A stretch of 64,000 nt of DNA from Notolepis coatsorum (Eukaryota > Chordata > Actinopteri > Aulopiformes > Paralepididae). The stretch is from positions 25,272,871-25,336,870 of the forward strand of contig OZ020601.1 of assembly GCA_963971535.1 (NCBI GenBank). The letters are read 5' to 3'. A program made the position numbers and the translations under genes. The notes beneath the pieces are model-generated. The model saw only the letters and a program-made list of their open reading frames with translations. It ran no database searches and was not told the DNA's origin. Each line of letters starts with the position of its first letter. Position 1 is the stretch's first letter. Below are positions 1 to 64,000 of this stretch, one piece after another.

Positions 1-710
1 CTTGTACGGGTATCTTTTAAAACCTCTTAAACGGGGAGCTCCAGTAGCTCACCACGTACCGCGAGTGCTATTTCAGTGCCGTGGACAACCGTGCTCGTCA
101 CGGATCTGGGGCTGAGCGCGTTCGAATCCCGGACGGCAGCCGTGCCTTTCCCAGAGTGTCTTCCCCCCCATCTGAACCCTTTCAGCCTGCTTCTGTCGGT
201 CGAACTTGACCAAGTATGAATGCGATGAAAAAGCGATAAACGCTAAAAAGAACCAGCTGACTGGTCAAAGTTTAAAAAAAAAAAAACCTCTTAAACATCA
301 CCCGGCCCGATCGCGGGCCGTCACGCACGTCGCAGCACTTTGCCAGGGCTGTGTTTTTACCAATCAACCAACACATTGTTGGAAAGCTAAAATGACCGCC
401 ATTTGATTGACACCCTACTCTACCTATTACGTGCTACCAAACTCGGGTTACAAGACCAAATTACTACGTCCGGTTTCGCCTGGCCCTGAACGGACCAGTC
501 ACCTCTGACGGTGAAAATTAATGTTTTTGTAGCCAATGAAATTCTGGAGCTAACGGTATATTACAAGAGGGCTGATTCCTACATTAAAGGGACAGAAGAA
601 GATGGAGATGTTGTTTGTTTTGAGAATTTCTCGCTCGCCCGTCGAAATGAATTACGGTCGGCCATTTTCCCGAATTATTACAGATACAAACATTACAAAA
701 ACATGTGTAA
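1..710. other. No gene seen; unclassified sequence
   Basis: Mixed sequence with short open frames only. No splice-bounded exon, tRNA or known repeat end is recognisable. The stretch before the first SINE contains no convincing coding signal. Confidence 0.5.
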
Positions 711-1010
711 AAGGGGCGGCTACGTGGTGCAGTGGGCAAGGCGCTCACCACGAATACTGGAGACGCTGGGTTCGCCTGTTCAAGCCCAGCTTTCAGTTTA
801 GCTGGTCGTCCGTACTAATACACATTGGCAGTATTAGGGGGTGGGAAACTGATGGGTGGGGATCGGGCGTTGTGGACAGCGACTCCTACAGGTCGGTTGG
901 TGCGCCTGCGCAGTAGAATCAGGAAGCGATGGGGGCGGCGCCCCTCCAAAGCGCAGACCCCTGACGCTGAAAGATTGCGCCGCGCAGGTGAAAAGATGCG
1001 ACTGCTGTAG
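711..1010 (+). mobile_element. tRNA-derived SINE, 5' portion
   Basis: The head GGGCGGCTACGTGGTGCAGTGG resembles a tRNA 5' half with an A-box-like stretch, and TGTTCAAGCCC resembles a B box about 60 bases later. The body is shared with the copies starting at 1013 and 6182. This copy ends abruptly at GATGCGACTGCTGT, where the next copy begins, giving a head-to-tail dimer-like arrangement. Confidence 0.75.
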
Positions 1011-1012
1011 GG

Positions 1013-1488
1013 CGGCTACGTGGCGTAGTGGGCAAGGCGCTCGCCACGATTGCGGAGACGCTGGGCTCGCCTGTTCGAGCCCAGCGCTCCACATTGCTTT
1101 CAGTTTAGCTGGTCGTTCATACTAATACACATTGGCCGTATTAGGGGGTGGGAAACTGATGGGTGGGGATCGGGCGTTGTGGACAGCGACTCCTACAGGT
1201 CGGTTGGTGCGCCTGCGCAGTAGAATCAGGAAGTGTCGGGGGCAGTGTGAGCCTCCCACACGTTACTCCTCGCCACTGAGAGATCGAGCTGCGCAGGTGA
1301 AAAGATGGGACTGCTGTTACCTCAAGTACCGGAGGGGACTTGTGCTATATATGACTTAGTCCACATTGCAGCCGGCTTGTGGGAGGCAAGAAACAGCGTT
1401 CGTGACAGGGGAGGGTTGAATTGGATGATACGAAATTGGGATGGGAGAAAATATAGAAAATGGGAGAAAAAGTGGATCAAAAAAAAAA
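1013..1488 (+). mobile_element. tRNA-derived SINE, full-length with A tail
   Basis: Head with an A-box-like TGGCGTAGTGG and B box TGTTCGAGCCC, the same ~300-bp body as its neighbours, then a tail region ending in an A run near 1479-1488. It matches the copy at 6182-6672, which has a clear target duplication, so the family is retroposed. Confidence 0.8.
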
Positions 1489-1676
1489 GATGCGACTGCT
1501 GTTACCTTGAGTATCGGAGGGGACTCGTGCTATGTATGACTTAGTCCACATTGCAGCCGGCTTGTGGGAGGCAAGAAACAGCGTTTTCGAGACAGGAGAG
1601 GGTTGAATTGGATGATACGAAATTGGGATGGGAGAAAAATAGAAATTGGGGGAAAAAGTGGATAAAAAAAAAAAAC
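1489..1676 (+). mobile_element. SINE 3' half, tandem extra copy
   Basis: Repeats the 3' half of the preceding SINE, from GATGCGACTGCTGTTACC to a second A run at about 1664-1676. It lacks the tRNA-like head. It probably arose by tandem duplication or unequal exchange within the SINE. Confidence 0.75.
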
Positions 1677-2308
1677 ATGTGTAAAACACTCATTGGGTCT
1701 CATTCCCGAACTAATTTACGACCAAAAATGTCCTCTTAGGCAGATTTCTGCCCATTTAAGACATATTAGGGCTGGTAGCGCGAGTCCCCAAATTTTCCTG
1801 AGATCAGATTTGATCGTGGCTGAGAGCGGATTTAAGAGTGCTGAGGAGCACACTTAAGATTGATTGACTAATTGAAAATTTTATTAACTTGACAGACTGT
1901 GTTCTCATAGTGATTCCTTCATGTTAACGCTACAGGCCTCCTTGGAATTAATTACTTAATCATAATTAAAATAAATATGACAATATTTGTACGATAAGAA
2001 ATTACGCATTTGATGTCGGAAAAATAAATAATATGGATCCATCTGATCACAGGGCAGCTGCTTAACCATATCTGAACCAGCTATTTTGGACAAATGTATA
2101 ATTACTTTAATTACTCAGATATTCAAACACAATTATGCAATTATTGTGAAATGATTGAAAAGAATCATTATTTAATGCCTTCTGTAGAATTTGTATTTCT
2201 TATTTGTTACACATCTGTTTTAATGATTAATTATATACATTTGAAAGAATGCAGGTCAACATGCAATATATCCCATTGATTGGTATACAATGGGACAGAC
2301 CTTTGTTT
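1677..2308. other. AT-rich non-coding sequence
   Basis: No gene seen. Around 1861 a short motif (TGATTGACTAATTGAAAATTTTATTAAC in part) resembles the tail of the LINE-like repeat at 2309, suggesting an older degraded copy. Confidence 0.4.
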
Positions 2309-2800
2309 GATTGATTGATTGATTGAAAACTTTATTAACAGATTGCAGAATGGGTACAATACAGTACAGCTCAATTACATACAATTGTTAAGGGGATGCA
2401 GACCAGAGAAAGACTTTCGTCTAGTTTACATCAGGGTCCCCCATTTTCAATTCATATATGACACACACGACATACAGATAGACAGTACTGCTACATCTAT
2501 ACATTTATGACATACCAGATTTGCAAATACAGTACTGTTTGTGATACAAAAAGAGTCCAGAAAAGAGAGTATATACATTTGATGTAGAAACTGTTGGAGG
2601 AGGTTGGGTAGGTGGGGTGGGGTTGGGTGGGACTGTACATTGGAGGTGGTTGGGTGGGGGGGGGGATTGGGTAGGAGGGGTGGGTGGGGGACACTGTACA
2701 AGCAAAACTGTACATTGGAATATTGACAAAACCATACTTGGTCATTTACTGTACATTGGAGGGGGTTGATATAGCTATAAACCTGCATTCCTTCAAATAT
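2309..2800 (-). mobile_element. LINE-like 3' end repeat, copy 1
   Basis: Begins with a TGAT/TTGA short-repeat tail, then GAAAACTTTATTAACAGATTG and a body shared with 44637-45275 and 58762-59063. A short simple tail next to TTTATTAA in reverse orientation is what the 3' end of an L2/CR1-type LINE looks like, hence the minus strand. No coding remains. The right part is G-rich and variable between copies. Confidence 0.65.
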
Positions 2801-2964
2801 ATCATTAATCAATTAAACTTATATTGAAATACACTATATAGCCTATACACCAACACTGAAATGATAGTGGATAAATAAATAAGAACTAAAGCTAATCGCA
2901 TGTCAATAGACTGCATTAATATTCCATAACAAGTCTTGTGTGCGCCAGTATGGCCTACATGTCT

Positions 2965-3160
2965 AATGAACAGTATAGGCTTAATATATTCTAGTTACTT
3001 GTTTCATTAGGATTTAGTAGATACTATATGCTCTGCCTCTGCCCTACGTACAGTATAAGTACAGACTGTACCTATACTGTACGTAGGGCAGAGCATATAG
3101 TATCTACTAAATCCTAATGCAACAAGTCATTAATGGAATAATAAGCCTATACTGCGTTCA
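2965..3160. repeat. Long near-perfect inverted repeat (hairpin)
   Basis: The left arm (about 2965-3057) and right arm (about 3073-3160) are reverse complements; both contain the AGTAGATACTATATGCTCTG core. The left arm has a duplicated 6-mer (TCTGCC). The loop is about 15 bases. Outer arm parts (TGAACAGTATAGGC and its complement) are more diverged. It resembles a small foldback element. Confidence 0.85.
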
Positions 3161-3914
3161 TATAATGCGTGTGTGTGTGTGCGCGCGCGCTGCGGCAGGT
3201 GTACCACGAGCTGTACTATATATGATGACAATACATTAATCTAATCTCATTTCGATGGGTCGCAAGACTCGCAAGGCACTTCCGCATCCATTTCCACACA
3301 GCTGCGTCATTACTTTGCCTTATAAGGAGCTCTGGAGGCGTTGTTTTGTATGCAAATGACCTGAACGGGAACGCGTTTTTGAGTTTAAGACATAATGAAA
3401 TTCTCCAAGCAGATGTCAGATCATATCACAGGTGCGACCGTTTCAGCCCCTTAAGACATATTACCAGCACGTTCGGGACTCAGAGTGAACTTGTCATTGA
3501 TTCTGGCTATGGAATCGTTGTGTTTTCCAGATCATACCTCTCAGCTGGAACTCAAAAACAGGCATCTGTTTGCAAGTAAACAAAGACATGAGTAAACAAA
3601 ACTTTTATTTCAGTGTGTTCAAACCTCTGTAACTCTATTACATTACGCAGAGTGATTCTACCTGTTGTGGAAGAAAGTTCTGAATGTTTCCTTTCAAAAG
3701 AGACCAGACTCATGCATGTGCTATAAGTGGTTCAATAATAAATCGCAAATGACTTTTATGCAAAACTAGCTATTATAGTATACTACTACTATACTATACT
3801 ATTCACTCCTTGTCTCTCCAGTGCAGCTGGATCTAAAACATAAACAAAAAACTATTTGCATAAAAATACAAAACCCTATGGGATTCTACCAGACCCTCAC
3901 ACATAGCCTTTCCA
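3161..3914. other. Non-coding, no gene seen
   Basis: A short GT/GC alternating tract near 3168-3190 is followed by AT-rich sequence. The short open frame at 3346-3579 has no recognised domain. No exon signal is convincing. Confidence 0.4.
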
Positions 3915-4520
3915 TAACACATTGAGTGCCACGCCCCCTCCGGGAAGTGCATCTGGTCTTGCCGTCCATTAACCCCATGTAAACGCTCACCTTGTTTGTA
4001 GAGCTAAACCCATATTTTATATTATAGCTATGGGTCTAATAACGCCGTCGATTGTCAGTGAGTTGCTTCCAGTCAACGTGCAAAAAACTGATTATTTTTT
4101 CATCCGTACATTTATGTTTTATACCGTTTTCAATATGAATATAGTTTGGGTGCTTCTGAGTAATTCCAGGAAAAAGACACGATAATTGCGTTTTAGTGGA
4201 ATCCATAATTTTTCGCCTGATTAACGAATCTTTCTGAAATCAACGCTAGATTATCATTATTATGTCTCCTTGTGCATAAATGAAATGGGCCCTGGAGCGC
4301 GGCGCTCCCCCCCCCCCCCCCCCCCCCTCCTGCACCCAACGGTCAACAGCCACACACAGCACACACAGATAACTTCAATCGCGGTAAAAAAAATATCCGA
4401 TCAACGCAAGATTGGATATATAGAGTCCTTACCTGGTCTCTGATGTAATGAAAAAAAAAGAATCCAATTATCTGATCGCCATTCCAGTTATCCACAGCGA
4501 TCCTGTCTCCGACGTTATTG
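3915..4520 (+). mobile_element. Diverged arm of a TTAA-type foldback MITE
   Basis: Starts with ATAACACATTGAGTGCCACGCC, close to the TTAACACTTTGAGCGCC terminus at 4799. Shared internal landmarks follow in the same order: a GCTATG-GGTCTAAT block, AACGCTAGATTATC, and GAGTCCTTACCTG near 4422. The copy is much more diverged than the others and its far end was not found. Confidence 0.6.
4308..4327. repeat. Poly-C run
   Basis: About 20 consecutive C bases inside the diverged MITE copy. Confidence 0.9.
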
Positions 4521-4798
4521 GGCATTGCACATGAACGGGCCGGCGGGGTCAGTTGGCCAAGCCATCCCTACAAGCGCATGTTTTGCCGGAGTGTTTAGGA
4601 CCCGCCCCCATGCCGCAGCTCGTTAGAGAAAAGAAACTACACTGTTTCTAATGGAGTGCAATAACGGCCAAAGGAGTTAGAGGGCGGTATAAGACGATCT
4701 GCCAGCTCAGACACACTCAGTATGCAAAAGGTGCCCCGCTGAATTATGAATGGCAATAGCGAATAAAAGAAATACTGTGAGAAAAACGTAGTTCTACG

Positions 4799-7058
4799 TT
4801 AACACTTTGAGCGCCACGCCGGGTTTTCCTTTTTACCGGCTGAATGCCACCATCGGCGCCAATGTTAACGTTAATATCGCCTAATCTATGTTTTAAATTA
4901 TGGCTATGTGTCTAATCTGCCCATCGCATTATCAAAGACTATTTTCCAGTCAGTGCTGTCAAGGCAGATTGTTTTTTTATCGCGGCATTTCCGTTTCAGA
5001 GCATTTAGAAAAGCACCCGTTTTCAGCCCATTCTGGAGCATTCTATGAAAATCGCCTTTTACTGGAATATTCCACAACGTTGATATTCGTCGGCCTTTTT
5101 ATGAATCGTTTTCACATAAACGCTAGATGATCAATATTATACGTGCACGCAAGCACATTCGAGCCGCGCACGGATAATCGCCCCGTTGATTTCCTCATGG
5201 ACTTTTACAGTGAAACCGAAAGAAGACATTTCACAAAACAGCTTATAACTTCATCAAACTTACTCTGATTATCCTAACACTGATAACATAGAGTCCTTAC
5301 CTGACATCAGATGGTATCCAACTGGTATATTCCAATTCCTGATCACCATTCGAAGAAATCGATACGTGTATGGATCCAACGCGATACAGTAGAACTCCAT
5401 GATCCGCGGGGATCTGAGGTTCCAGAATGAACTGTGGTAACCCCGGCTGGATCAGTGGACTGGAAAATGTGGAGTACCGGATTTTTTTCCCCATTCATTT
5501 TCATTGAGTCCATTCCAAAATCACTTATGTCATCTGGGAGACGACAGGGGGCGCTTTTTTCCACAATGATCGCCGGCGCCGCTCGGCTATACTCGGGTAG
5601 GCTCGGGTGATGCAATATGATTTCAGATCGCTAAAAAAAAAAAAAAAAAAAAATTCCGTGTTAGCTGCCCGCCCCCTGAATGCCCACCACGACAATTAGC
5701 GCAATTTTTTTTTATTAGCGATCTGAATTCATATTTCATCAACCGAGTCTACCGTTGGGAAACCAGCCCCACCAGGAGCTCAGATGTGAAAAAGCGCCCC
5801 CTATCGTCTCCCAGATGGTAATGCACCCTTTTGGAATGGACTCAATGAAAATGGATGAGAAAAAAAAACTCCGGAATCCACATTTTACTTCTCACGCATG
5901 TAACCGGAGATGATCCCAGTCATTGTGGAGCCTCAGAACAGCGTGTAATATGTGTTTTACAGTATGTAGCGATGGATCAATAAAATGATCGATTTTTGGA
6001 ATGGCGATCAGGAATTGGAATAATCTTTTTGGATATCATCTGATCTCAGGTAAGGAATCTATTTTACCAGTCTTAGGATAATCAGACATGTTTTCACGGA
6101 GATATAAGCTTTTCCCCTATGTGTGATATGGCTGTTTGGCTGTGCGAGCGATCAGGAACTAAGAGAATCGATTTTCAGCTATAGGGCGGCTAGGTGGTGT
6201 AGTGGTCAAAGGCACTCGCCACCAGTGTGGAGACGCTAGGATTCGCGTGTTCGAATCCAGCTCTCCACATTGTTTTTCAGTTTGGCTGGTCGTCCGCGGT
6301 AATACACATTGGCCGTATTACGGGGAGGGAAAACTGAAGGGTGGGGATCGAACGTTGTGAACAAGCGACTCCTACAAGTCGGTTGGTGCGCCTGCGCAGT
6401 AGAATCAGGAAGTGTCGGGGGCAGCGTGAGCCTCCCACGCGTTACTCCTCGACACTGAGAGATCGAGCTGCGCAGGTGAAAAGATGCGACTGCTGTTACC
6501 TCAAGTACCGGAGGGGACTTGTGCTATGTATGACTTAGTCCACATTGCAGCCGGCTTGTGGGAGGCAAGAAACAGCGTTCGTGACAGGGGAGGGTTGAAT
6601 TGGATGATACGAAATTGGGATGGGAGAAAATATAGAAAAATGGGAGAAAAAGTGGATCAAAAAAAAAAAAAAAGAGAATCGATTTTCAGCTTGCGGCACC
6701 AGCGTGCATACGTACACATATACTATCGATAATCTAGCGTTTATTTGAAAACGATTCATAAATAGGCCGAAAAATGACAACGTTCTAGAATATTCCAGTA
6801 CAGGGCGTTTATCACGGAATCTTTTTATTTTTCTTGAAAACGAGGGCTTTTCAAAATGCTATAAAACGGAAATGAACCGATAAAAAAACAATTGTTTCCG
6901 GTTGACTGGAAAATGAGTCATTGATAAGCGACGGGCAGATTAGACACATAGCCATAATTTAAAACATAGATTATGCGATATTAACGCTAACATTGAAGTG
7001 GATGGTGGGCATTCAAGCACTAAATTGTGCGCCCCCTGCTGGGCACTGAAAGTGTTAA
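4799..7058. mobile_element. TTAA-flanked foldback MITE (piggyBac-like) with nested SINE
   Basis: Flanked by TTAA at 4799-4802 and 7055-7058. Termini are CACTTTGAGCGCC on the left and, inverted, CACTTTCAGTGCC on the right. The two halves are long inverted repeats meeting near the A run at 5632-5652: GAGTCCTTACCTG near 5290 is mirrored by CAGGTAAGGAATC near 6047. TTAA duplications are typical of piggyBac-superfamily elements. No transposase is encoded, so it is non-autonomous. Removing the SINE at 6182-6691 leaves about 1.75 kb. Confidence 0.8.
6182..6672 (+). mobile_element. tRNA-derived SINE nested in MITE, 19-bp target duplication
   Basis: A complete SINE of the family at 1013, with B box TGTTCGAATCC and a 3' A run. 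It is flanked by AGAGAATCGATTTTCAGCT at 6163-6181 and 6673-6691. The related MITE at 47964 has the uninterrupted equivalent site near 48521-48538, confirming insertion into a pre-existing MITE. Confidence 0.92.
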
Positions 7059-7395
7059 TAAAAAAAATGTGTTTTCTAAAAGCTCTTTGGATGTTTTTTG
7101 AGAAAATTATTACTTTACATAAAGAATATATATAGTACCTTCTATCAAGATGACGCTGCTAAGTCCGGCTGCCGTTCTGTTAGCTCTGTCGAGACTGTGC
7201 TTACTTTTGTTAATTTTTATAGTTTTAAGAGTTTTGTTTGTACCAACTGTTGGTGCATTTAATGTGTATACTTACTATACTTATTTTATACTTATCTATT
7301 TTTATCTAGCACATTCTCTGGAGCAAAACAGAAAGAAGCATTTTATATAAAAGTATTCTGTACTTCTGTATGACAACTAATAAAGAAACTTGAAA
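7059..7395 (+). other. Possible short retroposon with AATAAAG...CTTGAAAC tail
   Basis: A 60-odd residue leucine-rich frame (7150-7350) sits in AT-rich sequence ending in AATAAAGAAACTTGAAACTT, a tail seen on some fish LINE-derived transcripts. I do not recognise the frame as a host protein. It could be an internally deleted LINE. Confidence 0.35.
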
Positions 7396-8419
7396 CTTTA
7401 ACTCATTCAGCACCAGACCCAGTAATTTCTCGGGTTATCTCGCCAGCGGTTGAGCGCCATACCCGAGATTTCTCTGGTTTTGATCCTTTGATATTTTTCC
7501 TCTGATCCCCGTTCTAAACCACCATCCGGATCATTCTATGTGTCCCTGGCTCGTTTGCCTACGTTGGAATTGCAATGCTGATCGAATCTCACCAGGTGGC
7601 TGTATCGCCTACCTTTTGAACTCTGATAGAAAGGGAACAGGAGAGGCAATGAATGAACCGGACTATCGAGGGGGAGGAGCTCTTCCAAAGCAATCGCTAG
7701 CAGATGTGCTCGCCTCAAAACCTATAGTGTCCCATAAACACGTGTAATTACATATAAACGAGTAATCGCGATCGCCGATGGGATCATTGGAATTATTCTT
7801 TTCGGATTACCTTCTGGCTAAGGTAAGGACCCCCTATGTCTATTTTACCGAACCTGAAACATGTTTCTGTAACGATCACAGTGGCTTACTTTACCGGACA
7901 TAAACCAAGCGTGTTGTAATGATTGCAATTTCGGGGTAAGACTACCCCCTCCCCCTTGATAATTTTGTGAAGGTACATGTGTATGGTATATACCTTTGAT
8001 TTGGGAGTATTTGGGGTTTCAGGGGATCAACCAGAACAGTTTGGGCTTATTGCATATAACACGTTTTATCTCACGATCTATGGAAAAAGACTGGATTATC
8101 TTGGAAATGGACGATGTTTAGCGTGTAATAAACGACAAACTACAGTGTGTAGAAACAAACTCTTTTTTTACATGTTGGACTAGAAATAGTGTCTGTCAAA
8201 TGAGCCATACTATTATCTCCATAGCTATAATATAGAATATACAATAGCTCCCGCAAAGATAGTGAAAATGGTCATGAAAAGCTGGCGCTAGACAGTGAAG
8301 GATGGGGGAAGCTTATGGCGTGTTTTGCTTTTATCTGTGTGAAACAAATAAACAAATGTGCATCAAACAAATTAACAAAAGATTTGGAAGCTACAGACAG
8401 TTGTCATCTCCTTGTTCAG
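7396..8419. other. Probable diverged TTAA-MITE relative, otherwise non-coding
   Basis: TTAACTCATTCAGCACCAGACC near 7397 resembles a TTAA-type terminus, and TTGGAATTATTCTTTTCGGATTACC with GGTAAGGACC near 7789-7828 parallels an internal block of the MITEs. The other end is not clear. No gene is seen. Confidence 0.4.

Positions 8420-8420
<1 letters not shown>

Positions 8421-8458
<38 letters not shown>
8421..8458. repeat. (CT)n microsatellite
   Basis: 19 uninterrupted CT dinucleotides. Confidence 0.95.
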
Positions 8459-9365
<907 letters not shown>

Positions 9366-9457
9366 AGGGGATGGGGGGTCATCTCTACAGTTCCACTCTA
9401 TTCATCACAGTTAAGACCAGATGTCTCTACTCTCTTGACTCCACTCTCTACCCCCTT

Positions 9458-9461
<4 letters not shown>

Positions 9462-9507
<46 letters not shown>

Positions 9508-9540
9508 CCCCTCTCTCTCTCTCTCTCTTCTCTCTCCCCT
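9462..9540. repeat. (CT)n microsatellite
   Basis: CT repeat with two short interruptions, facing the GA tract upstream in inverted sense. Confidence 0.92.
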
Positions 9541-9699
9541 CTCTCTGAAACCACATGGGCAAGTGCTACTAACTTCACAACAGAACTCCCCTTCTTCATC
9601 TTCTTCTTCAATTCCAACTACTTCCAACGCCCCCCCTCTAACCCCCCCCCCCCCCACCCTCCCACCCTCTCTCTCTCGTTCTCTTTAAACGCACCACAG

Positions 9700-10025
9700 A
9701 ATTACCCAAACAAAACTGGGCACTAAATAGGAAAATACAATAACAGTGTTGGAGAGTGGCTCGTTATGTAGGAAATAAGAGGCACTTAATTGGGGTCTGA
9801 TAGCCTAATAGGCAGGCCTCTGATTACCAGCTCTGCACATTGGCTTAAAATTAGCCCTCTGATGAGTAGCCGGGGGATTCAATTATACTGAGAGAAGGTA
9901 AGGAGCCTAATAGGCCAGTGTATCAGGAAGCCTGGGACTGGGCTAGGCTACAGCTCTGCTAATTGGCTGTTTAGTTGGGGAAGTTTTAGCCTGTTGGCAA
10001 TTAGATGCCGAGACGAGTCACCAGG
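9700..10025. other. Candidate conserved non-coding element
   Basis: Non-repetitive sequence between microsatellites with many TAAT/ATTA cores and bipartite motifs (CACTTAATTGGGG, GCTAATTGGCTG, GGCAATTAGATG). It has no coding potential. Conservation is inferred only from composition and complexity. Confidence 0.4.
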
Positions 10026-10042
10026 CACACGACACATGAGGA

Positions 10043-10064
10043 GGGGGGGGGGGGGGGGGGGGGA
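10043..10064. repeat. Poly-G run
   Basis: Over 20 G bases with flanking GGAGG. Confidence 0.85.
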
Positions 10065-10204
10065 GGAGGGGGTCCTCGGGCTAGAGAGAGGGGTTAAAGG
10101 TCACGGGCAGAGATCTAGGAGGTGTACTTCACCGAATGGAGTTTGAGGCGGAGGAAAACATGTTAGGAGGAGTGTTTACTCTGGGGGTCAGCTGGGGGGA
10201 GACG

Positions 10205-10400
10205 TTCCACTACAGTATCCACCTCTCTGCTTTCTCCTCTCTCTTTCTCCTCCTCCTTCTCTCTCCTTCACCCTTTCCACCATCAACCTCCCTGTCCTCC
10301 TCCCCTTCTCTCCTCCCTCTCTCCCTCCACTTCCTCCTCCTCCCCTCTCCTCTCCTCTTCCCTCCTGGCACTTCCTTCTCTCCTCTTCCTCTCTTTGTCT
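10205..10400. repeat. Pyrimidine-rich CTCCT tract
   Basis: Imperfect CT/TCC-rich low-complexity tract of about 200 bases. Confidence 0.8.
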
Positions 10401-10435
10401 CTGTCCATCTCTCTGGGCTGGCAGCAGAGCGCTGG

Positions 10436-10438
<3 letters not shown>

Positions 10439-10511
<73 letters not shown>
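10439..10511. repeat. (GT)n microsatellite
   Basis: About 36 GT dinucleotides. Confidence 0.95.
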
Positions 10512-10513
<2 letters not shown>

Positions 10514-10664
10514 AGTGTGTCTGTATTGAGAGAGATGGGGGTCTGAATAATGGATGAGGGCTTATAGGAGCCGGCGGCTTGTCTAGTCCCATATTCTACG
10601 TCCCGTACAGCCGGAGCAGCACTTCCCGGGAGCAACCCCTCCACCCGTCACTCACCCACCAGAG

Positions 10665-10665
<1 letters not shown>

Positions 10666-10717
<52 letters not shown>
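10666..10717. repeat. (GT)n microsatellite
   Basis: About 26 GT dinucleotides. Confidence 0.95.
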
Positions 10718-10718
<1 letters not shown>

Positions 10719-11319
10719 CTGTATGTGTGTATTACACATCTCATTCCAGGCCTTGTTTCCTTGTACACACATAACACATGACCCCGGCACCTCTCACCTC
10801 TGCTCCTCATCATCAGCCCCTCATCACACGGGGCGCCCCGGTCAGGACGGGACATTATACTGAGCTGGGAGAGGCGGGGGCGGGGGGGAGGGGGGGGCTG
10901 CCTCCCGTCTCCATACAGTATGTATGGGTGTCAGTCGAGGGCCTGAATGGGCGCTAAGCGGCTGAGAGGGGCTCTCGGAGCGAGGCGGAGGGAGAGAAAG
11001 GGGGAGCAGGAACAAAGGGCCGTTTGTTGTGGTGATGTGTGATGAATGCTCCGGCGGGGGAGTTTTCACGCTCGTCGGAGCGGCTCATTATGCGGAGAAA
11101 CGCCACTCGCTCATGTGCTGGTTCACCTGGCTCTGCAGCACGACCGTCCCGTCAGGATCCCTTCACCGAGGCACGGCCGGCTGGAAACCTCCGAGCGCTA
11201 CCCCCTGTCCCACACACAGTCACCCCTAAAACAACACACACAGATACCCCTCATCACATGTCCCCTGGGGCACGTTCACACTGAGCAGCCACTTCTCAAC
11301 TGTAATATCTTAACCAAGA
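10718..11319. other. Unique GC-rich sequence, no exon proved
   Basis: Unique sequence between microsatellites. Open frames on both strands lack recognisable domains or clean splice borders. Could be regulatory. Confidence 0.3.
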
Positions 11320-11321
11320 CT

Positions 11322-12018
<697 letters not shown>

Positions 12019-12219
12019 GAATGACATCATGTGGTCTCAGAGACGATAACAACATGGTTTTAGGACAGGGGAGGGTCCCAGAGGGAGAGCCCGGTCCAGA
12101 TAACACAGCAGGGAGTCTGGAAGGTGCTCCTCCACCAGGGAACACTCCAATTAACACCCAAACAGTGGCATCAAGTCAGCTTCAAGTCCAAGCATGCAGG
12201 CCTGCTGCACCCCATCAGT

Positions 12220-12414
<195 letters not shown>

Positions 12415-12640
12415 GGGTGCACATAAACAGACAAACAGGTAGAAAGACGTGGTATCACTGAAGTAAACGAGAGCAGAGATATAACCAGTGTAACTCTAAT
12501 ACTCTGCACCTCTCAGGTCAGCGATGTGAATCAGCTTGATGAGCTGATGAGAAGCTACTGGTATGACACACACTCATGTTTGCTATAGAAGGCAGTTGGG
12601 ATATATGGGATAGTATTTATTTTCAATAGAAGACAAATCC

Positions 12641-14290
12641 AGCATGGTGGCGCAGTGGTTAGCACTGTTGCCTCGCAGCAAGAAGGTCCAGCAGGGGTTT
12701 GTCCAGCAGGGGTTTGTCCAGCAGGGGTTTGTCCAGCAGGGGTTTGTCCAGCAGGGGTTTGTCCAGCAGGGGTTTGTCCAGCAGGGGTTTGTCACGTAGG
12801 GGTTTGTCCAGCAGGGGTTTGTCCAGCAGGGGTTTGTCACGTAGGGGTTTGTCACGCAGGGGTTTGTCACGCAGGGGTTTGTCACGCAGGGGTTTGTCCA
12901 GCAGGGGTTTGTCCAGCAGGGGTTTGTCACGCAGGGGTTTGTCACGCAGGGGTTTGTCCAGCAGGGGTTTGTCCAGCAGGGGTTTGTCCAGCAGCGGTTT
13001 GTCCAGCAGGGGTTTGTGCAGCAGGGGTTTGTCACGCAGGGGTTTGTCCAGCAGGGGTTTGTGCAGCAGGGGTTTGTCACGCAGGGGTTTGTCACGCAGG
13101 GGTTTGTCACGCAGGGGTTTGTCCAGCAGGGGTTTGTGCAGCAGGGGTTTGTCACGCAGGGGTTTGTCCAGCAGGGGTTTGTGCAGCAGGGGTTTGTCAC
13201 GCAGGGGTTTGTCACGCAGGGGTTTGTCACGCAGGGGTTTGTCACGCAGGGGTTTGTCCAGCAGGGGTTTGTCACGCAGGGGTTTGTCACGCAGGGGTTT
13301 GTCACGCAGGGGTTTGTCCAGCAGGGGTTTGTCCAGCAGGGGTTTGTCACGCAGGGGTTTGTCCAGCAGGGGTTTGTCCAGCAGGGGTTTGTCCAGCAGG
13401 GGTTTGTCCAGCAGGGGTTTGTCACGCATGGGTTTGTCCAGCAGGGGTTTGTGCAGCAGGGGTTTGTCACGCAGGGGTTTGTCACGCAGGGGTTTGTCCA
13501 GCAGGGGTTTGTCCAGCAGGGGTTTGTCACGCAGGGGTTTGTGCAGCAGGGGTTTGTCACGCAGGGGTTTGTCCAGCAGGGGTTTGTCCAGCAGGGGTTT
13601 GTCCAGCAGGGGTTTGTGCAGCAGGGGTTTGTCACGCAGGGGTTTGTCCAGCAGGGGTTTGTGCAGCAGGGGTTTGTCACGCAGGGGTTTGTCACGCAGG
13701 GGTTTGTCCAGCAGGGGTTTGTCACGCAGGGGTTTGTCACGCAGGGGTTTGTCCAGCAGGGGTTTGTCCAGCAGGGGTTTGTCCAGCAGGGGTTTGTCCA
13801 GCAGGGGTTTGTCCAGCAGGGGTTTGTCACGCAGGGGTTTGTCCAGCAGGGGTTTGTGCAGCAGGGGTTTGTCACGCAGGGGTTTGTGCAGCAGGGGTTT
13901 GTCCAGCAGGGGTTTGTCCAGCAGGGGTTTGTCCAGCAGGGGTTTGTCCAGCAGGGGTTTGTCCAGCAGGGGTTTGTGCAGCAGGGGTTTGTCCAGCAGG
14001 GGTTTGTCACGCAGGGGTTTGTCCAGCAGGGGTTTGTCCAGCAGGGGTTTGTCCAGCAGGGGTTTGTCCAGCAGGGGTTTGTCACGCAGGGGTTTGTCCA
14101 GCAGGGGTTTGTCACGCAGGGGTTTGTCCAGCAGGGGTTTGTCCAGCAGGGGTTTGTCCAGCAAACCTGCCCACCGGGAGCAGTTAGGGGTTAAGTGACT
14201 TGCTCAAGGACACTTTGACACGCTGCCGGGAGGAGCTGGAATCACACCGGGAACCTGCTGATTACCAGACTGAGCCACTGTCACCCCACA
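12641..14290 (+). mobile_element. tRNA-derived SINE expanded by an internal minisatellite
   Basis: The left part, TGGTGGCGCAGTGGTTAGC and CTGTTGCCTCGCAGCAAGAAGGTCC, is the tRNA-like head of a common fish SINE (A box TGGCGCAGTGG). The right part, from 14163, continues with the family body: GGGAGCAGTTAGGGGTTAAG, TTGCTCAAGGACACTT. Between them, where GGTCC should run into the B-box GGGTTCGA, lies about 1.48 kb of 15-bp repeats. The SINE is thus split by repeat expansion rather than by another insertion. Confidence 0.8.
12686..14162. repeat. 15-bp minisatellite, about 98 copies
   Basis: The unit is GTCCAGCAGGGGTTT with variants GTCACGCAGGGGTTT, GTGCAGCAGGGGTTT and, near the left end, GTCACGTAGGGGTTT. 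The period is invariant. As the unit is a multiple of three and stop-poor, five of six frames stay open (up to 510 codons). The variant order shows higher-order blocks, for example CCAG-GCAG-CACG triplets recurring around 13006-13200 and 13606-13690. Confidence 0.97.
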
Positions 14291-14688
14291 TCAAGATGAC
14301 TACAAATTCCCTATTTTTGAATTAGTAAAATATGATTCTAAATGTGTTGGGATCATATTTATAATAAACAATAAAATAATCAGGCAGTAGAGTCCTGTTC
14401 AGATGTTTTACCCTACATAATGTCTTTCATATGAAAGCGACATAAGGAACGTGACATAAAGCTCTATGTAGGTGTTTTGTTGTTTTTTCACACGGTAGAC
14501 GTGTCGCATGTCACACGTTGTTATGAGAAGCAGATGTTGACTTTATCAGCCCAGTCCTGCACTTCCTCTCGCGTCACACCGCGCCACACCGCGCCACACC
14601 GCGGGCACCGGGACATTTGCATGACAGAAACACCTGTCCTCCTGCCACGTGGCTGTAACACAACACTCAGGTGAAACTTGGGAGAGGA
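14291..14688. other. Candidate regulatory non-coding sequence
   Basis: AT-rich then mixed sequence with an ATTTGCATG octamer-like motif near 14617 and a 13-bp tandem (CACACCGCGC repeated) at 14574-14602. No exon seen. Confidence 0.3.
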
Positions 14689-14953
14689 GGGTTTCAGGAG
14701 GGGGCTGGAGAGGAGGGGAGGGGAGGGGGCGTGATAGGAGGAGGGGGGCGGGAGAGGAGGGGAGGGGGCTGGAGAGGAGGAGGGGGGCGGGAGAGGAGGG
14801 GGAGGGGGCTGGAGAGGAGGGTTTCAGGATGGGGTGGGAGAGGAGAGGAGGGGAGGGGGCGGGAGAGGAGGAGGGGGCGGGGAGAGGAGGGGAGGGGGCT
14901 GGAGAGGAGGGTTTCAGGATGGGGTGGGAAGGGAGAGGAGGGGGGGGGGGGGT
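14689..14953. repeat. G-rich GGAGAGGAGG minisatellite
   Basis: Imperfect repeat of GGAGAGGAGGGG, GGGGGCTGGAGAGGAGG and GTTTCAGGATGGGGTGGG blocks; almost no C on this strand. Runs of three or more G suggest quadruplex potential. Confidence 0.88.
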
Positions 14954-15064
14954 ATTGGACACACGAGTAAAGTAAAAGCCATTAAAATACAGATTTCTTT
15001 ACGGATTCATACAATAAGGAAAAACATATGCAAAACAAATGAATTTGCCTGTGGTTGCGTTGTG

Positions 15065-15365
15065 TATTAAGATCATCCTTTACAAGGCCAGGTTTCTCCA
15101 CGCCCGCACGCTGCCATCCATCATCCATTATTAGGTAAAACACCGTGCACACAAAGCAGCAACAATGCCTTTAAGACCTTTTTTTTCTCTCTTCTCTTCT
15201 CCTTACTAGCCGCTAAGCAGCACATCCAAATACTCTGGCTAATTACAAAGCATTTGATCGCTATGCCCCCAAGAACTGCAATTATAACCTTGGCCCAAAA
15301 TTAGGGAAATATTTCACAATTAAAAACAGTGGAATGAAGACGACGCCTTTCCAATGCTAATGGTG
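15065..15365. other. Candidate conserved non-coding element
   Basis: Complex, non-repetitive, AT-rich sequence with CTGGCTAATTACAAAGC, GCAATTATAACC and CACAATTAAAAAC. No open frame of note. The style matches developmental enhancers, but conservation could not be tested. Confidence 0.45.
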
Positions 15366-15374
15366 ACACCCCAC

Positions 15375-15376
<2 letters not shown>

Positions 15377-15438
<62 letters not shown>

Positions 15439-15512
15439 ACGTGCATCTGTGAGTAGGTGTATGTGTGTATGTGTGTATGCATCTGTCTGTGTGTGTGTGT
15501 GTGTGTGTGCGT

Positions 15513-15563
<51 letters not shown>

Positions 15564-15593
15564 CATCTGTCTGTGTGTGTGTGTGCGTCTGTT

Positions 15594-15666
<73 letters not shown>

Positions 15667-15700
15667 GTGTGTGTAGTGTGTGTGTGTGTGTGTGTGTGAG
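15377..15700. repeat. Compound (GA)n(GT)n microsatellite
   Basis: GA repeat at 15377-15405, then about 295 bases of GT with ATGCATCTGTCTGT interruptions that themselves repeat. Confidence 0.95.
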
Positions 15701-15944
15701 CAGGGCTGTGTCAGAGCAGTGTTAGGCAGCAGGGTAATAGACAGTTGGCTGTTCTAACAATAACAACCTTACTAGCCTCCAACCACAAGCGGCCTTGCTG
15801 GAGGGAAGACGGGGGGAGAGGAAACACTACGTCTCCCACGGCGACAACAATCACACCTATTCGATTCGATTAGATGAGATTCTATAAAAACGAGATGAAG
15901 TTGGCATCTACATGTAAGCAGAGTGCAAAGGAGCGGTAAAGTGC

Positions 15945-15949
<5 letters not shown>
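15701..15949. other. Non-coding sequence between microsatellites
   Basis: No gene or repeat family recognised. Confidence 0.35.

Positions 15950-15993
<44 letters not shown>
15950..15993. repeat. (TA)n microsatellite
   Basis: 22 TA dinucleotides. Confidence 0.95.
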
Positions 15994-15998
<5 letters not shown>

Positions 15999-16203
15999 CC
16001 TTTTCTTATTCTCAAACAGACTTATTGTTGGCATAATCATCACTCCCCTTCTAATGCTCCCCTCTCCCTCTCTCTCCCCCCTCTCTCTCTCCCCCTCTCT
16101 CCATCACCTTTTTACCTTTTTTACATCTCTCCATCTCTCCGCTATGTATGTATGAATATACTATGATAATAAACCGGTCTAGCCAGTTGTTTAACTAATA
16201 TGA

Positions 16204-16205
<2 letters not shown>

Positions 16206-16274
<69 letters not shown>
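16206..16274. repeat. (TA)n microsatellite
   Basis: About 34 TA dinucleotides. Confidence 0.95.
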
Positions 16275-16278
<4 letters not shown>

Positions 16279-16364
16279 TATAGATACATGTATATACAGT
16301 GTGTATAGTGTATTGTTATTAGTGGTATAATGAACTGAGTACAGGGTAACACAGTTGTAGGCAG

Positions 16365-16517
16365 TAGGGGTGTAACGGTACGCAAAAACCACGGTTCGGT
16401 ACGTACCTCGGTTTTGAAGTCACGGTTCGGTACGGGTTTTTGGTACAGTGGGGCAAAGTTTAGTTTATTTATTTGGCTTTCCATGTTCCACTCAGGGGTG
16501 ATGCAGTAACTGTTAAG
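16365..16517 (+). mobile_element. hAT-type terminal fragment (TAGGGGTGTAACGG)
   Basis: TAGGGGTGTAACGGTACGC followed by two CACGGTTCGGTACG sub-repeats is the recognisable end of a widespread fish hAT-like element. Only one end is present. Confidence 0.6.
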
Positions 16518-17052
16518 TAGGGCTGTCAATGAATATTCTATATTCAAATTAATAATCGACTTGTTAAAAAAATGTATATAATAAATATTAGATTGTGGGC
16601 GTGGGCCTGAATGCGCTGCATGATGGATAGGAGCCACGCGACGTGATTGAACTGAATAGTAACAACAACAACAACCGCCACCACCGTTCGCGAAGACAGT
16701 GATTTGTATGGAAAGCCATTCTGAGCAATCTCAAACCCCGGTTTGGAAATACTTCGGATTTTGATTAACTTGTGGAACCTCCAGACCGTTTTGTAAACTA
16801 CAGCTGGCCTACCTTCTTTTTTATGCTAACACTATTTTGGGGGTTCTAAGTAGCCTACTTTTCTTTTTTAACACTTTATTGTAAATCATCCCTCAGGGTA
16901 AAACGTTATTGAATAGAGAAAGAAGCGTCATGCATGGTACGTTCTATTTCCTGTTTCATGCCAAGGAAAATATATCACTTCATGTTTATCACACCTTGTT
17001 TGGAGGTGCGTTGCTGTGTATGAATGTCCGTTCTATATGCCGCAAACTATCA
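16518..17052 (+). mobile_element. hAT-Ac-like element 5' part, copy 1
   Basis: Begins with TAGGGCTGTCAATGAATATTC, a hAT-style terminus, and contains the start of a transposase frame at 16708. The body is interrupted by the TTAA element starting at 17053. The matching 3' end was not identified with confidence. Confidence 0.6.
16708..16806 (+). pseudogene. BED-finger transposase N-terminus, degraded
   Basis: The frame from ATG reads MESHSEQSQTPVWKYFGF, then a TGA stop at 16762-16764, then LTCGTSRPFCKLQLAYL. The PVWKYFGF...CK pattern is the start of the zf-BED DNA-binding domain of hAT-Ac/ZBED1-type transposases. The stop and the loss of the second metal-binding Cys show it is dead. The second copy at 21314 carries the same stop, so the lesion predates the duplication. 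Confidence 0.7.
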
Positions 17053-18010
17053 TTAACCCTTTCTCTGCCACGCTTATATCCATCCTTGTAGCCAGTCTGC
17101 CAGCTATATTTGTCTATGGAGATGTTCACCTACTTTGCAGGGCTATAACTTTTTAAATTGTATTGCTAAATTGACATTACTATGGCCCTTCAACATCGAT
17201 TAGCTATCGTTCAGGATGTAGGAACGTTTTACTTTTTCATTCACACATTCATACAAAAATACGGTCTAGAGTATAAATATGTTTTTATCGTTTTCTGCTG
17301 TATTTCATAGAACGTGAGTTATAGCCATTTATGCATATATTAGATCATCAAATGCAGTTTGATAGCGATTGAAGCCAGATAAAAAATGTCAATTGTACAA
17401 GGTCCTAAACGTCATGACTCATCATCTGCTGGTGACCGGAGGGGGGGGGGGGGGGGGATCGTTTATAATGCAATGGCCGACGTTAAATGATTAATGTAGT
17501 ATGGGTGATATATAGATCAGAACAGTTTGTATGGATAATAATAATCAAAAACGCTGAAACTCACCCCAGTCTCCTCTTACCGTTGGGTGATAAGCGTGGA
17601 GCAAAAATATCGCTATTATGGGATGTTGATCTATGCGATCCATTTCCAGGTTGTATATACTATATACGTCCAAATAATGTTGTTTATTGAGTTATGGCAA
17701 CGGATCGATTATCCAGTGTGTCAAGATGGAGTCCCGCGAGCGATATCGAGTGGCCGGAGGGAATAGGGAGACACACCGGCGTCACAATTATCAACATCCG
17801 GTTGCAACTCGCCGATCGGCCACCAGGTGGTGGTATGAAGCGTTGGAGAGTTGAGCGGAGTCCTACAGCACCAGTCAAGGATCGTGGGTGAAATATGAAT
17901 ACCATGACAAATTTGAAATATTGATCTCAAAGACGCTGTAAAACGTCATTGGCAGATTACGCATGGGCGAGAATGACGTCTTAACACGTCATTGGTGAGA
18001 AAAGGGTTAA
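17053..18010. mobile_element. TTAA-flanked MITE, CCCTTTCTCTGCC family, copy 1
   Basis: TTAA at 17053-17056 and 18007-18010; termini CCCTTTCTCTGCCACGC and, inverted, CCCTTTTCTCACC. The interior has blocks shared with 41565-42524 (CAGGGCTATAACTTTTTAAATT; CTGAAACTCACCCCAGTCTCC). No transposase. The piggyBac-like assignment rests on the TTAA duplication. This copy preserves the uninterrupted GGTCTAGAGTATAAATATG site. Confidence 0.8.
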
Positions 18011-18071
18011 TTTGATCTCCGAGAGACAGCCCTTCTCAATCTAGCACCAATCCTCCTCACGCACTGAGGGT

Positions 18072-18073
<2 letters not shown>

Positions 18074-18105
<32 letters not shown>
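18074..18105. repeat. (GT)n microsatellite
   Basis: About 16 GT dinucleotides, equivalent to the longer 23551-23592 tract in the other duplication copy. Confidence 0.92.
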
Positions 18106-18107
<2 letters not shown>

Positions 18108-18199
18108 TGTGTTCCCCACACTATGAGGCTATGCTAATTACAGGTAATTCTCAGTGTTGTGCGGGGCTGAACGAACAACATCCGGCCCTTTGCGCAAGT

Positions 18200-19245
18200 T
18201 ATCACTTCTCACTTCTCTCTATCTCTGTATATCTCACTTCTCTCTATCTCTGTATATCTCACTTATCTCTACTTCTATCTCTATATATCTCACTATCTCT
18301 ATCTCACTTCTCTCTATCTCTATATATCTCACTTCTCTCTATCTCTGTATATCTCACTTCTCTCTATCTCTGTATATCTCACTTCTCTCTATCTCTGTAT
18401 ATCTCACTTCTCACTTCTCTCTATCTCTGTATATCTCACTTCTCTCTACTTCTATCTCTATATATCTCACTTCCTCTATCTCTGTATATCTCACTTATCT
18501 CTATCTCTATATATCTCACTTCTCTCTACTTCTATCTCTGTATATCTCACTTCTCTCTATCTCTATATATCTCACTTCTCTCTATCTCTATATATCTCAC
18601 TTCTCTCTTCCTGTATCTCTGAACTCTTTCTCTATCTCTGTATATCTCACTTCTCTCTATCTCTGTATATCTCACTTCTCCCTATCTCTATATATCTCAC
18701 TTCTCTCTACCTCTATATATCTCACTTCTCTCTATCTCTGTATATCTCACTTCTCTCTATCTCTGTATATCTCACTTCTCTCTATCTCTGTATATCTCAC
18801 TTCTCTCTATCTCTATATATCTCACTTCTCTCTACCTCTATATATCTCACTTCTCTCTATCTCTGTATATCTCACTTCTCTCTATCTCTGTATATCTCAC
18901 TTATCTCTACTTCTATCTCTATATATCTCACTTCTCTCTATCTCACTTCTCTCTATCTCTATATATCTCACTTCTCTCTACTTCTATCTCTATATATCTC
19001 ACTTCTCTCTATCTCTGTATATCTCACTTCTCTCTATCTCTATATATCTCACTTCTCTCTATCTCTGTATATCTCACTTCTCTCTATCTCTGATTATCTC
19101 ACTTCCCTCTATCTCTGTATAGCTCACTTCCTCTACCTCTATCTCTGTATATCTCACTTCTCTCTATCTCTGTATAGCTCACTTCTCTCTACCTCTATCT
19201 CTGTATATCTCACTTCTCTCTATCTCTGTATATCTCACTTCTCTC
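18200..19245. repeat. 25-bp pyrimidine-rich minisatellite, copy 1
   Basis: The unit is ACTTCTCTCT plus ATCTCTGTATATCTC, with GTATAT/ATATAT and CTACTTCT variants. About 40 units. Its open frames (SLYLCISHF repeats) are artefacts. Confidence 0.93.
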
Positions 19246-19488
19246 TACTCTATCCATCTCACCAGGAAGACAGCTGTCATTATCGTTTTATTATAAACTG
19301 TCTGATCAGCACATTTTTCCGGCATATTTAATTTTTTTCTCTCTTCTCGTTTCTTTCTTCCTCCCCTCTTAATCTCATCATGATTCTCCTCATATCTCGC
19401 TGGTTGTTATTCCTCTCTTTCCCCCCGTTTGCAAAGACCTCTCCTTTCATCCTCGAGAAGGGCTTTAATTCAAAGTGTGATGTTGAAT
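19246..19488. other. Non-coding sequence within duplication
   Basis: Unique sequence mirrored at 24906-25147; no gene seen. Confidence 0.4.
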
Positions 19489-19490
19489 AA

Positions 19491-19523
<33 letters not shown>

Positions 19524-19582
19524 GAGAAAGAGAGAGAGAGAAGAAAGAGAGAGAGAGAAAGAGAGAGAGAGAAAGAGAGAGA
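19489..19582. repeat. (GA)n microsatellite
   Basis: Imperfect GA repeat. Confidence 0.9.
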
Positions 19583-20004
19583 ACAGTGGTGGCAGCAGCA
19601 GCAACGTCCGGGTGTCAATCAATCTGGTGCGCGAGAGGCAGCGAAGGGCCTGTGACTGGGGCGTGGGGGGGGGCGGTGTTTGATCTGTCGTTCAAAGGCA
19701 GAGCAGCAGGAAGGACCATCACAGACCATTTCCCTCTCGCCACTCTGACAGAGAGCATCACAGGCAGGTTAACACACACCTTACTAACACCTTTTACCCT
19801 TTACTGTCCTCCTTTTGGTCTCTCCTTCTGTCTGCTTAGATCAAACCATGCTCGCCCACAGAGAGAGAGATAGATGATGAGAGAGAAATAAGAGATGAGA
19901 GAGAGAGTGAGGGGAGAGAGAGAGAGAATAAGAGATGAGAGAGAGAGGATGGAGGAGAGAGCACTTTGGAACACAAACAGGCCTTGTCTTGTCTGCTGAG
20001 CATG

Positions 20005-20976
20005 GGTGAGAGAGTATAGGGGTGAGAGAGTATAGGGGTGAGATAGTGTATGGGTGAGGTGGTGTAGGAGTGAGAGTGTAGGAGTGAGAGAGTGTAGGGG
20101 TGAGAGTGTAGGTGTGAGAGAGTGTAGGGGTGAGGTGATGTAGGGGTGAGAGTGTAGGAGTGAGAGAGTGGTAGGGGTGAGGTGATGTGGGGTGAGAGTG
20201 TGTATGGGTGAGGTGATGAGGGGTGAGGTGATGTAGGGGTGAGAGTGTAGGAGTGAAGAGTGTAGGGGTGAGATAGTGTAGGGGTGAGGTGATGAGGGGT
20301 GAGAGTGTAGGAGTGAGAGAGTGTAGGAGTGAGAGAGTGTAGGGGTGAGATAGTGTAGGGTGAGGTGGTGTAGGGGTGAGATAGTGTAGGGGTGAGATAG
20401 TGTAGGGGTGAGGAGTGTAGGGTGAGGTGATGTAGGGGTGAGAGAGTAGGAGTGAGAGAGTGTAGGGGTGAGATAGTGTAGGGGTGAGGTGATGTAGGGG
20501 TGAGAGTGTAGGAGTGAGAGAGTGTAGGGGTGAGATATGTAGGGGTGAGTGATGTAGGGGTGAGAGTGTAGGAGTGAGAGAGTGTAGGGGTGAGATAGTG
20601 TAGGGGTGAGGTGATGTAGGGGTGAGATAGTGTAGGGGTGAGATAGTGTAGGGGTGAGGTGATGTAGGGGTGAGAGAGTGTAGGGGTGAGGTGGTGTAGG
20701 GGTGATAGTGTAGGAGTGAGAGTGTAGGGGTGAGGTGGTGTAGGGGTGAGGTGGTGTAGGGGTGATAGTGTAGGAGTGAGGTGGTGTAGGAGTGAGATTG
20801 TAGGAGTGAGGTGGTGGGGGTGAGGTGGTGTAGGGGTGAGGTGTGTAGGAGTGAGGTGGTGTAGGAGTGAGGTGTGTAGGAGTGAGGTGGTGTAGGGGTG
20901 AGGTGATGTAGGGGTGAGAGAGTGTAGGGGTGAGGTGGTGTAGGAGTGAGGTGGTGTAGGGGTGAGGTGATGTAGG
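20005..20976. repeat. GTAGGGGTGAG minisatellite, copy 1 (gap-truncated)
   Basis: Units of about 16-18 bases built from GTGTAGGGGTGAGAGA, GTGTAGGGGTGAGGTG and GTAGGAGTGAG; the end runs into the gap. This copy has more single-base indels than the other, breaking its frames. Confidence 0.93.
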
Positions 20977-21176
20977 NNNNNNNNNNNNNNNNNNNNNNNN
21001 NNNNNNNNNNNNNNNNNNNNNNNNNNNNNNNNNNNNNNNNNNNNNNNNNNNNNNNNNNNNNNNNNNNNNNNNNNNNNNNNNNNNNNNNNNNNNNNNNNNN
21101 NNNNNNNNNNNNNNNNNNNNNNNNNNNNNNNNNNNNNNNNNNNNNNNNNNNNNNNNNNNNNNNNNNNNNNNNNNNN
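20977..21176. other. Assembly gap, 200 N
   Basis: Exactly 200 unknown bases, a placeholder length. It sits in the minisatellite between the two duplication copies. Confidence 0.99.
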
Positions 21177-21313
21177 ATTAGATTGTGGGCGTGGGCCTGA
21201 ATGCGCTGCATGATGGATAGGAGCCACGCGACGGCATTGAACTGAATAGGGTGCGCGAGTAGTAATAACAACAACAACAACCGCCACCACCGTTCGCGAA
21301 GACAGTGATTTGT

Positions 21314-21412
21314 ATGGAAAGCCATTCTGAGCAATCTCAAACCCCGGTTTGGAAATACTTCGGATTTTGATTAACTTGTGGAACCTCCAGACCGTTTTGT
21401 AAACTACAGCTG
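21314..21412 (+). pseudogene. BED-finger transposase N-terminus, copy 2
   Basis: Same MESHSEQSQTPVWKYFGF start and same early TGA as at 16708. Shared inactivation shows the two copies descend from an already dead element. Confidence 0.7.
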
Positions 21413-21888
21413 GCCTACCTTCTTTTTTATGCTAACACTATTTTGGGGGTTCTAAGTAGCCTACTTTTCTTTTTTAACACTTTATTGTAAATCATCCCTC
21501 AGGGTAAAACGTTATTGAATAGAGAAAGAAGCGTCATGCAGGTCCCTAATGGTAAGTTCTATTTCCTGTTTCATGCCAAGGGAAATATATCACTTCATGT
21601 TTATCACACCTTGTTTGGAGGTGCGTTGCTGTGTATGAATGTCCGTTCTATATGCCGCAAAACTATCATTAACCCTTCCTCTGCCACGCTTATATCCATC
21701 CTTGTAGCCAGTCTGCCAGCTATATTTGTCTATGGAGATGTTCACCTACTTTGCAGGGCTATAACTTTTTAAATTGTATTGCTAAATTGACATTACTATG
21801 GCCCATTCAACATCGATTAGCTATCGTTCAGGATGTAGGAACGTTTTACTTTTTCATTCACACATTCATACAAAAATACGGTCTAGAG

Positions 21889-22736
21889 CAGACCTGGGCA
21901 TTGTACGGATGATTCTGACCGGCCCGCGAAAGATTACATGATAATAAAAGAAAATTAAAAAAAATATTTTTTTTTAATTTTTTTTTTCTTTTTTTTTTTT
22001 TACTTTTTTTTTTTCATGTCAACGTTCACACGCACAGTATACGCTTAGGAGACATGCTCAGAAGATGTTGGTTCTCTTTGGATCCACCTACATATGTGAA
22101 CAGACATTCTCAGTCATGACGTTTACCAAGTCCAGGTACAGATCCTCTCTCACTGATGAACATCTGGCAGCTGTGCTTCGCATCTCCACCTCAGACATGC
22201 AACCTGACTTTGATGGACTTGTTAAAGCTCAACAGAGACTGGATTGAAATGAAATGGGACACTTGATATTTTTTTTTCTTTTTTTTGCACAGTTCTGAAA
22301 ACATTAAATGTTTAATATAGGCATGTAAAGTAAAAAAGGCTACAAAACTGGGACACTTTTCTTTACACAGTTCAGTGACATGTCTTGCTTATTTTTGCTA
22401 TAAGATGATGTGATGTCTTTAGAAAGCTAAGAAAATCCTTGTTTCAATAGTATATGAAACTCAAAATGCCCTTTGTTATTAATGTTTCACATTTTGTTTA
22501 TCATTTTGGAAATAAATTCTATTTGAATAAATGATATTTTTGAAAGCTAACCTCACCTTTTAATTGCCAAATAATAACATACACTCTTACCAGTGGTCAA
22601 AACAATGCCATTTACTGCTTTTTATATAGAAATAAAATTTATATTATGCATAATTGAGTTTGGAATTTTGGCCCGGCCCCCAACATATTTTCAGTTGCTC
22701 ATTCGGCCCCCCGGGAAAAATAATTGCCCACCCCTG
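21889..22736 (+). mobile_element. hAT (Charlie-like) insertion with 8-bp duplication
   Basis: Termini CAGACCTGGGCA and TGCCCACCCCTG, flanked by GTCTAGAG at 21881-21888 and 22737-22744. The empty site is intact in copy 1 near 17261. The element is internally deleted and keeps only the C-terminal end of a transposase. Confidence 0.95.
22065..22247 (+). pseudogene. hAT transposase C-terminal dimerisation fragment
   Basis: A 60-residue frame reading FGSTYICEQTFSVM, then KSRYRSSLTDEHL and VLRISTSDMQPDFDGLV. This is the classic hAT C-terminal dimerisation segment seen in Charlie elements and domesticated relatives such as ZBED5 and GTF2IRD2. The catalytic and BED portions are absent, so the element could only move with help. 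Confidence 0.85.
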
Positions 22737-22911
22737 GTCTAGAGTATAAATATGTTTTTATCGTTTTCTGCTGTATTTCATAGAACGTGAGTTATAGCCA
22801 TTTATGCATATATTAGATCATCAAATGCAGTTTGATAGCGATTGAAGCCAGATAAAAAATTTCAATTGTACAAGGTCCTAAACGTCATGACTCATCATCT
22901 GCTGGTGACCG

Positions 22912-22932
22912 GAGGGGGGGGGGGGGGGGGGG
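22912..22932. repeat. Poly-G run
   Basis: G run inside the TTAA MITE; the shorter equivalent is at 17442-17457 in copy 1. Confidence 0.9.
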
Positions 22933-23546
22933 TCGTTTATAATGCAATGGCCGACGTTAAATGATTAATGTAGTATGGGTGATATATAGATCAGAACAGT
23001 TTGTATGGATAATAATAATCAAAAACGCTGAAACTCACCCCAGTCTCCTCTTACCGTTGGGTGATGAGCGTGGAGCAAAAATATCGCTATTATGGGATGT
23101 TGATCTATGCGATCCATTTCCAGGTTGTATAATACTATATACGTCCAAATAATGTTGTTTATTGAGTTATGGCAACGGATCGATTATCCAGTGTGTCAAG
23201 ATGGAGTCCCGCGAGCGATATCGAGTGGCCGGAGGGAATAGGGAGACACACCGGCGTCACAATTATCAACATCCGGTTGCAACTCGCCGATCGGCCACCA
23301 GGTGGCTGTATTGAAGCGTTGGAGAGTTGAGCGGAGTCCTACAGCACCAGTCAAGGATCCGTGGGTGAAATATGAATACCATGACAGAAATTTGAAATAT
23401 TGATCTCAAAGACGCTGTAAAACGTCATTGGCAGATTACGCATGGCGAGGAATGACGTCTTAACACGTCATTGGTGAGAAAAGGGTTAATTTGATCTCCG
23501 AGAGACAGCCCCTTCTCAATCTAGCACCAATCCTTCTCACGCACTG

Positions 23547-23550
<4 letters not shown>

Positions 23551-23592
<42 letters not shown>
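23551..23592. repeat. (GT)n microsatellite
   Basis: About 21 GT dinucleotides; longer than its partner at 18074. Confidence 0.93.
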
Positions 23593-23594
<2 letters not shown>

Positions 23595-23692
23595 CCCCAC
23601 ACTATGAGGCTATGCTAAATTACAGGTAATCTCTCAGTTTTGTGCGTGGGCTGAACGAACAACATCCGGCCCTTTGCGCAAGTTATCACTTC

Positions 23693-24905
23693 TCACTTCT
23701 CTCTATCTCTGTATATCTCACTTCTCACTTCTCTCTATCTCTGTATATCTCACTTATCTCTACTTATATCTCTATATATCTCACTTATCTATATCTCTGT
23801 ATATCTCACTTCTCTCTATCTCTGTATATCTCACTTCTCTCTATATCTGTATATCTCACTTATCTCTACTTCTATCTCTATATATCTCACTTATCTCTAT
23901 CTCTGTATATCTCACTTCTCACTTCTCTATCTCTGTATATCTCACTTCTCTCTACATATCTCACTTCTCTCTATCTCTGTATATCTCACTTCTCTCTATC
24001 TCTATATATCTCACTTCTCTCTACCTCTATATATCTCACTTCTCTCTATCTCTGTATATCTCACTTATCTCTACTTCTATCTCTATATATCTCACTTCTC
24101 TCTATCTCTGTATATCTCACTTATCTCTACTTCTATCTCTATATATCTCACTTATCTCTATCTCTGTATATCTCACTTCTCTCTATCTCTGTATATCTCA
24201 CTTCTCTATATCTCTGTATATCTCACTTCTCTCTATCTTTGTATATCTCACTTCTCTCTATCTCTGTATATCTCACTTCTCTCTATCTCTGTATATCTCA
24301 CTTCTCTCTATCTTTGTATATCTCACTTCTCTCTATCTCTGTATATCTCACTTCTCTCTATCTCTGTATATCTCACTTCTCTCTATCTCTGTATATCTCA
24401 CTTCTCTCTATCTCTATATATCTCACTTCTCTCTACTTCTATCTCTATATATCTCACTTCTCTCTATCTCTGTATATATCACTTCTCTCCATCTCTATAT
24501 ATCTCACTTCTCTCTATCTCTGTATATCTCACTTCTCTCTATCTCTGTATATCTCACTTCTCTCTATCTCTGTATATCTCACTTCTCTCTATCTCTATAT
24601 ATCTCACTTCTCTCTATCTCTATATATCTCACTTCTCTCTATCTCTATATATCTCACTTCTCTCTATATCTGTTTGTTTGTTTGTTTGTTTATTAACACA
24701 GTTAAACAGAAGTAAAAACAATACATAATAAGTTCTCTCTATCTCTCACTTCTCTCTATCTCTGTATAGCTCACTTCTCTCTACCTCTATCTCTATATAT
24801 CTCACTTCTCTCTATCTCTGTATATCTCACTTCTCTCTACCTCTATCTCTGTATATCTCACTTCTCTCTATCTCTGTATATCTCACTTCTCTCTACCTCT
24901 ATCCA
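23693..24905. repeat. 25-bp pyrimidine-rich minisatellite, copy 2
   Basis: Same unit as 18200-19245. A short TTTG-tailed insertion near 24666-24732 (TTATTAACACAGTTAAACAG) interrupts it. Confidence 0.93.
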
Positions 24906-25144
24906 TCTCACCAGGAAGACAGCTGTCATTATCGTTTTATTATAAACTGTCTGATCAGCAACATTTTTCCCGGCATATTTAATTTTTTTCTCTCTTCTTG
25001 TTTCTTTCCTTCCTCCCCTCTTAATTCTCATCATGATTCTCCTCCATATCTCGCTGGTTGTTATTCCCTCTCTTTCCCCCAGTTTGCAAAGGACCTCTCC
25101 TTTCATCCTCGAGAAGGGCTTTAATTCAAAGTGTGATGTTGAAT

Positions 25145-25147
<3 letters not shown>

Positions 25148-25219
<72 letters not shown>
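25148..25219. repeat. (GA)n microsatellite
   Basis: Pure GA repeat; its partner at 19489 is interrupted. Confidence 0.93.
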
Positions 25220-25222
<3 letters not shown>

Positions 25223-25298
25223 TAGTGGTGGCAGCAGCAGCAACGTCCGGGTGTCAATCAATCTGGTGCGCGAGAGGCAGCGAAGGGCCCTGTGACTG

Positions 25299-25324
25299 GG
25301 GGGGGGGGGGGGGGGGGGGGGGGG
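25299..25324. repeat. Poly-G run
   Basis: About 25 G bases; only a short G run in the other copy (19664-19672). Confidence 0.9.
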
Positions 25325-25656
25325 CGGTGTTTGATCTGTGTCGTTCAAAGGCAGAGCAGCAGGAAGGACCATCACAGACCATTTCCCTCTCGCCACTCTG
25401 ACAGAGAGCATCACAGGCAGGTTAACACACACCTTACTAACACCTTTTACCCCTTTACTGTCCTCCTTTTGGTCTCTCCTTCTGTCTGCTTAGATCAAAC
25501 CATGCTCGCCCACAGAGAGAGAGATAGATGATGAGAGAGAAATAAGAGATGAGAGAGAGAGTGAGGGGAGAGAGAGAGAAATAAGAGATGAGAGAGAGAG
25601 ATGGAGGGAGAGAGCACTTTGGAACACAAACAGGCCTTGTCTTGTCTGCTGAGCAT

Positions 25657-27900
25657 GGGTGAGAGAGTATAGGGGTGAGAGAGTATAGGGGTGAGATAGT
25701 GTATGGGTGAGGTGGTGTAGGAGTGAGAGTGTAGGAGTGAGAGAGTGTAGGGGTGAGAGTGTAGGAGTGAGAGAGTGTAGGGGTGAGGTGATGTAGGGGT
25801 GAGAGTGTAGGAGTGAGAGAGTGTAGGGGTGAGGTGATGTAGGGGTGAGAGTGTGTATGGGTGAGAGTGTAGGAGTGAGAGAGTGTAGGGGTGAGATAGT
25901 GTAGGGGTGAGGTGATGTAGGGGTGAGAGTGTAGGAGTGAGAGAGTGTAGGGGTGAGATAGTGTAGGGGTGAGGTGATGTAGGGGTGAGATAGTGTAGGG
26001 GTGAGATAGTGTAGGGGTGAGAGAGTGTAGGGGTGAGGTGATGTAGGGGTGAGATAGTGTAGGGGTGAGATAGTGTAGGGGTGAGAGAGTGTAGGGGTGA
26101 GGTGATGTAGGGGTGAGAGAGTAGGAGTGAGAGAGTGTAGGGGTGAGATAGTGTAGGGGTGAGGTGATGTAGGGGTGAGAGTGTAGGAGTGAGAGAGTGT
26201 AGGGGTGAGATAGTGTAGGGGTGAGGTGATGTAGGGGTGAGGTGATGTAGGGGTGAGAGTGTAGGAGTGAGAGAGTGTAGGGGTGAGATAGTGTAGGGGT
26301 GAGGTGATGTAGGGGTGAGATAGTGTAGGGGTGAGATAGTGTAGGGGTGAGAGAGTGTAGGGGTGAGGTGATGTAGGGGTGAGAGAGTGTAGGGGTGATA
26401 GTGTAGGAGTGAGGTGGTGTAGGGGTGATAGTGTAGGAGTGAGGTGGTGTAGGAGTGAGAGTGTAGGAGTGAGGTGGTGTAGGAGTGAGAGTGTAGGAGT
26501 GAGGTGGTGTAGGAGTGAGAGTGTAGGAGTGAGGTGGTGTAGGAGTGAGGTGGTGTAGGGGTGAGGTGGTGTGGGGGTGAGAGAGTGTAGGAGTGAGGTG
26601 ATGTAGGAGTGAGAGTGTAGGGGTGAGGTGGTGTAGGGGTGAGAGAGTGTAGGAGTGAGGTGGTGTAGGGGTGAGAGAGTGTAGGAGTGAGGTGGTGTAG
26701 GGGTGAGAGAGTAGGGGTGAGGTGGTGTAGGGGTGAGGTGATGTAGGAGTGAGAGAGTGTAGGAGTGAGGTGGTGTAGGGGTGAGAGAGTGTAGGAGTGA
26801 GGTGGTGTAGGGGTGAGAGAGTGTAGGGGTGAGGTGGTGTAGGAGTGAGGTGATGTAGGGGTGAGAGAGTGTAGGGGTGAGAGAGTGTAGGGGTGAGAGA
26901 GTGTAGGGGTGAGGTGGTGTAGGGGTGAGAGAGTGTAGGGGTGAGAGAGTGTAGGGGTGAGAGAGTGTAGGGGTGAGGTGGTGTAGGGGTGAGGTGGTGT
27001 AGGGGTGAGAGAGTGTAGGGGTGAGGTGGTGTAGGGGTGAGGTGGTGTAGGGGTGAGGTGATGTAGGGGTGAGAGAGTGTAGGGGTGAGAGAGTGTAGGG
27101 GTGAGAGAGTGTAGGGGTGAGGTGGTGTAGGGGTGAGGTGGTGTAGGGGTGAGAGAGTGTAGGGGTGAGGTGGTGTAGGGGTGAGGTGGTGTAGGGGTGA
27201 GAGAGTGTAGGGGTGAGAGAGTGTAGGGGTGAGAGAGTATAGGGGTGAGGTGGTGTAGGGGTGAGAGAGTAGGAGTGAGGTGGTGTAGGAGTGAGGTGGT
27301 GTGGGGGTGAGGTGGTGTAGGAGTGAGAGTGTAGGAGTGAGAGTGTAGGAGTGAGGTGGTGTGGGGGTGAGAGTGTAGGGGTGAGGTGGTGTAGGGGTGA
27401 GGTGGTGTAGGAGTGAGAGTGTAGGGGTGAGAGTGTAGGGGTGAGGTGGTGTAGGGGTGAGAGTGTAGGGGTGAGGTGGTGTAGGGGTGAGGTGGTGTAG
27501 GGGTGAGGTGGTGTAGGGGTGAGGTGGTGTAGGGGTGAGGTGGTGTAGGGGTGAGGTGGTGTAGGGGTGAGAGTGTAGGGGTGAGGTGGTGTAGGGGTGA
27601 GGTGGTGTAGGGGTGAGAGTGTAGGGGTGAGAGTGTAGGGGTGAGGTGGTGTAGGGGTGAGAGTGTAGGGGTGAGGTGGTGTAGGGGTGAGAGTGTAGGG
27701 GTGAGGTGGTGTAGGGGTGAGAGTGTAGGGGTGAGGTGGTGTAGGGGTGAGAGTGTAGGGGTGAGGTGGTGTAGGGGTGAGAGTGTAGGGGTGAGGTGGT
27801 ATAGGGGTGAGAGTGTAGGGGTGAGGTGGTGTAGGGGTGAGAGTGCAGGAGTGAGGTGGTGGGGGGTGAGAGTGTAGGAGTGAGGTGGTGTAGGAGTGAG
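25657..27900. repeat. GTAGGGGTGAG minisatellite, copy 2 (2.2 kb)
   Basis: About 130 units of roughly 16-18 bases; the right third is a regular alternation of GAGAGTGTAGGGGT and GAGGTGGTGTAGGGGT. Frames of over 800 codons on the minus strand are repeat artefacts rich in His, Thr, Pro and Ser. Confidence 0.95.
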
Positions 27901-27914
27901 TTAACGTTACAAAA

Positions 27915-28000
27915 AAAAGAGGAAGTAAGCAAGAGATTCGAACTGGGGACCATATGGTCCACAGGCAGGGCACTAACCAGTTGAGCTAAACGGGCCGTCA
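27915..28000 (-). repeat. tRNA-derived sequence (SINE head or tRNA pseudogene)
   Basis: The minus strand reads GGCCCGTTTAGCTCAACTGG with an A-box-like stretch and AGTTCGAATC as a B box, followed by a T-rich run. The acceptor ends do not pair and the arm spacing is wrong for a functional tRNA. Confidence 0.55.
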
Positions 28001-28404
28001 TGAATTGCTACTGACTAATCCATCATTTACACTTTTCAAGTGCCAATTGCGGTCGTCGTCCAGTATTGGGATTAATAAATCAGATATCATGCTATTATGT
28101 CATGTTCTACAGTAGGACTTACTATGATACCCATTAAAACAAGTCATTCGAATAATAGAAGCATACTTTGCTGGAACGATTCATTTCAAACGTATAAAGT
28201 GCATGTGTGCGCTCTCGCGCTGAGGCTCGCTCTCCTCGCATAATTTTTTACCTGAGTAACGCCCCCGTTGATGACGGAGACGGTGGAATGTTGGTTCTGC
28301 TTAAATGGGTGTAAATGCGGGGTGGTTCGCCAGAGAGCACCAAGGTTCAGAGGGTTCAGAACGGAGCTGGAGCTTGAACCGGAGCCCGGGCGGTTTAAAA
28401 GCGC
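28001..28404. other. Intronic or intergenic sequence, no gene seen
   Basis: Unique sequence downstream (minus sense) of the zinc-finger exon. No further exon with splice borders is recognised. Confidence 0.4.
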
Positions 28405-29092
28405 TATCATGGTGTGTGGTTCTTACCAGCGTGCAGGTAGGCCAGGTCAGGGTTTTCTATGTGTGTGTGTGTGGTTCGCTTCTCTATGTATCTGTGTGTG
28501 GTTCTCTTACCAGCGTGCAGATAGGCCAGGTCAGGGTTCTCTATGTGTGTGTGGTTCTCTTACCAGCGTGCAGGTAGGCCAGGTCAGGGTTCTCTATGTG
28601 TGTGTGGTTCTCTTACCAGCGTGCAGATAGGCCAGGTCAGGGTTCTCTATGTGTGTGTGGTTGTCTTACCAGCATGCAGATAGGCCAGGTCAGGGTTCTC
28701 TATGTGTGTGTGGTTGTCTTACCAGCGTGCAGATAGGCCAGGTCAGGGTTCTCTATGTGTGTGTGGTTGTCTTACCAGCATGCAGGTAGGCCAGGTCAGG
28801 GTTCTCTATGTGTGTGTGGTTCTCTTACCAGCGTGCAGGTAGGCCAGGTCAGGGTTCTCTATGTGTGTGTGGTTCTCTTACCAGCGTGCAGGTAGGCCAG
28901 GTCAGGGTTCTCTATGTGTGTGTGGTTCTCTTACCAGCGTGCAGGTAGGCCAGGTCAGGGTTCTCTATGTGTGTGTGGTTGTCTTACCAGCGTGCAGATA
29001 GGCCAGGTCAGGGTTCTCTATGTGTGTGTGGTTCTCTTACCAGCGTGCAGGTAGGCCAGGTCAGGGTTCTCTATGTCAGAGTGATATTCCTT
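28405..29092 (-). repeat. 53-bp tandem repeat carrying exon 3' end plus splice donor
   Basis: On the minus strand each 53-bp unit holds about 32 bases from the 3' end of the zinc-finger exon (coding ENPDLAYLHA), the donor GTAAGAG and about 21 bases of CA-rich intron. The donor TTAC (plus-strand reading) recurs at 28507, 28560, 28613, 28666, 28719, 28772, 28825, 28878, 28931, 28984 and 29037, exactly 53 apart, with one more diverged unit at 28423. Units differ at a few bases (GCGTGC or GCATGC, GGTAGG or GATAGG). The authentic exon is the rightmost unit, where the sequence diverges into the rest of the exon at about 29075. Confidence 0.92.
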
Positions 29093-29219
29093 CAGATGGT
29101 TCCTGAAGTCCATGGGAGCGTTGGTGTCGTAGTCACATTTAGGACAGTTGTACATCTTGACTCCATCGTGTCTCCCCGTGTGGAGGATGTGCTTCCTGAT
29201 GTTCTCAGCACAGTTGGAT
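29041..29219 (-). CDS. znf407: C2H2 zinc-finger exon, probable znf407 internal exon
   Basis: Internal exon of a zinc-finger protein on the minus strand. The acceptor is a pyrimidine-rich tract ending in CAG just right of 29219; the donor is GTAAGAG just left of 29041. The 179-bp exon starts with the last base of a split codon and ends with the first base of a glycine codon. It encodes the His-His half of one finger (HILHTGRH) and then a complete finger, YNCPKC followed by twelve residues, H, four residues, H. The tail ENPDLAYLHAG is a signature I recall from vertebrate ZNF407, a nuclear protein with many C2H2 fingers thought to act in transcription; the gene name rests on memory, not a search. 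Reading past the donor gives GKRTTHT and a stop, so splicing here is required. The last ~32 exon bases and the donor are repeated downstream in the intron. No other exon of the gene is recognisable in the window. Confidence 0.8.
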
Positions 29220-29319
29220 CTGGAGAGAGAGCAGGTTGGGAGATCATTCAATATCATAGTTTATGGTAAATTAACTGCGTTTATATAAATGGACTTCACT
29301 ACTACTGCATAATATGCAC

Positions 29320-29468
29320 TTATAACACTTTTATCCAAAGCGCTTTACAACGTATGCCTCACATTCACCCATTCACTCACACACCGACAGCGGAGGCGCA
29401 AGGTGCCGACCTGCTCATCAGAATCAAACCAGGAACCTTCTGATTAGGAGACGACCGCTCAGGATCGA
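29320..29468 (-). mobile_element. tRNA-SINE body fragment
   Basis: Contains TTATCCAAAGCGCTTTACAAC, TCACCCATTCACTCACACACC and CCTGCTCATCAGAATC, the reverse complement of the SINE body at 47489-47750. It abuts the left end of the DIRS-like element. Confidence 0.75.
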
Positions 29469-29474
29469 TGTCAT

Positions 29475-29690
29475 GTTATATATCATACTTGGCTATCGTG
29501 TCTCGCTCTGCCAATGAGATATCCTCTTATCTCCACGCACCTAGCGTGCATGCGAAACAAACAAATACACCCACTTGCACGTCTAATACAGCCACTCCCA
29601 TGCGTCTCCCTATATGACGCCAGAAATGGTCACGCTCGACCTTCCTCATTTCGTTTCCAACGTGGAAGTAGCAGTGCACTCCGTGAACTA
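29475..29690 (+). repeat. DIRS left inverted terminal repeat
   Basis: From GTTATATATCATACTTGGC through TCTCGCTCTGCCAATGAG and CCTCTTATCTCCACGCACC to CCATGCGTCTCCCTATATG and GGTCACGCTCGACC. The same blocks occur inverted at 34440-34578 and 35851-35935. Confidence 0.88.
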
Positions 29691-31780
29691 GTTGTTATGA
29701 AATGTAGGGAGAAATTACACAATGTTGGGTATTCGCCAGAAGTTCACCAGCCCCCGGAACCTTTTCGGCACATCCCAACAGCGCAGCGGTCCGGTCCTGA
29801 GTTTTCCTCGTCTCGTGACAGCGGACCGAGGGACATCGCACAACGGTTAGTAGTCGAGCTAAGTCGTGCACAGGTAGGGCCTGCGCTATCAGGCATTGAT
29901 ACTGGCATGGGTAATACGGCTCGTTGTCTCGTGAGACGACCGAGTGATGTATTGGCGTGGGGGGTGGGATATTTGGGAAAACATGACTCTCTTTTGGATG
30001 TTTTCCAAGTATCCTAGCGCGCAGCTACTGCTAATGTTACAATGTTGGGACGCCGTTCCCATGTTCCCCGCCGAGGGCTGTCTTTACTGTCTTCCCTCCT
30101 CTTAACCATTCATGCTGACGGTCAATCGGTGTCTATGTTGGGGGTTTAACGGAGGCTTGTTTACCATTTACATGGGTGGATGGGCTGAGGCTCAGGGCAG
30201 GTGTGCTTTTTGTGAATCTATGAATTGAAGATGGGGGTCCCTGATGTGGACGGGACTGGCGTTTTTCTCTGGTCTGCTTCCCCTTGACAGTTGTGTGTAT
30301 TGGGCTAGCCCATTCTGCAATGTGTTAATAGAGTTTTCGTTCATTCATTCATTCATTTTATCCCTTCATGGGTGCACACCGCAGTGGAGGTTGTTGCATG
30401 CCTACTAGTGAGGCAGTGCTTCACTAGTAGTAGACTTTGGTCTGCAGCCACCACTGGTGTTCCGTGCTTAGTGAAGCAGGTGGCATCAGTCCTTTGCCCT
30501 GACATGGTGGAACGGTGTCCTGCCCGGCCGACGCCATGAGGCGAGGTGGCTGGTGGGCTGATGAAGCCTATACCGCCACGGTACAGAATTTAGTAGCGAC
30601 TGGCAACATTGCTCAATTGGCTGTTTTTTCTGTCAAAAATGGTGTTGGGTGGTGGGGCCTTAGGGCCAGCCGACGTCAAAACCATCGCGCGAGGTTTTGA
30701 GGTTATTCAGCTTTTGACCTAACCGCAAGCTATAACGGCAGGGAGGGCTAGGAGGGCCAGGGGCGCGGGCGGTATTTGACCTGGGCCCCACACCGTGCAG
30801 CCAGAGGTGAGAGCACGGCCTCGCCAGCGGCGGTGGCGAGGCCCCCGACCGGCGGCCATGTTTCCCCCGCCTGAGATACCGTGGGCACAAAGAAAACAGG
30901 TCGACAGCCTCGGCGGCCCGAGGGATTGGCTACATTAGATGAGCACGCCCTAAAAAAACGTTGCCGTCTAGCTGTGTCTAGCACGCTCTCCGGTTACTCC
31001 CCCCCCGCTACGCTACGGGACACATGGCTCTGATTTGTTCCCTTTGGCTGCGGGCTGCATGCTTCCAGTGAAGCACAAGCGGCCCCACGTTTCGCTTCTC
31101 ATGGGGACAGGGGCTGACACCCAGTTGCTAGCTAGGCCTGGGTCTGCCTGTGAGAATGCTGTGCTGTCAAGCGGCTCCCACACCACAAGTTCTGCATCTG
31201 TGTTTGGTGGGCCTGGTGTTGTGTCTGTCGACGAAAAAGGTTGTCAGCGGGGGAACTCGAGGCCCAGGAGGTTGCAGCGTGAGTTCCCCCAGCCCGCCCT
31301 CGCCAGGCCGGGTATCACGTTAGTGTCTCCCCCGACCGGAAGACCGGTGGTGGTCAGTCAGGCACGTGTGGTTTGGGTGGTAGTAATATCACTACAGGGC
31401 TACGGTGTGTAGGAACCCACCCTATCGGGCAGTGTGGGGACCGCACGCCTTGCATGTCAAGCTGCAGAGCAGGCTATCCTCAGCAGTCCATGCCGGGAAG
31501 ATGCTCAGTGGGGGAGCTTATGTCACCAAAGGTGATGGCCGCTCCCCCCATATCAGACCGCCCCTTCTGTCGGGGTCCCCCCCTTGGGTGTGATTGCCTC
31601 GTTGGTAGAGTCAGGGTGCGATATCCCGGCTCCGCGAGACACCCTGCTCGCGCGGTTGGCAAGACCAGGGTTGACAACGCACAGCGGGAGGGACCGGGCC
31701 ACATATCTACGATTCCTAGCGGACCAGCGGCAGTTGGCGGCGGGGGCGCTTTGGAATTTTACCACGTATGGCTGCAGTGG
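29691..31780 (+). pseudogene. DIRS gag-like/5' coding region, decayed
   Basis: The region between the left terminal repeat and the RT, where DIRS elements normally carry a gag-like frame. GC content is higher than the neighbours. Several 60-170 codon frames exist (for example 31035-31412), but none runs through and no domain is recognised; the assignment is by position. Confidence 0.5.
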
Positions 31781-32936
31781 TAGCCATATGTCGGTGTGGA
31801 TGGAGAGAACGCTGAGGGCGGCGCTTGTGTTACAGTTTACACACCCCCGCCCTCCGTGTTTGGGTTTGGTACAGACTCTATTATCAGAGTCCGCGGCAGT
31901 GACAGCCCTGGCCGAGGAGATTCGTTCTCTGGCGGCGAAGCAGGCCGTCGTCGTGGTCCAATGGGAAGACGCGATGAGCCGGCGTTTCCTCCCGATATTC
32001 TCTGGTGCCCGAGAAATCGGGGGGGGGGGGGGGTGTCAGACCCATACTGGACCTGTCCCATGGAAGGTTCAGAATGTTGACCGTCACCCACCTGTTAGGC
32101 GCTGTCAGGTGGGGGACTGGTTCACCTCCATAGACCTGTAGGATGCGTATTCACATCCCGATCTTCCCTCCTAGGACATACCTACGCGTCCTTTGCAGGG
32201 CTTAGCGTACGAGTACCAGAGGCTGCCGTTCGGCTACTCTCTGGCTCCTCGCATCTTCACCAAGTGCGTGGAGACCGCGCTGGGGTCTCTGCGACGTCGG
32301 GGGATACGAATTTTATTCTACCCTGGACAACGTTCTGGTCCTCGGCCGGTAAGAGAAGATCGCCAGGTCTCATACCAGGCAGGTGGTGCAATTCCTCACC
32401 AGCCTGGGTTTTGCTGTAGACTGGAAGTAGAGTACTCCTCTTCCCAGTCAACGGGTGGAGTACTTGGGCTTATTCTAAGCTCAAGGTCTATATGGGCATC
32501 ACTCTCAGAGCGGCGGCGGGTGTTCTCGGCGCGCTCGGGAGGTTCCGTCCTTGGACGGTTACAGCACTGTCCGTGATGCGCCTGCTCGGTATGATGCTCA
32601 CTCTGTGGTCCCTCTTGGCCTCCTCTTCATTCTTCACTCTTCAGTCTTCACCGACGCCTCCCTCACGGCAGACCATGCTGCCCGGTCTGCACTACATTCA
32701 ATGTGTTGGAATTGAAGGCAGTCCTTCTGGTCCTCAAATGGCTCGGCCACCTTGTGGTGGGCAAGCATGTTTTGATCAGGACGGACAACACGCTCCCCCC
32801 ATCTGCACCGAGCGGCGGTCGAGCTCTGGCTATGGGCGTTCTCCATCTGCGCAGCCTGAGGGCTCTCCACATCCCCGGCAGGGAGAATGTGGGTGCAGAT
32901 GTGATGTCGCGGGGCGGTCCTCACCCTGACAAGTGG
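31781..32936 (+). pseudogene. DIRS reverse transcriptase and RNase H, frameshifted
   Basis: Pieces in order: the RT finger region (31796-32090, including IRSLAAKQAV); GDWFTSIDL then a TAG where DIRS has DAY (about 32113-32155); LAYEYQRLPFGYSLAPRIF at 32203-32260, the conserved LPFG...L.PR block; a TLDNVLVLG stretch in another frame for the active-site YxDD region; and RNase H tail pieces LELKAVLLVLKWL, KHVLIRTDNT and LHIPGRENVGADVMSRGG (32703-32930). At least three frame changes and one stop disrupt it. The poly-G at 32020-32032 probably caused one shift. Confidence 0.88.
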
Positions 32937-34112
32937 GGACTACGTCCAGACATAGTCAGACAGGTCTGGGACCGATTCCGTGGCCGCCCGGGATTCTGTA
33001 CGCATTCCCCCCCATACACTTGATAGCTCAGCTGTTGGGGCGGGTACGTCAGGAGCGCAGGACTTTGATCCTGGTCGTGCCGGGCCAAGGCTCAGCTGTG
33101 TGGTTCCCGGCCATGATTCAGCTCTTGGTGGCCCCGCCGTGGCCTGTTCCGTGGTCACCGCGGGCCCTCTCAGGCACGCGGAACTCTGTTCTGCCTCCTG
33201 TTCTGGGGCAGCCTCTAGGCTTGGCTGCTGAAAGAGTGAATCTGGTGGGGATGCGTCTTGACTCTTCTGTGGTTAACGCCATCTGGTACGCGCACGCTCC
33301 GTCCACTACCGTGGCTTGCCCTGGGATGTGGCGTATGGTCGAGAGTGGGGGCAGAACATTGTTCAGCCACCCTCTCGTGAAACGTTTCCTGCTTGGCGCT
33401 CGGCGTCTCAAGCCTGTGTAATGTTCTCTGTCTCCGAGGTGGGACCTCCGACTGGTCCTGGGCCGGTTGTCAGAGGCCCCGGCTGTCATTGAGACCGCGT
33501 TCCTTTTGGCCATCACCTCCGCTAAGCGTGTGGGTGAGCTGTGTGCTCTCTCTGTGCGGCCTGAGTGCCTGTCTATTCGGCCGATAGCGGTGCTACTCTG
33601 AGGCCTAATCCAGTCTTCGTGCCAAAGAATATCCGGAGCTCTTTTCGCTCCAGGGATGTTGTGGTTCAGGCGTTTCATCCACCTCCTCACGCTAGTGGGT
33701 TGGAGGCGAGCATTCCCCTGTCGTGTCCTGGCCGTGCACTGAGGTTTTACCTTAGTTGGACGCAGGATCTCAGGGCTTCCGATCAACTGTTTGTTTGTTA
33801 CGGTGGACCTCGCACGGGTAAGGCGCTGTCCAAGCAGCGCCTGTGACATTGGTTGTGCGAAGGCATTGCCTTTGCTACACGTTGGCTGGACAGGTCCCCC
33901 CCGGGGGCGTCAGGGCGCACTCCACTGGTGGAGTGGCGGCCTCTGCTGCCCTGTTAGGGGGGGCCTCGGTGGAGGACATCTGTGCTGCGGCCTCCTGGTC
34001 CTCCCCGGGTCCTTTCGTTAAGTTTTACCTCGTGGACATGACTGGGGGTTCTGTCTCCCAGGCGGTTCTGAGGTCTGGGACCTCTCCTGCGTCCCGCCAT
34101 TTGGTGGGCTAG
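32937..34112 (+). pseudogene. DIRS methyltransferase-like and tyrosine recombinase, broken
   Basis: The segment GILYAFPPIHLIAQLLGRVR (near 32990-33050) and VAPPWPVPW match the region between RNase H and recombinase in DIRS elements. Recombinase pieces follow: NAIWYAHAPSTTVA (N-terminal domain), TSAKRVGELCALSVRPECL (33520-33570; the Arg is the first catalytic Arg), VCYGGPRTGKALSKQRL, and AHSTGGVAAS...ASVEDICAAASWSSPGPFVKFYL (33918-34030). In the HxxR box the expected Arg is Gly (HSTG). FYL holds the likely nucleophilic Tyr. Frameshifts near 33420, 33590 and 33845 make it inactive. Confidence 0.88.
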
Positions 34113-34335
34113 CAGGAGTGTGTGGGTGTGGGCCACGGGGTGCTGTGTCACACGTGGTCCCGCCTGTGCTGTGCGTTCAGGGGTGCCTGGTTCCCCCTTT
34201 TTCGCACTTTGGTGGAGTTGACTGCCTCCCCCCCTTCGTTAGGACGGGCGGGTGGACGGGACTCCCCTCCTCCCTGGCTGGGGATTACAGGCCCTCAGGG
34301 GGTACACTTGTTGGGCCACGCATCCGCTCTGCCCC

Positions 34336-34430
34336 ATATCTCATTGGCAGAGCGAGACGCAATAGCCAAGTATGATATATAACTAGGTTCATAACCTAGT
34401 TATATAAATACTGGCTGAGCGTCTCGCTCT
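34336..34430. repeat. DIRS internal complementary region
   Basis: The left half (34336-34383) is the reverse complement of the left outer end at 29475-29522; the right half (34390-34430) is the reverse complement of the right outer end near 35895-35935. In DIRS elements this region templates completion of the termini. Confidence 0.9.
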
Positions 34431-34666
34431 TAGCGCCCTGAGGTCCCTTGGATGTTTTTCCGCTTATGGAAATCGATCTGGGAAGGTGGAGCGTGACCAT
34501 TTCCGGCGTCATATAGGGAGACGCATGGGAGTGGCTTGGTCATGTGCAAGTGGGTGCATTTGTTTGTTTCGTGTGCACCAGCGTTTCCGTTAGAACATAT
34601 TCGTGCCGGTCTGGGTGTCCTGCAAGATTTCTATCCCCGGACATATTCAAGAAATTCCGGTCAGCC

Positions 34667-35333
34667 TGGTTTTCCTTTTTACCGGCTGAATGCCACCATC
34701 GGCACCAATGTTAACGTTAATATCGCCTAATCTATGTTTTAAATTATGGCTAGCCTATGTGTCTAATCTGCCCATCGCATTATCAAAGACTATTTTCCAG
34801 TCAGTGCTGTCAAGGCTGTTTATCGCGTCGTTTCCGTTTCAGAGCAGTTAGAAAAGCCCCCGTTTTCAGATAAAAAAAACAGCTCATTCTGGAGCATTCT
34901 ATGAAAATCGTCTTTTAGTGGAATATTCCACAACGTTGATATTCGTCTGCCTTTTTATGAATCGTTTTCAAATAAACGCTAGATGATCAATATTATACGT
35001 GCACGCAAGCACATTCAGGCCGCGCACGGATAATCGCTCCGTTCATTTCCTCTCTGACTTTTACAGTGAAACCGAAAGAAGACATTTCACAAAACAGTTT
35101 ATAACTTCATCAAACTTACTCTGATTATCCTAACACTGATAACATAGAGTCCTTACCTGACATCAGATGGTATCCAACTGGTATATTCCAATTCCTGATC
35201 ACCATTCGAAAAAATCGATACGTGTATGGATCCAACGCGATACTGTAGAACTCCATGATCAGCGGGGATCTGAGGTTCCAGAATTAACTGTGGTAACCCC
35301 GGCTGGATCAGTGAACTGGAAAATGTGGATATA
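34667..35333 (+). mobile_element. TTAA-MITE arm fragment inside hAT
   Basis: Nearly identical to 4823-5463 (from the TTTTACCGGCTGAATGCCACC block to GGAAAATGTGGA), but without the terminal TTAA on either side. It therefore did not arrive as an ordinary MITE insertion, or has lost its ends. Confidence 0.8.
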
Positions 35334-35343
35334 ATGTCGCACC

Positions 35344-35661
35344 TCAGCCAGGAGAATTAAACTTTCCACTCGGGCCTGAACGCTCGACATTTCTGTTTCT
35401 GTTTTCTTTCACCACGGCATCAGCGGTCTCTGTGACTTCAAGTTCAGAAGACTCATCTTCGTTGTCATTATTATTAGACCTGCTTGTGCTTGGTTTCATG
35501 AAATATTTGTTAAGCTTAGCTTGTTTGGCCATCTCTCTCTCTCGCTCGTATACCTGTTTGTCGTTATGGTGGCCAGGCAGGCTCAAAAAAAGAAAGAAAA
35601 AAAGAATCACATCCGAGCGGCGCCATCCGCGCTTTATCAGAGTGAAGCAACAATGAAACAA
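35344..35661 (-). pseudogene. hAT transposase N-terminal fragment
   Basis: A 105-codon minus-strand frame with a likely internal start at MAKQAKLNKYFMKPS, followed by an Asn/Asp/Glu-rich stretch. Short basic starts of the form KQxKLxxYF are typical of transposase-derived proteins related to hAT (ZNF862/KIAA1586-like). The rest of the protein is absent because a MITE fragment follows. The family assignment is tentative. Confidence 0.5.
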
Positions 35662-35935
35662 AATGTAATGATTGTTTCGTTCATCGCATAGGCTATTTAA
35701 TTTTAGCCTATTTTAATACAATTCAAATAATAAAATTGTGCTTAGAGAAATTATTTTCACCGGACATTATGACCGGAGAGATTTAAATATTCGGACTTCA
35801 ACATATTTTGCCGGTCAAATACCGGTAATTACCGGCTAACGGAAACGCTGGTGTGCACGTTAGGTGCGTGGAGATAAGAGGATATCTCATTGGCAGAGCG
35901 AGACGCTCAGCCAGTATTCATATAACTAGGTTATG

Positions 35936-36168
35936 AAATAACCTTTCGATATCGTTGCACACAATTCTGTCATCTAAATGAATGATAACAACCACATATA
36001 ACATTTCTCTCAAAATGACATCTTCAATATTTGAGGTGATTTTATATGAAAATAACAGAGTTATGGTTTGATATCACATTTCATATTATCATGCACGCAC
36101 GGCGATCGGATGAACCATCTTGTAATTCCGGTTGTCGTGATATGAATTTCTCGCATGTCGCCCGGCCC
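35936..36168. mobile_element. Possible hAT end fragment
   Basis: Ends in CGCATGTCGCCCGGCCCTA, resembling the TATCGCCCAGCCCTA terminus at 40024-40038. The other end was not found. Confidence 0.4.
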
Positions 36169-36422
36169 TACGTACATTACTTATTACTTACTAAATAAAA
36201 ACAAACATTACATTACATTACAAATATGAGAGATACAAGAGGGAGAAAAAAATAATAATTCCCAAACGGCTTGACAACGTTCCCACGGAGGGTTTGTTGT
36301 GCTTACATTTTGTTTTGTGCCAAGAGAGAGAAAGAAGAAGAAAACAGAGATGAAGTCAAGCTGAGCTTTGGAGACGAGGGAACACACACACACGCACGCT
36401 CATGCACACGCGCACACACACA

Positions 36423-36926
<504 letters not shown>

Positions 36927-38288
36927 CACACACACGCACGCTCACGCATACAGACACATATATACTCTCAGAGCAGCCATGCTAAACAGACCTCTGTGTA
37001 ACAGGAAGACATGTAGAGAAAGGCTCAGAGGGGGAAAAACTCAAACACAATAGAGGCCTTGAACGCAATGTTAGTGTAGTTCTTCTTCCAGTATGGCTGC
37101 CTGTAACCATTGGTAACCACTTGATTCTCATAGTTACTATTATATTTCAGTCTTTATTTATTTAGAAACAATTGATTCTATTTGGAATTGAATATTTCAA
37201 AATGTTTAACGAGTATCCTCATCCTTTTTAGCTTTAGATTAACTATTAAAACTACCAGCCATAGAGATAATTTACCGGCTAAAATTTTTTAATATTATAT
37301 TATATTATATATTATTATATGTATTGTGTGTTATCTTTTCACTCCACGCTATGGTAGTGCTTGTGCCAGCACAGGAGATACGATTCAAATGTATTTTTAT
37401 ATATAGGCTATATACATATTTAAATCAATATCTTCCTTTTGAATAAAATAGGCTCAGGAAACAGGATTGTTCAAGCTAATTAGCCTAATCCATGTAAAAA
37501 AGAGTAGCCTATAGTAAATGTATACACACACAAGAGGGAGAATAGCTTATAGCAGACTTAATGATTTTACAATATTTTTGCTAATGAAGTGAAATATTTA
37601 TTATCATCAACTATCCAGTTTGTTTTTATAGTGTAACTTTTGGCTACTTCATTGATCATCATCATTGAACGTACAGAGATAAAAAGAGAGGGAGAGAGAG
37701 ACAGGCTCAGCCCCCCCCCCCATTTCCTCACTATTGGAACTCCACAAAACTGATTTCTCCTGTGTCTGTGAGCTAGCTTAGTTAGTGTTAGCAGCTAACG
37801 TTTTTACTGTGACGGCATACAGGAATGGCGAGGATGTAAAGCATGTTAGACACATTTATTGGACCCGTTGCTCGCAGAGTTTACATAGAAACAGCGCGAC
37901 TCGCAAGAAGAGTTATCACAGGCTTTAGAATGCAGGGCTGAAGCTTCTCAAATTTAAGGTGGGGGTATCGGGATTCGGGCTCAGCCCCTCCCTTCCAGCT
38001 GGAGTGAAACACGGAAGTTATCAAATACGAGCGAAACACGCACTGTGACTGTCGAGTCCTGGCTCTAGGCACGAATAGTGGTTTAAGAGAAGTTATTTAT
38101 ATCTTGAACGTGATTCACTGCACATTAGTTAGATTACATGTTGCGCATGTTATGACTTTGAACGTCGTCTGTCATTTCCACCGCAAAAGGCACATACAAT
38201 TAACAATACCATGCGTCGATCATGAATATGCAAATCAACGAGATTTCATAGTCGATGACGTCGACATGGTCGACGAATTGTGACAGCC
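36927..38288. other. AT-rich sequence ending in a hAT-like terminus
   Basis: No gene seen. The right end reads GTCGACGAATTGTGACAGCCCTA (38266-38288), typical of a hAT terminus; the rest of the element is not delimited. A TATTA-rich stretch lies near 37290-37320. Confidence 0.4.
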
Positions 38289-38509
38289 CTATTGTTAACA
38301 CTGTGCTACATTTACATATAAATATATACACACACCTATATATAAACACTAAACCATAATGTTTTCCTTCATATATTTCTCATATATCAAAGCATAACAA
38401 CCGTTGGTTTGCCGCCCGGTGTGTCTTCCATTAAGCCATGTTAAAAAACAATGGTTGCTATGTTACAGGGAGCCATGTTGGAAGACAGAGCACTACACAA
38501 ACATTCCAT

Positions 38510-38592
38510 GCAAGGCGTGTGTTGGTTACACATGTTTACATGGTGGGAAGCCTGTGTTGGTTACACATGTTTACATGGTGGGAAGCCTTTGT
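38510..38592. repeat. Short tandem duplication, 35-bp unit
   Basis: TGTTGGTTACACATGTTTAC plus ATGGTGGGAAGCC occurs twice in a row. Confidence 0.9.
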
Positions 38593-38705
38593 TGTCCTGA
38601 CAGGCTCCTACATGCCTCTTAGATATCTGACTTCCTTTTGATTCCTTCCTTTTGATTTCCTTGTGTGATAGTGCTGCGGGCAACGTGTATTGTACTGTGT
38701 ATTAC

Positions 38706-38710
<5 letters not shown>

Positions 38711-38767
<57 letters not shown>
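38711..38767. repeat. (GT)n microsatellite
   Basis: About 28 GT dinucleotides followed by degenerate GT to 38890. Confidence 0.95.
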
Positions 38768-38768
<1 letters not shown>

Positions 38769-38938
38769 ATGGGTGTGTACGCGTGTGTGCGTGCATGTGT
38801 GTTTGTGTATGTGTTTGTATGTATGTACGTGTGTTTGTATGTGTGTGCTACTGTGTGTGTTAATGTGTGTGTGTTAATGTGTGTGTGTATGCATGCGTGT
38901 GTAGTACTGTGTACAGTATGTGTCTCCCGGTGTCTGTC

Positions 38939-38943
<5 letters not shown>

Positions 38944-39018
<75 letters not shown>
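38944..39018. repeat. (GT)n microsatellite
   Basis: About 37 GT dinucleotides. Confidence 0.95.
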
Positions 39019-39021
<3 letters not shown>

Positions 39022-39206
39022 GCGTACTGAATGCATTAGAGATATGAATGATGAAGATGTTATTTTCCTTTTGTGGATGTACAGTATGAGAAGTATAGAA
39101 TTAGAAGAGAACATTATGTTTGTGTGTGTGTGCGTGTGTTATGTACAATGTTGTAGGGATGGGCCTTTTACAAAAAAAATCCAGATCGATTGATCGCATG
39201 ATGTAC

Positions 39207-40038
39207 TAGGGCTGGGTGATAAAACGATAACGATAACTATCGCGATAAATTATTTCCTCGAAATAAACATGAAACGTGGTCGCAAAGTTTCGATATATCG
39301 ATTTCCAAGCTTGGCTCCGTTCAGCCTCGGCTCAGCACACTCACTAACAACAACCAACGTTACGTGATGACGTGCATACGCACAACAGCTAACAACCAAT
39401 CAGTGAAGGAGATGGCCGAGAGCGAACGAGATCCGGAAGGAGACCCAGAGGTACTAGGACTCACTCAACAACAAGGCTTGCTAGGCTAATTAGCTTGCAC
39501 GGCGTTGTTTTATATATTTACGTGCCGAGTATGTGTGTGTTTTGAATTCTGAGGCCACGTTTAAGTAGTGTGGGGTATACAGTGGACGTCGTTTCAATTA
39601 TTGTGGCGGAAGAGAGTATTTTAGTGTCATATTTAGCACATTGTCATGGAATACACCGCTTATAAACAACAGGCTGGCTAGGCTAATTAGCTTGCACGGC
39701 GTTGTTTTATATATTTACGTGCCGAGTATGTGTGTGTTTTGAATTCTGAGGCCACGTTTAAGTAGTGTGGGGTATACAGTGGACGTCGTTTCAATATATT
39801 GTGGCGGAAGAGAGTTTTAGTGTCATATTTATTGTCATGAGATACTCCGCTTGTCGGCTACTGCTAACGTGCGCGGACTGATGACGACATCAACTCGACT
39901 TGAGACATTCGCAGCAGCATAAGAAGTTAATTAAACTTGACAGACATTATATCGACGATAATTATCGATATCGAATTATATGAAAATAATTTTATAATTT
40001 TATTGCAATAAAGTTTTTGGTCATATCGCCCAGCCCTA
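39207..40038. mobile_element. hAT-like element, TSD TGATGTAC
   Basis: Termini TAGGGCTGGGTGATAAAACG and ATATCGCCCAGCCCTA; perfect 8-bp duplication TGATGTAC at 39199-39206 and 40039-40046. The interior contains a ~197-bp tandem duplication (from about 39484 and 39681). A possible short first exon, ATGGCCGAGAGCGAACGAG, lies at about 39412; no transposase body. Confidence 0.93.
39484..39877. repeat. ~197-bp tandem duplication
   Basis: GGCTAATTAGCTTGCACGG starts at 39484 and 39681; the copies are almost identical through ATTGTGGCGGAAGAGAG. Confidence 0.9.
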
Positions 40039-40071
40039 TGATGTACTCGAGTAGTGATCGATTACTCGTGG

Positions 40072-41108
40072 CAGCGTTTCCGTTAGCCGGTAATTACCGG
40101 TATTTGACCGGCAAAATCTGTTGAAGTCCGACATATTTAATCTCTCCGGTCATAATGTCCGGTGAAAATAATTCCATCTAAACACAATTAGATTATTTGA
40201 ATTGTATTAAAACAGGCTAAAATTAAATAGCCTATGCGATGAACGAAACAATCATTACATTTGTCGTTGCTTCACCAAGCAGCCGGTCTAATAATGACAT
40301 CCTGTTGTCAGCGCGAGCTGGCTGCTGATATATTTGCGAGAAGCATGGCTTGGCAGGGTGCAGTACTCCAATTCAGCCATTGGCAATTCAGCTGTTGGGT
40401 GGGGGCGCTGCTGAGCGGTTTCCAGACCGGACCTAAAAACACCGCTGCTCTGCTCTGCCTGCTCCATGCTTTACGTAAAAATATATCAGCAGCCAGCTCG
40501 CGCTGACAACAGGATGTCATTATTAGACCGGCTGCTTGGTGAAGCAACGACAAATGTAATGATTGTTTCGTTCATCGCATAGGCTATTTAATTTTAGCCT
40601 ATTTTAATACAATTCAAATAATCAAATTGTGTTTAGAGGGAATTATTTTCACAGGACATTATGACCAGCACCAAGTCGTTGGGAGGTGGAGATATACATC
40701 ACGCAAACCCACAATAATGTTGCCGTCTCTCTCTGCCAAATTTCTCAGTTCTTCGCTTGATATAATTAATACAAATGTCCAATATAACGGAATTTGTTAG
40801 CTCATAAAAATGTGATTATAACAGACTGCTGTTTATTAAGGTCGGGCAGACTGCCCACCAACACCTCAAGTCGGCAGCAGCACGAAGTCTCGAGGGACTT
40901 ATTTTATTTGGAATATATTAATGACTGTATATACGCAAAAGTAGCCTAGTTTTAAGTTATAAATGCCTTGATGATGTCATTCTTTATATAGGCCTATCAA
41001 TTGTTTTTAAGCTCAATAAACTCTGACCGTAATTTATCCCATTTGTCCGGTAGATTGAAATCTACCGGACACTCAGACCTGCAAAAAAAAATTCTAACAG
41101 AAACCCTG
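40072..41108. mobile_element. hAT-like foldback element, TSD ACTCGTGG
   Basis: Termini CAGCGTTTCCGTTAG and CTAACAGAAACCCTG; perfect 8-bp duplication ACTCGTGG at 40064-40071 and 41109-41116. Same family as 34579-35850. The interior is a large inverted repeat: about 40150-40332 against 40480-40665. Confidence 0.95.
40150..40665. repeat. ~185-bp inverted-repeat arms with ~150-bp loop
   Basis: The arms are near-identical reverse complements (for example GCAGCCGGTCTAATAATGAC and its complement). As a result both strands carry an 81-codon frame with the same first 25 residues (MSLLHQAAGLIM...), an artefact of symmetry. Confidence 0.92.
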
Positions 41109-41564
41109 ACTCGTGGAGAAAAACGCTGTACAAAATAAACGTCTTTTCCAGTGTTTTAGACTTTGCTCTTTTATTTTGAAACCCCCCCCGACCGGAAGTA
41201 TTGTTGTTATCGCTAGCGGAACCTATCTATGAGCGGACAACTTGTGCCGTCCGGTTCTGTGTTTTTGAGCTAGAGCTAAAACAAATGTTGAGATTGTTGG
41301 TGAACAACTAGCTTTAAGTTAGTTTTAACGTTAGCTAACGTTAGATGCAGCTAAAGGCAATCGACGATGAGGAGGAAGAGCTGCTGATTTTAATCTGCAG
41401 CGCGTCAAAGCCGCATATAATAGAATATCCCTGTGGTGCGTAGGCACGACAGCGCAGCTCGAAACTACCTGTTGTATTAAATTAATTGATGTTTAACTTG
41501 TCCGTGTCCAGTCCTTTCGACTAGCCCCACCCGTTCATTGTAAACAATGATGCATGTAATAGTA

Positions 41565-42524
41565 TTAACACTTTGGTTGCCTAAGGTTAAATTAATGATA
41601 TACCATATATTGCCAGCGCTATTTGTCTATGGAGAAAGTCCCCTTCTTTGCAGGGCTATAACTTTTTAAATTCTATTGCTACATTGCCATTATTAGGGCC
41701 CATTCAAAGTCCTATATGTATTGTTCATTGTGTAGCAACGTTAAACTTTTTCATTCACATATTCATAGTAAAGTATGGTCTAATGTATAAGTATGTTTTC
41801 ATCTCTTTCTGCAGCTTTCTCCAGAACGTGATATATAGCCCCAAATGCATTATATTGATGATGAAATACAGTTTGATGGCAATCAGCGCGATATAAAAAA
41901 TTCCAACTAGACGTACTTCTAGAAGTTACTACACGTCATCTGATGTTGACCGGATGGGCGAGGGGGCGTTTATAATTCCGTGGGCAGCGTTATACCAATC
42001 ATCTAATGTGGGTCAAATGTTGATAATATCAGTTATTATCGAAGACGGTAACGTTACACGCTGAAACTCACCCCAGTCTCCGCGCGCCGTTGGGCGATCA
42101 TCGTCGAGTAGAAATTTTATCATTATGGGATATATTATTACCCGGTCCATCTCCAGCTTGTATAATGGTATATACGTCCAAATCATGTTGTTTATCGAGT
42201 TATTGGCAATCGATCGCTATGTAGAGTGACGAGCTAGAGTCACGGGACATGTACAGAGTGGCCGGAAGCAATACGGACGTCTAGCAAAACCTCTAGTGCG
42301 CTTCCTGTTAAGCGCTTGCGCCGATCGGCCACCAGATGGCGCTCCTGAACCGCCAGAGAGCTCAGTGGGTCCTGCTGGTGGATTTCAGGCCAGCGGAGGG
42401 ACATTATGAATCCGATCGCAGATTTTTGAAATATTGATATAAAGACGACGTACAGCGTCCCCCGGCAACTTTAGCATGGCCAGCAAAGACGTCTAAAGAC
42501 GGCTCCCGGCACCCAAAGTGTTAA
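41565..42524. mobile_element. TTAA-flanked MITE nested in hAT-like element
   Basis: TTAA at 41565-41568 and 42521-42524; termini CACTTTGGTTGCC and, inverted, CACTTTGGGTGCC. The interior is related to 17053-18010. No transposase. Confidence 0.85.
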
Positions 42525-42833
42525 CGTTATTGTGTGTTGTAGCTATGTTATACATTCTGAATGGCATTAACGTTAGTTGGGTACTGTCATTGTACTTCGT
42601 TTGTTAGCTATTTAGCTAATGTTGATAGCAGTGAATAGCATCAACGCTAGCTGGCTACAACGGATTCTCACAAGCTGGTATCGTAAAAAAGTGCGTCCTA
42701 GTAAATAATTTAAGATCGAGTTTTCTCATAGCCGTGAGTAATCGATCAATCGATTACTCACGCCCACCCCTAGTAGGTTGTGACTGTGTATCTGTGTTAT
42801 ACACTAGGACTGTCAGAATGAATTTCAATATTA

Positions 42834-44636
42834 CGATTTCATAGGCTTTAAGGAGGAGGTCTCTACTGTGTTGCTCATACAGTTGGCTTCAAGGAGGAGG
42901 TCTCTACTGTGTTACTCATACAGTTGGCTTTAAGGAGGAGGTCTCTACTGTGTTACTCATACAGTTGGCTTTAAGGAGGAGGTCTCTACTGTGTTGCTCA
43001 TACAGTTGGCTTCAAGGAGGAGGTCTCTACTGTGTTACTCATACAGTTGGCTTTAAGGAGGAGGTCTCTACTGTGTTGCTCATACAGTTGGCTTTAAGGA
43101 GGAGGTCTCTACTGTGTTGCTCATACAGTTGGCTTTAAGGAGGAGGTCTCTACTGTGTTACTGATACAGTTGGCTTTAAGGAGGAGGTCTCTACTGTGTT
43201 GCTCATACAGTTGGCTTTAAGGAGGAGGTCTCTACTGTGTTACTGATACAGTTGGCTTTAAGGAGGAGGTCTCTACTGTGTTGCTCATACAGTTGGCTTT
43301 AAGGAGGAGGTCTCTACTGTGTTACTGATACAGTTTGCTTTAAGGAGGAGGTCTCTACTGTGTTACTCATACAGTTGGTTTTAAGGAGGAGGTCTCTACT
43401 GTGTTACTCATACAGTTGGCTTTAAGGAGGAGGTCTCTACTGTGTTACTCATACAGTTGGCTTCAAGGAGGAGGTCTCTACTGTGTTACTCATACAGTTG
43501 GCTTTAAGGAGGAGGTCTCTACTGTGTTGCTCATACAGTTGGCTTCAAGGAGGAGGTCTCTACTGTGTTACTCATACAGTTGGCTTTAAGGAGGAGGTCT
43601 CTACTGTGTTACTCATAGGCTTCAAGGAGGAGGTCTCTACTGTGTTACTCATACAGTTGGTTTTAAGGAGGAGGTCTCTACTGTGTTACTCATACAGTTG
43701 GCTTTAAGGAGGAGGTCTCTACTGTGTTGCTCATACAGTTGGCTTTAAGGAGGAGGTCTCTACTGTGTTACTCATACAGTTGGTTTTAAGGAGGAGGTCT
43801 CTACTGTGTTACTCATACAGTTGGCTTTAAGGAGGAGGTCTCTACTGTGTTGCTCATACAGTTGGCTTTAAGTAGGAGGTCTCTACTGTGTTACTCATAC
43901 AGTTGGTTTTAAGGAGGAGGTCTCTACTGTGTTGCTCATACAGTTGGCTTTAAGGAGGAGGTCTCTACTGTGTTACTCATACAGTTGGTTTTAAGGAGGA
44001 GGTCTCTACTGTGTTACTCATACAGTTGGCTTTAAGGAGGAGGTCTCTACTGTGTTGCTCATACAGTTGGCTTTAAGGAGGAGGTCTCTACTGTGTTACT
44101 CATACAGTTGGTTTTAAGGAGGAGGTCTCTACTGTGTTGCTCATACAGTTGGCTTTAAGGAGGAGGTCTCTACTGTGTTACTCATACAGTTGGTTTTAAG
44201 GAGGAGGTCTCTACTGTGTTACTCATACAGTTGGCTTTAAGGAGGAGGTCTCTACTGTGTTGCTCATACAGTTGGCTTTAAGGAGGAGGTCTCTACTGTG
44301 TTACTCATACAGTTGGTTTTAAGGAGGAGGTCTCTACTGTGTTGCTCATACAGTTGGCTTTAAGGAGGAGGTCTCTACTGTGTTACTCATACAGTTGGTT
44401 TTAAGGAGGAGGTCTCTACTGTGTTGCTCATACAGTTGGTTTTAAGGAGGAGGTCTCTACTGTGTTACTGATACAGTTGGCTTTAAGGAGGAGGTCTCTA
44501 CTGTGTTACTCATACAGTTGGCTTTAAGGAGGAGGTCTCTACTGTGTTACTCATACAGTTGGTTTTAAGGAGGAGGTCTCTACTGTGTTACTGATACAGT
44601 TGGCTTTAAGGAGGAGGTCTCTACTGTGTTACTCAT
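42834..44636. repeat. 41-bp minisatellite, left block
   Basis: The unit begins GGCTTTAAGGAGGAGGTCTC, followed by TACTGTGTTACTCATACAGTT; about 44 copies. Variants: TTGCTC, TTACTG, GGTTTTAAGG, GGCTTCAAGG. Some units lack CAGTT and are 36 bp. Confidence 0.97.
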
Positions 44637-45275
44637 TGATTGATTGATTGATTGATTGAAAACTTTATTAACAGATTGCAGAATGGGTACAATACAGTAC
44701 AGCTCAATACACACAATTGTTAAGGGGATGCAGACCAGAGAAAGACTTTCGTCTTGTTTACATCAGGGTCCCCCATTTTCAATTCATCAGGACATATATG
44801 ACATACATGACATACAGATAGTCAGTACTGCTACATCTATACATTTATGACATACCAGATTTGCAAATACAGTACTGTTTGTGATACAGAAGGAGTCAAG
44901 AAAAGGGAGTATATACATTTGACGTAGAAACTGTACATTGGAGGAGGTTGGGTGGGGGGGGTTGGGTACATTGGGATATTGACAACCATACTGGGTAATT
45001 TACATTGGAGGTGGTTGGGGGGGGGGGCACACTGTATAAACAAGCAAAACTGTACATTGAGGGGGGGGGGGGGAGGAGACACTGTATAAACAAACAAAAT
45101 TGTACATTGGACTATTGACAAAACCATACTAGGTAAATGACTGTACATTGGAGGGGGTTGGGTTAGGATATTTACAGGGGCCATTGTTGAATTGCAGTCT
45201 CCCGTAGGTGTCCCTTGAGAGAGGTTTTGAAAGTGGGTAGTGATCCACATTCCTTTACAGCTTTGGGTAGGGCGT
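44637..45275 (-). mobile_element. LINE-like 3' end repeat splitting the minisatellite
   Basis: Starts with (TGAT)n and GAAAACTTTATTAACAG, matching 2309-2800 and 58762-59063, and continues further than those copies (to TTTGGGTAGGGCGT). Flanked by TCAT at 44633-44636 and 45276-45279. The minisatellite resumes in phase on the right. Confidence 0.8.
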
Positions 45276-46514
45276 TCATACAGTTGGCTTTAAGGAGGAG
45301 GTCTCTACTGTGTTACTCATACAGTTGGTTTTAAGGAGGAGGTCTCTACTGTGTTACTGATACAGTTGGCTTTAAGGAGGAGGTCTCTACTGTGTTACTC
45401 ATAGGCTTTAAGGAGGAGGTCTCTACTGTGTTACTGATACAGTTGGCTTTAAGGAGGAGGTCTCTACTGTGTTACTCATAGGCTTTAAGGAGGAGGTCTC
45501 TACTGTGTTACTCATACAGTTGGCTTTAAGGAGGAGGTCTCTACTGTGTTGCTCATACAGTTGGCTTTAAGGAGGAGGTCTCTACTGTGTTACTCATACA
45601 GTTGGTTTTAAGGAGGAGGTCTCTACTGTGTTGCTCATACAGTTGGTTTTAAGGAGGAGGTCTCTACTGTGTTACTGATACAGTTGGCTTTAAGGAGGAG
45701 GTCTCTACTGTGTTACTCATAGGCTTTAAGGAGGAGGTCTCTACTGTGTTACTCATACAGTTGGCTTTAAGGAGGAGGTCTCTACTGTGTTGCTCATACA
45801 GTTGGCTTTAAGGAGGAGGTCTCTACTGTGTTACTCATACAGTTGGCTTTAAGGAGGAGGTCTCTACTGTGTTACTCATACAGTTGGTTTTAAGGAGGAG
45901 GTCTCTACTGTGTTACTCATACAGTTGGCTTTAAGGAGGAGGTCTCTACTGTGTTACTCATACAGTTGGCTTTAAGGAGGAGGTCTCTACTGTGTTACTC
46001 ATACAGTTGGCTTTAAGGAGGAGGTCTCTACTGTGTTACTCATACAGTTGGCTTTAAGGAGGACGTCTCTACTGTGTTACTCATACAGTTGGTTTTAAGG
46101 AGGAGGTCTCTACTGTGTTGCTCATACAGTTGGCTTCAAGGAGGAGGTCTCTACTGTGTTACTCATAGGCTTCAAGGAGGAGGTCTCTACTGTGTTGCTC
46201 ATAGGCTTCAAGGAGGAGGTCTCTACTGTGTTACTCATACAGTTGGCTTTAAGGAGGACGTCTCTACTGTGTTACTCATACAGTTGGTTTTAAGGAGGAG
46301 GTCTCTACTGTGTTGCTCATACAGTTGGCTTCAAGGAGGAGGTCTCTACTGTGTTACTCATAGGCTTCAAGGAGGAGGTCTCTACTGTGTTGCTCATAGG
46401 CTTCAAGGAGGAGGTCTCTACTGTGTTGCTCATAGGCTTCAAGGAGGAGGTCTCTACTGTGTTGCTCATAGGCTTCAAGGAGGAGGTCTCTACTGTGTTA
46501 CTCATAGGCTTTAA
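45276..46514. repeat. 41-bp minisatellite, right block
   Basis: About 31 further units; the 36-bp form dominates from 46160. It ends where the MITE interrupts a unit at its TTAA. Confidence 0.97.
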
Positions 46515-47390
46515 CACTTTGAATGCCCAGCAGGGGGCGCACATTTAGTGCTTGAATGCCCACATCCACTTCAATGTTAGCATTAATATCGCCTGATCTA
46601 TGTTTTAAATTATGGCTATGTGTCCAATCTGCCCGTCGCATTATCAATGACATATTTACAGTCAACATTGTCGAAGCAGATTGTTTTTTTATCGGTTCAT
46701 TTCCGTTTCATAGCATTTATAAAACCCCTCGTTTTCACAAAAAAAAGAAGAGGATTCCATGATAATCGCCCCGTACTGTAATATTCTAGAACTTTGTCAT
46801 TTGTCTGCCTATTTATGAATCGTTTTTGAAAAAACGCTAGATTATCGATAGTATATGTGTACGTGTGCACGCTGGTGCCACACGCTGAAAATCGATTATC
46901 TCAGTTCCTGATCGCTCTAACAGTCAAACAGCCATATAAAAAAAAAAAAAAATCTTATATCTCTGTGAAAACGGGTCTGATTATCCTAAGACTGGTAACA
47001 TAGATTCCTTACCTGAGATCAGATGGTATCCAAATGGATTATTCCAATTCCTGATCGCCATTCGAAAAAATGGATCCTTTATACTGTAAAAACACATAAT
47101 CCCCGCTGCTCTGAGGGTTCAGCATGAAGCTGATCGACCCCGGTTACATGAGTGAGAAGTAAAATGTGGAGTCCGGGTTTTTTTTTCTCATTCATTTTCA
47201 TTGAGTCCAATCCAAAAGGGTGAATTACCATCTGGGAGACGATAGGGGGCGCTTTTTTCACATCTGAGCGCCTGGGGTGGCTGATTTTCCAACGGTAGAC
47301 TCGGTTGATGAAATATGAATTCAGATCGCTAATAAAAGAAATTAAAAAAATAAACCAGAGAAAACTTGGGTTGGGCATCCAAAGTGTTAA
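46511..47390. mobile_element. TTAA-flanked foldback MITE at minisatellite border
   Basis: TTAA at 46511-46514 and 47387-47390; termini CACTTTGAATGCCCAGC and, inverted, CACTTTGGATGCCC. Left flank GGCTTTAA plus right flank TTAAGGAGGAAGTC rebuild a minisatellite unit, so the TTAA duplication is directly visible. Same family as 4799-7058. Confidence 0.93.
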
Positions 47391-47438
47391 GGAGGAAGTC
47401 TTAGTGATCATGTAAAGTGTAGCCACACACTCACACAA

Positions 47439-47439
<1 letters not shown>

Positions 47440-47484
<45 letters not shown>
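47440..47484. repeat. (CA)n microsatellite
   Basis: About 22 CA dinucleotides. Confidence 0.93.
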
Positions 47485-47486
<2 letters not shown>

Positions 47487-47488
47487 GG

Positions 47489-47752
47489 GGAAACAGTGGC
47501 TCAGGAGGTAGGGAGCAGTCGTCTGGTAATCAGAAGGGTTCTGGTTCGATTCTGGCTCTTCACGGCAGCGAGTCGAAAGTGTCCTTGAGCAAGACACTTC
47601 ACCCCTAACTGCTCCTGATGAGCAGGTTGGCACCTTGCATGGTCGCCTCTGCCGTCGGTGTGTGAATGTGAGTGAATGGGTAAAATGTGAGGCATAAGTT
47701 GTAAAGCGCTTTGGATAAAAGCGATACATAAATGCAGTCCATTTGCCATTTT
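47489..47752 (+). mobile_element. tRNA-derived SINE
   Basis: tRNA-like head with AGTGGCTCAGGAGG and B-box-like TGGTTCGATTC, then the body GTGTCCTTGAGCAAGACACTT, GTGTGTGAATGTGAGTGAATGG and AAGCGCTTTGGATAAAAGCG. This body is common in fish SINEs. Flanked on both sides by CA repeats. Confidence 0.85.
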
Positions 47753-47767
47753 TTACACACACACAAC

Positions 47768-47805
<38 letters not shown>

Positions 47806-47812
47806 CACGAAC
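47753..47812. repeat. (CA)n microsatellite
   Basis: CA repeat with CG interruptions. Confidence 0.9.
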
Positions 47813-47963
47813 ATGATGAAACAGTAACATCACGTATTAACTCTTTGCTCTTCCATCTAATGTAAATGTACCCACCCATGTATTAAAAACATACTGTATT
47901 TTAACACACAAAAGTGTTCAGTTCAGTTCCAATTAGTTTTGATTTAGGTAAACATGTCTTGCA

Positions 47964-48458
47964 TTAACACTTTGGATGCCAGCGACGCGTTTTGTCGTTA
48001 GTTCATGCCGACCTTTGAATGCCACCAATGCTATATAGCGTTTGTTTGTCGTATTTTTCTTTATTGGCAATTTGAATTCATATTTCATTGATCGAGCCTC
48101 AGGTTAGTGTTGCAGTCTCTCTGAGCTCAATTGGTAAGATAATGCCCCCTATCGCCTCTCCCTGTGTAACTGCACCCCATTAGTTTAGACTGATGGGGGG
48201 GGGGGGGGGGCGGGCCAGCCTCCTCATGTTACTTTTCCGTCAAGCCAACTGAAGAGACCAAGTGATCGCCGGCCCGGAAAACGCGTGGAATATATATTTA
48301 CAGTACCCAATGCTGAATCAATAAACGCGATCGATATTTGGAATGGCGATCAGGAATTGGAATAATCTTTTTGGAGAACATCTGATCTGAGGTAAGGAAT
48401 CTATTTTACCAGTCTTGGGATAATCAGAGCTTTTTTCACAGATATATCAACGTGTCCC

Positions 48459-48504
<46 letters not shown>

Positions 48505-48920
48505 CGCTGATCAGGAAATGAGAGAATCGATATTTCAGCCCGCTTCTATAGCGTGCATAAGTACACATATACTATCGATGATCTAGCGTTTATTTGAAAA
48601 CGATTCATAAATAGGCCGAAAAATTACAACGTTTTTGTGTATTCCAGAATATTACAGTAAAGGGCGATTATCACAGAATCTATATATTTTCCTGAAAAAC
48701 GAGGGCTTTTCAAAATGCTATTAAAACGGAAATGAACCGATTAAAAAACAATCCGTTTCGACAATGTTGACTGCAAACAAGTCATTGATAAACAACGGGC
48801 AGATTAGACACATAGCCATAATTTAAGACAGAGATTATGCGTTCACAGCACTATCATTGAAGTGGGTGGTGGCATTTAACCACGTTTTACCATGTTCACC
48901 AGTGGTAATCAAAGTGTTAA
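47964..48920. mobile_element. TTAA-flanked foldback MITE
   Basis: TTAA at 47964-47967 and 48917-48920; termini CACTTTGGATGCC and, inverted, CACTTTGATTACC. Shares blocks with 5990-7058 in the same order (GGAATGGCGATCAGGAATTGG; CATAGCCATAATTTAA). A GT repeat at 48463-48502 sits inside. It preserves the empty version of the SINE site seen at 6163. Confidence 0.88.
48463..48502. repeat. (GT)n microsatellite
   Basis: About 20 GT dinucleotides inside the MITE. Confidence 0.92.
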
Positions 48921-49369
48921 AAGTGGACTGACTCTTTGAAAGGACATTTCTTTTTTAGTTTTTTTAAGTTCTATGCATGCTTGTGAGTTTCGTTGGCACG
49001 CAGACATCGGAGCTCTTAGATTAATGGAAACTGAGTTGAAGCCTTTAGCTTAATTAGCAGTTACTCACAGGACCAAAAGCACTTTCCACCATCCAGAAAT
49101 CCATGACCCAGTAACCCATGTCAGGCACACAGGAGACACACACCACACCAATAACACAGTCCATCATAGAACTATAGGGTGAAATACACAAAGTCCAACG
49201 TTATCTACCAAGAACACTATGCTAAGTAACGTTAGCAGGCTAACGCGGTGGGCTTGACATTAGAGGTAACAGACGTCCACAGCCCATCTGCAACTCTTTG
49301 GAGGCTGACGGATGTTCTTAAAAATAATTAAAACAATTAAAACCAATGTTGTATTGTGGAACTTATTGT
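48921..49369. other. Non-coding, no gene seen
   Basis: Unique AT-rich sequence without recognisable exon or repeat ends. Confidence 0.4.
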
Positions 49370-49383
49370 ATACTATGTGTGTA

Positions 49384-49690
49384 TGTGTGGTAGGTCTAGA
49401 GTAGACGGAGCCATGCTGTCTGTATGTGTGGTAGGTCTAAAGGAGGAGGAGCCATGCTGTCTGTATGTGTGGTAGGTCTAAAGGAGGAGGAGCCATGCTG
49501 TCTGTATGTGTGGTAGGTCTAAAGGAGGAGGAGCCATGCTGTCTGTATGTGTGGTAGGTCTAAAGGAGGAGGAGCCAGGCTGTCTGTATGTACAGTAGGT
49601 CTAAAGGAGGAGGAGCCAGGCAGTCTGTATGTACGGTAGGTAGGTCTAAAGGAGGAGGGGCCAGGCTGTCTGTATGTACGGTAGGTGTTA
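49384..49690. repeat. 41-bp minisatellite
   Basis: Unit GTAGGTCTAAAGGAGGAGGA followed by GCCATGCTGTCTGTATGTGTG; about seven copies, grading into the 52-bp array on the right. Confidence 0.93.
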
Positions 49691-50232
49691 TGGCTGGTCA
49701 GAGGGGGAGGGGCCAGGCTGTGTGTATGTACAGTAGGTGTTATAGTGGTCAGAGGGGGAGGGGCCAGGCTGTATGTACGGTAGGTGTTATGGCTGGTCAG
49801 AGGGGGAGGGGCCAGGCTGTGTGTATGTACAGTAGGTGTTATAGTGGTCAGAGGGGGAGGGGCCAGGCTGTATGTACGGTAGGTGTTATGGCTGGTCAGA
49901 GGGGGAGGGATCAGGTTGTGTGTATGTACGGTAGGTGTTATGGCTGGTCAGAGGGGGAGGGGCCAGGCTGTGTGTATGTACAGTAGGTGTTATGGCTGGT
50001 CAGAGGGGGAGGGGCCAGGCTGTATGTATGTACGGTAGGTGTTATGGCTGGTCAGAGGGGGAGGGGCCAGGCTGTGTGTATGTACAGTAGGTGTTATGGC
50101 TGGTCAGAGGGGGAGGGGTCAGGTTGTGTGTATGTACGGTAGGTGTTATGGCTGGTCAGAGGGGGAGGGGCCAGGCTGTGTGTATGTACGGTAGGTGTTA
50201 TGGCTGGTCAGAGGGGGAGGGGCCAGGCTGTG
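49691..50232. repeat. 52-bp minisatellite
   Basis: Unit GTAGGTGTTATGGCTGGTCA, then GAGGGGGAGGGGCCAGGCTG and TGTGTATGTACG; about eleven copies. Shorter units lack TGTG or GC. Shares the GTAGGT and GCCAGGCTG ends with the 41-bp array. Confidence 0.95.
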
Positions 50233-50343
50233 AGCTGTTACTAGCTGCAGGATGTAATGATGTCAGCTCTGGGAGTCACACAGCCTCTCTGATTAATGAC
50301 ATCGCCTGACCCGCTCCTAGGCCCTATCTAAACCTGCCCACGG

Positions 50344-50345
<2 letters not shown>
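50233..50345. other. Candidate conserved non-coding element
   Basis: GCAGGATGTAATGATGTCAGC and CTGATTAATGACATCGCC, complex sequence just after the minisatellite; no open frame. Conservation untested. Confidence 0.4.
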
Positions 50346-50378
<33 letters not shown>

Positions 50379-50639
50379 TACACACACACTGGGTTGGGGG
50401 AGACGAACAGGTCTACATACACATGTACAAACACACCCTTCCATGCGGTAAACTGTACGCTATACAAAAAATACACATCCTCTCTTATATGCGCGCACAT
50501 GCACACGCCCACACAGACACATGCTCAGAGTTATATAGGAACACATAAAGAAAACACATCCATAAAACACACACACACACACAGGGCATCATACAGTACA
50601 GCAGTACAGAGCCTGTGTGGTGCAGGACATAGTTTCATA

Positions 50640-51050
50640 CACACACAGCAGCGCGGCGTGATGGATGAGCCACTCGTGCTAGGTTTGGGCCTGACATTCT
50701 CGGACAGTATAATACGCAATTACTCTCCCTTATCACCTTGCCTGGGACAATAAAGCCTCACGCTGCCATAGCTCACGCCAGCCAAGGAGAGCATTTGTTT
50801 TCACTTTTGCAGAGACACCCCTCTCCATCAGGGGCCGCAGCCCGGGCGCGCTGTGGAGGGGCTCTCTTTATGTCCCCAAAAACAACGGCAGGAAGGGGCG
50901 CGCCGGGCTCAAGGAACGCCCGCCTAACTACCCGTAATGTGAGGTGGCGGCAGGGCCGGGGGGATAGATCAATATTTATTATCTATCTGTCCTGCTGTAT
51001 TGTGTTTCTTCCTTTGTCAGTTTTTGTGATATTGTGATTATTTATATTGT
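50640..51050. other. Candidate conserved non-coding element
   Basis: Unique complex sequence (CGCAATTACTCTCCC, GGGACAATAAAGCC, CATTTGTTTTCAC). Short open frames lack domains. It ends at the LINE fragment. Confidence 0.4.
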
Positions 51051-51054
51051 GACG

Positions 51055-51200
51055 CGTGCGGCGCTCCCTCCTGTACTCCCTGTTCAGCCACGACTGCGCT
51101 GCCCAGCGGAGGCTCCCATGTCGTCGTCAAGTTCGCTGAGGACACGACCGTCCCGGGCCTCGTCACGGACAATGATGACACGCCCACGGAGAGGAGGTAA
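51055..51200 (+). pseudogene. LINE reverse transcriptase fragment (Rex1/L2-like)
   Basis: Encodes LLYSLFSHDC, then, after a frame change, GSHVVVKFAEDTTVPGLVTDND. These are the blocks around the RT active site, where non-LTR elements have FADDTTV; here the first Asp is Glu. The next in-frame codons hit TAA at 51198. The following RT block, EEVKTLTWCQDNNLS, is the sequence amplified into the 46-bp array. Remaining LINE sequence resumes at 57290. Confidence 0.85.
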
Positions 51201-54200
51201 AGACACTGACCTGGTGCCAGGACAACAACCTCTCTAGAGGAGGTGAAGACACTGACCTGGTGCCAGGACAACAACATCTCTAGAGGAGGTGAAGACACTG
51301 ACCTGGTGCCAGGACAACAACCTCTCTAGAGGAGGTGAAGACACTGACCTGGTGCCAGGACAACAACCTCTCTAGAGGAGGTGAAGACACTGACCTGGTG
51401 CCAGGACAACAACCTCTCTAGAGGAGGTGAAGACACTGACCTGGTGCCAGGACAACAACCTCTCTAGAGGAGGTGAAGACACTGACCTGGTGCCAGGACA
51501 ACAACCTCTCTAGAGGAGGTGAAGACACTAACCTGGTGCCAGGACAACAACCTCTCTAGAGGAGGTGAAGACACCTGGTGCCAGGACAACAACCTCTCTA
51601 GAGGAGGTGAAGACACTGACCTGGTGCCAGGACAACAACCTCTCTAGAGGAGGTGAAGACACTGACCTGGTGCCAGGACAACAACCTCTCTGGAGGAGGT
51701 GAAGACACTGACCTGGTGCCAGGACAACAACCTCTCTGGAGGAGGTGAAGACACTGACCTGGTGCCAGGACAACAACCTCTCTAGAGGAGGTGAAGACAC
51801 TGACCTGGTGCCAGGACAACAACCTCTCTAGAGGAGGTGAAGACACTGACCTGGTGCCAGGACAACAACCTCTCTAGAGGAGGTGAAGACACCTGGTGCC
51901 AGGACAACAACCTCTCTGGAGGAGGTGAAGACACTGACCTGGTGCCAGGACAACAACCTCTCTAGAGGAGGTGAAGACACTGACCTGGTGCCAGGACAAC
52001 AACCTCTCTAGAGGAGGTGAAGACACTGACCTGGTGCCAGGACAACAACCTCTCTAGAGGAGGTGAAGACACTGACCTGGTGCCAGGACAACAACCTCTC
52101 TAGAGGAGGTGAAGACACTGACCTGGTGCCAGGACAACAACCTCTCTAGAGGAGGTGAAGACACTGACCTGGTGCCAGGACAACAACCTCTCTAGAGGAG
52201 GTGAAGACACTGACCTGGTGCCAGGACAACAACCTCTCTAGAGGAGGTGAAGACACTGACCTGGTGCCAGGACAACAACCTCTCTAGAGGAGGTGAAGAC
52301 ACCTGGTGCCAGGACAACAACCTCTCTAGAGGAGGTGAAGACACTGACCTGGTGCCAGGACAACAACCTCTCTAGAGGAGGTGAAGACACTGACCTGGTG
52401 CCAGGACAACAACCTCTCTAGAGGAGGTGAAGACACTGACCTGGTGCCAGGACAACAACCTCTCTAGAGGAGGTGAAGACACTGACCTGGTGCCAGGACA
52501 ACAACCTCTCTAGAGGAGGTGAAGACACTGACCTGGTGCCAGGACAACAACCTCTCTAGAGGAGGTGAAGACACTGACCTGGTGCCAGGACAACAACCTC
52601 TCTAGAGGAGGTGAAGACACTAACCTGGTGCCAGGACAACAACCTCTCTAGAGGAGGTGAAGACACTGACCTGGTGCCAGGACAACAACCTCGCTAGAGG
52701 AGGTGAAGACACTGACCTGGTGCCAGGACAACAACCTCTTTAGAGGAGGTGAAGACACTGACCTGGTGCCAGGACAACAACCTCTTTAGAGGAGGTGAAG
52801 ACACTGACCTGGTGCCAGGACAACAACCTCTCTAGAGGAGGTGAAGACACTGACCTGGTGCCAGGACAACAACCTCTCTAGAGGAGGTGAAGACACTGAC
52901 CTGGTGCCAGGACAACAACCTCTCTAGAGGAGGTGAAGACACTGACCTGGTGCCAGGACAACAACCTCTCTAGAGGAGGTGAAGACACTGACCTGGTGCC
53001 AGGACAACAACCTCTCTAGAGGAGGTGAAGACACCTGGTGCCAGGACAACAACCTCTCTGGAGGAGGTGAAGACACTGACCTGGTGCCAGGACAACAACC
53101 TCTCTAGAGGAGGTGAAGACACTGACCTGGTGCCAGGACAACAACCTCTCTAGAGGAGGTGAAGACACTGACCTGGTGCCAGGACAACAACCTCTCTAGA
53201 GGAGGTGAAGACACTGACCTGGTGCCAGGACAACAACCTCTCTAGAGGAGGTGAAGACACTGACCTGGTGCCAGGACAACAACCTCTCTAGAGGAGGTGA
53301 AGACACTGACCTGGTGCCAGGACAACAACCTCTCTAGAGGAGGTGAAGACACTGACCTGGTGCCAGGACAACAACCTCTCTAGAGGAGGTGAAGACACTG
53401 ACCTGGTGCCAGGACAACAACCTCTCTAGAGGAGGTGAAGACACTGACCTGGTGCCAGGACAACAACCTCTCTAGAGGAGGTGAAGACACTGACCTGGTG
53501 CCAGGACAACAACCTCTCTAGAGGAGGTGAAGACACTGACCTGGTGCCAGGACAACAACCTCTCTAGAGGAGGTGAAGACACTGACCTGGTGCCAGGACA
53601 ACAACCTCTCTAGAGGAGGTGAAGACACTGACCTGGTGCCAGGACAACAACCTCTCTAGAGGAGGTGAAGACACTGACCTGGTGCCAGGACAACAACCTC
53701 TCTAGAGGAGGTGAAGACACTGACCTGGTGCCAGGACAACAACCTCTCTAGAGGAGGTGAAGACACTAACCTGGTGCCAGGACAACAACCTCTCTAGAGG
53801 AGGTGAAGACACTGACCTGGTGCCAGAACAACAACCTCGCTAGAGGAGGTGAAGACACTGACCTGGTGCCAGGACAACAACCTCTTTAGAGGAGGTGAAG
53901 ACACTGACCTGGTGCCAGGACAACAACCTCTTTAGAGGAGGTGAAGACACTGACCTGGTGCCAGGACAACAACCTCTCTAGAGGAGGTGAAGACACTGAC
54001 CTGGTGCCAGGACAACAACCTCTCTAGAGGAGGTGAAGACACTGACCTGGTGCCAGGACAACAACCTCTCTAGAGGAGGTGAAGACACTGACCTGGTGCC
54101 AGGACAACAACCTCTCTAGAGGAGGTGAAGACACTGACCTGGTGCCAGGACAACAACCTCTCTAGAGGAGGTGAAGACACCTGGTGCCAGGACAACAACC

Positions 54201-57200
54201 TCTCTGGAGGAGGTGAAGACACTGACCTGGTGCCAGGACAACAACCTCTCTAGAGGAGGTGAAGACACTGACCTGGTGCCAGGACAACAACCTCTCTGGA
54301 GGAGGTGAAGACACTGACCTGGTGCCAGGACAACAACCTCTCTAGAGGAGGTGAAGACACTGACCTGGTGCCAGGACAACAACCTCTCTAGAGGAGGTGA
54401 AGACACTGACCTGGTGCCAGGACAACAACCTCTCTAGAGGAGGTGAAGACACTGACCTGGTGCCAGGACAACAACCTCTCTAGAGGAGGTGAAGACACTG
54501 ACCTGGTGCCAGGACAACAACCTCTCTAGAGGAGGTGAAGACACTCACCTGGTGCCAGGACAACAACCTCTCTAGAGGAGGTGAAGACACTGACCTGGTG
54601 CCAGGACAACAACCTCTCTAGAGGAGGTGAAGACACTGACCTGGTGCCAGGACAACAACCTCTCTAGAGGAGGTGAAGACACCTGGTGCCAGGACAACAA
54701 CCTCTCTAGAGGAGGTGAAGACACTGACCTGGTGCCAGGACAACAACCTCTCTAGAGGAGGTGGAGTTACTGACCTGGTGCCAGGACAACAACCTCTCTA
54801 GAGGAGGTGAAGACACTCACCTGGTGCCAGGACAACAACCTCTCTAGAGGAGGTGAAGACACTGACCTGGTGTCAGGACAACAACCTCTCTAGAGGAGGT
54901 GAAGACACTGACCTGGTGCCAGGACAACAACCTCTCTAGAGGAGGTGAAGACACCTGGTGCCAGGACAACAACCTCTCTAGAGGAGGTGAAGACACTGAC
55001 CTGGTGCCAGGACAACAACCTCTCTAGAGGAGGTGAAGACACTGACCTGGTGCCAGGACAACAACCTCTCTAGAGGAGGTGAAGACACTGACCTGGTGCC
55101 AGGACAACAACCTCTCTAGAGGAGGTGAAGACACTGACCTGGTGCCAGGACAACAACCTCTCTAGAGGAGGTGAAGACACTGACCTGGTGCCAGGACAAC
55201 AACCTCTCTAGAGGAGGTGAAGACACTGACCTGGTGCCAGGACAACAACCTCTCTAGAGGAGGTGAAGACACTGACCTGGTGCCAGGACAACAACCTCTC
55301 TAGAGGAGGTGAAGACACTGACCTGGTGCCAGGACAACAACCTCTCTAGAGGAGGTGAAGACACTGACCTGGTGCCAGGACAACAACCTCTCTAGAGGAG
55401 GTGAAGACACTAACCTGGTGCCAGGACAACAACCTCTCTGGAGGAGGTGAAGACACTGACCTGGTGCCAGGACAACAACCTCTCTAGAGGAGATGAAGAC
55501 ACTGACCTGGTGCCAGGACAACAACCTCTCTAGAGGAGGTGAAGACACTGACCTGGTGCCAGGACAACAACCTCTCTAGAGGAGGTGAAGACACTAACCT
55601 GGTGCCAGGACAACAACCTCTCTGGAGGAGGTGAAGACACTGACCTGGTGCCAGGACAACAACCTCTCTAGAGGAGGTGAAGACACTGACCTGGTGCCAG
55701 GACAACAACCTCTCTAGAGGAGGTGAAGACACTGACCTGGTGCCAGGACAACAACCTCTCTAGAGGAGGTGAAGACACTGACCTGGTGCCAGGACAACAA
55801 CCTCTCTAGAGGAGGTGAAGACACTGACCTGGTGCCAGGACAACAACCTCTCTAGAGGAGGTGAAGACACTGACCTGGTGCCAGGACAACAACCTCTCTA
55901 GAGGAGGTGAAGACACTGACCTGGTGCCAGGACAACAACCTCTCTAGAGGAGGTGAAGACACCTGGTGCCAGGACAACAACCTCTCTAGAGGAGGTGAAG
56001 ACACTGACCTGGTGCCAGGACAACAACCTCTCTAGAGGAGGTGAAGACACCTGGTGCCAGGACAACAACCTCTCTAGAGGAGGTGAAGACACCTGGTGCC
56101 AGGACAACAACCTCTCTAGAGGAGGTGAAGACACTGACCTGGTGCCAGGACAACAACCTCTCTAGAGGAGGTGAAGACACTGACCTGGTGCCAGGACAAC
56201 AACCTCTCTAGAGGAGGTGAAGACACTGACCTGGTGCCAGGACAACAACCTCTCTAGAGGAGGTGAAGACACTGACCTGGTGCCAGGACAACAACCTCTC
56301 TAGAGGAGGTGAAGACACTGACCTGGTGCCAGGACAACAACCTCTCTAGAGGAGGTGAAGACACTGACCTGGTGCCAGGACAACAACCTCTCTAGAGGAG
56401 GTGAAGACACCTGGTGCCAGGACAACAACCTCTCTAGAGGAGGTGAAGACACTCACCTGGTGCCAGGACAACAACCTCTCTAGAGGAGGTGAAGACACCT
56501 GGTGCCAGGACAACAACCTCTCTAGAGGAGGTGAAGACACTGACCTGGTGCCAGGACAACAACCTCTCTAGAGGAGGTGAAGACACTGACCTGGTGCCAG
56601 GACAACAACCTCTCTAGAGGAGGTGAAGACACTGACCTGGTGCCAGGACAACAACCTCTCTAGAGGAGGTGAAGACACTAACCTGGTGCCAGGACAACAA
56701 CCTCTCTAGAGGAGGTGAAGACACTGACCTGGTGCCAGGACAACAACCTCTCTAGAGGAGGTGAAGACACTGACCTGGTGCCAGGACAACAACCTCTCTA
56801 GAGGAGGTGAAGACACCTGGTGCCAGGACAACAACCTCTCTAGAGGAGGTGAAGACACTGACCTGGTGCCAGGACAACAACCTCTCTAGAGGAGGTGAAG
56901 ACACTGACCTGGTGCCAGGACAACAACCTCTCTAGAGGAGGTGAAGACACTGACCTGGTGCCAGGACAACAACCTCTCTAGAGGAGGTGAAGACACTGAC
57001 CTGGTGCCAGGACAACAACCTCTCTGGAGGAGGTGAAGACACTGACCTGGTGCCAGGACAACAACCTCTCTAGAGGAGGTGAAGACACTGACCTGGTGCC
57101 AGGACAACAACCTCTCTAGAGGAGGTGAAGACACTGACCTGGTGCCAGGACAACAACCTCTCTAGAGGAGGTGAAGACACTGACCTGGTGCCAGGACAAC

Positions 57201-57296
57201 AACCTCTCTAGAGGAGGTGAAGACACCTGGTGCCAGGACAACAACCTCTCTGGAGGAGGTGAAGACACTGACCTGGTGCCAGGACAACAACCTCTA
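51192..57296. repeat. 46-bp minisatellite, ~130 copies, derived from LINE RT
   Basis: Unit GAGGAGGTGAAGACACTGAC, CTGGTGCCAGGACAACAACC, TCTCTA. In one frame it reads EEVKTLTWCQDNNLS, the RT segment that follows the FADD block. Because 46 is not a multiple of three, each unit shifts frame. A 42-bp form lacking TGAC recurs, and variants CTGGAGG, CTCGCTAG, CTTTAG and TAACC mark a higher-order repeat of about 1.14 kb. Confidence 0.97.
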
Positions 57297-57398
57297 TGAA
57301 CTTCAGCTAAACTAAAGACTGGACTACAGGAGACAGCAGGGACACCTCCCTATATTGGTGAGGCTGAGGTTAAAAGGGTCACAGAGGACCTCTCCTGG
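57290..57398 (+). pseudogene. LINE RT fragment downstream of the array
   Basis: After the last CAACAACCTC the sequence continues as degraded LINE: near 57370 one frame reads EVKRVTEDLSW, matching the ...ISEDLSW block that follows the same RT region in Rex1/L2 LINEs. It is cut at 57398 by a terminal-inverted-repeat element. Confidence 0.65.
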
Positions 57399-58636
57399 GC
57401 CCTCATTTATCAATGGTGCGTACGCACAGATATGTGCGTAACCCGTGCGTACGATCATTTCTAAGCAAAGTGTGGGACTTATCAATTTGAACTTGTGCTT
57501 GACTTTGTGCGTATATCTACGCACAGCTCGGAGCATGCGTACCTGGCGCCCGGTGGTAGAATATGAAGACTACAACGCGGAAATAAGCTTCTGTGCATTA
57601 GTTTCAACACTTGCGTGTTCTGTATGGCCCGTAATTCATTATAGTTCATTGTAAAATAGCAACAGTAGTGTAATTATGGTCAAACCCCTATAAATAGCAT
57701 TTGGAATAATAGGTCTTTCTCTCGGAATTAATGCAGCATGGTTTATATATAGCGTTATCGGAATATACGGGGTGTACTGACTGCGCTCCGCTTAACTCAA
57801 CTCGTTATTATTTTGCGCACAGACCGCAGAAATACGGGAAAGTTTTTGATTATATTTAAAATGCTTTGCCATAACGTTAAACGAAACAAGTGGAACCCCG
57901 AAGGTGTAAGCAGAATACAAGTCATATGAACACGCACAATATAGTGTTCTTCCCCCTTCCTACTGTATAAGAAAGAATTAAAAACGCATTGCAACGAGAA
58001 CAGAGGTTATTTGTTGAGTTTATGTGTATACAAAACCCTTGCAATAAATGTGTCTTAAATGAATGAAAAGCATACATGCTCTGGATACAGGTAGCATATA
58101 TCGTGTGGGTGATATGCAGGGCTTGACATTGGCACCTGCCCACCCGCCATATGCGGGTAGAATTCCCCTGTGGCGTGTACCTCTGTCATTCTACCCGCCA
58201 CAGAGGCTAGTGGTCTGTCTGTCTGTGTGTATGTGTGTGTGTGTATGCGTGTGTGTTTATGTGTGTGTGTTTAGCGTCTTTTTCTCCCTGGCCATGTGCA
58301 TTCTAAAAAAAAATCTCTGCCTTTGATTGGCTATATCACGTTCATTATGCAAAGACCAGCCCTGATCTGCCTCTGATTGGTTGAATGACGGAATAAACAA
58401 AAAAGCCATGTGAAACCTGAAACCTCTCTTCAAAGTTATTTTCACACTGAGTTGCGTCGTCGCCAATACACATAAGCTGGCGGGCTCGTTGAACACAGCT
58501 GCCTACAACCATCCTTACAGTAATGGCTAGTATTTTCATATCTTAACCAGCGTTGCAACTTGCAAGACGCTTATAATGAAACGTTCCAACGGCGACATTG
58601 TTCAACAATTGATTCAACCTAAAACCTACGCGCTCG

Positions 58637-58642
<6 letters not shown>

Positions 58643-58690
<48 letters not shown>

Positions 58691-58760
58691 TCTCTCCCTC
58701 CCTCTGTCTCTCTCTCTGTCTCTCTGCCTCTCTCTCTGTCTCTCTCCGTCTCTCTCCCTC
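58643..58760. repeat. (CT)n-rich tract
   Basis: Pure CT at 58643-58687, then CT with GTCTCT and CCCT variants. Confidence 0.92.
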
Positions 58761-58761
58761 T

Positions 58762-59063
58762 GATTGATTGATTGAATGAAAACTTTATTAACAGATTGCA
58801 GAATAGGTACAGTACAGTACAGATCAATACATACAATTGTTAAGGGGATGCACACCAGAGAAATACTTTCATCTTGTTTACATCAGGGTCCCCCATTTTC
58901 AATTCATCATAACATATATGACACACACGACATACAGATAGACAGTACTGGTACATCTATACATTTATGACATACCAGATTTGCAAATACAGTACTGTTT
59001 GTGATACAAAAAGTGTCCAGAAAAGAGTGTATATTTGACATAGAAACTGTACATTGGAGTAGG
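58762..59063 (-). mobile_element. LINE-like 3' end repeat, copy 3
   Basis: Same TGATTGATTGA tail and GAAAACTTTATTAACAGATTG body as at 2309 and 44637, nested in the hAT. Confidence 0.75.
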
Positions 59064-59485
59064 TCTCTCATTCATCACGGTGGTGAAAAAAGTTAGTCTG
59101 GAGCCCATTTTCACATGACCATTTTAATAATCACATTATTACCATTGTTGGGTTATGATCGGCGTGTGTGGGGATTTTTGGCTGGTGAAAATGCTGAGTG
59201 GCTAGTGACTTTGGAAAACCACTAGCCACAGTGGCTAGTGAGCCAAAAAGTTAATGTCAAGCCCTGGTGATATGACTTGTATTCTGCTTACATAACTTCG
59301 AAACTCCACCCACAATGTCAAAGCCTTCCAAACATAAATCAAAACGTTCCCGCACTTCTGCAATCTATGCGCAAAACAATAACGAGTTGAGTTCTAACAA
59401 AGAACGTATTACATGCTGGGTAGGCTGATAGAGTAAACTGTAAATAAAATAGCCTATAACATTATAAAGGATAATGGCTATAGCA

Positions 59486-59535
59486 GGGGTTCCCAACCTT
59501 TATTCCCCAGAGCCCCACGATTCCTGGGAGACATA
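59486..59535 (+). mobile_element. Solo hAT-like terminus
   Basis: CAGGGGTTCCCAACCTTTATT followed by CCCCAGAGCCCCAC is a recognisable hAT end; no matching right end found. Confidence 0.45.
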
Positions 59536-60234
59536 ATAGGAATATGATATGATATGATATATTATATATGTGCAAGTTACTGTTGCATAATGTAGGCTAT
59601 GGCGGCTATTATATGTAATTCATATAGGCTACCTAATACCGATAACAAAATAGATTGTATGCCTCTAGTACAAATCATATTAAACCCGGTAGCCAATCGA
59701 ACAAAACTGATTAAAGGCATTCATATTCCAGCATGGTTAGAATGACACACCAACGCCAAACAGTGGTCAACGGTCTTTATTAGTATGTTGAGCTGTCCAG
59801 GCAGAATTGCAGCAATGGTCTTAGGGAGTCGTTGATATCTGACATCACCGTGTACAAGTCCGCCAGCCTTTTATTTATCCCATAACACGGGTTGTGTCTT
59901 CTTGGTTCGACAGCGCCTCAGTGAACAATCTCGCTCGTGGAGTTTCTCATGAGTTCGCTCGGGTTAGTTCATTATTTCACATCCCATGGGGGGTGTTTCA
60001 TTACCATATATGGATAATCATGCACGAGCATTGACGGTAAGAACAAATGGTATTTATCAACACGGAGGAGCGTAGGACCTGTGTACGCACGGTTGATAAA
60101 TCCCAATATTTCTGTGCGTACACACATTCTAAATTCTGTGCTTAAGTACGAAAATAGAACACTTTCTAAGAATTGTTGATAAATGAGGGCCCTGGACACT
60201 GCGTAGGCATGAAACTATAAAAGAAGGAAGGGTC

Positions 60235-61006
60235 GATTTACATCAAGGAACCCGGACCATCAACAAATGAATCTTAACTATATTCACAGGGCATACTTGA
60301 CTCCTATAAGACTGAACAGAATGGGTCTTAAACAAGACTCCAAATGCTCCTTATGTACAAATGGGGACGAGGGGACATTTATGCATGTACTGGGACTGCC
60401 CACCAGTTAAGATATTCTGGAAAGAAGTGACCCAGCAATTATCAAATCTCTTAACTCTGAATATACCTGTACACCCCTCTGTATTACTGCTGAATGATGT
60501 TTTTGAGTGTGCAGTACACCCACAGCTAAAGAGATTGGTTTTATCGGGTATCACAGTGGCTAAAAAGCTGATAGCATCAAGATGGTTTCAACCGGAAAAA
60601 ATGTGCCGGAAGGTCTGGATTATTACATATCTCGATGTGATTTATCAAGAAATATCTACAGCAAGAATTTGGGGTCTCAATGAATCCAAAATGACAATGT
60701 GGTTAGAAGGGGCGGAGAGAATAAAAGCTAGCATATAATGGTAGTGTCTGGTTAGGAGCGAGGGATAATGGATGGATATCCAATGGGGGGTCCGGGAGGG
60801 GGGGGGGGGGGGGGGGGTACGAGCTAGAGCATGTGTGTAGGGTAATAGATAGCAGGTATTAGGGGTATATCCTGTATAAGACATTTAACTAATTGGTGAT
60901 TTCATTGGATGTGCACTGTTAATTAATGCTTGTATATCTTATCGTGTGTTGTCATGTTTGTTTATATGTTTGTTTAAAAAAAGAATACAAAAAAAAAAGA
61001 AAAAAA
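60235..61006 (+). mobile_element. 5'-truncated L1-like LINE, 11-bp duplication
   Basis: Flanked by AAGGAAGGGTC at 60224-60234 and 61007-61017. It ends in an A-rich tail (60976-61006) and starts abruptly inside ORF2, as expected of a 5'-truncated target-primed insertion. A G run at 60796-60817 lies in the 3' UTR. Confidence 0.92.
60243..60738 (+). pseudogene. L1-like ORF2 C-terminal region, frameshifted
   Basis: First frame: RAYLTPIRLNRMG then CSLCTNGDEGTFMH; second frame from about 60384: MYWDCPPVKIFWKEV, then TVAKKLIASRWF and a stop at 60736. The CxxC...GTFxHxxWxCP pattern is the Cys/His motif of the L1 ORF2 C-terminal domain. Two bases appear missing at the join near 60384. Fragment only; the endonuclease and RT are absent. 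Confidence 0.85.
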
Positions 61007-61017
61007 AAGGAAGGGTC

Positions 61018-61640
61018 ATCATATCAGAATACCAGCGCTCTGTGCTCCGCTAAGTGCCAGCCTTTGGTGCCAGTACACAGTAACATAATGACCTTTCCTT
61101 CTCACGGTCCACGCACAAGTGCTATCTGGCTTAGGCAGAGTGCGGGCTACCTTGGCTCCAGTGTTTTCATTAACCGTTGAAATTCCTCCCCTTTCACTAT
61201 ACTGACAGCCTCTTATCTTGAGCCATGAATGAGACTACAGCATCAGTTATGACTCTCTTTCTGTTATCTGGAATGGGCTTTGTCGTCAACCAAACATGTT
61301 CAATAAACTGTAAATGTCTTAGCAGCATCCAGACACCTTTTGCCCTCAGTGAGAATGTAAGGATCTATGAAGCGCCACCCCCTTCTCCCTCACGTCTTCC
61401 TCCAAGCTGGTTCACTTTCTCTTTTTCCACCTAAACGGTTCGCTCCTCAGCTACACAATCTGGTTAAAACAAGTTTCTCGTTCGAATTTCACGTTAGCAG
61501 TTAGCATTTCCTGGATGACAGCATGGACAGCAGGGTAATAGCTTGCGTGTGCAGAGAAGCCCCCCCCCCCCCCTCCAGTGGAAGAAAAGGCTCTGGTGAC
61601 AAGTTCTGCACAAATAACAATCTGTACAGTCAACGTCATG
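61018..61640. other. Non-coding, no gene recognised
   Basis: A 69-codon frame at 61225-61434 begins MNETTASVMTLF and has a hydrophobic start; it resembles no family I know. A poly-C run lies at 61561-61573. Confidence 0.35.
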
Positions 61641-62647
61641 AGTTAACTGTAGAAGGAAAACCCATGTGTTTTTAGTGGAAGGGACCTTTAAAAGATGTGT
61701 CAAAGACTGTAGCCACACGATTGCTTTGCATCCCTGCCACTTCAAACCCTTCTGGGTGCATAATTTAAAAAGCTGTCTTTATTGTGAGCATAAGGAGAAA
61801 CTGTCGCCAAAGAATGCGGACATGTTGGTCTTTCTGTCTCACAACCTGAAGCAGGTTGAGCCTCAAAATCACTCAAAATCACTCAAAGCTCCAGGTACGT
61901 TAGTTAGTATTGAGGCTTAGAAGAAGCTATTTTCGTTAGGCTGTAATTCATGTTTTTGCTTTGATTGGATATGGTTGTTTATTTAGTTTGATCAATTTAC
62001 ACTTAAAGTGAAGGCACAATTTTATTTCCTGCTTTTTTCACGTGTATTTATTGTGCTTTTATTAAGCCTCAAATTACTTTAATTTAGTTCATGTTAATCC
62101 TAAGGCAACAGAATCAATTCTGTTAATTATATAAGATTTCATGTAAAGGTCTAAACACTGACAAAAGCCTTGTTTATTTTTTCCTTTCATGAGCAACTGA
62201 TTTCACTTTGATTAGTTCTGTATAAAGAGGCTATTCTGTTTGCGTATAAGCCAATTTATTTACCGCTGTCAACAAATACATGTTATTTCTTGGTATAAGC
62301 TGCACAGGTCATTTCTTTTTCATTATGTCTATGATCAGTTTAGTTTTATAGACTAAGGCTGTCATTAATTTTATTGTATTATTGCACATTTTGTAGCCAA
62401 TTAAATCTCAATTTAGAGGAAAAACCTTGAAGACAGATTTCACCGTTGTCTCTCAATAGCATAATAATTACAATAATAAAGCCTAATGATGGCATGTGAT
62501 GAAGAAATAATAATTAATAATAACAGCAAGTTTGAAGAAAGTACATAACACCCTCCTCCCACACACCCCTGTCGTGAAGCTTTGAATATTCAATGATAAT
62601 TGGTATTGAAGCTTTGAAGCCTAAAAGGTATTGGGGACAGCCCTATT
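61641..62647 (+). mobile_element. hAT remnant with transposase tail and right end
   Basis: A frame at 61666-61920 ends in KLSPKNADMLVFLSHNLKQV, the C-terminal signature of BED-type hAT transposases. The right end reads GGTATTGGGGACAGCCCTA at 62629-62647. The left end was not found. Confidence 0.6.
61798..61868 (+). pseudogene. hAT transposase C-terminal tail
   Basis: About 20 residues, LSPKNADMLVFLSHNLKQ, match the end of the hAT dimerisation domain. The residues before it (CVKDCSHTIALHPCHF) do not fit the domain, so the protein is truncated and rearranged. Confidence 0.6.
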
Positions 62648-62792
62648 AATCACGCCTTTAACTGGCTCATAGCACCTAGCATTGTGTTAATGATAACAGG
62701 TAGGCAGACGCAACTCGCCACACTGCAGCTGTTTTAGAAACTTTTTTTTTATTGTGGAAGTTAAGTATTTAAACTCAGGAATAATATGAATT

Positions 62793-62796
<4 letters not shown>

Positions 62797-62856
<60 letters not shown>
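62797..62856. repeat. (TA)n microsatellite
   Basis: About 30 TA dinucleotides. Confidence 0.95.
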
Positions 62857-62863
<7 letters not shown>

Positions 62864-62869
62864 CATTCA

Positions 62870-63180
62870 ATACTAAATGAAGTGATTTCTTATGCGGGGA
62901 GTAGTGGCATAAATAGATGAATTTGAAGCGGCGCTGAAAGGTTGTGAGCAGAGCGAGGGTGGATTCCTGGGGGGCCACGCCATCTCTCAGATATGGTAAT
63001 GGAGTAATTGTCATATTAAAACAACACAACGCGCGTTTAGGAGCCAGCAGGTGTCACAGCTAGTGAAAAGCCCACCGTATACATCCTATTAATTAGTCCA
63101 ATGCCGTTTCAACTTCCTCCCCCGTCCACCGCACTCACCCGGGAATCAGCCGCCCTGACGCCGATACATCGCCGTGTCCT
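62870..63180. other. Candidate conserved non-coding element
   Basis: Complex unique sequence with TAATGGAGTAATTGTCATATT and CCTATTAATTAGTCC. No open frame of note. Confidence 0.45.
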
Positions 63181-63600
63181 CTCTCTCTCTCTCTTTCTCT
63201 TCATTTTCACTCCATTTCCATATTCCTGCTCCTGACGAGCGTATATGGAAAATAGGAGAGGTGTAATTGAGAGGCGCTTCGTTAGGGAGATTTAAATGTG
63301 TGTCTTTTGTGCGTGCATGTTAAGAGTCGTGGGGGGAAGGGGGCTGGTATCTGGAAGTGCTGAGGAGGCCCCTGGTCGTCATCATCATTACCGCTCCCCT
63401 CCCTTCTCCCTCGCTCTCTCCCCGCCCTTCTCTTCCGCAAGGTCGCCGGCCTCGCGACATTGACGCCGCGCTCGCGTCTCTCCTCAAAAGCCGCAGCCTC
63501 CGAATCGGAACGGCTCCCTTTTTTTTTTCGTGCAGGTAGATTGAGGCGTGAGCGGGGTATAAGCATTCGATAAATAATAACTCTATTTGAAGGAGGGATG
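63181..63600. other. Mixed unique sequence, no exon proved
   Basis: Pyrimidine-rich stretches at 63180-63200 and 63395-63435; short frames on both strands without domains. Confidence 0.3.
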
Positions 63601-63900
63601 ATAAGCTGCGGTGCAGAGGCTAGATATCAATTAGAGCGTTTAGGAAGCCACGGCGGCTCTTAATGAGAGGCTCCTCGCTGGCCACAACAGGAAGCGTCTC
63701 CGCGCACAGAGAGGGGACGTTTTGGTCGCTCTGCATAAACTGGGGGAGGATAGTAAAATAGTCTCGGTTAATTGACAGCCCAGGACTCCCAGTGCAATAT
63801 CATTACAATATTTACCACTACTCCATATATAATTATCCCTTCTATTACTCCTCTCTCTGTCTGAATTATAGATGAGAGGCATTCCTTCCATACATCATTC
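63601..63900. other. Candidate conserved non-coding element
   Basis: GATATCAATTAGAGCG, CTCGGTTAATTGACAGCC and CCATATATAATTATCCC in complex sequence; homeodomain-type cores are frequent. Conservation untested. Confidence 0.45.

Positions 63901-63906
<6 letters not shown>

Positions 63907-63934
<28 letters not shown>
63907..63934. repeat. (CT)n microsatellite
   Basis: About 14 CT dinucleotides. Confidence 0.92.
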
Positions 63935-63941
<7 letters not shown>

Positions 63942-64000
63942 CATAACTTTTGAGGAGCAGCCTAGATGGGAGATAGCATTGTCCATATGTGTCATACTTA

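Follow-up and report, generated by a model that had tools for sequence, protein, structure and literature searches.

A 46-bp minisatellite derived from LINE reverse transcriptase code and flanked on both sides by remains of the same LINE copy

Introduction

How does a minisatellite begin? At the locus described here the question can be put to the sequence itself, as the start of a minisatellite is readable when the source segment, both of its flanks and single-copy relatives are all found in one genome. The window (the whole stretch of DNA analyzed, 64,000 nucleotides, C46:25272871-25336870 of its own 3.42-Gb genome, which is the genome searched throughout) contains a long tandem array that a preliminary description, made from the sequence, had traced to the reverse transcriptase (RT) gene of a LINE. 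The points to be settled are whether the repeat unit is LINE code, whether it was amplified within one LINE copy, whether this happened at this locus only, and what set the process in motion. A resolved series of this kind is useful because the two classical models of initiation explain only 6% of the human arrays derived from transposable elements (TEs), as given in the accessible part of a genome-wide survey (Ahmed and Liang, 2012; PMC3389668). The features on which the argument turns are the following.

51063..51189, + strand: left LINE flank, RT code through the FADD active-site block (YSLFSHDC..., VVKFAEDTTVPGLVTDND), frameshifted; from blastn and tblastn
51190..57295, + strand: minisatellite array, 120 units of 46 bp and 14 of 42 bp, 134 in all; from TRF, unit parsing and LINE position
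57296..57398, + strand: right LINE flank, RT code past the unit (YIGEAEVKRV...TEDLSW), with small deletions; from alignments and tblastn
57399..60190, no strand assigned: DNA transposon that interrupts the LINE, with GCCCTCATTTATCAA as terminal inverted repeats; from sequence reading, inverted arms inside it and the same ends at other loci

Structure of the array

TRF run on the window reports a repeat of period 46 with 134.0 copies and 97% matches at 51190-57295, and parsing resolves the interval into 120 units of 46 bp and 14 units of 42 bp, all head to tail; the total of 134 units comes from one assembly. The minisatellite of about 6.1 kb and about 130 copies of 46 bp that had been proposed is thus confirmed by both methods. 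As for the proposed span, which began at 51055, the array stands and the start of LINE homology moves to 51063 by alignment. Unit length and copy number (46 bp, 134 copies) agree with the usual dimensions of TE-derived minisatellites, that is, units of 10-100 bp in tens to about 100 copies. Each unit encodes the peptide EEVKTLT-WCQDNNLS in one frame, and since 46 is not a multiple of 3 the peptide shifts frame with every unit. A 25-base core of the unit is matched 134 times with up to 3 mismatches, and not once in 100 shuffles.

The units are very alike: 95 of the 134 parsed units are identical to the consensus, and only 33 substitutions occur among units in the ~6.1 kb of the array (~0.5% from consensus). 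All 14 of the 42-bp units have in common the same 4-bp TGAC deletion. Overall the units carry 14 variant types, the order of which is structured. A block duplication at a lag of 25 units accounts for 6 matches, a value reached at any lag by 6 of 1000 shuffles, and neighbouring variant units are equal in 4 cases as against a shuffle mean of 1.1, with 16 of 1000 shuffles reaching 4. Such an ordering of variants, with a repeated 25-unit block and equal neighbours, is the trace expected from unequal exchange or block duplication.

Origin of the unit in a LINE

When a query of two units was compared with the genome, 92 matches were found among the 30 candidates scored, 63 of them in the array and 29 elsewhere, the latter mostly single copies of 46-49 bp. 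From such sites a panel of LINE copies was assembled, taken as 20 loci of 3 kb and 20 loci of 10 kb with 19 sites common to both (the C2280 site is out and a C9 site added); as the panel was picked by match to the unit, it is not a random sample. A query in which one unit joins the left flank to the right finds an alignment in each of the twenty 10-kb loci, with E values of 7e-15 or better. In two of these, L031 (E 2e-54, 77% over 277 columns) and L038 (E 2e-52), a single blastn HSP runs through both flanks and the unit, spanning from 51063 or 51068 via the unit to about 57381. LINE sequence therefore lies on both sides of the array, joined in one HSP with the unit, and the proposed amplification inside one LINE copy is borne out by the way in which the flanks and one unit align straight through other copies.

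In an alignment of 19 LINE copies (L030, whose LINE is on the other strand in the oriented file, is left out) the unit sits at one place; it thus corresponds to a fixed place in a dispersed TE, with DNA matches at 19 LINE loci. The window unit lacks a codon (mostly AGC) that all 18 copies covering this point possess; L048 begins past it. The preliminary description had recommended a search for single-copy versions at other copies of the LINE, and in 16 of the 19 aligned copies the segment is indeed free of any tandem repeat reported by TRF at a score of 80 or more. It had also named the result that would speak against it, namely that no LINE carries the unit between the two flanking RT blocks; in the window's own genome, LINE copies do carry it there.

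At the protein level the unit corresponds by tblastn to residues 804-820 of an intact open reading frame (ORF) in locus L049, directly after FADDTVVVGL, as was anticipated when the unit was described as the RT code that follows the FADD block. The sequence FAEDTTVPGLVTDND to the left of the array and EVKRVTEDLSW to the right are likewise both present as claimed. The L049 ORF has 1011 codons and contains the Pfam domains RVT_1 (5.2e-29) and Exo_endo_phos (4e-6), so that RT and an upstream endonuclease occur in one ORF as in non-LTR elements of the APE type; this assignment is made on L049, the window copy being a fragment only. Solved structures related to L049 by sequence include the R2 and LINE-1 ORF2 proteins. 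A LINE protein query pieced together from copies gave 147 scored matches among 172,338 first-look candidates, and all 147 are listed in open frames of >270 codons. Searches of Pfam and PDB with the short window flanks by themselves returned no RT; the LINE link consequently rests on the genomic LINE copies and the intact ORF. The element may be of the Rex1/L2 type that the preliminary description named. The transposons of the host genome suggest a ray-finned fish.

State of the flanking LINE copy

The LINE fragment in the window is small, with about 127 bp to the left of the array and 103 bp to the right, where it ends at 57398 because the inverted-repeat DNA transposon begins there. The left flank matches L049 from residue 764 onward (tblastn). 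The right flank matches L050 and the pieced LINE query with E values of 1e-5 to 1e-6, these matches including the last unit, and L049 alone with an E value of 0.07 (tblastn). Relative to the panel majority, the left flank differs at 18 of 128 positions, the right flank at 9 of 105 and the last unit at 3 of 46, and by the Fisher test the divergence of the unit does not differ significantly from that of the flanks (p 0.29 and 0.44). The idea that the unit is better preserved in the array than the flanks was dropped on this ground. Within the panel, which was chosen by the unit, the unit has diverged less (37/942) than the flanks (341/3432). Variation among the units of the array is much smaller than the divergence of the flanks from other LINE copies, and the present growth of the array thus probably took place well after decay of the LINE had begun.

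Other arrays born from the same LINE family

Across the window and the 20 LINE loci TRF finds 97 arrays with a period of 12 or more, and the units of 16 of them match LINE DNA outside arrays, as against 0 of 97 shuffled units. Fifteen of these 16 units lie outside the window, and 14 match two or more LINE loci; the 14 occupy 8 of the 20 loci (L034, L039, L041, L042, L045, L046, L047, L048), and the unit of an array in L043 has a DNA match to a single LINE locus only. Five of the arrays constitute one 30-bp family, since L046 lies 24 kb from L045 and nearly duplicates it. By protein comparison, 11 units outscore all 485 shuffled ones, of which the best reached 27.7 bits; one of the 11 is a 43-bp unit of L034 that has no DNA match. 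A 40-bp array of L047 is weak in both comparisons. An excess of arrays specific to LINE sequence is not claimed: the counts of 15 per 17.1 kb of LINE and 82 per 189.2 kb of other sequence come from an earlier array list that lacked arrays 52, 67 and 75, and five of the 15 are the one duplicated 30-bp family.

The LINE-derived units stem from several positions in ORF2. Because the same LINE family has given rise to arrays at several other ORF2 positions, the window array can be regarded as one outcome of a recurrent process. Over the very RT segment that makes up the window unit, tandem duplications of their own are found in L042 (23 bp x 72), L047 (71 bp x 2.3) and L048 (31 bp x 2.0), so that, together with the window array, at least four duplications of this segment, differing in their boundaries, have taken place. 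The L048 case, at 4963-5025 of the oriented locus, is a direct duplication of the window's RT segment with boundaries other than those in the window.

Some junctions recur across the genome. The 59-bp ORF2 junction has 78 matches at 15 loci, in 11 of which neighbours lie 55-64 bp apart; 17 of the 24 matches to the 52-bp junction are in junction form, at 8 loci, the other 7 being its single-copy left end; and the 30-bp junction has 84 matches at two C21 sites with one each on C23 and C35. Distant arrays with common 52-bp or 59-bp ORF2 junctions are seen at C13:93363420-93363762, C9:139361099-139361952 and C44:96645127-96646103. Junctions common to many loci indicate either repeated birth at hot spots or the spread of dimers by retrotransposition, and both may occur; with the 59-bp and 52-bp series, counting could show whether duplications follow insertion or travel with the element. 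We would tentatively entertain, while thinking it somewhat less than probable, the broader idea that this LINE family has been a serial nursery of minisatellites, with recurrent small duplications at a few spots in ORF2, retrotransposition of some dimers and separate expansion at each locus. If so, arrays seeded by LINEs would make up a real share of the large minisatellite load of this genome and of its size. In the upstream part of L050, a LINE copy lies beside a long open minisatellite that encodes PKIPQNTRKYQ-like peptides.

Birth and growth of the array

The 46-bp junction itself behaves differently in genome-wide counts. A 25-base query across the tandem junction (up to 2 mismatches) has 132 matches on the array strand and 1 on the opposite strand in the genome, and 132 and 0 in the window alone; hence the 132 matches are the array, and the single opposite-strand match lies elsewhere, unplaced. 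A 35-base junction query (up to 3 mismatches), designed to catch the form with the extra codon as well, gives 132 and 0 both in the genome and in the window. A satellite family, with its unit in tandem at many loci, was thus not found, the 46-bp junction occurring here only, bar the one unplaced match of the 25-base query; as far as these searches reach, the array is a single-locus one. By comparison, a 30-mer representing the single-copy form is matched 107 times at dispersed places in the genome when up to 2 mismatches are allowed, and variants shared among them suggest that some belong to related LINE subfamilies.

Taken together, the alignments of flanks and unit, the codon comparison and the junction counts identify the array as a single-locus minisatellite from ORF2 code in one decayed LINE copy. 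The LINE origin of the unit, the fit of both flanks to one copy, the presence of the junction at a single locus (one match unplaced), the low divergence of units beside older flanks and the duplicated 25-unit block are matters of observation. The history that very probably lies behind them is that a 46-bp stretch of RT code in one old LINE copy was duplicated in tandem and afterwards expanded where it lay until there were 134 units. In such a history the code just past the FADD block would have been duplicated once within the LINE fragment, presumably through an error of replication or break repair almost without flanking homology, and slippage, unequal exchange or gene conversion between units would have brought the array to its present size; the present expansion would be recent and neutral.

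Replication or break-repair error is adopted for the initiating step by default. Judged by eye in the alignment, the ancestral direct repeat at the 46-bp junction is 0-1 bp long, and those at the other junctions are ~4 bp (AGGA) for the 59-bp, ~4 bp (CACA) for the 30-bp and ~2 bp for the 23-bp junction; direct repeats of at least 5 bp flanking the unit, as in the Haber-Louis model, were found at none of these four junctions. Birth from a hairpin or palindrome was considered because the ends of the unit resemble an imperfect inverted repeat and because there are 117 TCTAGA sites per 133 junctions; it found no support, the DNA fold energies of unit and LINE contexts being ordinary and no different from those of shuffled sequences (z from -0.4 to -1.3).

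Other histories are conceivable. The first duplication might predate insertion, either already present in the source element or created when reverse transcription jumped between templates, so that only the growth was local. ORF2 junctions shared by many loci (52-bp at 8, 59-bp at 15) fit dimers that travel with the LINE; a 35-base search that allowed up to 3 mismatches placed the 46-bp junction at no other locus (the one shorter match is unplaced), and we consider this course of events unlikely. There is a smaller chance that the copy number is an artefact, the real array being much shorter or longer, given that near-identical units assemble poorly and that a single assembly is at hand. Simple collapse or inflation, however, would not easily produce 14 ordered variant types and a duplicated block of 25 units, and the sole run of Ns in the window, at 20977-21176, is away from the array. 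That the array functions as coding sequence, RNA or structured DNA appears very improbable. The unit does read as a LINE peptide and a weak hairpin can be drawn, but stop-to-stop frames inside the array are at most 105 aa (most of those listed are 45-59 aa), no Rfam family reaches its gathering threshold in the array, and the fold energies are those given above; with neither a long frame nor an RNA family nor an unusual fold found, the array is read as neutral. Chance insertion of an unrelated satellite into the LINE has nothing found in its favour and is contradicted by the alignments, the unit itself being the very stretch of LINE sequence that is missing between the flanks, and is hardly credible.

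Relation to known arrays

Minisatellites derived from TEs, some of them from LINE ORF2, are already known, and the growth in place of a segment of one LINE copy in the window is a well-resolved example. The preliminary description's remark that such arrays are seldom described goes too far: the available portion of a review lists satellites related to LINE ORF2 (PMC9659126), the human survey (likewise in its accessible part) reports 601 L1-derived tandem repeats (PMC3389668), and the present genome contains many of its own. According to the same part of that survey, the human genome has 7,276 TE-derived minisatellites, 23% of its minisatellites; these are mostly single-locus clusters, and in the case of LTR12 arrays have been spread by transposition (PMC3389668). 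As described there, the human arrays likewise expanded where they stand, out of part of a single TE copy. They differ in that many come from Alu or ERVs and comprise few units (means of 2.3-2.4 for Alu; Ahmed and Liang, 2012; PMC3389668). The window array is built of LINE RT code, runs to 134 units and belongs to a different kind of genome.

The satellites named in the available portion of the review, PROsat of Phodopus, Pvc 20 of the harbour seal and HinfI/CR1 of chicken, are likewise tandem DNA that matches LINE ORF2 code (PMC9659126). Unlike these named satellite families, as they are presented there, the array in the window is confined to one locus, has a 46-bp unit and retains LINE sequence on either side. 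Also on record are minisatellites that come from Alu, B1 or LTR sequence (PMC6947457); in the accessible text of that source they too are born within a retroelement, but the source is an LTR or SINE and not RT code. A limited search of the open-access literature, by titles and the openings of abstracts, found no such array in a fish LINE, and peptide words of the unit led to unrelated papers only.

The adjacent transposon and the rest of the window

The DNA transposon that terminates the right flank is bordered by CCTGG on both sides (57394-57398 and 60191-60195), and beyond it only about ten bases resemble the LINE by eye. Its ends (GCCCTCATTYATCAA) abut CCTGG or CCAGG in 7 of 9 other occurrences, counted in the fetched loci L030, L032, L038 and L045, from which the element seems to prefer CCWGG targets. 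Its copy in L032 is inserted at the LINE position that it also occupies in the window, and the L045 copy is inside a LINE-born 30-bp array. The transposon is presumably Harbinger-like.

Tandem repeats of period 12 or more make up 32% of the non-N window, compared with a mean of 17% and a median of 10% in the 20 LINE loci; such a share is high for a vertebrate. At both 18207-20976 and 23691-27900 a 25-bp array is succeeded by a 16-bp one, a repetition that suggests a local duplication; the N gap lies between the two. Another large minisatellite, of 41 bp x 90, is found at 42844-46506, and its match to the LINE is not above noise. Retroelement remnants at 29448-34000 include a weak RVT_1 match (E 0.0023, under the curated cut-off). 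Finally, 7207-7341 weakly matches residues 39-86 of L049 (50% over 48 aa, E 1e-4) and is perhaps another LINE fragment.
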